This document shows, one piece after another, positions 1 through 64,000 of a DNA stretch of 64,000 nt. The notes under the pieces are model-generated. The model was not told the DNA's origin and ran no database searches. It saw only the letters and a list, made by a program, of their open reading frames with translations. The translations under genes and the position numbers were made by a program. The stretch's first letter is position 1, and the number at the start of each line of letters is the position of its first letter. Source of the stretch: Bryoerythrophyllum caledonicum (lineage: Eukaryota > Streptophyta > Bryopsida > Pottiales > Pottiaceae); contig OZ020516.1 of the NCBI GenBank assembly GCA_963971425.1, forward strand, positions 310,001 to 374,000, given 5' to 3'.

Positions 1-2029
1 TAGGGCTTGAGATAGCTTGGGGATAGCTCTCGTATGGGTTTGCCCGGATAGGTTCCGGGCCAGTCTCTCGAATTCCTTCTCGCTCTGTTTGCGGGGTGTC
101 CAAAGGTTCGGGATCAGAGGTCCCGAGATCGGTATCCAAACTAGAAATACTACTACTTCTACCCTCCGACCTTGCTAAAGGTCGGGACATTCTACTCCTA
201 TGCTTGTGACGATTGGTTCGGGTGGAACTGCGAGTACTAACCTTCTGGACTACTTCCTCCTTAACGCCTGGCTGTTCCACCTCCTCCCGTCATTTTGGGG
301 GGTGCTCCACCCCTTGAGTGTTGCCGTAGTTCAAGGCCGTCTGACTCCGGGGAGGGGTCTCCACCTGTTTGTATGTTACCTTTGGCACCGGCGGTTGTGG
401 ACAGTGGGGTGCGTCATGTCCATACTGCTGACAGTTCTGGCAAGGTAGCTCCAACGGTGCCCCTTGTCCACCTCTTCTTGGCTGGTCACAAGCATTAGCA
501 AAATGGTAGGGGGAACCGCAATTGTAACACACCGGCGTACCTGCTGGAACAGAGTACGGGGGGTACAACGTTGGGGTCGGGGCGTACGGAGTTACGCCTT
601 GGAAGGCCGGTTGCGGGTAGGCTGGTTGCTGAAAGGCCGGCTTGTACCCGAGTTGTCGCAAGGGTGGGTTGGTGGCTCGGTAGGTGGGAGCTGCACCTCG
701 TCCTCGGCCGTAGGAGGGGAGCACTTGGTAGACGGGGGCTTCTTCCTCTAATACCTCTTCCTCTTCTTCAGCCCAGTAGCTCGTCGTTCCGTCGGCGTTG
801 ACAAGGTGCACCCTCCTTGGTCCGTATTTTGGGCACTCCCGGTTGGCATGTCCGGCCTCTCCACACTTGGTACACCATACATTGTTTCGTACCGTAGGCA
901 TGGACCTTCGTGGTGTCGGGTTGGCCGCTAGGTTGTCCTTGATCGCCTCCATGGTGTCTCGGAGGCTTTTTAATACCTCCTTTGATTCTTGGGCTTCTAC
1001 CTTGACCTCCTTCAGCCGTCGTGTTGTTCTCTCGTCCGCTCGAGACATGTCTCTGTGGTGCGTGGTTTTTGCGGGGGTATCACTAGAGGATTCCTCACTT
1101 GAGGAAGAGCTGGAGGAGCTATCCTCCGAACTGGACGAGTCGCGCTTCGACTTCTTCTTCTTCTTCTTCTTGGTGTTGGTGGTGGCGTATTTGTCGCGCG
1201 ACTTCCTCATCGAGTGAAGGGAGTCCTTATAATCTTGGGCTGCATCTATGGCTTCTGCAAGGGTCGTAGGTTTGGCCATTCTTACCGCAAACCCCATAGC
1301 GGAGGGGAGGCCTCCGACAAACCACTCCTTCTACAATCTCGGGCTTCCCTCCGTCGCACACTTCTTGATGAGGCTCTTCACTCTCTGGCTGTACCTGCGC
1401 ACCAGCTCTTTGTCCTTCATGGTGATCTTGTTCAACCGACTTAGAGCACGTAATTCTCCTCCCGATTCGCGGAAAGCTTGGATGAAGTGGTCCTTGAGCT
1501 CCTCCCAATCTGCCTTCACCTCGTCCGACAACCCATAGTACCAATTGAAAGCTTCGCCCTTCAACAACCCGGGAAAGACCCGAAGTCGCGAGGCATCATC
1601 CTCTTGGTTGGCCATGGCAATTGTCTCGAACTCCCCGAACCATTCATCGACGTCCGCCTCTCCATTTCCTTTGAACGAGCTATATCTCAGGCGGGTCGCG
1701 GGTCGAGCCATGGTGGCGGGTGTTTCGCCTTCTTGGACCTCTTGGTATTCAAAGTTGAATGAGGTGGCCTGTCCTAGGGGGCTTACTTCAAAGTTTTCTA
1801 AGAAGGGCTCAAAAGATGGAGTTAGAGGTGGCGTGTCACTCCCTACATAAGTGTGTACTTCCAGGATGTCTACTAGGGGACTTACGACCCTTACTCCTCT
1901 ACTTGGCCTACGGGTTGGGGTATTTCTAGGACTAGGTTCGGCAAAGAAGGGCTGGCTTCCTCGTCTTGTACCTCTATTTCTACGTTGGGACCGACGTACT
2001 TCTATTTCGCTAGGTTCTTCCTGACTCAT
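1..2029 (-). pseudogene. gag: Gag polyprotein of giant-LTR retrotransposon A, broken by two nonsense codons, runs off window
   Basis: Structural capsid/nucleocapsid protein of an LTR retrotransposon read on the minus strand from ATG at 2029. A single frame stays open from 2029 to base 1 except for a TAG at 1331-1333 and a TGA at 290-292. The first ~110 residues are polar. Residues ~110-230 have the retrotransposon Gag look (WYYGLSDEVK, then FRESGGEL and RRYSQRVKSL). A Lys/Ser/Glu-rich stretch follows, then three CCHC zinc knuckles: CTKCGEAGHANREC (about 830-871), CYNCGSPYHFANAC (about 490-532) and CQNCQQYGHDAPHC (about 403-445). Three knuckles is more than usual for Ty3/Gypsy Gag. No protease or reverse transcriptase of this element is in the window. 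The primer site and LTR lie directly upstream. Being a degraded Gag is near certain; lineage within Ty3/Gypsy is inferred. Confidence 0.85.
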
Positions 2030-2564
2030 GAAGGTTCATGGTATTGCCTAGGCGCTCACTATGCCTATCTAGGAGTATTGGTGACAACTACTAACTATTC
2101 TAATGAGCTAGTTGTCTTGCTTAGAAAGTGTTCGAATCTCTGCTTGGATCTGTGCGCGGACACGGCTTGGGCATGGTACGGGTGCGTATTGAACACGACA
2201 CGGACACAACGAGAGTACAGCTACATTCGCAAGATCTGGAAAGACTTCAGTCACTTGGAGTCGGACAGGCACCCCGGATGATATACCTTCCACCGGCGTT
2301 TCCATTCCAAGAATGGAGTTCGAGCCTTCGTTGTCCGCCAGTTCTGAGTAAGGTACTTCAGCAGCTTCCCTTAAAGACACCGCCACTCGGGCAGTTCTGG
2401 AGCGAACTTGGAAGCGATCGTGATGGAAGGTTGATGCTCCTTCACTATCTCCCACGCTCTCTCTCTTTGCCTCGAAGCTGCTAAGTATCCAAGGATCACA
2501 AAATTAGTTTCAGAAAGAATATACACCAGGACAAGCTATTAGTCTTTGAGTTCAGCGAAGTGAA
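2030..2564 (-). other. Untranslated leader between primer site and gag of element A
   Basis: About 535 bases lie between the primer-binding site and the gag ATG. I see no conserved ORF and no repeat. It is read as the 5' leader of the retrotransposon because of its position only. Confidence 0.6.
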
Positions 2565-2582
2565 TCCCCGGCAGCGGCGCCA
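2565..2582 (-). promoter_or_regulatory. tRNA-Asp type primer-binding site of element A
   Basis: The minus strand reads TGGCGCCGCTGCCGGGGA. The 3' end of plant tRNA-Asp, CCA included, would pair with TGGCGCCGTTGCCGGGGA, so there is one mismatch in 18. It lies five bases from the inferred LTR end at 2588, the normal place for a minus-strand primer site. It fixes the direction of element A and proves that the sequence at 2588 and above acts as a 5' LTR. Confidence 0.85.
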
Positions 2583-2832
2583 CTTCGTGTCGCAGTACGT
2601 GTGGCAAGTATTCACATCTTAACACAAAGATACCCTTAAGGTAATCGTTCCCACAGAGAGTCACCGAGAACTACAACGACTAACATCAAGCCAAAAATCT
2701 ATACAATGTCGACTATACAATCGGTATATCAAAAGAAAGGAGGGAATAAAGGTTTAGATCACAAAGCCTGGGTGTTAATTACACCAATTCCCCATTCTTC
2801 GTACGCGTGTTGTCTCCTTGTACGTCGTAGGT

Positions 2833-2965
2833 CGTACATTCGTACGTCCTACATTCGTACGTCCTACATTCGTACGTCCTACATTCGTACGTCCTACATT
2901 CGTACGTCCTACCTTCGTACGTCCTACCTTTGTACGTCCTACCTTTGTACGTACTACCTCGTACG
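2833..2965. repeat. 15-bp tandem repeat (unit TACATTCGTACGTCC) in LTR A
   Basis: Eight to nine head-to-tail copies of a 15-bp unit centred on the palindrome CGTACG, drifting to CCTTTGTACG at the far end. It sits in the 3' part of LTR A, where the related LTR at 51.45-51.7 kb carries a different array. Confidence 0.9.
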
Positions 2966-5083
2966 GGTAGTAAAGACTTCTATTACTCAAACCTTAGATT
3001 GGATCTGAGACTTATAGTAACACCTATGCACAATATGGACAGCCTGAGTACATGCGTACTCGGCAAAAGGGGGGGGGGTTGTATTACCACGGATGTTGAT
3101 CCGAGGACTCACAGAGATTTTAGTGTTTGACACAAGTAACAGAGACTCTTCCTCCCATTCTCTCCTTCTACCTCTACTCACTCACTTGGATGGTTATGGC
3201 GTCACTGAGATTTTCCCCCGAGGGGGGTGTTAGACCCGTGTTTCCAAAACTGTGAGTGGCGTAATGTAAATGAGCAAAGGGCCTACCCGCCCACTATCCG
3301 TCCTCCTCTCAGTCTCCCTCCACATCCAATGCGGTTGGAGGTAAGATGTTCAGGGGATGATACGAGTCTTCACAACCGACACCAATCGGTACGCCGGAAG
3401 GTCACTCAAGACTCATAAGGACCCTTATCCATCCGTCACTCCCCCCTCGTCCTTCCCTAGACACGTACAATCTCACCTGTTATTCCCATCCACCCCAACT
3501 ATTCTACTTGATGGAACAAGGAAACAACTGTAACGGTTTAGAGTTAGAGTCATGCCCCTACTAACTATCCTCTCACCTCACCTGTTATTCCCATCCACCC
3601 GGACTAATCTACTTGATGGAACAAGGAAACGATGATTAGATAATTAGTATAGACTTGAGGAGTGGACTACTTGAAATGGCACTCACAGTCATGTATGCAA
3701 TCCGAGCTCTCCAACCTTCGAAGGTCTTCTCAGAGCGTAGGTTTAGAATTAACACTGAAAGCAAATACACACATCAAGCAGTGAAGAGAGGTGCCTCGAG
3801 ACTCCTCTCTTATACTGCCAAGGACTCACACAAGAGTCCAAACTCAAAAGATACCTAAAACGGCGCATTAACTACTCTTGGCGGCGGTGGCCGCCACTAC
3901 TCACGACGTGCACCTTCAGAAGGTGACTTATTACACAAATCCCAAGGCAAAAACCAAGTCAAAACCAAAGTCAACCCGGGGCCAAATCCCGGAATGAACA
4001 GTGACCTACGAAACAAGATCCTTACCCTATAGACGTAAGTTTCTACCTACCCTGCGCCAACTCCTTGAGCCTCTTCTTCTCCTCCTTCCTTCTACGTTTC
4101 TTGGAGCTTCGACTTGAAGACGGGGTGGGTGCGACCGTAGCAAGTGTCATCAAAGGTGCCAAAGTGGCATCCGTGGGCTGAGTCGGAGTGGCAAATGAAC
4201 GGGACACGGTTTCTCTTGAAGAGAAAGTGGTGGCCATCCCGGTGGAGGTAACGGGTAAGGATACTAGAACTGGAGGAAACTCGGACCGAGATGGAAGAAT
4301 TGATACCTGGGTCGGAGTTGTCATGATATCCGGGCCGGATGTAAGAACCGGGAGGTGCCAAGGAGAAGAACTCTCACTGGTAGTCTTTCCAAGGGGAAAG
4401 ACACTCGATAAAGGTGCCATAATTAGCGTAGAGCGAACGGTGTCACCTCGGGGTGGCTGGCGATGACGGATCGAGGGTGGAGGTTCCACCCCTGCATCTG
4501 AGCTCTCCTTCCATCCACTCTACGTCTGGGTGGTGATTTCTGAAGGAGAGGGCCTCGCCGGAATCCTCGAAGGTCGTACGAGAGGAGATGGACTGTCAAG
4601 GTCCACCACAGCTTTCCCCTTGTTGTTTCCCGTACCACGATCTTCCGTATCGGAGTCCGAATCTCCGTCCTTGCTTGAGCTGTCGGAGTCATCCACGAAC
4701 TTGGGTAAGATATGTGTGAGGTTGCTTACCAATAACCTCATGCTGGCATACGCCTCCTCAACCTTCATGGTTTGCTCTATCATGAATGCAATCACCCTCT
4801 TGCTCGAAACGTGGTCATCTCTCTCCAACCTAGCATCGAACATCCGGGCCTTGAGTACGACATCTGCAGGTAGGTGCAGGGCATCCTCCACTCGTTGAAA
4901 TGCCTCCGCGGAAGCATTGGCTTGGAGAAGAGCTTCCTTCTGCCTCTTCTCTGCCTCCAAGGCCCGACTCTTCATCTTGGTCATCTCCAAGGTGAGCCGG
5001 TGGACCTTCTGTTCCATACTACGGAGGTCGCTCGCTCCTCCTATACTTTCCTTGACCGCCGCGACTAGTCCTTGGATGGGTGG

Positions 5084-7195
5084 TGTGAGCCGCAAAAACG
5101 GCTCACGGTGATGAATGGACCTCACGTCGGGTCCATTAAGGCTAATGAGTGGTGAAAATGGGTTATCCCATGGACTAGCTCGTGGTTTTTTGATTAAAAT
5201 GGCCAAGTGGCCTTTCCCCTCACTAAAAGAGGAGCCATTTATGGGCAATCGCGGAATTTATGTAGTTAGCCAAAAAGGAAGAAAAAAAAAGGGAATAAAC
5301 CAGAAAAGAAAAGCAAAGAGAGAAGGGAAAAAAGACAAAAGAAAATTAGAAAAGAATTAAAATGAGTAGTGGTGGAGAAGAATTTACCCCCTATCGAGTT
5401 GTAGACCGTATTCGGTCACGATGAAGAAATTACGAAACCAAAAAAATAGGAGAAGAAGGAGGATGGTGAGGAGAAAAGAAAAAACAATGAGGCGTTAAAA
5501 GCCCTTAAAAAATAGTCAAAGGGTCCAAAAAGAAGTGGAAAAAAAATCCTCACCAATCACTAAGTAAATTAGGAATTCCCCCAAGCAAGGGAAATTCAAG
5601 CTAGGTAGAGTTAGATTTTTTTTGCATCCTTAAATTTAGCCTTATAGCTCACTTATTGAGATCATGCACACACATGTGGCATGGAGTCAAAGTTTAGATT
5701 TACATATTCCTTGGTTAGTAGGACACCCACTTGTGTTAAATGCAAGGGTGGCTAGTGATTTATTAGCTTTTAGTTACTAGTTGTTTAGTGTGACCATTAA
5801 TGTGCCCACCCAAAATGGCGGCTGTGAACGACGAAGGGAACGACCTTGGGAACAAAGAAGGGAGCAAGGGCCTTGGGGTTACCCCCTTGGAGGGCGCTCA
5901 TTCGAAAAGTGGGAGGTAGGAGTTAGAGAGGTGTGTGGTAGGAGCTAGGAAACCGAGAGAGGTGTGTAGAAGTGAGAGAGAGGTAGGGTTCCAGATTTCC
6001 CCCTCCTGTGGGCTGGAATGTGATTCAATCGTTACGAAAATTGAAGAGTAGATAGATTAGAACGTTGGCTTTCCAACAAGCTCAAGAACGTGCGGATTGG
6101 AGCTGTGACGACGAAGATACGGGCGTCGGGGCGAGGACGACCAGCTGGAGGAGCGGTGGCGGATCTCATACGGCCTCAGGTTTTCCCTCGTCAGTAGCGG
6201 AGTTCTTGTCCAATCGAGCTAAGATTTTAGGACTAGATAGATTAGAGCGTTGGCTTTCCAACAAGATCAAGAACATATGGATCGGAGTTGTGACGACAAA
6301 GATACGGGCTGTGGAGTGAAGAACACCAAGAAGAGGAGGACGACCACAGCACAAGAACGACCACGAACACGGCAGAGGGTGAATTGAGCTAGATCAGGGA
6401 GCCTTCTTCCTCTCCCAATTGATTCATTATCCTCTTGATTGCATGTGGAGAAGGAACCCTAAATTTTCTAGTTACAAAAATCACGCGGAAGCGCTGCCAA
6501 ATTTTCACTAGGATTAGGGTTTGCTATCAACTCAACCAAACAATTGGTTTAATCCACAATAGTAAGTGAAGGCAGCTGGAGGCTCATGCATGGTATAGTG
6601 TTTGAGTAGGGCTACTTGTGTGAATGCATGTGGTATACACGTGAATTGTGGTGCACGATTTTGAATAAACATGTATGTTAAGTGCACTGCTGGTCGTTGG
6701 CTGTGAGTCCCGGATTGAGTCAACCGGTTAATTGAAGGCTGCCATCGTGTTAAGCAAGAAAAACTAATAAGAATACAAAAAACAAACGTAAAAAGCGGAG
6801 TCATAATCACGAAGATAATGAAGAATTAGACTTTTAATACAAAAAGAGGAGCATGTCTGCTGATCGCTGCTATCAGGGTCGCACTTGGGCCTGGAATTGG
6901 TGGTTAAGGTGCTAATCAAGTTCACAAGGCGAAATTGAACCTAATGGAGCTTTAAAACATTGGAAACGGAGCTTTGAGGCGGAATTTACGCTTGTCTAAG
7001 GGTTGGATTCAACCTAAGGCTGAATTCAGCCATCACATCACTAATTATTAACGAACCCTCTTAAGTGACCATGCCTTAGGTCATCATGCTTGTATGAATG
7101 GTTAAAGTATGGTTGCACAAGGGGCTGCATCCCATATGTAGGGTCTTGTGTTCAAGATAAGCCATCCCATTAGGGGGCGATTTATTTGGCTCACA
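5084..7195. mobile_element. Solo LTR, family TGTGAGCC...GGCTCACA, 2112 bp, in LTR A
   Basis: Starts TGTGAGCCGC and ends TTGGCTCACA, an 8-bp terminal inverted repeat. It is flanked by GGTGG at 5079-5083 and 7196-7200. Taking out the element and one GGTGG restores the coiled-coil region of the LTR-encoded ORF. No coding domain, primer site or polypurine tract is inside. The second copy at 12796-15558 is collinear with it over its whole length. It contains two copies of a ~188-bp repeat. Confidence 0.93.
6047..6330. repeat. ~188-bp internal repeat, two copies, in the 2.1-kb solo LTR
   Basis: The unit starts near AGATAGATTAGAACGTTGGC and includes GAAGATACGGGC and GTCAGTAGCGGAGTTC. Two units are seen here, beginning near 6047 and 6234; the second is partial. 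The sister copy at 12796-15558 holds about five. Confidence 0.85.
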
Positions 7196-8284
7196 GGTGG
7201 ATTACCCACCAAGCTACTCACATGTGCCAAGGTCTTGTCGGTGTCCTCTACGTATACCCGCAGGGCCTCAATGAGTTCAGATGCCCGGTAAGTCTTGTCT
7301 CCGAGGTGTGCGGGCCCTGTAATTGCTGCGCGGAGTGCGGCTCGGGTCCGAGTGGCAGGGGCTCCTCCTTCTCTCCTTTTCTGACGCTTGGGGGTGAAGG
7401 CGCCTCTTCTGCTGATGGGGAGGAGGTGCTTCCTCCCTCAGAACCCGACTCGTACTCCGACTCTGTCCCCTGGAACTTCTTCATCATCAAATGGGTCCCG
7501 TACGTCGTTGTCTCTTCTGGCGTGGTCTCCTTGAAGTGATGATAGAGGTGGATCAAGAAGGGACAAAGAGGAGATCGCTTGGCATTGCTAACACTCTTGG
7601 TCAACCGGAGTACTACGTCCTTCACAATGATGGCCCAATTTACCATCCTCTCTCCTAAATACGATCCGTACACGGTGTTAGCAAGAGTCATGGTAACTCT
7701 CGCGGGTTTTTCAGGGTGTAGAATGGGTATGAGGAAAGCAAAGACCCGTCGGGCTCGAGAGTCTATGCAATCCTTCAAACCATAACCGTTCCTGGAGTCC
7801 TTGGTGTCGAATCGTCCCTTGCCATACTCCTCCTTCTTCAAACTCGTCCATCCTGCACCTTGTCGAGGAAACTCGTATACCTCCTGCCACTTACCCATAG
7901 TCCACCGGTCTGGGCAAGCCCGGATACTATCACCCTCAAGTTCCGGTAATGGGTCTTGCCTTAGTTCTTGCACGGTAGACTCGATGCAAAAACTCCAACA
8001 AGAGTTAAAGAGGGAGAGACATCCCATGCGAAGGAGGTCCTCCTTGAGTTCGGTAAGCTCGAGGGGATCCTTGGGGATGGCGGGGGAAATGGCCTTTACC
8101 GAAGACAGGGTCGGGTTGGAGGAAGCCATGACCCCTCCCTTGTTGCTAGACGTCCTCCGTCTTTCCTTCCTCCGCCTCGTGCACAACCTCCGGGCTCTCG
8201 TCCTGCGGACACCTTGTACGTACCTTTCTTACCTCGCCGGCTTGGATTTCCTCCGAGGGTCGTTTCTTCCTTAGGCAGCCTCCT

Positions 8285-8620
8285 GGTTCTTGTGTACAAG
8301 CTGCTCGTGGTCGGGTTCGCCTCCGGGCTCCTGTGTACAGGCTGCTCGTGGTCGGGTTCGCCTCCGGGCTTGTGCAAACAGCGTGCTGGTGGTCGGGTCG
8401 CCTCCGGGCTTGTGCAAACAACGTGCTGGTGGTCAGGTCACCTCCGGGCTCGTGCAAACAGCCTGGTCGTCGTCGAGTCGCCTCTGGGCTCGTGCAAACA
8501 GCCTGGTCGTCGTCGAGTCGCCTCCGGGCTCGTGCAAACAGCCTGGTCGTCGTCGAGTCGCCTCCGGGCTCGTACAAATAGCCTGGTCATCGTCGAGTCG
8601 CCTCCGGGCTCGTCCTGATT
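8285..8620. repeat. 40-bp tandem array in LTR A
   Basis: About eight copies of a 40-bp unit containing CGTCGAGTCGCCTCCGGGCT and CGTGCAAACA. The unit length is not a multiple of three, so the frame changes from unit to unit. It lies just upstream (minus strand) of the LTR-encoded ORF and shares the core CCTCCGGGCTCG with the next array. Confidence 0.9.
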
Positions 8621-8877
8621 CTAGTCTACTTCCTGTTGACTCTCTCTCTCTCTATGTCACGGTGTAGAGCTGAAGGGGAGAGTTTGTTAAGTAGTCGGTG
8701 TTGGTGCGACTATGAAGATTCCTTCTGCCCGCGGTTGAAGCATCCGCTTCTCTTCCTTTCGCTCTTGCTTTCCAGGTTGTATTCTTGATCTCCTTATCTT
8801 GAGTACGATTGTAGTCTCCAGGTTCCTCGTTGCCTTTTCCCACTAGATGGACAGCCTTTACGTAGTGATGGCCAGTT
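8621..8877. other. Non-repetitive spacer between the two arrays of LTR A
   Basis: About 250 bases of unique sequence with a short CT run (8640-8656). I see no ORF or motif worth calling. Confidence 0.4.
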
Positions 8878-9440
8878 CAGCCTCTGGGCTCGGGTATGAA
8901 CTAGCCTCCGGGCTCGGGTAGGAAGTAGCCTCCGGGCTCGGGTATGAAGTAGCCTTCGGGCTCGGGTAGGGAGTAACTTCCGGGCTCGGGTATAGGCAGC
9001 CTCCGGGCTCGGGAAGGGAGCAACTTCCGGGCTCGGGTATGGGCAGCCTCCGGGCTTCGGTAGTAGCAGCCTCCGGGCTCGGGTATGTAGCAGCCTCCGG
9101 GCTCGGGTATGTAGCAGCCTCCGGGCTCGGGTATGTAGCAGCCTCCAGGCTCAGGTATGTAGCAGCCTCCGGGCTCGGGTATGTAGCAGCCTCCGGGCTC
9201 GGGTATGTAGCAGCCTCCGGGCTCGGGTATGGGAGCAACCTCCGGGCTCGGGTAGGGAGCAACCTCCGGGCTCGAGTATGTAGCAGCCTCCGGGCTCGGG
9301 TATGGGCAGCCTCCGGGCTCGAGTATGGGCAGCCTCCGGGCTCGGGTAGGGAACACCCTCCGGGCTCGGGTAGGGAGCAACCTCCGGGCTCGAGTAGGGA
9401 GCAGCCTCCGGGCTTGGGTATGTAGCAGCCTCCGGCTCGT
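8878..9440. repeat. 24-bp tandem array in LTR A
   Basis: Twenty or more units of about 21-24 bp built on CCTCCGGGCTCGGGTATG followed by TAGCAG, GGCAG or GGAGCAAC. Because the commonest unit is 24 bp, three minus-strand frames stay open and give spurious repeat proteins (PSPEAATY, PEPGGCYI, RARRLLHT). Confidence 0.92.
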
Positions 9441-9707
9441 CCTTCTTATTTTTAGGATACTTAAGCAATCCTCACTAATGGTTTTTCTTAACCTATCTAA
9501 TAAACTATACTAAAGTAGTATTAACCCAACCCCTGAGCTTATTAAGCTAAGATTATCATAATTAACTTCCTAACCTAGAAAATTTGAAAATTCGTGGTAC
9601 GACATATACATGCAAGTAAAATGATGTGGCTACCAAATTACAAGTCCAACAATGCAAAATCATTTGAGAAAGATATGGATCAAAGTAAATTAGCCTAAGA
9701 CTCAGTT

Positions 9708-10381
9708 ATGCTTATACTTGGATTACGCAATGAATGCTACAAATATTACATGCACAAGTGGATTTTGGGTCCGATTTTCTGGATAGGCATGTTCTTGGCC
9801 TTCACATTTATAATTATGTTCCTATTCAGTGCACATCACGTATGCAAATTGAGCAAAATGGTTTCATTGAGGTCTCTCTTTGTTGCTGATAGAAAGCAGA
9901 TAGAAGAAATTACTTTAGAGAAGTTGAGGAGGGGTGAAAGTACTAGAAATGTTGCTAGAGACTTACAAATAACCCAAAATTGGATTGCACAATTTCGTAA
10001 GCAACAACTGAGTGAGTTGAGTGATGTGAATTGCAGTTTTGGTGGGAGGCCGCAGGTGTACAGTGCAGTTGATCGCAGGGCTTGTGTGAGAGAAATCACT
10101 GTAGGTAGCTTAGAAACTGCATACAAAGTTGGAAATTATTTAAGGAAAGAGGTTCATGTTGGTATGAGTGATTGTATTGTGAGGAGAGTTACGAAAAATT
10201 GGTTTGAAATGTAAAGTAATGCAAAAGAAACCAAAGCTCACACTTCTTCAGATTAAAGGACAATTAGAATTTGCTAGACGTCATGATTGGAATTTTGCTG
10301 GACTGATGATGATTGGAATTGTATAGTATTCTCTGATGAAACAAAAATCAATTGACTTTGCTCTGATGGTCGCAGTTGGTG
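9708..10381 (+). pseudogene. Tc1/mariner-like transposase, N-terminal part (split by the chromovirus)
   Basis: Cut-and-paste transposase relic. A helix-turn-helix region is seen around 9885-10210 (EKLRRGESTRNVARDLQIT, then a second HTH-like stretch before VRRVTKNWFEM). A frameshift follows near 10210, then KGQLEFARRHDWNF and, in another frame, the first catalytic region FSDETKINW with its Asp. The reading continues as SDGRSWC at 10381, exactly where the chromovirus is inserted, and goes on at 21086. It is dead through frameshifts even before the insertion is counted. The true start and the terminal inverted repeats were not found. Confidence 0.8.
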
Positions 10382-10810
10382 TGTTAGGGACATAGTCCTT
10401 AGAACCTTTTGGAACTTTCCAGAAGATACTTGGAACTCCATAGATCCTCCTAGCATCTTTGTAGTTGGCGAAAGCTTCTCAAGAAGCTTCCTATGTTGGT
10501 GGAAGCTTCTCAAGAAGCTTCATATGTTGGTGGAAGCTTCTCGAGAAGCTTCTAGTTGATAGCGGTTAGTGGAAGTCGCTCGACAAGCTTCCTATGTTTG
10601 CGGAAGTCCCTCGAGAAGCTTCCTAGACTAGCGTTTATATTGGAGTCGAGGCTGAAGAGTTCTTCAGTCTCGACAACGCATCTCTTGGAGCTCTAGCTCA
10701 CCTCTCTTGGTGTTGTTCGTGTACTCTCTTGTTAATCAAGTTCTTAGTTTCTTGCCTTCAACTCTATTCTAGTCCGAACTTTGTTGTTGGTTAATTTTGT
10801 GTCCTTGACA
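10382..10810 (+). repeat. 5' LTR of the chromovirus
   Basis: Begins TGTTAGGGACATAG and ends GTGTCCTTGACA (TG...CA). It is 429 bp and nearly identical to the 3' LTR at 20653-21080. A TATA-like TTTATATT is at about 10634-10641; the 3' LTR has TATATATT at the same place. Confidence 0.95.
10469..10626 (+). promoter_or_regulatory. Array of GAAGCTTC palindromes in U3 of the LTR (heat-shock-element-like)
   Basis: Five spaced copies of a 22-bp palindrome made of two GAAGCTTC halves separated by TCAA or TCGA, upstream of the TATA-like box. GAAnnTTC is the half-pattern bound by heat-shock factors, but the second GAA lies 12 bases after the first, not 10, so this is not a canonical three-unit element. 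The position upstream of the predicted TATA suggests an enhancer; the factor is unknown. Confidence 0.5.
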
Positions 10811-11089
10811 GTTTGTCGAGACTGTATTATCATTGATATCAGAGCTAGTTCCTTCTTGCTAGAGTGTGGATTACCCCTCTTCTTGAAGGTGTGGTAGTGT
10901 TTTAGTGGTTACAGATTACCCTCCTCTAAACTGATATCTCTTCTATCTCAATATTGGAGCCTTGTTCTTCTTGGAGAGAGTGGATTACCCCTTTTCTTGG
11001 AGTCTTGAGGCGTTTTAGAGGTTGCGGAGTACCCTCCTCTAAACCAATATTGTCCTCTTGTCACATCTTTTTTTTCCTCTTGTCTTTGA
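10811..11089 (+). other. Chromovirus leader with displaced iMet-like primer site and an imperfect duplication
   Basis: TGATATCAGAGC at 10834-10845 resembles TGGTATCAGAGC, the primer site for initiator tRNA-Met, but it starts 23 bases after the LTR end instead of about two. Beyond it are two imperfect ~105-bp repeats, each with GTGGATTACCCC and TACCCTCCTCTAAAC, ending just before gag. Confidence 0.5.
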
Positions 11090-12115
11090 ATGGTTGGAGG
11101 TCAAGACGTTAGCATGGCTGAAAGTTTGGAATCCAAATTGGATGCCATCATGAACGCTCTTGCCACGTTATCACATAGGACTGCAGAGATCGAAGGAGTC
11201 ATGGCAGGACTCCATAACGGTGGAAGCTCTGAGATAACACAGTCTGGAGTCCACCGGCCTCAAAGTTTTGCACCAGAAGAAGTAGCTCTAGCTTCGGTTC
11301 GACAAGACCCGATAATACAACAACAAAAGGAGCCTCGAGTTAGCCTTCCGGATAAGTTCGATGGTACGCGCTCCAAATTTCGAGGATTTCTCAACCACAT
11401 CAGGTTGATAACAGTTTTACAGCCTGAGCGCTACTCGACGGAAGAGTCACGTGTTGGACTAGTAGGGACCCTGCTTACGGGACAAGCTCTATCGTGGTTT
11501 GCTCCCTTGTTCGAGAAGCGATCACCAATTTTGAACAACTTCGAGACGTTCTTAGAGGCGTTTGCGGAAGCATTTGGCGAACACGACAAGGCTCGTTGGG
11601 CTACAACGAAGTTCCGGTCACTACGGCAAGGAGCACGCTCTGCATCAGTCTATGCATCGGACTTCCGACAATTGGCATGTGACATTAACTAGGACGAAGA
11701 GGCGTTGATGAGTCAATTTTATTGGGGTTTAAGAGAGGGCGTAAAGGATTTGCTATTGTCTCTCCCTGATCCACGAACGCTAAACGAAGCCATCAGTCAG
11801 GCGATGAAATGCGATAACCGCCTATTCCAACGTCGCCAAGACCAACGCTCGAGACAACACACGGTTCGCCACGACCCAACTATGTCGGCCACCAGAGTGA
11901 ATTCCCACTTGGAGACAGATGACATGCAAATTGATGCGGTACGTGTCGAGACCCTTACTCCAGAAGACAAGAAGCGGCGTATGCAGGAAGAACTATGCTT
12001 GTATTGTCGTGAAGAAGGCCACAAAGTTGGAAACTGCCCCAAGAAGCAGAACCGACACGCTGTGAGGACTTGGAGTGCATTTGTTCAGGAAAACGAGGAT
12101 GCCCAGCCACAATAG
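11090..12115 (+). pseudogene. gag: Chromovirus Gag with one CCHC knuckle, in-frame TAG at 11690
   Basis: Capsid/nucleocapsid protein starting MVGGQDVSMAES at 11090. Residues ~80-230 form the retrotransposon Gag region (LPDKFDGTRSKFRGFLN, FGEHDKARWATTKF, FYWGLREGVKDLLL). A CCHC knuckle CLYCREEGHKVGNC sits near 11995-12036. The frame is interrupted by TAG at 11690-11692 (ACATTAAC-TAG-GACGAAGAG), where related elements have Trp, and ends at 12113. The pol frame is open from 12013, a ~100-nt overlap in the -1 frame. That may reflect -1 frameshifting or a mutation; I saw no clear slippery heptamer. Confidence 0.9.
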
Positions 12116-12795
12116 GAACCGTGCGGCTGGACAGTCGAATACCACAACAACAATCAGGTTCTTTTCTTTCAGCTCAACCTGCCTTTTGCTTTACGATCCC
12201 TTTGTTTTTTGGCCCTCAAAAACTGAAAACCTTAGCATTGTTAGATTCAGGAGCATCTGCTTGTTTCTTAGACGAAGAATTTGCTAAGCGCTATAAGATC
12301 CCTTTAGTACAGAAATCCCAACCTGTTCACGTAGAAGTAATAGATGGACGACCTTTATTGTCTGGTAGCGTCACCCATGAATCTGAACCTATAGAAGTGA
12401 CGTTTAAGGACCATAGTAGTCATATCATTTTCAATATCATTAGAACTCCGTCAAACCCCGTTATCTTTGGTCTTTCCTGGTTAGAAAAGTATAAGCCATC
12501 CATAGATTGGAAGTTGCGGACGATGACCTTCCCCACAAAACATTCCGATAGCAAACCTAGTAGACGATCCCAAATAGGAAAACCCCTATTTATTGGAGCA
12601 AAAGCATTTGTAAGATCGTCGAAGGAAGGTACACCATTTGTCATATATGCGACTCCAACTAGCGGAGAGAAGATTTCATCAGCAAGCATACCGAAGCAAT
12701 ACAAGGATTTTGAGGACGTGTTTCAAAAGAAGAATGCCAACATGCTACCGGATCACCGACCATACAACTGCGCCATAGACCTGCAGGAAGGAGCA
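12013..12795 (+). pseudogene. pol: Chromovirus Pol: aspartic protease and start of reverse transcriptase, cut by a solo LTR
   Basis: The retroviral-type protease motif LLDSGASACFLDEEF is at about 12240-12285; later FGLSWLEKYKPSIDW and the linker to reverse transcriptase (DHRPYNCAIDLQEGA). The frame stops at the solo LTR inserted at 12796 and continues at 15564 as [15 protein letters not shown]; deleting 12796-15563 rejoins the two exactly in frame. Confidence 0.92.
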
Positions 12796-13768
12796 TGTGA
12801 GCCGCAAAAACGGCTCACGGTGATGAATGGACCTCACGTCGGGTCCATTAAGGCTAATGAGTGGTGAAAATGGGTTATCCCATGGACTAGCTCGTGGTTT
12901 TTTGATTAAAATGGCCAAGTGGCCTTTCCCCTCACTAAAAGAGGAGCCATTTATGGGCAATCGCGGAATTTATGTAGTTAGCCAAAAACGAAGAAAAAAA
13001 AAGGGGAATAAACCAGAAAAGAAAAAGCAAAGAGAGAAGGGAAAAAAGACAAAAGAAAATTAGAAAAGAATTAAAATGAGTAGTGGTGGAGAAGAATTTA
13101 CCTCCTATCGAGTTGTAGACCATATTCGGTCACGATGAAGAAATCACGAAACCAAAAAAATGGGAGAAGAAGAAGGAGGATGGTGAGGAGAAAAGAAAAA
13201 AAAATGGGGCGTTAAAAGCCCTTAAAAAAAAATAGTCAAAAAAGTCCAAAAGAAGTGGAAAAGAATCCTCATCAATCACTAAGTAAATTAGGAATTACCC
13301 CAAGCAAGGGGAATTCAATTTAGGTAGGTTAAATTAGATTTTTGCACCTTTGAAAATTAGCTAATAGCTCACTTATTGAGATCATGCACACACATGTGGC
13401 ATGGAGTCAAAGTTTAGATTTAGATATTCCTTGGTTAGTGGGACACCCACTTGTGTTAAATGCAAGGGTGGCTAGTGAATTATTGCTTTTTAGTTACTAG
13501 TTGTTTAGTGTGACCATTAATGTGCCCACCCAAATTGGCGGCTGTGAACGACGAAGGGAACGACCTTGGGAACAAAGAAGGGAGCAAGGGTCTTGGGGTT
13601 ACCCCCTTGGAGGGCGCTCATTCGAAGGGTGGGAGGTAGGAGTGAGAGAGGTGTGTGGTAGGAGCTAGGAAATCGAGAGAGGTGTGTGGAAGGAGAGAGA
13701 GAGGTAGGGTTCAGATTTCCCCCTCCTGTGGGCTGGAATGTGATTCAATCGTTGCGAAAATAGGAGAG

Positions 13769-14600
13769 CAGATAGATTAGAAAGTTGGCTTTCCAACAAG
13801 CTCAAGAACACGCGGATCGGAGCTGTGACGACGAAGATACGGGCGGCGGAGTGAGGACGACCAGCTGGAGGATCGATCGGTGGCGGATCTCATACGGCCT
13901 CAGGTTTTCCCTCGTCAGTAGCGGAGTTCTTGTTCAATCAGGATAAGATTTTAGGAGTAGATAGATTAGAACGTTGGCTTTCCAACAAGCTCAAGAACAC
14001 GCGGATCGGAGCTGTGACGACGAAGATACGGGCGGCGGAGTGAGGACGACCAGCTGGAGGATCGATCGGTGGCGGATCTCATACGGCCTCAGTTTTTCCC
14101 TTGTCAGTAGCGGAGTTCTTGTCCAATCGGGCTAAGATTTTAGGAGTAGATAGATTAGAACGTTGGCTTTTCAACAAGCTCAAGAACACGCGGATTGGAG
14201 CTGTGACAACAAAGATACGGGCGGCGGAGTGAGGACGACCAGCTGGAGGATCGGTGGCGGATCTCATACGACCTCAGGTTTTTCCCTCGTCAGTAGCGGA
14301 GTCCTTGTCCAATCAGGCTAAGAGTTTAGGAGTAGATAGATTAGAACGTTGGCTTTCCAACAAGCTCAAACACGTGCGGATCGGAGCTGTGACGACGAAG
14401 ATACGGGCGGCGGAGTGTGGACGACCAGCTGGAGGATCGGTGGCGGATCTCATACGGCCTCAGGTTTTCCCTTGTCAGTAGCGGAGTTCTTGTCCAATCA
14501 GGCTAAGATTTTAGGAGTAGATAGCTAAGAACGTTGGCTTTCCAACAAGCTCAAGAATGCGCGGATCGGAGCTGTGACGACGAAGATACGGGCTGCGGAG
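13769..14600. repeat. ~188-bp tandem repeat, about five units
   Basis: Units start near 13769, 13958, 14147, 14333 and 14518 at AGATAGATTAGAACGTTGGC or variants. They contain GACGACGAAGATACGGGC, GACGACCAGCTGGAGGATCG and CGTCAGTAGCGGAGTTCTTG. Only two units are in the sister LTR. Confidence 0.9.
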
Positions 14601-14609
14601 TGAAGAGCA

Positions 14610-14718
14610 CCAACAAGAGGAGCAAGATCACGAGCTGAACAAGAGGAGCAAGATCACGAGCTGAACAAGAGGAGCAAGATCACGAGCTGAACAAGAGGAG
14701 CAAGATCACGAGCTGACC
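14610..14718. repeat. 26-bp tandem repeat, four units
   Basis: Four near-identical copies of a 26-bp unit containing AACAAGAGGAGCAAGATCAC. It is absent as an array from the sister solo LTR, so it expanded after the copies separated. Confidence 0.9.
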
Positions 14719-15558
14719 AAGCAAGTCGAAGGCTAAGGATGGAGGGTGAACCGAATTAACTCAGGGAGCCCCTTTTCTTTTCTCCCTCGAACCTCTTCAA
14801 TTCCATGTGTATGACTTGAACCCTAATTTTCTAAATACAAAAACCACGCGGAAGCGCTGCCAATTTTTCGGTAGAATTAGGGTTTGCTATATATTCAACT
14901 AAATAACCGATTAGAGCGCCATTAGTAAGTGAACACATCTGGAGGCTCACTCTTAGTAAGGCTGGGGTGGATTCTTGTGTGAATGAATGTGATACATGCA
15001 TAGGAATGTGGTGCATGATCTTGAATAAAGTCATATGTTGAAGGTGCACTGCTGGTCGCTGGCTGGGAGGTCCAGGGTCGAGTCAAATGATCAATTGAAG
15101 GCTGCCATCGTGTTAAGCAAGAAAAACTAATAAGAATACAAAAAACAAACGTAAAAAACGGAGTCATAATCACGAAGATAATGAAGAATTAAACTTTTAA
15201 CATAAAAAGAGGAGCTTGTCTGCTGGTTGCTGCTATTAGGGTCGCACTTGGGCCTGGAATTGGTGGTTAAGGTGCTAATCAAGTTCACAAGGCAAAATTG
15301 AACCTAATGGAGCTTTAAAACATTGGAAACAAAGCTTTGAGGCGGAAGTTACGCTTGTCTAAAGGTTGGATTCAACCTAAGGCTCAATTCAGCCATCACA
15401 TCACTAATTATTAACGAACCCTCTTAAGTGACCACGCCTTGGGTCATCATGCTTGTATGAATGGTTAAAGTATGTTTGCACAAGGGGCTGCATCCCATAT
15501 GTAGGATCTTGTGTTCAAGATAAGCCACCCCATTAGGGGGCGGTTTATTTGGCTCACA

Positions 15559-16994
15559 GAGCACAACCGCCTTTTGGCCCAATCTACAATCTGTGGCAAA
15601 CAGAGTTGGCAGAGCTGCGAAAGTACATTGACGAGAATCTAGCCAAGAACTTCATTGGTCATTCAAAGTCGCCAGCTGGAGCACCAATCTTATTTGTGAA
15701 GAAGAAGGATGGCTCGTCGCGGATGTGCGTGGACTATCGAGGACTCAATAAGGTGACCAAGAGGAACCGTTACCCACTACCTTTGATCTCTGGCCTTCTA
15801 GAACAACTTAGGCGTGCAAGGATCTTTACCAAGATTGATTTAAGGGGGGCTTACAACCTCGTGGGAATCAAAGATGGGGACGAATAGAAGACAGCATTCC
15901 GCACAAGGTATGGCCATTTTGAGTATAATGTCATGCCTTTTGGTCTTACCAATGCTCCGGCGGTCTTTCAACACATGATGAATGACATCTTTCAGGAGTA
16001 CCTTGACGATTTTGTTGTCATCTATCTGGATGACATTCTGATATTTTCCAAGAACAAAGGAGAGCATGAGAAACACGTACGGTTGGTTCTTGAGAAACTA
16101 CGCGAACAAGGACTTTATGCCAAGTTGGAGAAGTGTTTATTTCACCAAACGGAGATGGAGTTCTTGGGATTCGTTGCGACTACAGAAGGCTTGAAAATGG
16201 ACCCCAAAAAGGTGGAAGCAATCGTGTCTTGGGAAGTTCCGAAGACGGTTAGAGACGTACAATGTTTTCTTGGTTTTGCTAACTTCTATCGGACCTTCAT
16301 CAAGAATTATTCTCAAGTCGCTGCTCCGCTCACTCGGTTGACATGCAAAGACAAGCTCAAATGTGGACCTGAAGCGGAGAAAGCATTTCAAGGTCTCAAG
16401 ACAGCGTTTACTACGGCTCCAATCTTGGTACACCCCGACTTTGCAAAAGCCTTCTTTTTGGAGACGGATGCTTCAGATTTTGCTTTAGGAGCTGTGTTTT
16501 TGCAAATGGGCGTTGATGGAAAACTTCATCCAATTGCGTTCTATTCTTGGAAATTTTCCGCTGCCGAGATCAACTACGAGATCCATGACAAGGAACTCCT
16601 TGCGATAGTGGATTCCTTCCAAGAGTGGCGCCACTTTCTCGAAGGCGTTGTGCATCCAGTGATTGTATACACGGATCACAAGAACTAGGAGTACTTCATG
16701 TCTGCTCAAGTTCTAAACCGTCGTCAAGCTCGATGGAATATGTCGCTATCACGATTTGACTTTGTTATCACCTACCGGCCTGGGAAGCAGCAAGGGCTAT
16801 CTGATGCATTATCGAGGAGATCATATCTTGCGCCAAAGATAGGGGAAGCAGCATTTGATCAGCAATGTACAACATTGTTGAAGCCAGAGCAATTTTGGAT
16901 TTGCGCTGTTGTTATTCCGATTGATGCAGATTTCCTCAATCAGGTACGTGCTGCAACTATTGAGGATTCTGTAGCTCTTGACATCAAGCAACGT
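15559..16994 (+). pseudogene. pol: Chromovirus Pol: reverse transcriptase and RNase H, two in-frame TAGs, cut by a solo LTR
   Basis: Copies element RNA into DNA and degrades the RNA strand. RT motifs in order: [42 protein letters not shown], active site IYLDDILIF near 16021-16047, FLGFANFYR. The RNase H part follows (FLETDASDFALGA, EINYEIHDKELLA, VYTDHKN). TAG at 15885-15887 replaces the Trp of GDEWKTAF and TAG at 16686-16688 follows DHKN, where relatives have Leu. Reading ends at VALDIKQR, where the solo LTR at 16995 enters; it resumes at 18751 as VNDDKFKVEG. Confidence 0.95.
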
Positions 16995-18746
16995 TGTCGT
17001 GGTAGAGAGTTTATGTTCCAAGAAAATACTGGATTTCTGGCTGCCACTTTTACTCAATCAAGTTCTTGATAAGAGAAACTCCAAATATATATGAAGATTG
17101 TCCCTTTCAAGAGACAATCACTTCATTACAGAAGTCCTTATAGGACAAAAGAACCCAACTATCTAAGAAAACTATATAACTTTACAAGCCTTAGAAAAGG
17201 AAACAAACCCGAATCCTAAGAGCTTGTATCTCTTAATCTAACCGTCTAAATAGATCCAAACTTAAGCAATAGAACTGACATACTATTAAAAACAGTTACA
17301 CAAAGTTTCAACCGTAGATACCTCACGGATCTTGAGATATCACCGAAATACCTACAGCCTCTCTAAAACCTTGTTTACAAACACCCGCGCACCAAAATCT
17401 TCATAACTTCCAAGAAAATGCTCCAAACGCTATGAAACTTAAGATATAGCTTGACAGCATAATAAACCACCTTCTTGAAAAATCTTAGTCAAAAACTCGT
17501 CCAGAAGCCAAAGATATGGCCAAAACCGCCACCAACATCAAAGTGATATACTTATAGCCGTGGAAAATATTTGTGCGCTGTTCAGCTCCAAATATCTCCT
17601 GCATAAAAGCTTCAAATCTTTCGATTCTTCCGCGCAAAAGGTAGAACTTGAAAACACCTTTGCAGCCGCTCCTCCCGATCTTCAAAAGCTTTCTTGAAAC
17701 TCCCGGGATGCTCAAAAGAGTGGTAGTAGGTTCCCAAATCGCCCCCTAACTTCTAACGCTCATAACTTCCTAACCCCAACTCCAAATCCTATGTTTTTTG
17801 TACCCAAAGTATAGCCCGAAATCCAATCTACTCGAATATGGCCTCCCTCGATCGAATGCCCCCTTCAGAGTTGCTGAAACGCTTGATAAGGCCGCAGACA
17901 GCCCCCTTGATTCTCATTGGACACGAGAATCGGCGAATGGAAGGAGGACATTTCATCCAAAACCCATCCCCCTCCATCCCTTGCCACCTCCTCCTATCCT
18001 TTGCCACCTCCTTCTATCCTTTGCCACCTCTTTCTTATCCTTTGCCACCTCCTTCTTATCCTTCTATCCCTTGCCATATCATTCTATGTTTTTTTTACAC
18101 TATCTTTTGCATATTCAATTCTATCTTTTCTATTTAAACATTTAGAACTAAACTCTAAACTTTGAGGCCAAACTTTATCTAAAAGCTTAACATCAAACAT
18201 TTAAGTCCTAAATAATCCAAAGACTTCAACTAATTTAACAAAAACGTACCAAATAACCCTTTCATATCAACTTTCAAACTAATTTACCAACTATTATAAC
18301 AAACCCCAAACTTATAAACATATTACCAATCGTGATTGGTTTTTTACATATTTTGGGTAATCCGAATGCTACAAACGCTTATATACTACTGGATGATATC
18401 TTTGCACATCGATCACGGCTCAGCGGGCTGGCTGAGCGTTCCGCCACACTAAACTAGTTCAGAGTTCGATTCCCGTAGACTCCCTGAACGGTTAATGTGA
18501 CGCGTGGTCCTGGAGGCTGCTAAAACTTTAGCAGTGAGACAGCCGGTTGACGCTCCTAAAGCCTGAGCTAGTGACAAGATGCAGGAAAATCATTCCCAAG
18601 ATAAGGCTCGCCCCGGTAAAGTATGACCGTGTGGTTGAGGATGAATCCACTAGTCATATCTTCACTGTTGGCCTAGACCATTTAATACCCCTATTTTTCT
18701 ATACTAATATATGTTTTCACACCCTGTACGTAATCACTTCACGACA
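16995..18746. mobile_element. Solo LTR, TGTCGTGG...CACGACA, 1752 bp, in chromovirus pol
   Basis: Begins TGTCGTGGTAGAG and ends CTTCACGACA, giving a 7-bp terminal inverted repeat. It is flanked by ACGT at 16991-16994 and 18747-18750; removing the element and one ACGT restores pol in frame. The 4-bp duplication differs from the 5 bp seen at the other insertions. The terminal heptamer resembles that of the giant LTRs (TGTCGTA...TACGACA). Inside are a CT-rich TATCCTTTGCCACCTCC repeat (17985-18075) and a tRNA-like box pair (18429-18472). No ORF is convincing. Confidence 0.9.
18410..18480 (+). other. tRNA-like Pol III box pair inside the solo LTR
   Basis: TGGCTGAGCGTT at 18429-18440 fits the A-box consensus at its conserved positions, and GTTCGATTC at 18464-18472 is a perfect B box. 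Spacing is about 23 bases, shorter than in a normal tRNA. I could not fold a full cloverleaf, so this is either a tRNA-derived SINE head or chance. Confidence 0.4.
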
Positions 18747-19910
18747 ACGTGTCAATGATGACAAGTTCAAGGTGGAGGGAGATCTTCTTTATTTTGAAGA
18801 GCGGTTGTATATTCCAAGGGGACCAATACGACTACGAGTTCTCCAATCCCGTCACGATTTTCCATCGGCGGGACATTTTGGATTCAACAAGACCTTGGAG
18901 CTTATTTCCCGAGATTTTTGGTGGCCCCAAATGTGGAAGGATGTCAAAGAGTTTGTCCTCTCTTGTGACATTTGTTCAAGATCCAAGACCCCTTGGCATC
19001 GCCCTTGTGGGCTTCTACAGCCATTGCCTATTCCGCACCGACCATGGTCTTCAGTTTCCATGGATTTCATTACAGACCTACCACCTTCGAATTTTTTTGA
19101 CAGCATCTTTGTTGTAGTAGATCGGCTTACGAAGACGGCGCATTTTATCCCTTGCAAGAAGACATCGTCAAGCAAAGATACAACAAGGCTCTTTATTGAT
19201 AATGTATATCGTTATCATGGCCTGCTAGATGATATTGTGTCGGATCGAGGAACTTAGTTCGTATCGAAGTTCTGGAGATCTCTCTTTGAGAAACTAAAGG
19301 TGGATATCAAGCTTTCTTCGGCTTTTCATCCTCAAACTGACGGTCAGACAGAATGTGTAAATCAAGTCTTGGAGCAGTATTTACGATGCACCATCAACTA
19401 CCAGCAAGACGATTGGACCGAGTATCTACCGTTTGCCGAGTTTGCTTACAACAACACCTTTCACGCGTCGATTCAACAAACACCGTTCTTCGCCAATTAT
19501 GGGTACCATCCGAAGCTCGATTTATTAAGTCCATCGACGAATAACAATCCGGTAGCGGAAGACTTTGCGAAGCAACTATTGGAGCTTCAAGCTACGTTGA
19601 GACTTCAATTGCAGACTGCCCAAGAGTCTTACAAGGCGACCGCGGATAAATTTCGAAATGAAGCACCTACTTTCAAGATTGGAGATAAAGTATGGCTGCT
19701 TCGACAAAATATCAGGACCAAGCGGCCTTGCGATAAGTTGGACTATCGGAGATTGGGACCGTTTGTTATCCAGTAGCAAATCAATCCAGTAGCATACTGT
19801 CTGGAGTTACCAGCTGCTATGAAGGTACATCCAGTCTTCCACGTGTCTTTGTTGGAACCTTATCGAAAGTCGACTTTTCCCCGGAAGAGTGCAAAGTCCG
19901 CCACCTAGTA
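18747..19910 (+). pseudogene. pol: Chromovirus integrase, in-frame TAGs at 19255 and 19774
   Basis: Inserts the cDNA into the genome. The HHCC finger is seen (H and H in HDFPSAGHFGFNKT; CDICSRSK), then the DDE core with MDFITDLPP near 19060, VVDRLTKTAHFIPCK, DRGT near 19243-19254 and AFHPQTDGQTECVNQ, then the GPF-type end FKIGDKVWLL and RRLGPFVI. TAG at 19255-19257 replaces the invariant Gln after DRGT. TAG at 19774-19776 falls after FVIQ. Further on [13 protein letters not shown], the junction to the chromodomain, is still readable. Confidence 0.95.
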
Positions 19911-20155
19911 TCGAAATCGAGAACCACGAGGAATATGAGGTGGAAAGGGTACTAGATTCACGGCGCAGAAGGGGAAAATTAGAGTATTTTGTGCATTGGA
20001 GCCGCTCCACGACATCAATGAAAGAACGTGGGAGGATGCCAAAAATCTCACGAACGCGCCGGAAAAGGTACAGGAATTTCATAAACAATATCCTCATAAG
20101 CCTAAGTCATACCAACGATAGCTTCTCTATGATGTTTGTCCACCCAAGAGGGTAA
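19889..20155 (+). pseudogene. pol: Chromodomain at the Pol C-terminus, frameshifted
   Basis: EEYEVERVLDSRRRRGKLEY and FVHW are the first half of a chromodomain, the module that targets chromovirus integrase to methylated histone. The second half (ERTWEDAKNLTNAPEKV) is in another frame from about 20020, so one indel breaks it. It is also out of frame with integrase. Confidence 0.88.
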
Positions 20156-20652
20156 AAGGGGGGAGAGAACACCACCATGATTCACAATTGATATAGTTAA
20201 TTTGTCCTAGATAGAATTTTTCCAGTAGTCATAGTTTGGTCTTCAGTCATGGATAGTATAAAGATAGACAGCATGGCAGTCATGTCATCTCAACCAACGA
20301 ACTCATGAAGGCGACCCCGAGATGAAGAACCACCTGTACCACGACGACGACGGAGGATACCAAGCAACCGATCACTAGTGATTGTATTCGAGGTGGAGTC
20401 TGCTTTCAATGGTCTGCCAGAAGGTGTGTTTGCAGGACAATTTCATAATGAAGACACGGAGGTTCATGCTTGGTCAGAAGTGGAAGGCGTGGGCCACTAT
20501 CGTTGGCTTCAAGGGACGATGAGCCAATTGCCTCGTGAACAACAACTGGAGTTTATTGCAGATGTCATGCGGCAGATCTTCATCTTCCTGCATTGGTACT
20601 AACTGACAACAGCGTTGCTTCTCGGAGACCTCGAAGCTAAAGGAGGGGGTGA
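20156..20652 (+). other. Region between pol and 3' LTR, with polypurine tract at 20639-20652
   Basis: A 74-codon frame at 20378-20602 (ends VMRQIFIFLHWY) matches nothing I know and may be chance. The polypurine tract AAAGGAGGGGGTGA (20639-20652) directly abuts the 3' LTR and primes plus-strand synthesis. Confidence 0.7.
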
Positions 20653-21080
20653 TGTTAGGGACATAGTCCTTAGAACCTTTTGGAACTTTCCAGAAGATAC
20701 TTGGAACTCCATAGATCCTCCTAGCATCTTTGTAGTTGGCAGAAGCTTCTCAAGAAGCTTCCTATGTTGGTGGAAGCTTCTCAAGAAGCTTTCTATGTTG
20801 GTGGAAGCTTCTCGAGAAGCTTCTAGTTGATAGAGGTTAGTGGAAGTCGCTCAACAAGCTTCCTACGTTTGCGGAAGCCCCTCGAGAAGCTTCCTAGACT
20901 AGCGTATATATTGGAGTCGAGGCTGAAGAGTTCTTCAGTCTCGACAACGCATCTCTTGGAGCTCTAGCTCACCTCTCTTGGTGTTGTTCGTGTACTCTCT
21001 TTTAATCAAGTTCTTAGTTTCTTGCCTTCAACTCTATTCTAGTCCGAACTTTCTTGTTGGTTAATTTTGTGTCCTTGACA
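20653..21080 (+). repeat. 3' LTR of the chromovirus
   Basis: Begins TGTTAGGGACATAG and ends GTGTCCTTGACA, followed at once by the target duplication TGGTG (21081-21085). It differs from the 5' LTR by about ten substitutions and one single-base indel. Confidence 0.95.
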
Positions 21081-21640
21081 TGGTGTTGGTTTCGTGATGG
21101 GCAGAGTAGAAGTGCTGGAATGGTGCAATAAATTGTCAAGTTTGGGGGTGGGGGAGTGATGATGTGGCGTTGCATGACTCCGAGTGGCTTTGGTATGATG
21201 TGTAGGATTGAAAGAAGAATGGATCAGTACATGTGTAAAGAAATTTTAGAGCGAGGATTTGATTCATACACTGCATGCATACAATTTAGATCCTGCCAAT
21301 TTGATTTTTCAACAAGATAATGACCCAAAACATACATCCAAGAGTGTGCGCCGTTGGCTGAATTCGCAAGAATTCACTCTTTTAAAGTGGTCGGCACAAT
21401 CTCGAGACTTGAATCCGATCAACACTTGTGGGCAACTTTAAAATGTCGATTGAACCAATATGAGAGACCTCCTAAAAGAATGTTAGAATTGTGAGAGCGT
21501 GTTGTGGATTGTTGGGCTTCAATTACTCCCAATGAGTGTAAGAACTTGTATAGAAGCATGCCTAAGCACATTGCAGTTGTTACAGCTGCTAAGGGTATGT
21601 GGAAAAATTTTATTTTTGTTCCAGCAGTGTGAGCAAAAGT
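21081..21640 (+). pseudogene. Tc1/mariner-like transposase, C-terminal part (continues 9708-10381)
   Basis: After the target duplication the transposase resumes (WFRDGQSRSAGMVQ, GGGGVMMWRCMTPSG). It then shows the second catalytic Asp in FQQDNDPKHTS near 21308-21340 and the third site in SRDLNPI near 21405. A single-base deletion right after NPI removes the frame of the acidic residue and the following HLWATLK, so the catalytic triad is broken. More frameshifts and a TGA follow. The end near 21630 is approximate. Confidence 0.85.
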
Positions 21641-22855
21641 GAGTTTTGGACTTCACTTCACTTCACTTCTTTTTTTTGTACATGCATACTTTGTGTATGA
21701 TAGACCTCAATCCCCATGGAAGTATGACTAATTGCAATGGTAATCCTTCGCAAGTTATGGTTTCATTTTTGGTCCATCCATTTTCCTTACATTGTTTGTT
21801 GAATTTCAATATGCTCTGTTCGTCCTCAGTTTTGGCAGGCACTGTATGTGAAATTCACTCTTATTGCAAAACACTGCACTACATTCCATCAAACATTCGT
21901 TGAGTTTCGATCGAGAATGAGAAGAATGCCTCAAGAACCATATGGTTCGGCAAGGTTAGTGATGAAAGTATGTAATGTTTCCCGGTACAAATTTGGGCTG
22001 TGATTGCAGTGACTTGAACAAGGTGAACAAGAGCAACCAACTTCCCGTTCGTGTGATTTCAGATCTTTGTAAAGTTTGAGCAAAGGAATGACTCATGAAG
22101 TGCACGGTAAATCTTTTTAGGATGTTGAGTTATGAAACTATCAAAATACTCAGGAATAAATTGCCAAATACATCATACGCAAATAGATACAATTTCATGT
22201 TGAAAATGATTCCGGTGAAAGAAGTATTTTGAATTTGCACTCAGAAACTCTCATTTCATACACAACTTGGGTAGTAATTCGTATATGTTTCTAAACATCT
22301 TCATATATAATATAGTGAACACTTCAATGCTAAAGGTCAGACCCAAACTCACATTTTTCAAGTACTTCGGACGCAACACCCTCCTCAACTTCACTACCCA
22401 ACCATTACAACGAATCTACCCAATATCATCCTCAATCCGGAGCAGAAGATCTTACAAAGCATCCGTGTTCTTAAGTTTTAGTGGTACAAAATTGCGGAAC
22501 TTCAGTACGGTCCAACAATCAACCTATCCCTGATCCAACCATTTCCTTAATACGTCAAAAACAGCAAAGAATCAGTGACAAGCACTCTCAGATGTCCATA
22601 GGATCTCTCTATCTGAGCAGTTGGAGAAACATCCTCTTTGTTCTAAAGTTGAAGGCGCCATTACTTGGATGATAACCAAACATTGAACTCCTTTCCGGTT
22701 AGCAATAGCGTCTCACAAGCATGTCTCTTCACTGGCATCTAAAACTCTAAAGGATGCCCGAAGGGCATGTGGGAGGGAAGAGAAACTTTCTGAACAGGAA
22801 AAGGCTGTAAGACCAGAGAAAATAGAAGTCTGGCCTCAGGTTTCAAGCCTAGAAA
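21641..22855. other. Intergenic, downstream flank of RPB5
   Basis: No coding domain or repeat recognised. The part nearest 22855 should hold the 3' UTR of RPB5, which is read leftward. I did not find a decisive polyadenylation signal. Confidence 0.5.
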
Positions 22856-24356
22856 TCACACCACAAATCGATAGGTGACATACCGGCCTGCGGTTTCACT
22901 GGGTCTGATAATCTTCACCACTTGACCACGCTTGAGACCGTAGTAGCGCGCAACTGGGTCATTCTCTTGCATCCGAGGGAGCTGCAGCAGCAATCACAAA
23001 GAGTCTCATGAGAAAATTGAAGGTGAAGTCACTGACACAAAAGAATACAAAAAAAAGACAACCAAAAACTGTCTTTACACCCCAAAACAGTGCACTTGGT
23101 AGTTCTTTGAGGCTTCTTGGTAGTGACATGCACTGCAGTTCTCTGAAAATAAATTCGTGTTTTCAACGAGCTTTTTAAAACTGCGGTTAAAAAGACCATA
23201 GTGCAACCTCCAAAACAACAGTACATTCCTATACCAAAAGAGATCTATATTGCCAGGAAGAGAAATCCATAATTCTGACATGAACGCAAATTAGATGAGC
23301 TTTTAAAACTGCAGTGCCCCAAACAGTGCATGTTGAGCCCCAAAAATCTGCAGTATTTATGTCTATACCAAGAAGTGAAGTCAAACATAAACGCAGAGTT
23401 TTGGACCTTTTACAACGGAATAAGGAGCGGATGCGGAAAATAACTGAAAATACCTGAGTTTCCTTCACTGTGTAGCGCTCCAGCAGAGTCTTCTTTTCCT
23501 CCGCAGTCAAGACCTCGTGAGCAGGAACCAGAACATGGTCCTTGATGTTGACCAGCAACTCAGCCTCCTGTGAACACACACCTCTCAAGGCTCGGACAAA
23601 GAGATTTCCCAAGCGATCAAATTGCTGAACAAATTAGAGCTCTGAGAACATGGACTGTCAGAACCCCAACTGACAGTCCTGAAAAAGTAGAGCTCTCAGA
23701 AGATGGACTCTCAAAACTCTAACAGCCAGAGAATGAACTCTAAAACCCTAAGTCCTGGAAAGGAGAGTTCGCAGAAGAGAAACCCTAAGCGACGAACCTG
23801 GAAAACCTCCAAGTGATACTTGCTCGACATCTCACTGACACATTGCCTCGCAAACGGCGTGAGGTTGTGCTGCACAACAAGAATAGCTCTGTGCACACTC
23901 TCCGTCTTCATGCGGTCCACGTACGTCTTGATGGTCTTCACTCCAACCTTCGCCTCCTCAGGAAAGAACACAAAAATCTGGGAACCATCACAAAACACGA
24001 CATAAAAAAAATTAAATGGCCTGTAAACTCTTTCCAAGCCAAGAACTTGTCAAAAATCTGGAAACCATAACAAAACACAAAAATCTGGAAAGCTCGACAG
24101 AACATATATAAGCAAGAAGTTGCGCAGATATTTCAGCCAAGGAATCACTAACATGCTCAGCGTTGTTGGATCGCTTCGGCTTCTGAATCACCAAATCCTC
24201 GCGCTTGGGCTCGTCCCCGTACTTCTCCCGGAACTGGTCCTTGTTCAAGGTGAGCTCAAACTCCGCCACCACGTAATCGCGGTCGCGCAGCATCTCCATG
24301 ACCGTCTTCCGGATCCGGTACAGTCGCATGCTCTGCTCATCAAGCGACTGCGACAT
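22856..24356 (-). CDS. NRPB5: RNA polymerase subunit RPB5 (RPABC1), four exons, intact
   Basis: Shared subunit of nuclear RNA polymerases I, II and III; it forms part of the lower jaw. Exons (minus strand): 24356-24153, 23977-23798, 23567-23454, 22981-22856, that is 204, 180, 114 and 126 nt, all phase 0, giving 207 residues, the normal size. Introns start GT and end AG (donors GTTAGT, GTTCGT, GTATTT). The N-terminal jaw domain has [16 protein letters not shown] and [12 protein letters not shown], then [16 protein letters not shown] and HLTPFARQ-type sequence; the conserved C-terminal assembly domain has [46 protein letters not shown] and [18 protein letters not shown] chose the ATG at 24356 over the one seven codons upstream (24377) because RPB5 proteins start MS-. 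No stop or frameshift. It is the only clearly functional host gene in the window. The symbol follows plant usage; paralogue identity is not determined. Confidence 0.97.
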
Positions 24357-25240
24357 CTTGACTAAAAACAACCACACTTCCCTAAAACCCTAAGCCCTAA
24401 AAACTCCAGAAGCCTCGTTCCGGTCCGTAACCTAACTGATCTCACAATCCAAATCTCCGCGTTTCACTTCCCTTTCGAAAGCAAAGAACTCGAAAAAACT
24501 ACTGCAAACTGGAAAACTCCTCGCTTCCGAGTTCAGTTAGGGTTTGGTTTTTCCTGTTCTCAGAGCGAAGTTAGAAGCGCTGCAGTTACTGTTGGACTCA
24601 AGGAGCAGGTTCCGCCTCTTGTGAAGGTTCGGGGCGGAGGCAAGGCGTGGGAGCGATGGCCGAAGAGGAAGAGAAAAAGCGACGATTGCATTGGAGGTGG
24701 GATGGAGGCAGGATGAGTGGTGTAAGCTCATCCGTTATTGCACCTAGAACCGGCGTCATCTACGACTTATTTACATTTACAACAGGACAGAGGTTGGTCA
24801 TGTTGCTTTCGGTCAACACCAGTTATGGGATGTAGTAACTGCTTTCGGTCTTCTTTGAGGGAAGGGTGTCGCGCGGTCACGGGTAATCCAACACAGCACG
24901 GTTATAGAGCTCCAGCGCCGTCGTAAGGCATTCACTTTGGCGGGATGCACATTTTCAGAAAAAAAAACACTTCCTCTGTTCCATGATGTTGCACCCATTC
25001 GACTCCTGAATCTAGAATCATTAATAGATTTAACCAGTTATCCTCTGAATGACCAAGGCATGGCATTTTAGAGGAATCTCCTTTCAATTATTAAAAACTG
25101 CCAAAAACTGCTAAGATGAAATATAACCGGAGGATTTTCTTCGGTACTTATATGAATGATGTGGTAATTTTTTTGTGGATATGGACTGAATGGATTAAAA
25201 GACAATTGCAGCTTAAGTAAAATAAAAGTATGTCATCCCT
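24357..25240. other. Upstream region of RPB5
   Basis: Contains the 5' UTR and promoter of the minus-strand RPB5 gene, probably within 24357-24700. No TATA box stands out, which is usual for housekeeping genes. Beyond 24700 nothing is recognised. Confidence 0.5.
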
Positions 25241-25249
25241 TAACAGCAA

Positions 25250-26270
25250 TCACTGTGTGTAACCTAGAAGGCATAAATGACATAGTTGAAGGAGCTTTGT
25301 ACCATTGACTAACTTCCACTCTCTTTCCAGAACTACCTTCAACGCATCTAAATTTCTAGGATGCAATGTTGCACAACATCTTTTAGAATCTTCCAAATTT
25401 TTTTGATTGGATTGAAATCGGGAAAGTTTGCAGGCCAATTTACTTCCACAAGAAGGCGTTTTTGTCTCCATTCTTCACATATTTTGTTGCAATGGACGAG
25501 TGCGCCATCTTCCATGAGCACTCTTTGTGGAACTTTACCCATGAAATCAACTAATTTACCATTGTAGACCACTTTAACAAAATCCTTAGCAAAAGGTCAA
25601 TTTTAGGCATAAAGAAAAGTTCTGTCATTTGCCCTCCAATAAATGTGTCCAAAATCATCAAAGAATTTTGTCCACTTTTAAAAGTACGAACTATACAACT
25701 TGATGAATAACGTTCATATGTAGCTCTCCTAACATGAACTTATCTAGAAATTTTTTCCAATTTCAAAGGTAGATTCATCTGTGCAAACAATATGCTCCCA
25801 CTTTTCTGCACTCCATTCACGGTACTTCCGAGAAAAAGTTAATTGCTGAGACGTGTGGCGAGGTATCAAGAAAGATTTTTTTATTGCAATTTAAATGAAA
25901 TGCAACTTCTAGCTAAGAGCCTTTGAATAGTATGTCTACACAAGTGCGTATGGCATATATTGGTGTTTTTTGAGACCGACAAGCGACAATGACTTCTTTA
26001 GTATTGCAAAACAATACAAACATCTCCATCACTAAGATTTTCAACGTGACTTCCACTACAAGGTTTGTGTGTATAAGTTATTTTTCACTAAATTTATTCA
26101 TTGACCAGTGAATTGTTCTAACAAAAACTCCAATAGTGGTTGCAATGTGAACTCTTATATTCCCTCCCTTGTTCATACCTAAAATGCAAGCACAAATTTC
26201 ATTTGAAATTTCCATCATATACTTTTGTCCACAATGCTGATGAGATCCTAAACTCTCATTAACGAGCACT
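25250..26270 (-). pseudogene. Second Tc1/mariner-like transposase relic
   Basis: Read on the minus strand. The N-terminal HTH-like region is at about 26078-26269 (EICACILGMNKGGN, HIATTIGVFVRTI). The C-terminal catalytic part is at 25348-25572: VLMEDGALVHCNK with the second Asp and WPANFPDFNPIKKIWKILKD with the third site, where the usual acidic residue after NPI is Lys (NPIKKIW). The middle (25600-26070) has frameshifts and stops. It is a different subfamily from the copy at 9.7/21.1 kb. Confidence 0.8.
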
Positions 26271-27620
26271 CATGCATCACTTAGCCTATGTGTTGTATCC
26301 CACATGCATAACACACGGCACTCTCTCTGCTCACATTGTCATTTCAACATTCAATTTATTACAAATCACATACAACATTCTCTCTTCATAACACTGCACA
26401 ATTGATATTTAAAGGATAAAACTGCGCCATGCGCGTATGATGCACAATTAATAACCAGGTGGATTCTTTTCGATGAAACAACTTTATCCTTCTACATGAA
26501 CATGTTAAATATTTTTTTTAGAAAACATTTATTTTCAAAAGTTGTGTTGCATCAATAAATTCAATACAAGAGCACGAGATGTCAAAGATATTTTGACATT
26601 TTGAACATGTCCTTCAAATTATTTCTAATAATTATGTACGCTGGTAGATTTTGAAAATAAAATTGTATGCATCTTTTGGTCTTGAAATTATTCATACATG
26701 TTATCAACATAGAGATGATGTTGTGTCAAAAATTTCATGGTGAACTGACAATTTTTCAACCCTAGAGAGATGTTGAAGTTTGAAATAGTGAAATGGTTTT
26801 CCCGTTTGTTTCTCACAACTATATATGTTGGTAGATTTGGAAAAAAAATTGTGCTTTTGAACTTGAAATTTTTCACACATGTAATCAACAAAGAGGTGGT
26901 CTAATGTCAAAAATTATTTGGGCAAATAAATGATTTTCAAACCTTGCAACGGTGTCAAAGTTAGCAGCTATGAAACTTTTCTTACAACTACCCTATATTG
27001 GTAGATTTTGAATATCTTTTTTTGTTTATCTCCTAGCTTTGAAATTTGGTATACATGTTATCAAAATAGAGGTGATAATGCGCCAAATTTTTTGTGGTAT
27101 TCTAACAATTTGTCAGCCCCCGAGAGGACATCAAAGTCTGCCACAGAGTAGACATTATCTCTAGAATTGCAAAAACGCCAATTTGAATGTCAGCCCACTA
27201 TTCATTGAGCCATTCATTTTAGTACCGTATACATAGGTTAATTCTGGCACCTCCTTATAGAATTATTTAATTTTCCAAATCATAGTGGTTTCATACACAA
27301 TAGATATCGTTTGGGTATCACATGGGTATCACCTTAGCATTAAATGAGGTATCACTTAGACGAATCTCTTGGATTATTTAACCTTTTTGAACATTCTCAA
27401 TTGCAATTAAATTTTGTCCAAAATTGATCTATACATAGGCTATGCATTTGTTGTACTTATAGTAAGGAATCAAATTGTATTTTAATTGTATCACCAACCA
27501 ACATAACAATATCTTAACTAGCCTTGAAGTTATCATAATGACGTATGTAACCAAACAAACATAAAACAACGACCTATAATACCTTCATGCAACTATCTAC
27601 CAGATCACCTACCTACATTC
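26271..27620. repeat. AT-rich intergenic DNA with three degenerate ~180-bp repeats (about 26635-27150)
   Basis: Three consecutive stretches share, in order, a GGTAGATTTTGAA-type start, a TTGAAAT segment, ACATGTTATCAACATAGAGA or a variant, then a TGTCAAAAATT-type segment. Spacing is about 180 bp and they are strongly diverged. No genes seen in the remainder. Confidence 0.55.
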
Positions 27621-28690
27621 ACATGTGCGACAAGACAATATCTTTACCATGACCTTAATAACTTTACTATTCATAAATGTGGCAAACCACAAATCCCACT
27701 ACACACCTACTTTAATTGAGCCAGGAAACAATGAAGCCCCCATGCCAGACTACATTCCAAACTCCATATTAAAACTAATGCCCCCAAGATTCCATGAACT
27801 TCTCTTTCTATTCTTCTCTCACTGCTACAAACAAAAACAAATTCTTGCCTGATGGAAAACTAGTTCTATAGTATTACTATATAAAAAAGATGACCCTTCA
27901 ATGCTTCCCAATCACAGATCAATTACCTTTGCCAACACTATCTATAAACTCTTCACAAGCACATCCACATCCATATTATCCTTGTATGGCAAAAAACACC
28001 AAATCTTACATGATAACCATGAAGGCTTCTATACGGAAAGAATTACCGCTAGACTACTCAGAACCATAATAGCTGAAATTGAAGACGCATGATTTACAAA
28101 CCAAGACATATACATTTTATATATTGATTTCAAAAATGTATTTGGTTCTATTTACCTCGCAAGATTATTAGTAATTACGTGTGACCTTGGAAAATCCACC
28201 GATGTAGTTGTATTAGTTGGCAACAAATACTTCCACTCATCCACCTCATACATTAGAGAATATTTTGGAACAATATGTACCATCTCCACATAATGCAGAA
28301 CCATACAAGGTGATACCTTAAGTCCACATCTATTCATTATTATCATGGAACCACTACTAACATGGATGCAAAGCACAAATAACGGATACACCTTTGGCAC
28401 ATCACAAGTCCCCAAAAACTCGGCCGCTTAGGTTGATGACATTGCCACTATAACTGGAAAAATACGATCAATGCAAATCCAATTTAGTGAAATCGACAAG
28501 TTTTGTGACTAGTCCAGTATGGATGTTGACACCGAAAAATGTGCCGTCACAAGATGTCCAAACAAATCTAACATGAATCCCACCGCATTCAAAGCACTTA
28601 TGTAAATTGCCAACATAAAATACTATAATCAGCTTATCCCTATACTACACCAAAATAAACCATATTATTGCGGAAAGAAAGATCAATAAC
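27621..28690 (+). pseudogene. LINE (non-LTR retrotransposon) reverse transcriptase relic
   Basis: The sequence follows a LINE RT in order: MPDYIPNSILKLMPPRF; NHRSITFANTIYKLF; DIYILYIDFKNVFGSIY (palm motif A); RTIQGDTLSPHLFIIIMEPL (motif B); then VDDIATIT, where the active-site Tyr codon before VDD is TAG; and WSSMD-type and KCAVTRCPNKSNMNP downstream motifs. Stops include TGA, TAA and TAG at several places (for example after KQILA and EIEDA). No endonuclease domain or poly(A) tail was found, so this is a 5'-truncated, long-dead copy. Confidence 0.88.
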
Positions 28691-29140
28691 CACAATTGAT
28701 TAAGAATCCTAATTAACATCAAATAAATCAAAAACATACACTAAAACAAGTATATGTAGTACACCCTCAAGTGCCCCCCCTTAGTGGATAAAGAGAGCCT
28801 CTATTGAGCTAGGACCAAACAGTAGTAACAAGACCAAACACACAGTGATGTCGCTGCAACAACTGTAGGCATTAAATTGTAGATGTTGTCTGTCGCCGAA
28901 TCGATAAGCACATGGAGAAGTAACAAAGAGAGGGTAGGCCGAGTGCAATGTGAGTCCCATCTTTAATTGCCTCAAGCAACTTTGTTGTCAATCCCTTGGT
29001 CAATCTTCACGTTGCTTATTTCTAAATCCAAACCAAGAACTTCAATTGGATAGCAACGCACCACACAATGAAAAGTCCATAAGGAATTTAATCCGTTTCA
29101 TCAGGTGAAATGTGGCTTGAAGACCTTTGAAAATGAGGGC
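28691..29140. other. Unassigned spacer between LINE and Gypsy relics
   Basis: No domain recognised. It may include the lost 3' end of the LINE and the start of the Gypsy relic's 3' region. Confidence 0.4.
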
Positions 29141-29890
29141 AAGTCCAATCCCTCACAGTAGAGTAGAAAGAGGTGGCGTCAAGCAAGCTATATGCCAACC
29201 ACGTTGGCAATGGTCACAAAACAACATGGTAGCCGCACACTTCTTTTTCCAACACACAAAACACGGAAAGTTGTTTGGCACAACAACCAACTCCAAATTA
29301 ATGGAGCCATCTACGAGTAAATGACAGGGAGCACAATTCTTAGAGTGCTCTCGACACTCCTGGCCATCGTTGCCTTCTAGCAACAAGATGCCACTGGGCA
29401 ACGCATCCTTCACGCAAAGAATAGTGCGCCCTACCTTGACGTCCAACGTCATAGGCGCCTCATGCTGTGAATAAATGTAATCCCTCGTATAGAAACGTTG
29501 CAGCTGAGGTCGCTAGGCAAAGCTACAAATACGAGAGTATCGTAAAGTGTCACAGTGCTGAGCGATGGATAAGTTCTCGTTGGCTATAGGCAGGGCACGC
29601 TTGAAGAACGCTGCTCGATATTGTAGACACTCGGCCTACACCTTGGGATCGTCTAAATCCACCACTAGAGCCAACTTTTCCTGAATGGAACCTGGTAAGA
29701 TTGGCTCTCGCCCATACAACAACTGATGAGGATTGAAAGCAGCCAGTGAAGCTTGTTGGCTAAAGCGGTATCCCATGGCAATCCATACTATCATCAAATC
29801 CAAATCACGATGGCCACCCTCAAGTAATTCATACTTTCCTAGGCCCGTATTATGGTCTAAACCACCCCTCCATCAAACCATCTACTTCTA
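29141..29890 (-). pseudogene. pol: Gypsy integrase C-terminus with PHD-like finger, cut by the CACTA element
   Basis: Minus strand. Near 29700-29800 it reads MGYRFSQQASLAAFNPHQLL and YGREPILPGSIQEKL, the typical end of a Ty3/Gypsy integrase core. Then come NLSIAQHCDTLRY, VGRTILCVKDALPSGILLL and HSKNCAPCHL, and a PHD-like finger with CFVC, CDHC and HIAC (29195-29280). The last metal pair is lost: the frame shifts after LSTLL and the expected CPxC reads CPHF. A TAG replaces Trp after LDDPKV. The upstream side ends at the CACTA border (29902); the rest of the element was not found on the far side. PHD fingers at the end of Gypsy Pol are rare, a chromodomain being the common module. Confidence 0.75.
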
Positions 29891-29928
29891 GGTGATTCCA
29901 ACACTATAAGAAAACCCTCTTTTTTCTG

Positions 29929-30123
29929 ATGTCTAAATTAGACATCTTGAAGATTTTTGGATGTCTTCGTGTCTTAGATGATGTCTTAGAGGACATCCCG
30001 ATGTCTTGGATGTCTAATAAGATCAGTTGGAATTGGCGAGGCATGGAGACGGGGATGTCTGCCAGATGTTCGTCGAGACGTCAGAGTTTTTTAGATGTCT
30101 TACGAAACATCTCCGATGACATC
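29929..30123. repeat. Subterminal GATGTC/GACATC repeats of the CACTA element
   Basis: Within 200 bp of the terminus GATGTC or GACATC occurs about ten times, often as facing pairs (GATGTCTAAATTAGACATC is the first). CACTA transposases and their helper proteins bind such subterminal motifs. Further clusters are at 30725-30840, 31795-31950, 32740-32780, 33345-33395, 35390-35460 and 35735-35790. Confidence 0.85.
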
Positions 30124-30874
30124 AAATTGCCACGCTCGCAAGGGATTTTGGTCCAACGAGGTCAAAACGTGTAAAAGTTACTGGTATGCGAGGTAAAAAG
30201 CATTTCTACTGTTCTAAAAGTAGCTTAATGGCAGCGGTTTTCAAGAGTGAAAAAAAAAGACATCACACTTTTCAAAAGTGTTTATTTTTTTCCTATTAAA
30301 ATTTTTATTTTGTAACATGGCAATATTGGAAATATTAAATTCAGAATATTCTCACTGATTTGTCATTGGTCCAGTTTTTGAATAATATAAAAATATAATT
30401 TTATATTTTAGTAAAAATATAATAAGTAATTTTTTAATATATTTAAGTAAATTATGATATTAAAATAATGTATTTAAATAAAAATATTATTCTTTATTAA
30501 TATAAAATTATTAAAATAATTAAATAATATTATATAAATAATTAAATATCAATAAAATATTATTGGTGACAAAAAATAGATTTTCAAAGTATAAGTAATT
30601 TCATTGATATTTAATCCTCAAAATACACATGGACGTATATGAAAAAGGTAATTTACAGCGCTTTATCTACATGGCAAGAAAAACTCCACGTCGGACGACT
30701 TGACAAGTCATACTACATCTAGGCGGATGTCTCTGTGGACATCCGGCTTACTATGACTACAGTAACGCATAAACCTCACCGTAGACATCCACTGGGATGT
30801 CCGTAAAAATGTCCTGCACGACATCCTACTATACGTCCTTTACCCCAAAGCGGCAGTACCAACTTCTTCTGTTA

Positions 30875-33800
30875 CTACTCATCCTGCATTTCACCATCAC
30901 TGTCTGAATTTGTTGTGGCTGTAACATAGGACCCTCCAGTCGGCGCCGGTCTCTGAATAGGCTCTATCTCCAAGATCTGCGGTTGTAAGCCTTGGAAGTT
31001 CGCGTCGTCACCAATTGCGATTCCATTCGCCACATGTTGCCGATGATGTAATGTTGTACGCCGACCGCGGACGTCTGTTCGGCAGATGATCTTCCATCCG
31101 CGTCTTGTCGGGTCATCGGAGAAAAAAACTTGTTGATAGTGCAAGGGGAATGCAAATGAATCCGGATGCACTCTATTGTCCATGTGGTTGAAGTTTGCCA
31201 TGCTGAATCCGTACTTGTCACGCTCAATACTCGGCACTCGCACGTCCGGTGAGGCTCTTATCCATTCGCATAGCAAAACCGTGGTGCAATGATTACGGTA
31301 ATCCAGCTCCACTATCTCCTGGATATATCCCACATGCTCTGCGGTATGCTCAATGGGCCTCCCATTGCGAATCCCCCAACGCAACTGCTGTGTATAAGTG
31401 GCCACTACACATGAGTCTCGAGTAACAAGGCCCGCCTCCGACGTCCGCACCCGCAAATGCATCCCGAATGCATTCATATGCCGATGAGAGGTTGCGAACC
31501 GCTCCGGAGGACAGGAATACTGTACGACGTCCTCGTCAAGACGATCACCGGCCGCTTCTGCTTGCAGCACTCGTGCCTTTAGCCAATCTGCAAAGCATGG
31601 CAGATCCCTCAGCTCGGGGGGGTACGTCACAGGTCTAGAGGATCGATGACGTCTTGACTGTACTCGAAATGCTTCTCGCTCTTCCCATCGGCGTCCCTTC
31701 GCAATGATGTATTCCCTGTGCACCACTCCCACCTCTGTTATTAGACTATTCAATTCCATGCTTAACACACACAACACATGTGTCAACTGCTGAAATGTCC
31801 TCGAAGATGTCTGTATAGACATCCTAGCGTCCGTGCTAACAACGCCTACTACATCTACATTGACGTTTGCAAGACATTTCTAAGGACTCATGAATGTTAG
31901 AAGGGATGTCCTACTAGACATCTTCCTTGACATCCACGTCTATCAGACTTCGATTCGATCATTCATGTTACCAAGGCCCATTTCTACAGGTGCCAACCAC
32001 AGGGACGGCCTGACATGCCCAAGTACTGGTACAGGAACTCACTCTCGCAAAGGTTCCAAGCACGCTGCGTTGTCGATGACGAATGCATGTGCGTAGCCCC
32101 GTACCTCATCAGACATTCGGCGCTTTGTTGTTTCATTGCGCCCCAAGATCTCATCATTCATGGTAGCATCTTCGTTTGCGTCCCATACTCGGAAATTTGT
32201 TGCTCTATGGCGTTTCATGTACTCTGTACAGAATCCAAGTGTTTCGTCGAGACGGTACCCTTCTGCTATGCTCCCTTCGGGATGTGCGTACGTCCTTACG
32301 TAATCTTTGAGCGTCTTCATGTATCTCTCGATTGGATACATCCATCTACAGTGGACCGGTCCACATATGAAGAGTTGTTCCACAAGATGTACAGGAAGAT
32401 GCGCCATCACGTTTAAGAACGTCGGTGGGAATTCGTTCTCCAACACGCATGTTGCCATTACCACATCGTGCATGAGACTATCGCGGGAGTCTTCTCGTAC
32501 CTCATTCTCGCATATGCGCTGGAAAACCCTGCACATTTTGATGATCGCAACCCGCACCTCTTCGCCAAAGACGTTGCGAATGGCCACCGCAAGTATCTGC
32601 AACCCCCCATACAATCATCATGTGCAAGTAAGAAACTACTGATCCTCTGACATTGAGTTATGCGTGCCTGTAAGAACGGATTGCCAGTTCCATCTACCTC
32701 AAAAGAGGTGTACAAAAACATCAACCGTGTCTGCATGGACATAAGGATGTCCTTCTGGACATCCTTGTAGACATGCGGACGTTTGAAATGATGTCTCAAA
32801 GTGATGCGGGTTCCTACTATATTCAGTTCTTTTTAGCACCTCAACTCTTCTATGTACTTTAGTTTTTTCAGAACTCATTTCCAATTCAACTTCGTACCTG
32901 TTGCATAAGGACATGGTAGTCGTGCGTCTTCATATATTGTAGTTTCCCGTCCTGCAACCGCTTGTGAATTGCCCCCACGTACTTTGTTGGAGTTCGCATA
33001 CTTGAAACTATATGAACGAACTGTTGTTTCTCCTCTGGCTTCAGAATGTATGGGGCCTGCTGCATGTAGTACTCATGACCTCGACAACGTGGGGGCTGCA
33101 ACCAAATCTCCTCACGTATGTTCAAGTCCTGCAGATCTTGGCGACTTCCAGGGCTGTCGTTCATTCCAAACAACGTCTTCAGAATGTTCTCGCATAGATT
33201 TTTTTCACAGTGCATGACATCCAAGATGTGTCGAACCTTCAGATGCTGTTACATAATAACCATTCATGTGATTAGATCCATATTCCTCGTGCTCAATTGC
33301 CGTGATTGTGCGGTTCACTATCGTCCACGTCTAGCTGTTGTAATTGATGTCTACGAAGACATCTGTCAAGTCTCAGAAGACATCCGTGCGGAGTACCGTG
33401 ACGATTATATGCCCGTAAAGTGCGAACGACAGCTGTTACAACAGAAGATGAACGACTTGTTTACCTGCCAGTACGGTAGCTCGAAGAATGCACTGAGACG
33501 CTTGACTCCCGTGCTGTGAACAGGGTCACCGGGAGCCCCTTCCCGCCCACCAAGATCCAAGTATGATTGCCGCCATGCAGCGTACCGGATAACGTCTAAC
33601 CCTGAGACGGTTGGTGGCGCCGTTCGAGTCTCACGGTGGCCATTGAACCTAGTGTACCTCCGATATGGATGCTGACGACCGAGATATCGACGTATTCCCC
33701 CATACACTATCTTCGAGCCTCTTGCCGTACGGTCAGGGCGCAGATCTCCAGTCTTCGCCATACAAGCATCCGTTTGTGGGCCACAGCAAGGACAACCTTT

Positions 33801-35249
33801 ATACCCCTTACATGATAGACCAGAGATCAGGCCGTACGCCGGGAAATCCGAAATAGTCCACATGAGCAACCCGCGTAGGTTGAAGCGTCGAGACCCCACG
33901 GGTTGGCTGAAATCCTGTGCTGGTACACCTCGCCAAAGTTGCTGTAGCTCGTTCAACAATGGGCGCAGGTATACATCAATGTTTGTCGCCGTGGGCGACC
34001 GCTTCCCCGAAATCAATATGCACAATGATATGAAGAACTTCTTCGTAACAAACCACGGCTCCAAGTTATAAATCAATACCAGCACTGGCCACGTCGACCA
34101 GTTTGTGTTGCTCAACTTGAAGGGATTTACACCGTCAAGTGCTAAAGCAAGTCGCATGTTTCGGTCCTCACGTCCGAAGATGTCAAACGCAGCGTCCGTG
34201 TTGATGTGCTTCCACGCGGGACTGTCAACTACAGATCGCATAACTCCATCGTCACTAACATGTTTTTTGTAACCGGTCAACATGCTTGCAATCTCTGGCG
34301 ATCTCCACATTCGTTGAAGCCGCGGAATGAGAGGGAAGTGTCTTATCACCTTTGCTGGGATGGAAGTTGTGCCCTCCAACCATCTAGACTTCGAACCCTG
34401 TGGGCATGTCACCAACTCTGCATGATCATTCTCATACAATACAGAGCCATCTGGACAAGCATGGATGTTGTTGTAGTCCAACCCCAACCTCCGAATTGTC
34501 TTTGCGGCGGCATAATGAGTGTTGGGCAGCTTGTTGTCCTTCGGTAGTAAATCCTGTGCCAAGTACCTGAACAATTCGGTTCTGAAAGTGTTGCTGACCC
34601 CAAACACAACACACATGTTCATCAGAACGATTGTAGCAGAGACAACGCTGGTTTTTGCTCCTGGATACACTGGTGTCGTGGCTTCCGCATACAAGTTCTG
34701 CAGTTCATCAACTGTGTCGCTATCGAACTCATCATTGTCTACCACATTGGGTTCGCCTCCTGCATCCCTGTGTAGTGCATCACCACGATCCAAAGCATCC
34801 ATAACCTGGCGCTGGACGTCGTAAAACTCATCGAGTAGTATGGCGTCTGCGTTGACATCATCCCTTCTAGGGACATCGTGAACAACATCGTCGGGGACAT
34901 CATCAGCGTCAGCTGTGCCACCATCATGTACAACGTCGTCATCGTATCCAACATCCTCCACCCATATACCCTCCGGTGGATACCCATGAGGCGGGTCACC
35001 CCCGATGATGGACTTAGTCAAAAATGGGTCTCTGCCAATGGCTACGAGGTGCTCTCGGATGACAGCGATTCTCTGGCGTCGACCCCCATGGCAGGTTTGG
35101 CAAGGGCAGTAAAATGATGATATGTTTTGCGTCGTTGCCACTCGTAGCTCTGTCTGGAGGATAAGGTCCGCAAGCGGGATGTGACGCATTGTCCGCCCAT
35201 CAGCATCAATTCGAATCGTTGCGCCATGGCGGCACCGCTGTGTACTCAT
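30875..35249 (-). CDS. TNP2-type CACTA transposase, four exons, apparently intact
   Basis: Excises and reinserts the element. Exon 1 35249-33465: a transposase-associated N-terminus with CPCQTCHGG, then the TNP2 core (FRTELFRYLAQDLLPKDNKL, CPDGSVLYENDHAELVTCP, FPLIPRLQRMWRSPEIA, DSPAWKHINTD, LALALDGVNPFKLSNTNWS, CKGYKGCPCCGPQTDAC). Exon 2 33245-32898: LKVRHILDVMHCEKNLCENI. Exon 3 32596-32043: DUF4218-like (VAIRNVFGEEVRVAI, VHCRWMYPIERYMKTLKDY). Exon 4 from about 31840 to 30875: DUF4216-like (YRNHCTTVLLCEWI, FSMANFNHMDN). Exons 1-3 join in phase 0 at GT/AG sites. The last junction (donor GTGAGT at 32042) fits an acceptor TTAG near 31839. I see no stop or frameshift in about 1,200 codons, unlike every other transposon gene here, so the element may be young or active. 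It ends TAG TAA. Confidence 0.85.
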
Positions 35250-35830
35250 TGCCGCAACTTCGCTGCGAAGTATAGAAAAATATATTATACCATGTTAGAA
35301 ATCATACTGATCGTAAGGAACACGGAAGAAATGACTTGTACACGACTGCGCATTGTTCAAATTTGGCATCATTTACTGCAGAATGTGTACGAGGATGTCC
35401 ATTTAAACGCAGAGACATCTATGATAGCATCCGTAATGATGTCTCCTAAGACATCGTACGTGGTTGGTATATCTACGTCAGAGACCACAACGTATTATCC
35501 CTGTTCTCTACAGCCATGCACATCATTATAGATGGATGATTATAGGTGTTCTGCCATAGGTGATGGTAGTATACATCCACTGCATTGATCGTACGTGTAC
35601 ATGTGCATGCATACATTGCTGATAATAAAAAATAACCATCTTAAGAGTACCTAGTGCAATACAGAAAAGACAATCTTCACATAACCATACATAGAACGTG
35701 AACATGCAATTGTAAGACTGTGTCTTGATCATTAAAGATGTCTATGAGAACATCCATGATGACATCACGGTAGACGTCCTCAAAGAACGAACCTTGAACA
35801 GATTTCATTGTCCTTCAGCACTTACACACT

Positions 35831-36766
35831 TCAACAGATACGGACCGATTGGGCGACTTTGGAGGGGAAGAGGGGCGGTCCCGACAAGGATGGAGGAATA
35901 TGAAGCGATTGAGCCGCCATGAAGACGGGGGAGGAACCCGCCAGAGACGGCACCAATGAACCATAGGACAGACTCCCAGTCCCTTCTTCCGCTGAGAGGG
36001 GAGGCTGGGAGATTGCAGCATTAACTGCGGGTGGTGTTGTGGCAACAGCAGGCACCTTAGCCGTCATGAATCTCTCCAGCAAGAGCATCATGCCGGCATG
36101 TCTCTACTCTTCGTCCCTCTTCATCTCTTTGTCACGCCTTAGTTGCACGCTCCTCAGCTCCTCGTCACGCTCCGCAAGCCGCTACTCCACCAGCCTCCGC
36201 TCGGTGGCTTCTTCTTCGAGCTTCTTCTCGGGGATAATCAACATGTTGTCGTCCTCAGCGCTACTCGCTAAAGCCAACAGAGAGCATGCGCTCGCGCTGG
36301 CGACCTTCCTCTTCTTGGCCACAAGACGAGAGGATGAACCGCCCAAGGTCAGAGCTGACTGAGGCCTCTCGGAAATATCCTGCGAATCCAACTCCAGGAA
36401 CTCGGGTCGCTGCCACGACGTACCGATTGTGTCTCCCGCTTCAAATTGAGAGCCACTCTGAAACTCCGGCGCAGTGGTGTCATCGAAGTCGTCATGGGAT
36501 TTATCATCTGCAGTGGCCGAGCTCGAGCTCGGGCACACACCTAGGGGGCTTAGGTCCACATCTTCCTCCTCATCGACGAGGTCAATACTTGCTTTTCTTT
36601 TTCCATTGGCAACGGCCATGCCAAGCTCAGGGAAGATCTTTCCGTTGACGTGATACGCACCAACGACAAAATTGGCCCGATCCAACGTCAACGCGACCTC
36701 TACGGCGTCGTTGAGGTCCTGCTCATCGATTTCATGGGAGATGTAGAATGCCTCTAGATCCAACAT
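35831..36766 (-). pseudogene. Unknown ORF with coiled-coil stretch, two in-frame TAGs; possible second gene of the CACTA element
   Basis: Not recognised. Starts MLDLEAFYISHEIDEQDL at 36766. It is acidic in the middle (VDEEEDVDLSP), has a basic patch (SSSRLVAKKRKVASA), then a heptad-like helix (EKKLEEEATERRLVE, RLAERDEELRSVQLRRDKEM) and a Pro/Ala-rich end. TAGs after RRLVE (36182) and after KRDEE (about 36110) sit where Gln would fit a helix, so each may be a former CAG. TNPA-type proteins of CACTA elements are of this general kind, but the far terminus that would place it inside the element was not found. Confidence 0.5.
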
Positions 36767-37180
36767 CTGTACACCAATGGATTAGACAAGTTACACTTTA
36801 GGTCGAATCGAGCTAAAGTGAATACACAGAAATCGGGAAAAGCTCGTATGTGAGCGGAGAGCGGAGAGCAGAGAGTAGAGAGCAGAAAAAGAGACCGGAG
36901 AATCATTTATTTCATGTGCACAAATTGCATTAAAGGGGCCCTATTGCCGTGATCTTTTTTTAGAAAAATTCTTTACATAGGCAAATATTTTCCTTCTTTG
37001 GGTAATTTATAGAAATTAAGGCTGACATCATCGTGAACTATTATCAAAAGAACTGAGTGCAAAAAATATGTGCTGACGTCATTGTTAACGAAAATTAAAA
37101 AGATCATATTAAAAATATGAAGTTCTGAAACCAGTACAAAAAAATGGAATGTCAAACTTCACTCTTACTCGGCACTAAGA
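36767..37180. other. AT-rich spacer with a near-palindrome at 36787-36812 and a GAGCGGAGAGCAG run
   Basis: CACTTTAGGTCGA-ATCGAGCTAAAGTG at 36787-36812 is a near-perfect inverted repeat related to the AGTTTAGGTCGA palindrome in the arms of the fold-back element at 57.7-58.2 kb. Purine-rich GAGAGCAGAGAG repeats follow. No gene seen. Confidence 0.5.
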
Positions 37181-37735
37181 CTAGTAGTCAACATCAATGT
37201 CCGATCGCATAAGTGGTTGCCATACATTTGTGCTGCCAAATAAAATAGGCGGCTGGCCGTTCCGTTCGTTGCGACCAACAGCCCTCCGTAACATAACGAT
37301 CAATTGGTAAAGCTGAAATGCTGATAGCGTCCGCAACGATCGAAGAAGCGCTGCATCAAATGGCAATGGAATAACCGTCCGCGCACCCAACAATAGAAGA
37401 TTGCAATTAAAACTCCACCGAAAGTGAGGAATCCAAATGTGTCAAGGTCCAGGGCCATGTCCACAGCCACCATAAACCAGAGCCATGTGTAGCGATGCCT
37501 TAACCACAGTGACCTCCAATGAACCCTCAACTAGTGACCACCATCGGGCACTGAGCTGCCGAATGGAGTAAACGAAATCAACAACACCACGGATTCCGGA
37601 ATGAGGAGTACGATGGTTGATCATGTGCACCGACCTAGCAATGCGTGGCCAAATGCATCCCAAGACAGCATCGTCCACCAAGCCCGAGATCAGCAAGGCA
37701 TTCAACCTGGAATATGCGCTAGGGTCTGAGAAACA
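37181..37735 (-). pseudogene. Unknown decayed ORF (DPSAY...SGLVDDAVLG)
   Basis: Not recognised. Minus strand; an exon-like start after a CAG acceptor near 37730 (DPSAYSRLNALLISGLVDDA, CIWPRIARSVHMINHRTP, IRGVVDFVYSIRQLSARWW). It passes through a short frameshifted stretch (LDLDTFGFLTFGG) and returns (LLLGARTVIPLPFDAALL, FGSTNVWQPLM). The two shifts cancel, which suggests a decayed real gene rather than chance. No catalytic motif. Confidence 0.45.
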
Positions 37736-37819
37736 AACACATTAGAAACAATTCAACAACTTGATAGCTCAAAACAAGTATAAACTGAACAAAAATGGTT
37801 GGCATAAAGTCGTGTTGGC

Positions 37820-38545
37820 ATAAAAAGTGTCCTCTCAATTAGAGAGGATACACATTCAAAGCAAGCGTCTTGGCTGCAACTTCTTCGGGAGAGTCGCATC
37901 CAAGGTGCTTGCAATGAATGAGGGTGTACCTTCTCCTTTCCAAGAGGGTATTCACTGTAGCTCCAGCGCAAGCGCCGTGGAAAAACCCAGTCAATGGATT
38001 TGCATTCAGGGCAAGCCATGCCCTGAATGTCACTACATTGACAGAGTTATTCTAGGCCCTTCGCCTAGAGCTTTCATGAGTTCCCTCTCGGAAACGAGAG
38101 GGTACTCATGTGAGCTCCAAAGCAAATAATCCGAAAGCAGCTCTCCGTTCCGGACTTGCATTCAGGGCAAGCCCTGCCCTAAAGGCAGCTCCTTGGAGTG
38201 GCTTTCGGGGCGCTTGCTCTGGAGCTCACATGAGTTCCAGCGCAAGCTCTCCGAATGCCACTCCGTCAATGGAGTTGCATTCATGGCAAGCCATGCCCTG
38301 AATGCAACTCCAAGAAGTGGCATTCGGGGCGCTCGCTCTGGAGCTTCCACGAGTTCTAGCGAAAACGCTCCGAATGCCACTTTGTCAATGGAGCTGCATT
38401 CAGGGCAAGCCATGCCTTGGATGCAACTCCATTGACGGAGTTGCTTTTGAAGCACTTGCCTTGGAGCTCCAAAGTGTACCCTCTCGGAAACAAGAGGGTA
38501 CTCATTGAAGCTCCACGGCAAGCGCCCGGGATGCATTTCCGAAGA
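37820..38545. repeat. Block of stacked palindromes
   Basis: Units of roughly 120 bp alternate two kinds of inverted repeat. One has arms GCATTCAGGGCA / TGCCCTGAATGC around AGCCA, near 38010, 38160, 38275 and 38395. The other has arms GTACCCTCT / AGAGGGTAC around a CGGAAAC-type loop, near 38085 and 38475. Larger inverted arms (GTGGCATTCGGGGCGC facing GCTCCGAATGCCAC) enclose some of them. All recurring frames across it are by-products. Confidence 0.85.
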
Positions 38546-39053
38546 TGGAGCCGCAATTCACCAAAAAAAAAAAAAACACAACGGCGAACAAGAACACAAC
38601 AAGAATCAAGAATTTCAAGACCATAAAGTGCAGCTACCGAAACTCATCTCGGTTTGCGAGAGCCTCCATGGCAGTAGAAGGCATGTCCTCCGAGAGCTAC
38701 ACCAACAAACAAAAAGAAGTGACCACCGCCGTGACCGAGGGCACCAAATACCGGTAGAAGACAAGAACTAGCGGCATATGCAAATATACCTCTCCATGAA
38801 ACTAAGTGAACAAGTGTTTGTTCCAGCAAGCGTTTGAAAGGTGAGTCCGCGGCTATCAACTCATGACTTCGAAAGGTGAGTTCGGGGCATTAAACTAGTT
38901 GCACCATCATGATCTCAAGTGCAATTGAAATTTGAAAACATCAAGTAGCTAAGAACAATAGGATTTCAAATTACCATATACGAAACATGGGTACAGGTTT
39001 GGAAGGCAACTATGAACATCTTTGCTCAAAAGATTGAGTAATCTGGAAACTGT
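38546..39053. other. Spacer with poly(A) run
   Basis: Begins with an A-rich run (38562-38577) right after the palindrome block, which might mark an insertion end. No gene recognised. Confidence 0.35.
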
Positions 39054-39575
39054 CTAGCGGTCCTTCAAGAAAGACGGCGCGTACATATCACAGTCTACAT
39101 CGGAGCCGGTATCACAACCACCATACAGAAAGGCACGCCCATCGTCAAATGACTCCACTTGATCCGACTCAAATCCAATAAGGTCCTCTTCAAGATTTGC
39201 ATTGCCATCGCCAAACTCCTGGTCGGAAGACTCCACCACATCCATTTCCAATCGCGAGTGGTCCTCCTCTTCGCGCATTACATTGCCACCGACACACTTG
39301 TCGTCGGAATACTCACGACAGTAGCCGAAGTAATCTACACCCTCCTCGTTAAAAATGTCAAACATGTCGGTGCAGTCAAATCCGGGAGCCATCAAATCCT
39401 TGTGACAACGGGGTCCGTCAGACACTACTTCAATGTTGATTGTGGAAATGTTGTCCCCTTCCTCCTTGACACTTCCCTCATCGCTAAAACCCTCGGCTAG
39501 AAGCTGCAAATCTATAGCCTCTCTCTCTCTACGAACACGAGCCATATGGCGAGTCTCTACCATCTTCACTAACAA
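39054..39575 (-). CDS. Hypothetical acidic protein, 173 codons
   Basis: Not recognised. A frame open over 174 codons beginning MLVKMVETRHMARVRRER, then strongly acidic (EEDHSRLEMDVVESSDQEFG, EEDLIGFESDQVESFDDG). No cysteine or catalytic pattern. It lies among decayed elements, so a transposon accessory ORF or chance are both possible. Confidence 0.35.
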   Translation of the reverse strand: MLVKMVETRHMARVRREREAIDLQLLAEGFSDEGSVKEEGDNISTINIEVVSDGPRCHKDLMAPGFDCTDMFDIFNEEGVDYFGYCREYSDDKCVGGNVMREEEDHSRLEMDVVESSDQEFGDGNANLEEDLIGFESDQVESFDDGRAFLYGGCDTGSDVDCDMYAPSFLKDR

Positions 39576-41048
39576 CTCAAAACGCCTCGCAAAATGTAAG
39601 ATGAATTAGCCATTCTGATCTTTCAATTTATACACATCGACATGCAAACCAATCATAATTAATCTAAGCTCTCATAATTTCTCACTAAAACATCCCCTCA
39701 AAAGCAAGAGTGACGGCGTGCTTGAAAAACTTCATCATGATTGTACTAACGTGTGTGAGGGCAATGGCCGCGAGCTTGAGACATCCCATCAACGTTGTAC
39801 ATGAATTATTAGAGTGAAACCTGACTAATTAGACTTGCTTTAAGTGTGTCGTGGCAAATGCCGCGTGCACGTAACATTCCATCATGGTTGTACACAATCA
39901 TGGGGTGTCAAATGATTATCAAGCCGGTCATAAGTAGGGACTTTGGCCGCGAGCTAGAAAGGTACAAATAATGCTGAATTAGATGGTTATGGCCGGGCTT
40001 ATTTAAAAGCCATGACTTGAGTGTGGGGAGATTGACGGCGTCCTAAAACATTAAATCGATGGTACAGTCTAACCATAATAATGTCACATTCTCCGATTCA
40101 ACCAAAATGTGATATAATCAATGTGTGATAGTTTTCATAATATCACGTTAGGCAATTTTAGGCAAACTGTGATTATCAAAAAAGAAGGCCCAATTTGTAT
40201 TAAATTTTTTAATAAAAAAATTAGAAAATTAAATAAAATTACAGAATGTCATACACTATGTTTTCCAACCTGAATCAATCGTAATCAGATGTTATAAATC
40301 ACAAAAAAACAAATGGATGAATTATTGAAATGCATTAAAACCTAACATATGGTTTATCTCATCTCATGTCGAATGGCCATTGAGAAATAACACATGAGAT
40401 AGTGAAATTGGTTCACATTACACATATAGTACCATCAATTCATTGCCATAACAACAATGATACCCCCAAACGCCCTGTACTGTACTAAATCCATAAAGAA
40501 ATCAACCGCAAGCAAACCCTTGTCCACTCCCGAGTCTCAAAGCATTTGGAGCTCAGAACCCTCGTCCTTCTTAGAACCGTCGTCTTCATTAAAGTCTATG
40601 ATTTGCACACATTTTTGCACAATGATTTGCACAATGTGATATTTTCATTCTGGAATCATCCCCAATCGTAAATAAAGTAAACATACATTTGGAGCTGAGT
40701 AGGTGGTAATGAGATGGAAGAGGGTAGGCTAGACCCCAATTGTATAGGTGTTGGCGATGGAAGTTTGTGGATTATGGGGAGGCTTACCTTAAGGATAATT
40801 AACCATTCACCAGCAACAGCCCCAGAACATAGCAATGCATGGATATTTTGTGGAGCTTTATCCCAAGCTCTACTCAGAACCGTTTGGAACTCAAGCCAGT
40901 TGGATGTACTTGTAATTTCTTTAACATGTCATCCTATATTGAGACTGACAGATGCCAAAATATATTATTTAGAAAAGAAGCCGCAAAAAACTTGCATGGA
41001 TATATAGTCACAAAATGCAATGCTTGTATGTTTATAATAACCACGACG
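39576..41048. other. AT-rich non-coding stretch
   Basis: No domain or clean ORF. Phrases such as GGCCGCGAGCT recur loosely (39765, 39950), as in an old repeat. Nothing else can be supported. Confidence 0.4.
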
Positions 41049-43745
41049 CTAAGATTCGCTTGCAGAGCATTTATCTGACCCATAGAGATTGTCAAAGTCA
41101 TTATCTTCCTCAGCCTGGATGTCTAGAAATTTATATACTATTGGATCAAAACGCTGCCTTCTATGACGAGAAGCAGGTGGGGAATTTGAAGCGGCTAGTG
41201 CATTGGCCATATTCCACGCGTATACGGGCAAGAAAAGAAAACGTTCAGGACTTTGAGGTACAGAGAAATGACATCTGCAGTCAAAAGAAGAGTCTATGAA
41301 AATCGATGCCGAGATAAAGCAGAAAATTATGACATCAACAAAGTTCTTGGTGAAGGTACCGTTGAGTTTCACCTACTTACGGCTTCGATTGTTTGGCACG
41401 CTTTGGGAGGGGCTCGAAGTCCATGTCGGCAGCATATGAAATGACACTTGGTATGTCGGAGGGTAGAGTCAATTGGTCAGAGTTGTCGTCAGATACATCC
41501 ATGTGGTCTTTGACGCGCAACGCAGGGACTTGGGCAGCGAAAGGCTTCAAAACGGCCTCAAATACCTCCGCATGAGCCTCCAGGGCAACGATGTGACGAC
41601 CGTGATCCTTGTAGACTCGAATAGAGTTTCCTGGAAAAATATCAGACATTGTGAACACAAGTGGAAAAAAAAAGGAAAAAAAAATGCGGAGGAATTCTTA
41701 GGCGCATCTGTTGCGGCATGAATGTCAACAACAACGTCCCCTTCGTCTGATGTAGATAGAATCAACGACGTGTAGAAGTGCAAACCACGTTCCTTTGTTC
41801 CACGCCACACCCGATCAGCAGTCCGAGTAAGTGTCTCCTTACTCACAAAATTGAGGATGGCATCACTCCCAGCAATATCCAGTGAGAGCTCCTCAAGCGC
41901 CGGATGCTTTTGGAATTGGAAGTTTGATTTGCGGTACACTTTGACTGGACCTTGAAGAGAATTAGCACGCACAAGAAGCACGACCTTGAACAAGTTGGTG
42001 GTCCCTGAAGTCGCACCTGCGGATCTTCCTGACAGTCTGTTAACACCGATCCACTCCTACATGATCTTGTATCCGAATCCTTGAAAGTGGGCCTTGAAGA
42101 TCTGCATCGTCTTGTCTTTATCATTAGAAAACATTAAAAATAGACTGCCATCGTCATGCAAGAAGACGTTGGCAAAACCAAAGAGCATCTTCATCCAGCT
42201 TGTCGAGAGCATGTTCCAACTTGGAACTTCATCTGGTAGTAGTGATACATCGGGCACATGAAGATTGTCCGGTACTTGAGCAAGGACGAGGTCCACCCTT
42301 TGCCCCTTCTGAACGACATTCCCTCGCAGTAATCAAGTCTTTCCGTCATTGCAATCAGTGATGAAGTCTGAGATCTGGTTCCAAACATCATGCGACATTG
42401 ACTCGTTCATGATCAGTTGTGTCGACATTGGGTCTGCGCCACCAGGGTTTGTGTGACTCGTGGGGGTGATGTTGAGACTCGGGGTCGGATCGTCAAGTGG
42501 CACCCTCGTGGATGTGGAGTGGGAGCGCGTAACAAACAGTGTAGGATTAGCAATAGGGGACTTGAGAGTTCGGAGAGGCTGGACACGTCAAAAAATCAAA
42601 GGAGCAGCTTCTGAATCCTTTGCTGGTGTAGGCTCCATCCTAGGCCGTATGGGGATCTCCGCCTACAGCAATGCATCATCCTTCAAAGGCCTAACATCCG
42701 ATAGAGTGACGCGGGTTGGAGTCGAGACGCCTTGAGTGGCTGTAGCAACTCCATGTTCCCGGACGGAGGACTCGGGAAATCTTGATTCCTCCAATATCTG
42801 GAGATCATCCTCCACTTCCAAGTCATCGTCCGCAGCAAACTTGCCTTTAGCCTTCCTCATCTTAGCACGTCGCTCCTTAGCCTTCTTGTTGGCTTGCAGA
42901 CGTTTTGTGTTTGGGCTCATTGGCTTTGCACGCTTCTTCTTCTCCTTCGTTGTCTCAGCCTTCTCCGGCACGTCTTCCTTAACGTCTTTCAGAGGACCGT
43001 GCCCCTCCTTCATGAATAACTCCTCGTCATGGCAGTAGTTCTTGTGACACTCAATATACCAATAGCAGTCCTTCCAATGATCCAACGGAAACAACGACAA
43101 CTGATACGGGGAGTACATGCAAGAGCTGGACGACGATGAGTACACCGTGTGCATCCATAGCAGAAGAGAGGAAATTGCACCTTTCTCAAGGAGTTCATGC
43201 TTGATATATCGGTAGGCAAACGGCTTTGCGATATCTCCGCGATCCTTGACGTCCTCCCATTTCGACAGTCGAGTCAAGGGGGACTCTGCCAGAAAGTGGC
43301 TAATGAAGGCATGGTCCCACAAGCGGAGCTTCCACATCGCCAAGTACTCCATCCAGGATAGTGGCTGCTCCCTCGGTTGGGCTTTCATCTCCAGGTTGCC
43401 AAGGAGATCATCCATCTTTAGCCCGAAATCCTCCTGAAGCTGTGATAGATGAACAGGTATGCTTTAAGAATACATGACAGTAGCATAATAAAAAACAGGA
43501 GCAGTTATTTACCGTACCCACGCATAAAAGACCGCTTGTGCAAGGAACTTCTTCAGATCCGCTTCAGAGCATGGATACTCAGGGAAATGATTTTGTTTTT
43601 GCCAAAAGTCCGACTCGTTCTACATCCTTAGCCACATGACCTTGTACTTGACGGGAACAACTGTTGTGGCAACAAGCTATAGCCTCTCAAGGCCCATCTC
43701 TACTCGGTCCAAGTTATGCCGGTTGTAATTCTTTCGAACCTGTTC
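41049..43745 (-). pseudogene. Broken N4/N6-methyltransferase-like gene, several exons
   Basis: Minus strand. Exon pieces: 43741-43512 (RKNYNRHNLDRVEMGLERL, two in-frame TAGs, then AQAVFYAW); from 43439 on (LQEDFGLKMDDLLGNLEM, a Lys/Arg-rich stretch); 42400-41700; 41650-41377; and a last piece ending at 41049 after RFDPIVYKFLDIQAEED. Between 42300 and 42060 it reads RVDLVLAQVPDNLHVPDV and LHDDGSLFLMFSND, the places of motif IV and the following strand in class-beta amino-methyltransferases (DPPY is replaced by QVPD). Near 41780 TSDEGDVVVDIHAATDA fits motif I (DPFAGSGT region) with key residues changed. I infer a degenerate methyltransferase fold; catalysis is unlikely. DNA, RNA or protein substrate cannot be told. 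Confidence 0.5.
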
Positions 43746-44284
43746 TGTTATACAATAGGACACAAAATTAGCTATGCAATGTGCTCGAATATGTTTCGAC
43801 ACAAAAAGAAAAGGTAATAAAGTCCGGAGTCATATCATAAAGAATTAGTATTTCGACGTCACAAGCAGCCTATAGTCTTCGTGTAAGAATAAAGTCGGAT
43901 GGACCTGACTGCAAACCCTAATTGAGCCTAAAGTTGCTATAAGCGGAGCCGGAGTAGTTACCAAAATTCCGGGTCAGTCAGTTATCCAGAGCTGTCAGTC
44001 AGAGATGTCACCATCAATTGTCATCATGAGCCGTACTAACGGCCAGACTACAATAGGCTTGGGTTCAGTGGGAGACTCTTTCTTTTCACTTCTTCTTCGC
44101 GTGTCGAGGTTTTTGGTCCAGCTCTCTCTCTTCCTCTCTCACTCTTACGGTTTTCTGAACTGCTTGCCGTTAGGGTTTGAAGCTTAGACAGTTAGAACGG
44201 ACGTGCGTCCGTTAGGGAGAGTTTTTGTGAGGTTGGTGCGTGCAGGGACAACCTTGAGAGACTGTGAAGTAATATGTAAACCTC
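43746..44284. other. Region upstream of ORF copy C
   Basis: No ORF. It may hold the promoter and 5' UTR of the ORF at 44285. I looked for an LTR start (TG...) that would place copy C inside a giant LTR and could not fix one. Confidence 0.35.
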
Positions 44285-45400
44285 ATGAAGTCTGTGCCGA
44301 TGGCAAAGATGAAGAGGACGGATAGAGATGGGCGCGGCCGGAGAGACAAAGAGCCGGCAGTTGCGCTCCCTCCCTTGACCCGCGTTCGTCCGGAAATTCC
44401 AACAGACCCGAACGAGTACAGCATGCTGAAGGAGAGCCTGAAGTTTATGGGTTGCGAGGGTTTGCTCGAAGTTGCGTGGGGCATCCGGGAAGAGGTCAAC
44501 ATCCGGGAGCTTGTAGGGACGCCGGACGAGAAATACAAGGGGCTGATGAGAGCCCATCCGGAACTCCGGGGAGTTCCGGAATGGTCACAGGCATACGACT
44601 TCCGAGTCGGCCGCACCAAGGTGGTGGAAAGGCGGGACGAGTTACTGGCGGAGGAATTCGGGGGACCAGCGGATCCAAAGGATGGCTACAACCTGCAGGA
44701 CCTTCGGCACGTGGATGCCAAGCTCGTGCTAGGGTTTTTAAACCCTATCTTCCTTCTAGAAAAGCCGAGATGGGTGGTGGCAAAGTGGGCCTGCACTTTC
44801 CTCGGAGCACTCCGAGGAGAGATCGTCGTGGACTGGGGAGCCTTGATGATCGAGATGATCAACCGTCTAGTGGCCAATCTCCAGAAGGTGAAGAAATCCG
44901 CAACACCTCTAGCCTCGTATGTGGTGCACCTCTACTGTCACCAGCAGCAAACTCTGACGGAGGTCAGGAAGTACGACGAAGTTCTTAACTTCCAGAACTA
45001 TGGAGGGGACGAGTCGGAGGAGGAAGAATCCGGAGGGAAAGAGCCTGTGCCGGAAGCGACGACCATAGGCACTCCGGAAGGTCAGAGGGCTCCAAAGAGA
45101 CCTCGGGAGAAGGAGCCCGAGCCTAGAGTCCGGGCATACGTAGCTCCTCCGCGTCGTCCGGAGTAGACGAGTCCGGACCCTCAACGGGGACCAGCCGGAA
45201 GAGGAGGAAGGTCGACAAGGATGACTCCAAGGGTCAGCTTAAGTTGATGGACAAGCTCACCCACGAGATCGACTCGAGAGTTGGCCTCCTTAAGGAGCCA
45301 ACTACGTCATCACCACCAGCGTGGACCAGATCTTCCAGAGTCTAGATGTCGACCGGTTGGAGGACGCCATCAACAGGGTGGAAGAACTCCAGAGCAGGGA
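44285..45400 (+). pseudogene. LTR-type ORF copy C, N-terminal part (split by the solo giant LTR)
   Basis: Same unknown family as the ORFs in LTRs A and B, more diverged. Starts MKSVPMAKMKRTDRDGRG at 44285. The conserved N-terminal domain is present: SMLKESLKFMGCEGLLEVAW, VPEWSQAYDF, DPKDGYNLQDL, VLGFLNPIFLLEKPRW, GEIVVDWGALMIEMINRLV, SYVVHLYCHQQQTL, then acidic DESEEEESGG. The frame stops at 45164; the homologous reading continues after a frameshift near 45150 (KRRKVDKDDSKGQLKLMDKL) and another near 45300 (NYVITTSVDQIFQSL, DRLEDAINRVEELQSR). It meets the solo LTR at 45401. Deleting 45401-51933 continues it as ETDTKALHTQISSMYK. Whether this copy belongs to an LTR or is a stand-alone gene is open. 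Confidence 0.75.
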
Positions 45401-45410
45401 TGTCGTACCC

Positions 45411-46029
45411 CAAATTTTAAAATTTTTGTAATTAGTTACTTAGGAAGGGTATCATCGTACCACCTTATAAAGTTTAGAGGTAAGTAGCCTCCTAGTAGTG
45501 ACTCTTAGGAAGAATTAGAATAGGAAAGAAATAGGACCCTGGGGAATTGCTAAAGTAGACAAGTAGTGGTTTAACACCAGGTACTAACACCCTAGCCTAG
45601 AGGGTAATTGAAAGGCTTGGAGGAGGAGGCTCGGCCGTGTAAAGCTTGCAAGGCCACGGGGGTTGGGAGACCTCATCCCAAGGAGGCTCTACCGGCAACA
45701 GGAAAAGAGCTCCACCGACACCGGCAAGGATGATCCACCGGCACCGGCAAGGAAGCCCCACCGGCAACGGCAAGGAAGCTCACCTAGGCCCTAGTATAAG
45801 GAGCCGGGCATTGGAGAGCTCCACATTACACAACAAGGCGGCTAAGAGTAGCTCCGAGCTAGATAGGTCCGAGCAAGGCTAGTAGCGACCCCGGGAGAAG
45901 AGCTGGATAGGTCCGAGCTGGAGAAGAGCCTGGTAGGTCCGAGCTGTGAGGGAGCCACCGAGCCGAGTACACCGCATTGCCCTCTCACGCTGGGCAGCCA
46001 ACAGTCGAACGTGAGAATGTATAGTCACC
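45411..46029. other. 5' part of LTR B
   Basis: Non-coding; contains a short repeat of CACCGGCA/GGCAAGGA type near 45690-45780. It corresponds in position to 9200-9604 of LTR A but is poorly conserved beyond the first 20 bases. Confidence 0.5.
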
Positions 46030-46495
46030 AACAGCAGGTCTGAGCACGAAGGTGGTAAGTCCAAGCACGAGCTGTGTAGGTCCAAGCACGAGCTGTGCAG
46101 GTCCGAGCAAGGCTGGTGGCGACCCTGAGCACGAGCTGTGCAGGTCCGAGCACAAAGGTGGTAAATCCGAGCACGAGCTATGTAGGTCCGAGCACAAGCT
46201 GTGCAGGTCCGAGCACGAAGGTGGTAAGTCCGAGCACGAGCTATATAGGTCCGAGCACGAGCTGTGCAGGTCCGAGCACGAAGGTGGTAAGTCCGAGTAC
46301 AAGCTGTGTAGGTCCGAGCACGGGCTGTGCAGATTCCGAGCAAGGCTGGTGGCGACTCCGAGCACGAAGGTGGTAAGTCCGAGCACGAGCTGTGTAGGTC
46401 TGAGCACGAGCTGTGCAGGTCCGAGCACGAACTGTGCAGATCTCGAGCACGAGCTGTGTAGGTCCGAGCACGAGATCACGAAGCAGGTGGCAGGT
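46030..46495 (+). repeat. 21-bp tandem array in LTR B
   Basis: About 20 units of GTCCGAGCACGAGCTGTGCAG and the variant GTCCGAGCACGAAGGTGGTAA. The 21-bp period keeps one plus-strand frame open into the following ORF (repeat protein with CRSEHE motifs). It occupies the place of the 24/40-bp arrays of LTR A although the sequence differs. Confidence 0.9.
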
Positions 46496-46720
46496 CCGAG
46501 CTCGGGGATGTATCTCCCACAGCAGCCAAGCACGAGCACGAATTATGTTCTAGGTCCGAGCCTGGTGCTGAACCAAGCCAGGGGTTGTATCACCACCGAC
46601 GACAAGAATGGTGCGGGGAATCCAAAGGTAAGTGAGGTCCAAGCTGAGAGTACCTACCTCTACCGAGGAGTACGACCTAGGGCAGGAGAGAAGAAGACCA
46701 AGAGAGGAAGTCTTGACAAA

Positions 46721-49700
46721 ATGACCTCCATTACCAAGGAGGTCTCTCCCACGATCCCAAGAGACCTGCTCAAGCTCACTGAATTGAAGGAAGACCTCCT
46801 TCTAATGGGTTGCCTCTCGCTTCTAGACTTGTGCTGGAGTTTTTGTATAGATTCCACGGTGCAGGAGCTACGACAAGATCCACTACCAGAGCCCGAGGAG
46901 AGTAGGATCCGAGCTTGCCCAGATCGTTGGACCATGGGAAGATGGCAGGAGGTGTACGGATTCCCGCGATAGGGGGCGGGCTTCACGAGTTTGAAGGAGG
47001 AGTACCCCAAGGGGCTCTTTGGTACCAAGGATGCCAAGAATGGCTATGCTTTGCAAGATTGCCAAGATCCTCGGGCGAAGAAGGTTTTCGCTTTCCTCGT
47101 GCCAATCTTGCACCCGGAGAAACCTACCTGAGTCACGATCACTCTGGCTAACACCCTCTATGGTGCCTATTTGGGAGAGCGGATGGTGAATTGGGCGCTT
47201 ATCATGAAGGAGGTAGTGATGAGGTTGATGAAGAGTGTCAATAGCACCAGGCGCTCCCCCATTTGCCCATACCTCATCCACCTCTATCACCACTTCAAGG
47301 AAACCACTCCGGAGGAGGCTATGGCGTACGGCACGCAGCTGATGATGAAGAAGTTTGAAGGGACGGAATTGGAGCCCGAGCCTGGATGAGAAGGAGGGAG
47401 TAGCTCGTCGTAGTCAGAGGAAGAAGCCCTTCCACCTCCCAAGCGCCAACAACCGAGACAGGGAGGAGCACCTTCAACCCGGACTAGAGCTGCTAAACGG
47501 GCAGCCGCTACGCGATTAGCACAACTCGGGGGGAAGACTTACCGTAAATCCGAGTTTGTAGAGGCTCTTTGCGTGTATGTGGACGATGTAGACAAGACCT
47601 TGGGCCAGTTGGGCAGCGTGCTTGGCAATACCTCTTACCAAAAATTAGTCGCCGTGGCCAAGGAGAAGATAGGAGGAGCCGGTGACCTCCGCTTTATGGA
47701 ACAAAAGGTGAACCGACTCACTTTGGACATGACCAAGATGAAGAGCCGGGCCTTGGAGGCAGAGCGGAGTTGCAAGGAGGCCCTTCTCCAAGCCAATGAA
47801 TCGACCTCGGCGTTGCAGCAGGTGGAGGAGGCATTACACGTTCCGGAAGGTAGTGATGAAAGCAAAGATGTTTGTTGCGAGGTTAGAGAGGGATGGCCTC
47901 ATTTCGAGCAAGAAGGTAATTGCATTCATGATGGAACAAACCGTGAAGATCGAAGCGGCGTATGCAAACATGAGGTTGTTGGTAAGCAACCTCACCCATA
48001 TCTTACCAAAGTTCGTGGAGGATTCGGAGGGTTCGGACACGGAGGGCGACTCGGGTTCGGATGCGGATTCGGAGAAGTAGAACTCGGGTGATGTAGAGCC
48101 TAAATCCTAAAAATAGCTTTTTTCAGAAAATTAAGTGTAAAAAGGGTTGTAGATATATGGAGAATTAAATAATTAATGATTAAGTTTACAGTAAGCACTT
48201 AAATAAGTGAAAAGTACCTCTTCATATCTAAGATAGAAGGATTAATGGAAAAAGGGTTGAACTCGCACCCTTTGGGAAGGGCGTACCCTTTCATATCTAG
48301 ATATGAATAGATGTGAGGATTTAGTGGAATTAATCTCAATGGTTAATTATAGGCAAAACCGTTTTTCCAAGAGGTGTGCCTCTTGGGTTTGAGTAGAATG
48401 ACTAGCTTGAATTTTTAGCATTCTTGGCCATTACCATAGAAATTCCTTGGAGGAAGGTTGGAGTGAGCCCTAGCTTAGGTGAAAAAGCTAGTAATTGAAG
48501 AAATCTCTTATATTGTAAGAGAATTATGTGATGTGTGAAATTATTAATATATAATTATTATTGAATTTGCGTGTGTAGAGTCTTGTGTGTGACTTGAATC
48601 ATATGTATAATTATAATAATATTTGAACTTCATTGAATAAATTTAATATTGTGTTTTGTGAATGCAATTGTATGCATGAGGTATTAATTGTGAATAAATT
48701 CCTATGCATAAATGCATTAATTATTTATTTAGATCTTCATTGTAAAAATTAGGAAACTATCCTAATTAATTATGTGACATGGAATTGTGTGTGTCTGTTG
48801 ATGAATTAAATTTAATGTATTACATATGAGTGAAATATGAATACTTAATAATATTAAAACTTCAAGAGATAAAGTTAGGGAAGATCCTAACTAAGTCAAA
48901 GTGACATTGTGAATATTAATGTAATAATTCTAAGTGTATGTAAGGCATTTAGAAATTAATTTGGAGTAAGAAACTTAATGCATTAATGTGAGTAATGCAT
49001 AAGTAATTGATGAAATACTTAAGTTCAGGTGTGGAAACTTAAGTATTAAGACATAAGACGGGAGTCTTGTGCATGTGTAAACAACAAAACTTAAGTCCAG
49101 AGTGAGAAAGAACTTAAGTATTAACGATAGGACTTAAGTCTGAGTGTTAGGACTTAAGTCTAGAGTGATGGAAAACTTAAGTCTGAGTTACAGAACTTAA
49201 GTCATGCAAGTGTAAGAGTGAAGATACTCTTTCTGCATTTCAGTGTTTAGGATTAAATAGATAGGTTAGACTTAAGTCCGGATTGAGAGTAGAAATATTT
49301 AGAGGCTTAATCTAACTTGTATGTTGTTCGAGACTAAAACTTGTGATAAGTACGTGAGTACGTGAACCGTGGGATGTACGTGAGAAGTGGAGCGAATTAC
49401 ACGAGGTAAGTTCGTGAATTCTAAATGGAATTAATTAAGGAATCAACCATGAGTGCAATGAATAGTATCCAAGAGCCGAAGATGGCAAAAGTATAGGAAA
49501 CTAACAAACGTGCATATTCATAGTTAACTCAGGAGCAAGGCTCTACCTAAGCACTTAAATCCTTGGGATTAATACCTTAAGAGTGGAATGTTAAGGGTGA
49601 TATGTTTTAAGGCTTAATTCCCTAAAAACGAGTGCATAAACTTAAGTATTTCAATGGAAAGATAGCTTTTTGACCTATAATTAAAGACAAATTACTTAAC

Positions 49701-50424
49701 GGTTGACGCTAGTCCATCCCGGGAAGAATTTAGAATCAAGGGTAGATTTGTGTGAGTCTTAGGTGTTTTGCGAAGGTGAATTTTCCGAATTACAGGTGAC
49801 CAAGGACTTCCGCCGTGCAAGGGAGTGATTGACCTCGATAGCCCTGTCCCCCCTTCTCGAATTCCCCCTGTGGAAGTTACCATTTGTCCTTCCCCTTCAG
49901 ATCTCACCACACAGGTGCAAAGTGGAAGAAAGGATAACTTGGATGCTACGATGGAGCCTCCACGCACGACCCTCATTCATCAGTTTTCCCTTGGAGACCC
50001 CGTTCGTACCACACCAATTGTTGCTCCTTCACCAGGTATGTCTCCGTTTGGGAAGAGCACGAGTGAGAGTTCGGCCTACTTACACCTTCCAGTACGGGCT
50101 GAGGTTAAGTTGGCACACACCTCCATACCACAAATCTTCATGGGGACCCCGGGCCTCGTACCGACCCTTCCGGCCCGGTCCGAGCCTCATCGAAGCACGA
50201 CTTCCGTGCTATTCACTCCGGGTGGTCCGGATGTCTCCTTGACTTCGATGGAAGCCCTACCTCGGTCCTCCATGGCTGGATTGGCACCATCTTCATCTGC
50301 CGATTTGCTTTCACCTCTTCTGACACTCGCAAAGGTTGTAGCAAATCCGACTTTGAGCAAGAGCGCGAAGAAGCGGAAGAGGAGGGAAGAGAAGAGAAGA
50401 CTTGAAGAGATGACCCGGAAGTAG
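46721..50424 (+). pseudogene. LTR-encoded ORF copy B, unknown function, split by a 1.7-kb solo LTR
   Basis: Starts at MTSITKEVSPTIPRD (46721); the frame is open further upstream through the 21-bp array. Order as in copy A: ELKEDLLLMGC, WQEVYGFPR, TKDAKNGYALQDC, AFLVPILHPEKPT, LGERMVNWALIMKEV, YLIHLYHHFKETTPEE, KRAAATRLAQLGGKTY, VDDVDKTLGQL, coiled coil MEQKVNRLTLDMTKMKSRAL, KKVIAFMMEQT, LLVSNLTHILPKFVEDS; after the insert VIDLDSPVPPSRIPP, Ser/Pro-rich, and basic SAKKRKRREEKRRLEEM. Breaks: TAG after FPR (46970; copy A has Gln there), TGA after KPT (copy A Arg), TGA after EPG, TAG in the Ser run, one frameshift near 47850, TAG after DADSEK (48076). Removing 48092-49799 joins the ends in frame. 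Confidence 0.8.
48092..49794. mobile_element. Solo LTR, TGTAGAGCC...GAATTACA, 1703 bp, in the ORF of LTR B
   Basis: Flanked by GGTGA at 48087-48091 and 49795-49799, with TGTA/TACA at its ends. Deleting it and one GGTGA takes the ORF in frame to GDQGLPPCKGVIDLDS. The interior is AT-rich, with ACTTAAGT recurring many times at 49020-49290. No coding domain. The family is distinct from the other solo LTRs. Confidence 0.92.
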
Positions 50425-51445
50425 GGTGAGAATCGTTAGTTGGTAGGTCACTGTTCATTCGCGGACTAGGCCCCGTGTTGACTTTGGGTTTTGACTTGGT
50501 TTTGCCTTGGAATATGTGTAATAAGTGACCTCTGACGGTGCACGTCGTGTGAAGTGGCAGCCATTGCCGCCAAGAGTAGTTAATGTCACCGTTAGAAGGT
50601 ATCGTTGAGTTTGGACTCTTGTGAGAGTCCTTGGCAGTATAAGAGAGGAGCCTCGTGGCCTCTCTCTTCACTGCTTGATGTGTGTATTTTCTTTTAGTTT
50701 AATTCTAAACCTATGCTGTGAGAAGACCTTCGATGGTTCGAGAGCTCGGATTGCATACATGACTGTGAGTGCCATTTCAAGTAGTCCACTCCTCAAGTCT
50801 ATACTAATTTTCTAATCACTGTTTCCTTGTTTCATCAAGTAGATTAGTCCGGGTGGGTGGGAATAACAGGTGAGGTGACAAGATAGTTAGTAGGGGCGTG
50901 ACTCCAACTCTAACCCTTACAGTCGTTTCCTTGTTCCATCAAATAGATTAGTTGGGTGGATGGGAATAACATGTGAGATTGTACGTGTCTAGGGAAGGAC
51001 GAGGGGGGAGTGACGGAGGTATAAGGGTCCTAGCGAGTCTTGAGTGACCTTCCGGCGTACCGGTTGGTGTCGGTTGTGAAGACTCGTATCATTCCCTGAA
51101 TATCCTACCTCCAGCCGCATCGGATGTGGAGGGAGACTGAGAGAAGGACGGATAGTGGGCGGGTAGGCCCCTTGCTCACTTACATTACGCTGCTTGCAGC
51201 CTCGGAAACACGGGTCTAACATCCCTTTGGGGGGATCTCAGTGACACCATAACCATCCAAGTGGATGAGTAGAGTTAGAAGGAGAGAATGGGAGGTAGAA
51301 TAGCTGTTACTTGTGTCCAACGCTAAAATCTCTGTGAGTCCATGGACTACCGTCCGTGGTGATATCATCTCAATCTGGGTATTCGTGTACTCCGGATGTC
51401 TATAGTGTGCATAGTTGTAAAGATAACTCCCCCCTTCTCTTCACC

Positions 51446-51710
51446 GGGGCTAAGTCGAAGTAGGCTCCTATCCGAAGGTCCCTACCTTTCGAGCGAAGTA
51501 GGCTCCTACCCGAAGGTCCCTACCTCCGAGCGAAGTAGGCTCCTATCCAAAGGTCCCTACCTTCTGAGCGAAGTAGGCTCCTACCCGAAGGTCCCTACCT
51601 CCGAGCGAAGTAGGCTCCTACTCGAAGGTTCCTACCTTCCAAGCAAAGTAGGATCCTACCCGAAGGTTCCTACCTTCCGAGCAAAGTAGGCTCCTACCCG
51701 GGGGAAAACA
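51446..51710. repeat. ~36-bp tandem array in the 3' part of LTR B
   Basis: About seven units of CGAAGTAGGCTCCTACCCGA plus AGGTCCCTACCTTCCGAG, each with GTAGGCTCCTAC as an internal palindrome. Same place in the LTR as the 15-bp CGTACG array of LTR A. Confidence 0.9.
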
Positions 51711-51928
51711 CTCGTACGGAGAGCAGGGAAATGTAGATAACGCTCAAGCATTGTAATCTAACATTTTTTCCTTCTTTGCTTTGATGTAATTATTGTGATA
51801 TAGGTAACATTGTGTACATATAAATTGATTCTTAGTTGTTGTAATTCACGGTGATTCTCTGTGGGAACGATAACCTTAAGGGTATCTTTGTGTTAAGATG
51901 TGAATAGTTGCCAACACGTACTACGACA

Positions 51929-52690
51929 AGGGAGACGGATACGAAGGCGCTGCATACCCAAATTTCCTCCATGTACAAAGCCAACACGGAGATGGAAAAG
52001 AAGGTGAAGCACTTTCTCGCAGAGGGAGCTCTGGCGGTGACGGCCCGGAAACTGGCTGAGGCAAAGGCCAATGCTTCCGCAACTACCTTGATAGAGGTCT
52101 GGATGGCCCCGAAATTCCGGGTTGACGTGATCAACCGGAGTCGACTCTTCACTGAACTGGTGGAGAAGAAGGAGAAGGTTACCAGGGCCAACATCATCCG
52201 GTTCGTCCTAGACCAAGCGGAGAAGATGGGCCGCACGTGGGAGCAGATGAAGTTGTTGGGCGACAACGTTGCTGAGGTACTTCCGGAAGCCCCAGCAGTA
52301 CCAGTGCCGGAAGAAGCGACGACCCCGGAACGGACCACGGCTCCTCCGGAACCACCGGTCAAGACAACTCCAACCCCGGGTACCTCAGCGAATCCGGAGT
52401 CTTTCGACACTCCATCACCTCGGACACCGGCGGAGGGTATCTTACCTTCCAATCCGAGTACGAGTGAGATCCTGAAGAAGCTTCCGGATCTGTTGTCGCC
52501 GCCCAACATGTGTCTGCCAGATCCTCCGGCAGAAGGCGTTTTCCCGGTACCACCAAAGTCCTTGTCTCGGAGGTTGGCGTCTGGGCCAAGGAGTCCGTCC
52601 GGAAGCTACAAAAACTTGGTCTGGGAGACCTGGTCAGCTTTTGAGACGGAACTACCAGCACCGCCTGTTCCGGAAGGTTCATCGGAGTAG
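51929..52690 (+). pseudogene. LTR-type ORF copy C, C-terminal part
   Basis: Continues copy C after the solo LTR: ETDTKALHTQISSMYKANTE, EMEKKVKHFLAEGAL (coiled coil), WMAPKFRVDVINRSR, KVTRANIIRFVLDQAEKMG and EQMKLLGDNVAEVLPEAP, which aligns with KKVIAFMMEQT and LLVSNLTHILPK of copies A and B. The tail is Pro/Thr-rich (TPERTTAPPEPPVKTTP) and ends VPEGSSE at 52690; it lacks the basic tail of A and B. This part is open without stops. Confidence 0.75.
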
Positions 52691-53420
52691 CCCTCTCCCC
52701 CGCCGGACACCAGGACTCCGGTGGCTAGGGTTGAGCGAAGCTAGAACGTGAGCGGGGAGCAAGGAGCAGGGAGCAGGGAGCACGGAAAATGGGAGCAGAG
52801 AGCAGGAACTTGCAAAAATCTCTCTTGGGATTTTAAAAATTTGGTTGTTAAAATATAATAATCATGTAACTTATATTTCTTTAAAAATTAGCAAAAAGAT
52901 GCCTATGACCGTGTACCACAAGGGGTCCTAATCCGCGAATAAAATATGGATTTGCACATTAAGAGACGTTGAATCTGGTTTGAAAAAATTCAAAATTTCA
53001 AAAGTTTGAGGGGATTGGAGTTTATTATTCACTACCTTATTTTTTTATTCAATTGGTGAAAAGATAAAATTATAAACTTGAATAAGTCGCACATAAGCTA
53101 CGGAAGATTTCAATAAGTTGCACAATCGCACATAAGCTACGGCAGATTTCAAAAACTTGGTAGTGGCCCTTTTCGTCGCACTCCATATTCAAATATAATT
53201 CAACAAACTTAATACACAATTACAAACCCTACAGTATAAAGGAAACTACAAATTACTTTCTACATCATGGTGATACGTGGCATAAAACCCGAGTTTCTAG
53301 AACACGCTTCACTTCATTGAAGCTAAAGCTCGGGGCATGCATAAACACATCTACTGCGGAATCCAAACTACAGATAATAGTAAAGATGTAGTAAAGATGC
53401 TTGCATTGGGTCCATTGTCC
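52691..53420. other. Downstream flank of copy C
   Basis: A purine-rich GAGCAGGGAGCAG run (52750-52810), then AT-rich non-coding DNA. No primer site follows, so copy C cannot be shown to end in an LTR. Confidence 0.4.
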
Positions 53421-56400
53421 TCATTTTTCTAAGGACTTTGTCAACATTTCTTTGAAGTATGGACATGAATAATCTGGAAATGAACCTATAGTGATCAAAA
53501 ACTGTTGAGAATTGGGAACTATACCAGATTCTAGAGTAAAGATACATCCAAATCCTAGATGAAGTACCATGGTCACTTGATGAATGCGACACCTGAGGGT
53601 GACAGCTGATGCACAATTGTTGAGATGTTTTGTTGTAGGAGCCCTTATATTCCTGCGAATACTCTTCCTAGATCTGATCTTAGGATATTCATCAGGGGAA
53701 TCCATAGTGGGATGAAAACTCATATCAAGGGTAGGACCTTGACTACCAAAAAGTTGTCTTGGAGACATCGCCACACGTTGAGGTAGTTGAAAACCTGCAT
53801 TCTCGAGTGCCAAAATTTCCTTCTTCGAAAGATTAGTTCCAATTTTAGCTGGCCAGATACTTGGAACATCAGGTTTCGAGAGGACCCACTTGCGTTTGGT
53901 GCCCTTCACACAACGCTCGATGTCGTCATTGCAGAAGAAGAATTGCATGCGTTCCACCTTCTTCTTCTTATAATTGTCCATCATTCCAATATAGGTAGGA
54001 GCAACAGTGCTTTTGTTGTCTTGCACAATTCTTGCAATACACTTCCTCTTGGTAACTGCTTGTAATGCAAAACATGCTTTTGCAGAAGTCTTTGGCAATC
54101 TTGCAATGTGCCATTGCGACTTATTGCATACAGTCTCCTGAACGGCAGTAGTATGGCTTGAAAGAGATGTCAATGGAGATTGAATCACCTCTGTTGCCAT
54201 GGGAACGGTTTCTTCTTTAGGTACGGTAGAAAGAAACTCCTCGTGAACATTACTCATACTAGGTGCACCCGTACGAGCTCTGGATGTTCTGGTATTGATT
54301 CTTGGATAGGAATAGTTTACCTTGTCAGACCGATGGGACTCATGCTCGTCACCTAAAGGCACGTCGGGCTTGCGTTTCTGACTACCAAATACTTCTTCTC
54401 CTTCCATGTGGGGATGACGAGTGCAAAATTCATCAGCTCCAGGCATTTTTGCTATAGCCTTGTTGAGAACCTTGGGGTTTCCAGAGCGAGAGACAAAGCG
54501 TTGGGCAACCCTTAATAGCAACTCCTCCTTTCCAGGCCCATTGCCTCCACGTTCCCCTTTAAGAAACTGATAATACTTCACCACTTGCATAAATGCCCTA
54601 ACAAAGTCATCCACAGTGGCCACATACAAGTCATTACCTCGATTTCCGGACTGCTGGAGCCATTTGTTGTGGATTGTCTCTGCAAGATTGCATGAGGGCA
54701 TCTCGGCAAGCTCAGCCTCATTAAGATTCTACACACATGCCATAGAATAAAGGAGCAAATGTGTTATTCAACCAATAACAAGAATATTGATGAGTACAAA
54801 TATTTGGGCACAGAAATGAATGGTTTCATAAAACATGATTACGGCTTTTGCTTACCAATTGCATAAAGCCACCCCACTGGCGGTATCGAAAATGCCAAAA
54901 TACTAGCCACAGCTCCAAACGACTCAAGCTCTCCCTCGTTGCGGCACCTGAAAAATGCCACCATCCTACGATGGCGTGGTAGCGAGTTTCGGCCTCATTA
55001 AATGTTGTTGCATTCTTATATTGCTTGCAAAGCTGTGGATGTTGATCTTGGAGGTCAGCCCTGATGTCGACCTTCGTATGCTTTTCAAGAGATTGGGTCC
55101 AATGGAAGAGGCATGTTCGTTCTTGATTGGCCATTGGGATGGATGCATCGCCACATCCATAGATGATCCGCACTGCATTCCAATTTGCTTGCGTGCTATC
55201 AGCCATGAATCCTTTGAACTTAGGATCCGGTATGTCATGCCTAGCTGCTACTGCATTTAGATTCTTCCAAAAAATGCATTGAGCAGCGGCATCCTCAGAC
55301 TGCATATCACAAACCGCCAGAGTCATAACCCTTCAAAAAGTTGAATCGTACACATGGCAAGCCATCGGCCCATCGTGGTCCACTGCTTTACACGCTTGAC
55401 ATGGTCAAACATCAACCATGTGTCTTCGAGGTCGCCGGTGGGCTGCATTTGTCTTACCAAGTCAATTCCACTTCATGACCCGACTTCAGACATCTTGAAG
55501 ACAAATACCTTATCTGAATCGGATCCTTGGCCCGGAAATTTATTTTCCTGAATGAAAGCCCAATTGCTGCAACCCCTCAATTTTGTGATACTATCCATGA
55601 TGCCATACCGCCGTAGGTACTTGAAACTTGTGACCAGATTTCGAATACTAGGTGAACTGATGGACTTGCACATATCCAAAACAGGTACTAACTCCTCCAA
55701 GTTCAAGGTCTTCGACGGGACATCTTCAGGCCATAGAAGAAGCTCTCCAAGAATATCTTTACTTGCCTCCAAAACAATTGCAGAGGTAGTAGCATTTGGG
55801 GTCCTTTCAACATGCTTCCCAAGAAGGGCATTGGTTCTCTCGGTCAACTCCCTTTAGTCACCAACTTTGACAGGATGTCTATGAACCCCTAAATGCACAC
55901 ATGCGCGAGTCATAATTGAACTGCCAAACACATAATATATTCTAGAATCGCAGCTAGCAAGGCAAAAAGGGGGTGTCTTACAAATCTTACAAACCAGTGA
56001 TGAACCGTTCGGTGGAAGACAACCAACCCCAAACTTTGACGATGTCGAGCCCTCCCACTCCGTATTGTTGATGGAAGATGTTCAATGGACACGAGTCAAG
56101 CAGGCACAATTGCGGTTATTGCATTGGAGATGGCCCACGCAACTGGATGTGCGAAATGTCAGTCCCGCGTCATTCTTGATATGCGAGGTAATTGTCTTTG
56201 TCCAAGCGTGGCCGTCGTATCGCTTGTCCATTCCTGTCATCAACTTTGCTTGCGAGAGCATTTCAGAGGCTTGGACGGGAGGTAATTCAAAAATGACATC
56301 CTCATTGAAAACAGGGGGTAGACTATGTACTCTTTGAATACAAACAGTACTATAGTCAAGCTTCTTGAGCATGTTTCTAGATCCTTTTCCATCACGTAAC

Positions 56401-57023
56401 TGCTTTAGTGAGTCAATAATACTAATAGAGTCATTAAAGCTCGCGGGAGAAGATCCACTTCTACCCGAGATGCGATCAACCGATGAATCTGGCCTTGAGC
56501 AATCAACGGTGGCACGCGACGAAGGAATCTTACGAGCAGGAGAGTCAGCATCGGAGTCATCACTTATGATAGTGACAAAGTTAGAATCAAGCTCAACCTT
56601 CACTTCAGAGAGTATGGGAGCATTTGAACAATGAGGAGTACCGTGTGTTGCGGATGGGTTCTCAGCAATGTAACTTACGCCATAGATTCTGAATCTACCT
56701 GGTTTAAGCAACCACTGCTTCTCATTATCAATATATGTATGATGCTGACCTAGCGTATGAGTATTACGTCCAGAGGAACTATCATACATTTCTTCGTCGA
56801 GATACAAAGAGTCTGCTTTCAAATGAAATCTCAGGCTCAATCGTGACGCAGAAATATGAGCAAATCCATCTTCAGAGAGAGGGATTGTGAAAGGCAAACT
56901 ATCATGAGAAGCGCGTATGACAGCCATACTGTAGTGACACTCATCTCTCTCCTTTGCGGCCATTCCGCCAGAGGTACTATCACACAATTGCAATCTGGAA
57001 AGGACTCTAGAAGTCAATGTCAA
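53421..57023 (-). pseudogene. MULE-like transposase-derived gene with SWIM-like end, frameshifted
   Basis: Minus strand. 57023-56082: N-terminal region, acidic, ending in a Cys pattern (SSCVGHLQCNNRNCACL). 56000-55860, frameshifted: LVCKICKTPPFCLASCDSRI and RACVHLGVHRHPVKVGD, then TAA. 55847-55476: RTNALLGKHVERTPNATTSA. About 55400-54826: DDE-type core with ACHVYDS, VMTLAVCDMQSED, FKGFMADSTQANWNAVRI and ERTCLFHWTQSLEKHTK, ending FWHFRYRQWGGFMQLV; a frameshift and TGA near 55340. After a probable intron (about 54825-54715) the last exon 54701-53421 starts CNLAETIHNKWLQQSG and ends PDYSCPYFKEML, a truncated SWIM zinc motif. Mutator-like transposases carry this order of DDE core and SWIM. At least three lesions make it dead. 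Confidence 0.7.
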
Positions 57024-57747
57024 TGAATATATTCAGTGCCTATGAGGGGAAGTTAATCTGAAAGAGATCAAACGATTGAATTGACCACGAAGTAAATCAA
57101 CAGCTATGATGCCGGAGATTGATGAGGTAATAAATCGTAAGTCAGTAATGAACATGAATATTATTGGTTCCTATTTCTGTAGTATAATAGGACTTGGTGA
57201 CAAAGAATTGAAAGATGACTATGAACTAGATCTCTAGACCTGATTGGCGGCTAGTGAAGCGATAATATTAGGAGAATTGACAAGATTGACAGCTTTACCA
57301 GTGCACTGAATGGTCAATAAAAGACAAATAATTGAGACTGAACGTCGTCATTGATGTCAGTGACGGTTGAAATAGGATAGTACTCATATACAATATAGAG
57401 TGTATTGTTAGTCGAATTCCATTTTTGATGACTGCTAAAGCACGCTGAGTACATTGAGATGAGAATTGAACGAACAGTTACACAGTAGTACAGATTCATC
57501 ATCCCTATCGGTAGTCTCCATAAAAGGACCCGCAGTTGTGGTGTTTCAATGGAGAGTGATGAGATGGTGATTGTGATCATGTTGGTAGGTGTCTAAGTAG
57601 GTGATTGAGAATATATGTACTCAGAGGGGTTCAATATTCTCTAGTTCAAATGCTTAATGGGCAGTTTAGGTTGCCATCAGCACGAGGTAGAAGAGGAAGA
57701 AGGAAGACCGGATTCAGATTCTCCAATAGAAAGACCATAACCAGATA
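57024..57747. other. Unassigned spacer
   Basis: No ORF or repeat of note between the MULE-like gene and the fold-back element. Confidence 0.4.
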
Positions 57748-58157
57748 TAGAACACCATATTCGTTATTTTGGGAGATTTTCAACCTCCCAATTTAATGAC
57801 AGTTTAGGTCGAGTCCACCTAAACTATACCCACAGATTAGATACTTCACCGAAACTGGACAAGACAACCAACCGTCGAAATATTCAAATGGCCATAACTT
57901 ACTCAGATTTCGTTCAAATTGGGCATATGAGGTGTTTTTTGACATCTACAAAAAAACTAGATGTCAAAAAACACCTCATATGCCCAATTTGGACAAAATT
58001 TGAGTAAGTTATGGCCATTTGAAAATTTAGACGATTGGTTGTTTTGTCTAGTTTCAGCGATGTACTCAATCTGGGGGTACAGTTTAGGTTGACTCGACCT
58101 AAACTGTATTTTCCCAAAATCATGGAATTTTCCCATTATAACGAATATGGTGTTATA
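57748..58157. mobile_element. Fold-back/MITE-like inverted repeat, about 410 bp
   Basis: The left arm (from ATAGAACACCATATTCGTTAT) and right arm (ending ATAACGAATATGGTGTTATAG) pair almost throughout. The centre is at 57948-57962 (GACATCTACAAAAAAACTAGATGTC), giving a very short loop. Within each arm AGTTTAGGTCGA/TCGACCTAAACT forms a second, smaller palindrome. Minus- and plus-strand transcripts would both fold into a long hairpin. No transposase. The arms are nearly perfect in the inner 150 bp and looser outside, so it may be young. Confidence 0.85.
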
Positions 58158-58226
58158 GATTGCAGAAAGAGCTGAAGTTGGGGGAATGTCAGGGAGGTAG
58201 AGAGTGTTCAAAGGGGTCAAGCACAA

Positions 58227-59375
58227 GTGAAGGAAGTAAAAGGATTGAAGAGAGCAAATTATGGAGATGACGGTGGAGCTTCTGAAACCATTATATCAAA
58301 TTTGATGTCTACGGTGAAGGAGTTGAGATTTGAATCAAGTGCATCGGAAGAAAGTCACGGATCCCAACATATTGCACTGGCTGAGGTAGGTTTTGACAAT
58401 TGCATTGTACTTTTGGAATTATTTCATTGTTCAATAAGAATTATACTGTACAAATCTAATGATTTGCATTGGTGCACCATTTTGCTAAATGGACTTCAAT
58501 TTAGAGAATTGAAGAAGTAACAATACTATAAACATTGATAAGAAGCTGAATATGTTCATTCCATTTTGCAACTAGATTACAAGAAACTGATAGGGAGGCC
58601 TTACTGAATATGGAGGCTGGCAATAAATATACTAGATATTACTAGATAATACAATAACCTTAACGCACATTTGTCCATTGTCCTTATACATTTACTGCTT
58701 CATTGACCAAGAAGATTAAGTAAATTAAACTAAACTGCGCATAACACCATAGTTCCATGGTCGAGTATAATAATTTTGATTCCGAGTCATAATTTATGAA
58801 TCATCAGAATAACTTATTATGAGATAATCACTAGTATGGACTTCTCAAAATTTGGACAAGAAGTCGAATATTGAGTTCTGCAGGATCTAAAAGAATACTA
58901 AAAGAATACTATTCGTTATTACTGCCGTTTAATGAGGATGCATTTCAGTTTGCCATGCACCAATCTTCAAAATGACAAGTTACAACATTGGACCGTACTT
59001 GAGGGCCTACGAATTCATTAACATTCGTACCTGCTAAATATAGTACGAATACTGAAATGAATGGTCGTCATCCTCTCGAGCCGGAAACCCTTGGCCACGC
59101 TGAATGCTCTTTCCCAGAGGTCGCAAGCAGCTTCATCTATTCTTCTGTTTTCGGATCAGGTGGTCTTATGGTCGTTCAGTTTCCATGTAGTGTTTGTTCT
59201 TTGCTTTGCTGACGAAATGGACTGAGATTTCTGTGATTCTCAACAGATTGAGGCTCATGCACGTTTGGAATGGTGGGGATGCAGGACTGTGGTCACAGTA
59301 AACGCGGCGACTGGGCAACAACGCATATTGACAACCGCCAGGACTTTGCAATCAGGAGCGGCGGTTTCCGCAAGG
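58227..59375 (+). other. Possible two exons of an unknown gene (58227-58385, 59247-59375)
   Basis: First piece ends ESHGSQHIALAE with donor GAG-GTAGGT. Second piece, after acceptor CAACAG, reads IEAHARLEWWGCRTVVTVNA and TARTLQSGAAVSA before donor AAG-GTACAT. The phases agree (0/0). No domain recognised and no further exon found, so this may be chance. Confidence 0.25.
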
Positions 59376-59569
59376 TACATTATCTCACAAACATTAAACA
59401 TCATGTTGTATTCAAGCTTCACAATTCTGATTCTAGGGTTTGATCGGGCTAAGTTCATTTGATAACTGAATATCGCTTTAGGGCACGTGCTATCACTTGG
59501 GAGCCGCTGGGCGTGAATGGGTCGTCGATTAGGTTGAATTCTTAAGTGCGTCAGTGCCGATGTTGTTTG

Positions 59570-59880
59570 ATCCTGAAGTCTCGTGAGTGTGGAATCGTGA
59601 GTTCGGATTCGTGAGTGCCGACAGAATGTGCGCAGGATGAGTTCAAATTCGTGAGAGTGGATTCTTGAGTTCAGATTCGTGAGTGCCGACTAAATGTGCG
59701 CAGTAGGAGTGATTGTCGGATTCGTGAGTGTGGATGTGCGCAGTAGGAGTGAGTATCGGATTCGTGAGTGTGGATGTGCGCAGTAGGAGTGAATGTGCGC
59801 TGTAGGTGTGAGTGTCGGATTCGTGAGTGTGGATTCATGCGTCGTGAAGTCTCGTGAGTGTGGATTCGTGAGTGTCGCCG
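59570..59880. repeat. Minisatellite of GGATTCGTGAGTGTGGAT / GTGCGCAGTAGGAGTGA units
   Basis: Irregular tandem repeats of two short modules in varying order. No coding signal. Confidence 0.85.
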
Positions 59881-60436
59881 ACTTCACGAAAACTGGTAGC
59901 TTTTATGTGGTCGGCGACTGGTTGTTTTCTATGTAGATTATTGTGTGGTATGTCCTACGTAGTCCAGAAGTTGACCAGGAGAGTGAGCGTTTTTTGGGTG
60001 GTGACGGTGGAAACGGTTGAGTGTCGCGGGAACATGATGGAGGGCACCATGTGGTGGGACATGAGTCCTCAGTTTGGGTTGGCCTGGGTTACGTTGACAG
60101 TTGGTGGTGGTTACGATGATAGTCGGTGGAAACAAACGCCAAATTTATGTGTCATAAACATAAATATACTACTTGTGCGGGGCATTGAGGTTGATAACAG
60201 GTGTTACTACCATATGATAGTGTTGACTCAAGGACAGATGCATGCATACACACACGGTACATCCTGTGCTTCATTCAGTGATATAAGTGGAAGATAAAAA
60301 CTGGATGACCATATTCAGTGGTCGGCACCCGAGGCAACGATCGATTAAATTAAGACTACCTCATATTGCTCAGCTACCGAAGGCATGAAAGGAGTGAAGG
60401 AATAAATGAGGGGCCGAACTTTGGAAAGGAAACGCA
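59881..60436. other. Spacer before the 18S fragment
   Basis: A frame of 141 codons at 59872-60297 has no recognisable domain and I treat it as chance. Nothing resembles a Pol I promoter or rDNA spacer. Confidence 0.4.
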
Positions 60437-60740
60437 ACCTGGTTGATCCTGCCAGTAGTCATATGCTTATTTCATTATATTGTGACATGCACGTGTATGT
60501 ACTGTGAAACTACGAATGGCTCATTAAATCAATTATAGTGGCTTTGATGGTACCTTGCTACTCAGATAACCATAGTAATTCTAGAGCTTATACATGCACA
60601 AACTCCCGACTCGGCTCGCCTGGGAGAGACATATTTATTAGATAAAAGGCCGATGCGCGCTTGCCTGGTATTGCGGTGAATCATAATAACTTGTCGAATC
60701 GCACGGCCTCTTGCGCTGGCGTTGTTTCATTCAAATTTCT
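60437..60740 (+). pseudogene. 18S rRNA pseudogene, 5' ~300 bases only
   Basis: Starts exactly at the 5' end of 18S rRNA (ACCTGGTTGATCCTGCCAG) and follows it through ATGGCTCATTAAATCA, ATAACCATAGTAATTCTAGA, TTTATTAGATAAAAGG and ATCGCACGGCC to CATTCAAATTTCT. It carries many substitutions and a ~20-base loss after ATATGCTT. Similarity stops abruptly at about 60740. No ITS, 5.8S or other rDNA is nearby, so it is a dispersed, diverged copy, not a working gene. Confidence 0.9.
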
Positions 60741-61954
60741 TGAACCAGCGTCGGTACCGACGCTGAATGTTTTCCACCATTCGGCTGCACTATAAACCTA
60801 ACTGAAGTCGTTGTTTCATTCGAAGTTTATGGTTGATTTGTGAGTTGAGGCCGATACTTGTTACGTGAGATGGAATACTTGTTAGGAAGATGTTGTTATG
60901 TGAGTCTTGAATGCATTTCAACCATCCAAGGCGTTGAGTAGAATTCGTTGCGTCTGCACTGACGCACCTGCCCTCCGGATTCTTTTCAATGAGGAACTCA
61001 ATAGATTTATTGCATTAGATTCATTTGCCGTTTCATTGAATGAGTACTTCTCTTTCAAAATATGATCATCTGGTTAGTTAGTTTTCTTTCTTATGATCAT
61101 TAGTCAGCCTCATATGGGCTCGTCGGTACCAACAATCTTCCTTCGCAGATCAGAAATAACCAAGAAATGACTCAGGATTATTGAAAATGCTTTAGAGGGT
61201 CCAAGTTCACATTAATGTTCCGTCAAGATGCTGATTCTGCTTTCATTGTATGAATATTTTGTTGAAATGAATTGATTGTAAGAAGCACCACCATGATCGT
61301 CGGTGCCGACGTAGTCATTTTCTATTTAGTTCATCACAGTAATGTTCGTTTGATCTGCAAATTGTACTAGTTGTATTGGTCAACATTAGCCTAGTATTAT
61401 TGTACTAGTTTAGGTTCACTAGAAATGGCGCTTCAAGCTCAAATGAATGGGGGTCCGCGATCCCTTCCTTTGTGAGCGCATTCCCGAGTAGATCCTCATT
61501 GTGAGATGCCAACTAGTCCCCCCGGAAGCTGCAGCAAGGGTGCCGTCCTCTCCAATGTGTGGCGGCTACTACTTCTAGGGTGGTGACCGTAGTTGACGCG
61601 TTTTTTCAGACTGAGCTTCCGCCACTACTGGCAACCGTGTTGGTGCCGGGGCTTCCACCGTGCCAAGGGAGCCCGTTCTTTGAGGAGGCACTAGAGTACG
61701 TGAAAAATGTGTAATGAGTATATAGCCGCTCCCAGAGTAGCGTCGGTGCCGACGCTTTTTTTTGGCAGCCCATCCATACCCATTTGAACTGTGTATGGAT
61801 TGCCTGAGATTATTTGGAAAAATTCATATAGAGTTCTCAAGTTGAGGTAGATTCTTGTCTGGTATTTGCCTCTGCTCTCGTCACATTACATTGTCAACCT
61901 ATGTCGAACTGTGTTGCTTAGAAACTAATTTTGATATGACCCAAAATCCAAGTC
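60741..61954. other. Non-coding stretch with three CGTCGGTRCCGACG palindromes
   Basis: AGCGTCGGTACCGACGCT at 60747-60764 and AGCGTCGGTGCCGACGCT at 61739-61756 are 18-bp palindromes (the second with a central G). CGTCGGTGCCGACG at 61298-61311 is the same core. A partial form CGTCGGTACC occurs near 61120. The last one is followed by T8. No gene recognised. Confidence 0.75.
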
Positions 61955-64000
61955 ATGGACCCGTCATCATCTCAACGGTCTACCTGATCACCCGAATTCT
62001 CTGGTGGCAGAAGTTCACATCCGGACGCGGATGTTTCGGTGGCAGATGAGGTGGATTGTCACCTACATCTTAACGAAGATGAGCTTCGTCAACATCAAAG
62101 GGTAAATTGTATCTTTGCCATAGATAGCCTACGCATTGCACCCAAGGCTTCCTCTCGCTTTGATGTGCCGTTGTGCTGGCTTGTGTACATGCCACTTGTC
62201 CGATCCACACTGGAGTCGGATATTAAGCAGTTTGAGGCTGAATTTACACATGGATATCGTCTTGGATCTACCGTGTTTTACATTTCTCTTTCCAATGACC
62301 TCGGTGAGGAGTCTTTTGTCACCGAGGAGGATAAAGAAAAATGGGGCCCTTTGTGGAACGCAGCCAATGATCGCTCTGAGTCAAATCTTTTGGCTACTCC
62401 CTAGTTGAGCTTCTTGAAGAATCGTAAACTCTTCATATGTGATGGGAATCATCAGTTCAAGGCATGGATGGGATATATTGAGAGAATGCACAATGTTGAT
62501 GTAAATTGGCACATCTCCGTGGATTGCATTTGTTTGGATATCAAAGGCAGTGTCGGATTGGCTCTTCATGCTATGCACGATATTAACAGGTGAGCATCAT
62601 TCACTAAGTCCTTGCAATATTCATTCGGTACTTGCATCCTGGATTCATTGTTTGATTGTTGATTCTACTGTCTTGTGTAGAGCCACAAAAAACTCACACG
62701 TTAAGACCAACTTCGTGCACATACTCCATCGAATTAAGGCGATTGGAAGTCAACCACTTGAATCATTCAAGGATTTGTTGGCTGCAGAGGATTATCACAA
62801 GTGCTTGGCTAATCCTGGGAGAGGGAAGTCATGGTATCCATTAACAGCCGATGTCTTCGTCTCTCTACTCTTTCGGGTAAGTATTTTCACTTTCAAGTTT
62901 TTTGGTTGTAAATGTATGCATTTACTGGTAATTTATTTTATTCTTACATATTAATTATGTTTGATATGGAGTTATACCATTTCTCACCTCTTTACCAATT
63001 GCTGATGGACCTCAGCAAGAGATTGTTGATGCATCAGATGAGGCTGCTAGAGTGTACCACGAAAATACTCCTGTGGAACTTCGGATTGACTCTGAGATCA
63101 CCACTTCTATGCGAGCTGCAGCAAAGGCAAAAATTCAGATGTACAAGGGTCAGTGGTCCAAATATTCGGCCGTTGCAAATCCAAAACTTGGTGACCAGTT
63201 CCTTGAAGAGGTAAAAATGATTCTTTAGTATATTTGATATTTAATTTGAAGTGATACACCTACATAGAGTGATTATTCAAAATAATTTCTCTCCTTATAA
63301 TTTCAGATTACAAAGCATTGGAGTTCAAATTCAAAGCCAGAGATGACTTTGGATAAGTTACAGTTGATTGCAACTTCCAATGTCCCACCCCATTTCAAAG
63401 TTCGATGGCTTCAGTGGTGGAATTCTAGCAATGCCACTTGGGAAGCTCTCCACTTTCCTCCTAAAGGATTCAGCGATAAGAAGTTAGACTCGTGGTTAAA
63501 CAAGGCATCCTTTTGGGCCGGAGTAAGTTCTGTTTAGCAAATTTCTTTATTTCTGTGAATTTAGTTCATCATATTTTGGAATCAGTTCGTTCATAAAATG
63601 CTTTCAACCCAAGTGAGTAAGTTAATGTTGCAAAATTTGATCATTGTAGCTTGAAGTCGCCGTATCTGAGGAGTTTGAGAGTGTACTTAAAGCCGACAAG
63701 CTGCCGCTGAAGTTGGACCTACCGGAGAGACCTCGATCTCCACAAAAGTATGTGGAAGCATCGAGGGTTAAACTTTGGGTGCATGCCTTTCCAACACTCT
63801 TAAGAAGCAAGACCACATTCTCAAGGTCAAAAGAATTTAAGAACCACAAGAATATTGACTTGGCTGTGAAGCGAGTTGTTTGGAGGTGAGTGGGGTATTT
63901 TAGTGATATCAATTACAAATCATTGCCTTTAAATTATTTATCTAAATGTGTTATTGCCACTTACAGGTATTATATGAAAGAGCTCTTTGTAAAGGGTGCC
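61955..64000 (+). pseudogene. ParB/sulfiredoxin-like 'DGNH' protein gene, six exons seen, two nonsense codons, runs off window
   Basis: Exons: 61955-62589, 62681-62876, 63016-63210, 63307-63522, 63650-63885, 63967 onward; all introns GT-AG and the frames join. Starts MDPSSSQRST. Motifs: RFDVPLCWLVYMP; FLKNRKLFICDGNHQFKAW, which resembles the ParB/sulfiredoxin core (DGxHR..A) but has Gln for the Arg; NWHISVDCICLDIKGSVGLA; GRGKSWYPLTADVF; TSNVPPHFKVRWLQWWNSSN. Nonsense codons are only TGA at 61985-61987 (CGA would fit) and TAG at 62402-62404 (CAG would fit). Splice sites and the remaining frame are clean, so decay is recent. ParB-fold proteins bind or cleave nucleotides, but for this family the role is unknown. 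The 3' end is outside the window. Confidence 0.65.

What the first reader, a model, noticed from the sequence alone, without database searches (positions are those of the whole stretch)
45401..51928. A ~650-codon protein is encoded entirely inside a giant retrotransposon LTR
The solo LTR B is bounded by TGTCGTA...TACGACA and by AGGGA duplications and contains the complete ORF 46721-50424. The 5' LTR A (2588-9604) has the same ends and the homologous ORF, and is followed directly by a tRNA-Asp primer site and gag. So the ORF lies in the 5' two-thirds of a 4.8-4.9 kb LTR and would be present twice in each full element. LTR-encoded proteins are rare (the U3-encoded gene of mouse mammary tumour virus is the textbook case); I know of none like this in plants. 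The product (N-terminal domain, acidic linker, coiled coil, basic tail) suggests a nuclear oligomer, perhaps acting on the LTR or its transcription; that role is inference.
Basis: partly seen in the sequence, partly recalled or inferred. Interest (0 to 1): 0.88.

Follow-up and report, generated by a model that had tools for sequence, protein, structure and literature searches.

The report
Retrotransposon gene inside its terminal repeats
A family of jumping genes carries, inside the long repeats at its ends, a conserved protein gene with its own apparent promoter, so that copies reduced to a single repeat still keep the gene.

Summary
The LTR is real and carries a protein gene. LTR B (45401-51928) has TGTCGTA...TACGACA ends and exact AGGGA duplications. 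LTR A (2588-9604, minus) is followed after 5 bp by a tRNA-Asp-type primer site, gag and pol; its 3' partner lies 6.7 kb on (19 mismatches in 3,741 aligned positions). Both A LTRs carry the ORF. Of 29 LTR/primer-site junctions in the genome, at least 9 belong to ORF-carrying LTRs, 4 to short ORF-less LTRs, 16 are undecided.

The window's two ORFs are broken: B has five stops, a frameshift and a 1.7-kb insertion; A a frameshift, a stop and a 2.1-kb insertion. Open ~650-aa copies exist elsewhere (21 of the 67 best-scoring). Median dN/dS among 22 copies is 0.21.

A TATA box 206-236 bp after the ORF (19 of 22 copies), followed by a highly conserved stretch, puts the ORF in U3. A second TATA-like site upstream (21 of 22) precedes a 0.65-1.9-kb leader full of CGAGC repeats and poor in ATG. 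The protein (N domain, acidic linker, coil region, basic tail) matches no known family. A trans-acting nuclear regulator of the LTR is my inference.

The parts
45401..51928 (+). LTR B, a solo LTR; AGGGA at 45396-45400 and 51929-51933
   Evidence: no direct repeat between its two ends
45795..45800 (+). P1: TATAAG of the putative ORF promoter
   Evidence: similar site in 21 of 22 copies; no transcript data
46036..46474 (+). 21-bp tandem array with CGAGC cores in the putative leader
46721..48091 (+). LTR ORF of B, first part, with stops and a frameshift near 47846
48092..49794 (+). Insertion in the ORF of B, GGTGA at 48087-48091 and 49795-49799
49795..50424 (+). LTR ORF of B, last part with basic tail
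50637..50645 (+). P2: GTATAAGAG, putative promoter of the genomic RNA
50668..51180 (+). Putative R region, 92-94% identical between A and B from 50681 on; start inferred
51456..51718 (+). 37-bp tandem array near the 3' end of LTR B
2588..9604 (-). LTR A, 5' LTR of a full element that continues left of the window
7201..8129 (-). LTR ORF of A, first part, with a frameshift near 7390
5084..7195 (-). 2.1-kb insertion in the ORF of A, GGTGG on both sides, ends TGTGAGCC/GGCTCACA; absent from A's 3' LTR
4052..5083 (-). LTR ORF of A, last part, with a stop
2565..2582 (-).
290..2029 (-). gag in two ORFs: Retrotrans_gag (1331-2029) and zinc knuckles (290-1297)

Best explanation
A Ty3/gypsy-type retrotransposon family, part of which carries an accessory gene in the U3 region of its LTR. 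SHOWN: the ORF lies inside the LTR; in the one element with both LTRs read it is in both; it has been under purifying selection; open copies exist; it lies upstream of the conserved P2/R block. SUPPORTED BY CONSERVATION ONLY: a separate promoter P1 makes an mRNA with a long CGAGC-repeat leader ending at the ORF, while P2 just downstream starts the genomic RNA. INFERRED: the product is a nuclear, self-associating protein supplied in trans that acts on the family's own LTRs, most likely raising their transcription or countering silencing by recognising the CGAGC array beside its gene. Because the unit is complete within one LTR, recombination to a solo LTR does not destroy it.
For: Element A has PBS, gag, RT/RNase H/integrase, a purine-rich AGAAGGGGGTAA before the 3' LTR, and the ORF in both LTRs. 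29 LTR/PBS junctions in the genome, 28 with a 5-bp and 1 with a 4-bp spacer, reversed-pattern control 0. Of 16 loci with both LTR ends placed, 11 have exact 5-bp duplications and 4 match at 4 of 5. An ORF triplet on C2 is spaced 11,938 bp twice, about the LTR-plus-internal length of element A. dN/dS: A vs B 0.13, bootstrap 0.084-0.176 (493 of 500 replicates usable); 22 copies, 231 pairs, median 0.21, range 0.10-0.69. P2 206-236 bp after the ORF in 19 of 22 copies; P1 in 21 of 22. Leader ATG 73 observed vs 163 expected, CAT control 125 vs 154. CGAGC 28-54 vs 2-5 expected in five ORF+ 5' regions; 6-8 vs 3-5 in three ORF-less LTRs, which have CGAGAC arrays. A's LTRs are nearly identical yet share the same frameshift and stop, which fits supply in trans.
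Against: No transcript, protein or binding data. ORF-less members of the family have PBS and gag, and element A was copied with its ORF already broken, so the ORF is not needed in cis. P1 was not found in A, and the P1 search pattern was loose. ATG depletion is moderate, the CAT control is also somewhat low, and the copies are related. The CGAGC arrays may be mere repeat growth. R is far more alike between A and the others than silent sites of the ORF, which needs exchange or constraint. ORF state of 16 of 29 junctions is unknown.
Confidence: 0.5

Rival explanations
1. The ORF is a captured gene that rides in the LTR without helping the element; selection seen in the copies reflects its own spread or an older role.
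For: ORF-less elements with PBS and gag exist; element A was copied with a dead ORF; relatives of the protein occur outside these LTRs, such as 44285-52690.
Against: Median dN/dS 0.21 persists in most divergence bins (0.12-0.34); conserved P1 and ATG-poor leader; the ORF is retained across lineages with near-saturated silent sites.
Confidence: 0.25
2. The 5-kb unit is an independent mobile element with LTR-like ends, and its neighbourhood to gag in A is an accident.
For: 15 of 16 loci with both ends placed are free-standing with 4- or 5-of-5 flanking duplications, none with a primer site.
Against: Nearly identical paired LTRs around gag-pol with a purine tract; 29 PBS junctions. The loci were chosen by similarity to B, itself solo, so free-standing units were favoured.
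Confidence: 0.03
3. It is a protein of the gag or envelope kind, or a structural protein of the particle, expressed from the 3' end of the genomic RNA.
For: A U3 ORF also lies near the 3' end of the genomic RNA; predicted coil and basic tail would suit a structural protein.
Against: No similarity to the element's gag pieces; no Pfam match. Membrane segments were not tested.
Confidence: 0.15

Closest known systems
Mouse mammary tumour virus sag (recalled; I found no passage to cite)
   Same: An accessory ORF in U3, hence present in both LTRs.
   Different: A vertebrate retrovirus; here a ~650-aa protein without Pfam match, an apparent own promoter and a repeat-rich leader.
Additional ORFs of plant LTR retrotransposons: Grande gene23, RIRE2, Retand ORF4 with PF04195
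   Same: Extra protein of unknown role, some nuclear; gene23 is transcribed from its own promoter (PMC7264820, parts 1 and 2 of 3 read).
   Different: Those treated there lie in the internal region; here sense and inside the LTR, without a PF04195 match.
VANC anti-silencing proteins of Arabidopsis VANDAL transposons
   Same: A transposon-encoded protein together with variable tandem motif arrays in the element's own non-coding DNA (PMC5735166, passages seen).
   Different: There binding and methylation loss were shown; here neither was tested, and homology to VANC was not tested.

Membership tests
Ty3/gypsy LTR retrotransposon | Paired LTRs, PBS, gag, pol in the order RT-RNase H-integrase, purine tract, short target duplication | tested here: met
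   A's flanks GTATA/GCATA match at 4 of 5; a protease domain was not detected
U3-encoded accessory gene, as MMTV sag | ORF wholly within the LTR and upstream of the genomic transcription start | tested here: met
   ORF in both LTRs of A; the start itself is inferred from P2 and the conservation edge, no transcript data
MMTV Sag protein family | Sequence homology | tested here: not met
   no such Pfam family for P0002-P0007 and the 44285 ORF at E up to 10; Sag sequences were not compared directly
Plant additional ORF with Transposase_28 (PF04195) | PF04195 match | tested here: not met
   not; not among the 25 of 54 families shown; remote fold similarity untestable
VANC-like anti-silencing factor | Sequence-specific binding to its own element's arrays with loss of methylation | not testable with these tools
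   needs binding and methylation assays
Duplicated gag | Similarity to the element's gag | tested here: not met
   each gag piece as a single sequence

The most novel reading that the evidence does not exclude
U3 holds a self-contained trans-acting regulator cassette: promoter P1, a CGAGC-array leader that doubles as the protein's target, the ORF, and promoter P2. Recombination between LTRs then does not kill the regulator but leaves it as stand-alone solo-LTR genes that go on supporting dispersed gag-pol copies, while ORF-less sister LTRs with CGAGAC arrays escape or exploit the system.
Probability: 0.2. Interest if true: 0.9.

Novelty: new variant of a known kind. Interest (0 to 1): 0.74.

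Why it matters
LTRs are treated as control DNA and solo LTRs as dead remnants. Here solo LTRs include open copies of a gene that has been under selection, with an apparent promoter, so a deletion process would multiply stand-alone copies of an element's gene. Annotation that masks LTRs would miss such proteins. ORF-carrying and ORF-less LTRs with different arrays in one genome make the gene's role directly testable.

Tried and rejected
Short-LTR reading of B: rejected, no end repeats. Independent-transposon reading: taken seriously when 15 of 16 loci proved free-standing, rejected for element A after its paired LTRs and the junctions. B's 48092-49794 as an intron: rejected by eye, removal from GT to AG would not restore the frame, and other copies lack it there. 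Gag relative: rejected. No relative found in viral contigs or prokaryote genome contigs, no P2 motif in viral contigs. LTR ends for the gene at 44285-52690: none convincing. Known families: only weak coiled-coil and chance-level matches. Guessed 3' LTR places of three ORF-less elements (L049, L051, L053) showed no ORF. Literature: searches listed no LTR-encoded protein of this kind (open-licence PMC text, phrase matching only). PMC12037069 uses 'LTR ORF' for polyprotein ORFs (passages); PMC11963269 passages; PMC2276075 gave no passage. Not followed: whole-genome searches with gag DNA, the A piece (and repeats) and the 44285 gene did not complete.

Full report
WHAT IS THERE. LTR B (45401-51928) starts TGTCGTAC, ends GTACTACGACA and is flanked by AGGGA on both sides. 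Its two ends share no direct repeat beyond chance. LTR A is the same kind of sequence in the other orientation (2588-9604, minus). Five bases after its 3' end lies TGGCGCCGCTGCCGGGGA, the only such site in the window (0.01 expected), then gag. The LTRs align in blocks: 70-77% over the ORF, 87% over the 1 kb after it, 77% at the 3' end.

THE SECOND LTR. The window is G000:C3:310001-374000 of an unnamed 437-Mb genome. Reading on past the window's left end in separate stretches gives RT, RNase H and integrase, AGAAGGGGGTAA directly before a new TGTCGTACC, and a second LTR at C3:305872-299158. In four compared segments it differs from LTR A at 3 of 165, 11 of 1,080, 5 of 1,654 and 0 of 842 aligned positions, with one gap in the last. 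It carries the ORF with a frame change in the same region and the same stop. A's 2.1-kb insertion is absent from it, and it has a 1.8-kb insertion of its own in its repeat array. The outer flanks are GTATA and GCATA. So the paired LTRs are the long ones, and the ORF was already broken when this copy was made.

GENOME-WIDE. LTR end + 3-7 bases + TGGCGCC occurs 29 times, 28 with a 5-base spacer and one with 4; the reversed control gives none. Sixteen were found first with a stricter pattern: all 16 have LTR sequence upstream and 15 of 16 a gag match downstream, three of these partial. ORF state of the 29: present by sequence in 6 (A, and five of the ten stretches probed); present by position in 3 more, where an ORF ends about 1.2 or 1.8 kb before the junction or begins 8.3 kb after it, as in A; absent in 4, whose LTRs are short, 2.9 kb where measured; undecided in 16, including four probed stretches with neither ORF nor LTR sequence. 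One of these four has an open ORF 10.5 kb downstream of its junction, perhaps its 3' LTR. Twenty loci were fetched from the best matches to B. Both ends could be placed in 16: 11 have exact 5-bp duplications, 4 match at 4 of 5, 1 at 1 of 5; none of the 17 with a placed 3' end has a primer site within 60 bases (7 or more mismatches of 18). As B is itself solo, this choice favours solo LTRs; only 34 of 2,712 candidates were scored.

THE ORF. Database relatives P0002-P0005 are open, 631-777 aa, 73-77% identical to B's first part (8,000 candidates scored). In the genome 67 full-length matches were scored of 6,193 candidates and 21 of 67 have no stop (these are the best-scoring, so biased upward). 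Among 22 copies read here (20 fetched, A and B) 5 have no stop codon, 4 of them in one unbroken frame. dN/dS for A vs B is 0.13 over 629 codons; silent sites are near saturation and 334 of 613 differences are at third positions. For 231 pairs of 22 copies the median is 0.21 (0.10-0.69), with bin medians of 0.12-0.34 by synonymous divergence. Method: Nei-Gojobori with Jukes-Cantor correction, stop codons skipped.

WHERE IN THE LTR. GTATAAGAG lies 206-236 bp after the ORF in 19 of 22 copies; in one it is displaced to 1.9 kb, in two there is no exact match. Shortly after it A/B identity reaches 92-94%, against 46-66% in the last part of the ORF. In the 7 of 22 copies for which R was cut out by an exact motif, the 6 pairs with A differ at 64% of fourfold sites but 6.8% in R, the 15 other pairs at 23% and 7.1%. 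Exchange during strand transfer, or strong constraint, would explain this (inference). Upstream, 21 of 22 copies have AGT[A/T]TAA with CTCC at a core-promoter distance; A has none. The leader from there to the ORF is 0.65-1.9 kb with 17-69 CGAGC. In the 21 leaders ATG totals 73 against 163 in shuffles and CAT 125 against 154. Five ORF+ 5' regions have 28-54 CGAGC (2-5 expected); three ORF-less LTRs have 6-8 (3-5 expected) and CGAGAC arrays instead.

THE PROTEIN. The alignment of 24 members shows a conserved N domain of about 210 residues, an acidic Ser/Glu linker, a short basic patch, a coil-like region and a second conserved helical-looking stretch; P0002-P0005 end in a basic tail (secondary structure judged by eye). 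No Pfam, NCBIfam or PDB family matches convincingly. A search with distant members gave 51 proteins. One such relative, at 44285-52690 in the window, is split by LTR B; both its parts match the family.

HOW IT PROBABLY WORKS. I take the ORF to be an accessory gene in U3 expressed from P1, with P2 making genomic RNA. Each ORF+ LTR, solo or paired, carries the unit, so the product can be supplied in trans, as the recently copied but ORF-dead element A suggests. A nuclear regulator acting on array-bearing LTRs is my preferred role, by analogy with VANC (PMC5735166, passages). No binding, location or expression was tested.

COMPARISON AND NOVELTY. The location resembles MMTV sag (recalled). The plant additional ORFs in the review PMC7264820 (parts 1 and 2 of 3 read) are internal. 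My searches of open-licence papers listed no LTR-encoded protein of this sort; subscription papers could not be searched and phrase matching is blunt. I call it a new variant of a known kind: an ordinary Ty3/gypsy body with a coding LTR.

Noticed in passing
44285-45166 and 51934-52690: A distant relative of the LTR protein (about 32% identity in the first part) into which LTR B has inserted; its pieces lie in three frames, so it is itself decayed.
   Followed up: partly
L027:7324-8124: Another distant relative about 0.5 kb past the last aligned part of a different LTR copy; so 2 of 22 LTR copies lie in or beside family members.
   Followed up: partly
G000:C2:32747594-32773419: Three ORF copies spaced exactly 11,938 bp with identical scores, perhaps LTR-internal-LTR-internal-LTR; the sequence could not be fetched.
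   Followed up: partly
G000:C7:11844680 and C7:11896007: Two equal-scoring ORF copies on opposite strands 51 kb apart, perhaps an inverted duplication.
   Followed up: no
10378-21080: A separate Ty3-type element with 433-bp LTRs 97% identical, holding a copy of the insertion family also found in LTR A.
   Followed up: no
30875-35249: ORFs matching Transposase_21 and, below its cut-off, DUF4216 on the minus strand.
   Followed up: no
60482-60748: Partial match to eukaryotic small-subunit rRNA (72.8 bits).
   Followed up: no
57799-58107: Inverted repeat with 150-bp arms, 89% complementary, 9 bp apart.
   Followed up: no
51456-51718: 37-bp tandem array near the 3' end of LTR B; LTR A has a different array (GTACGAAGGTAGGAC type) in that place.
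   Followed up: no
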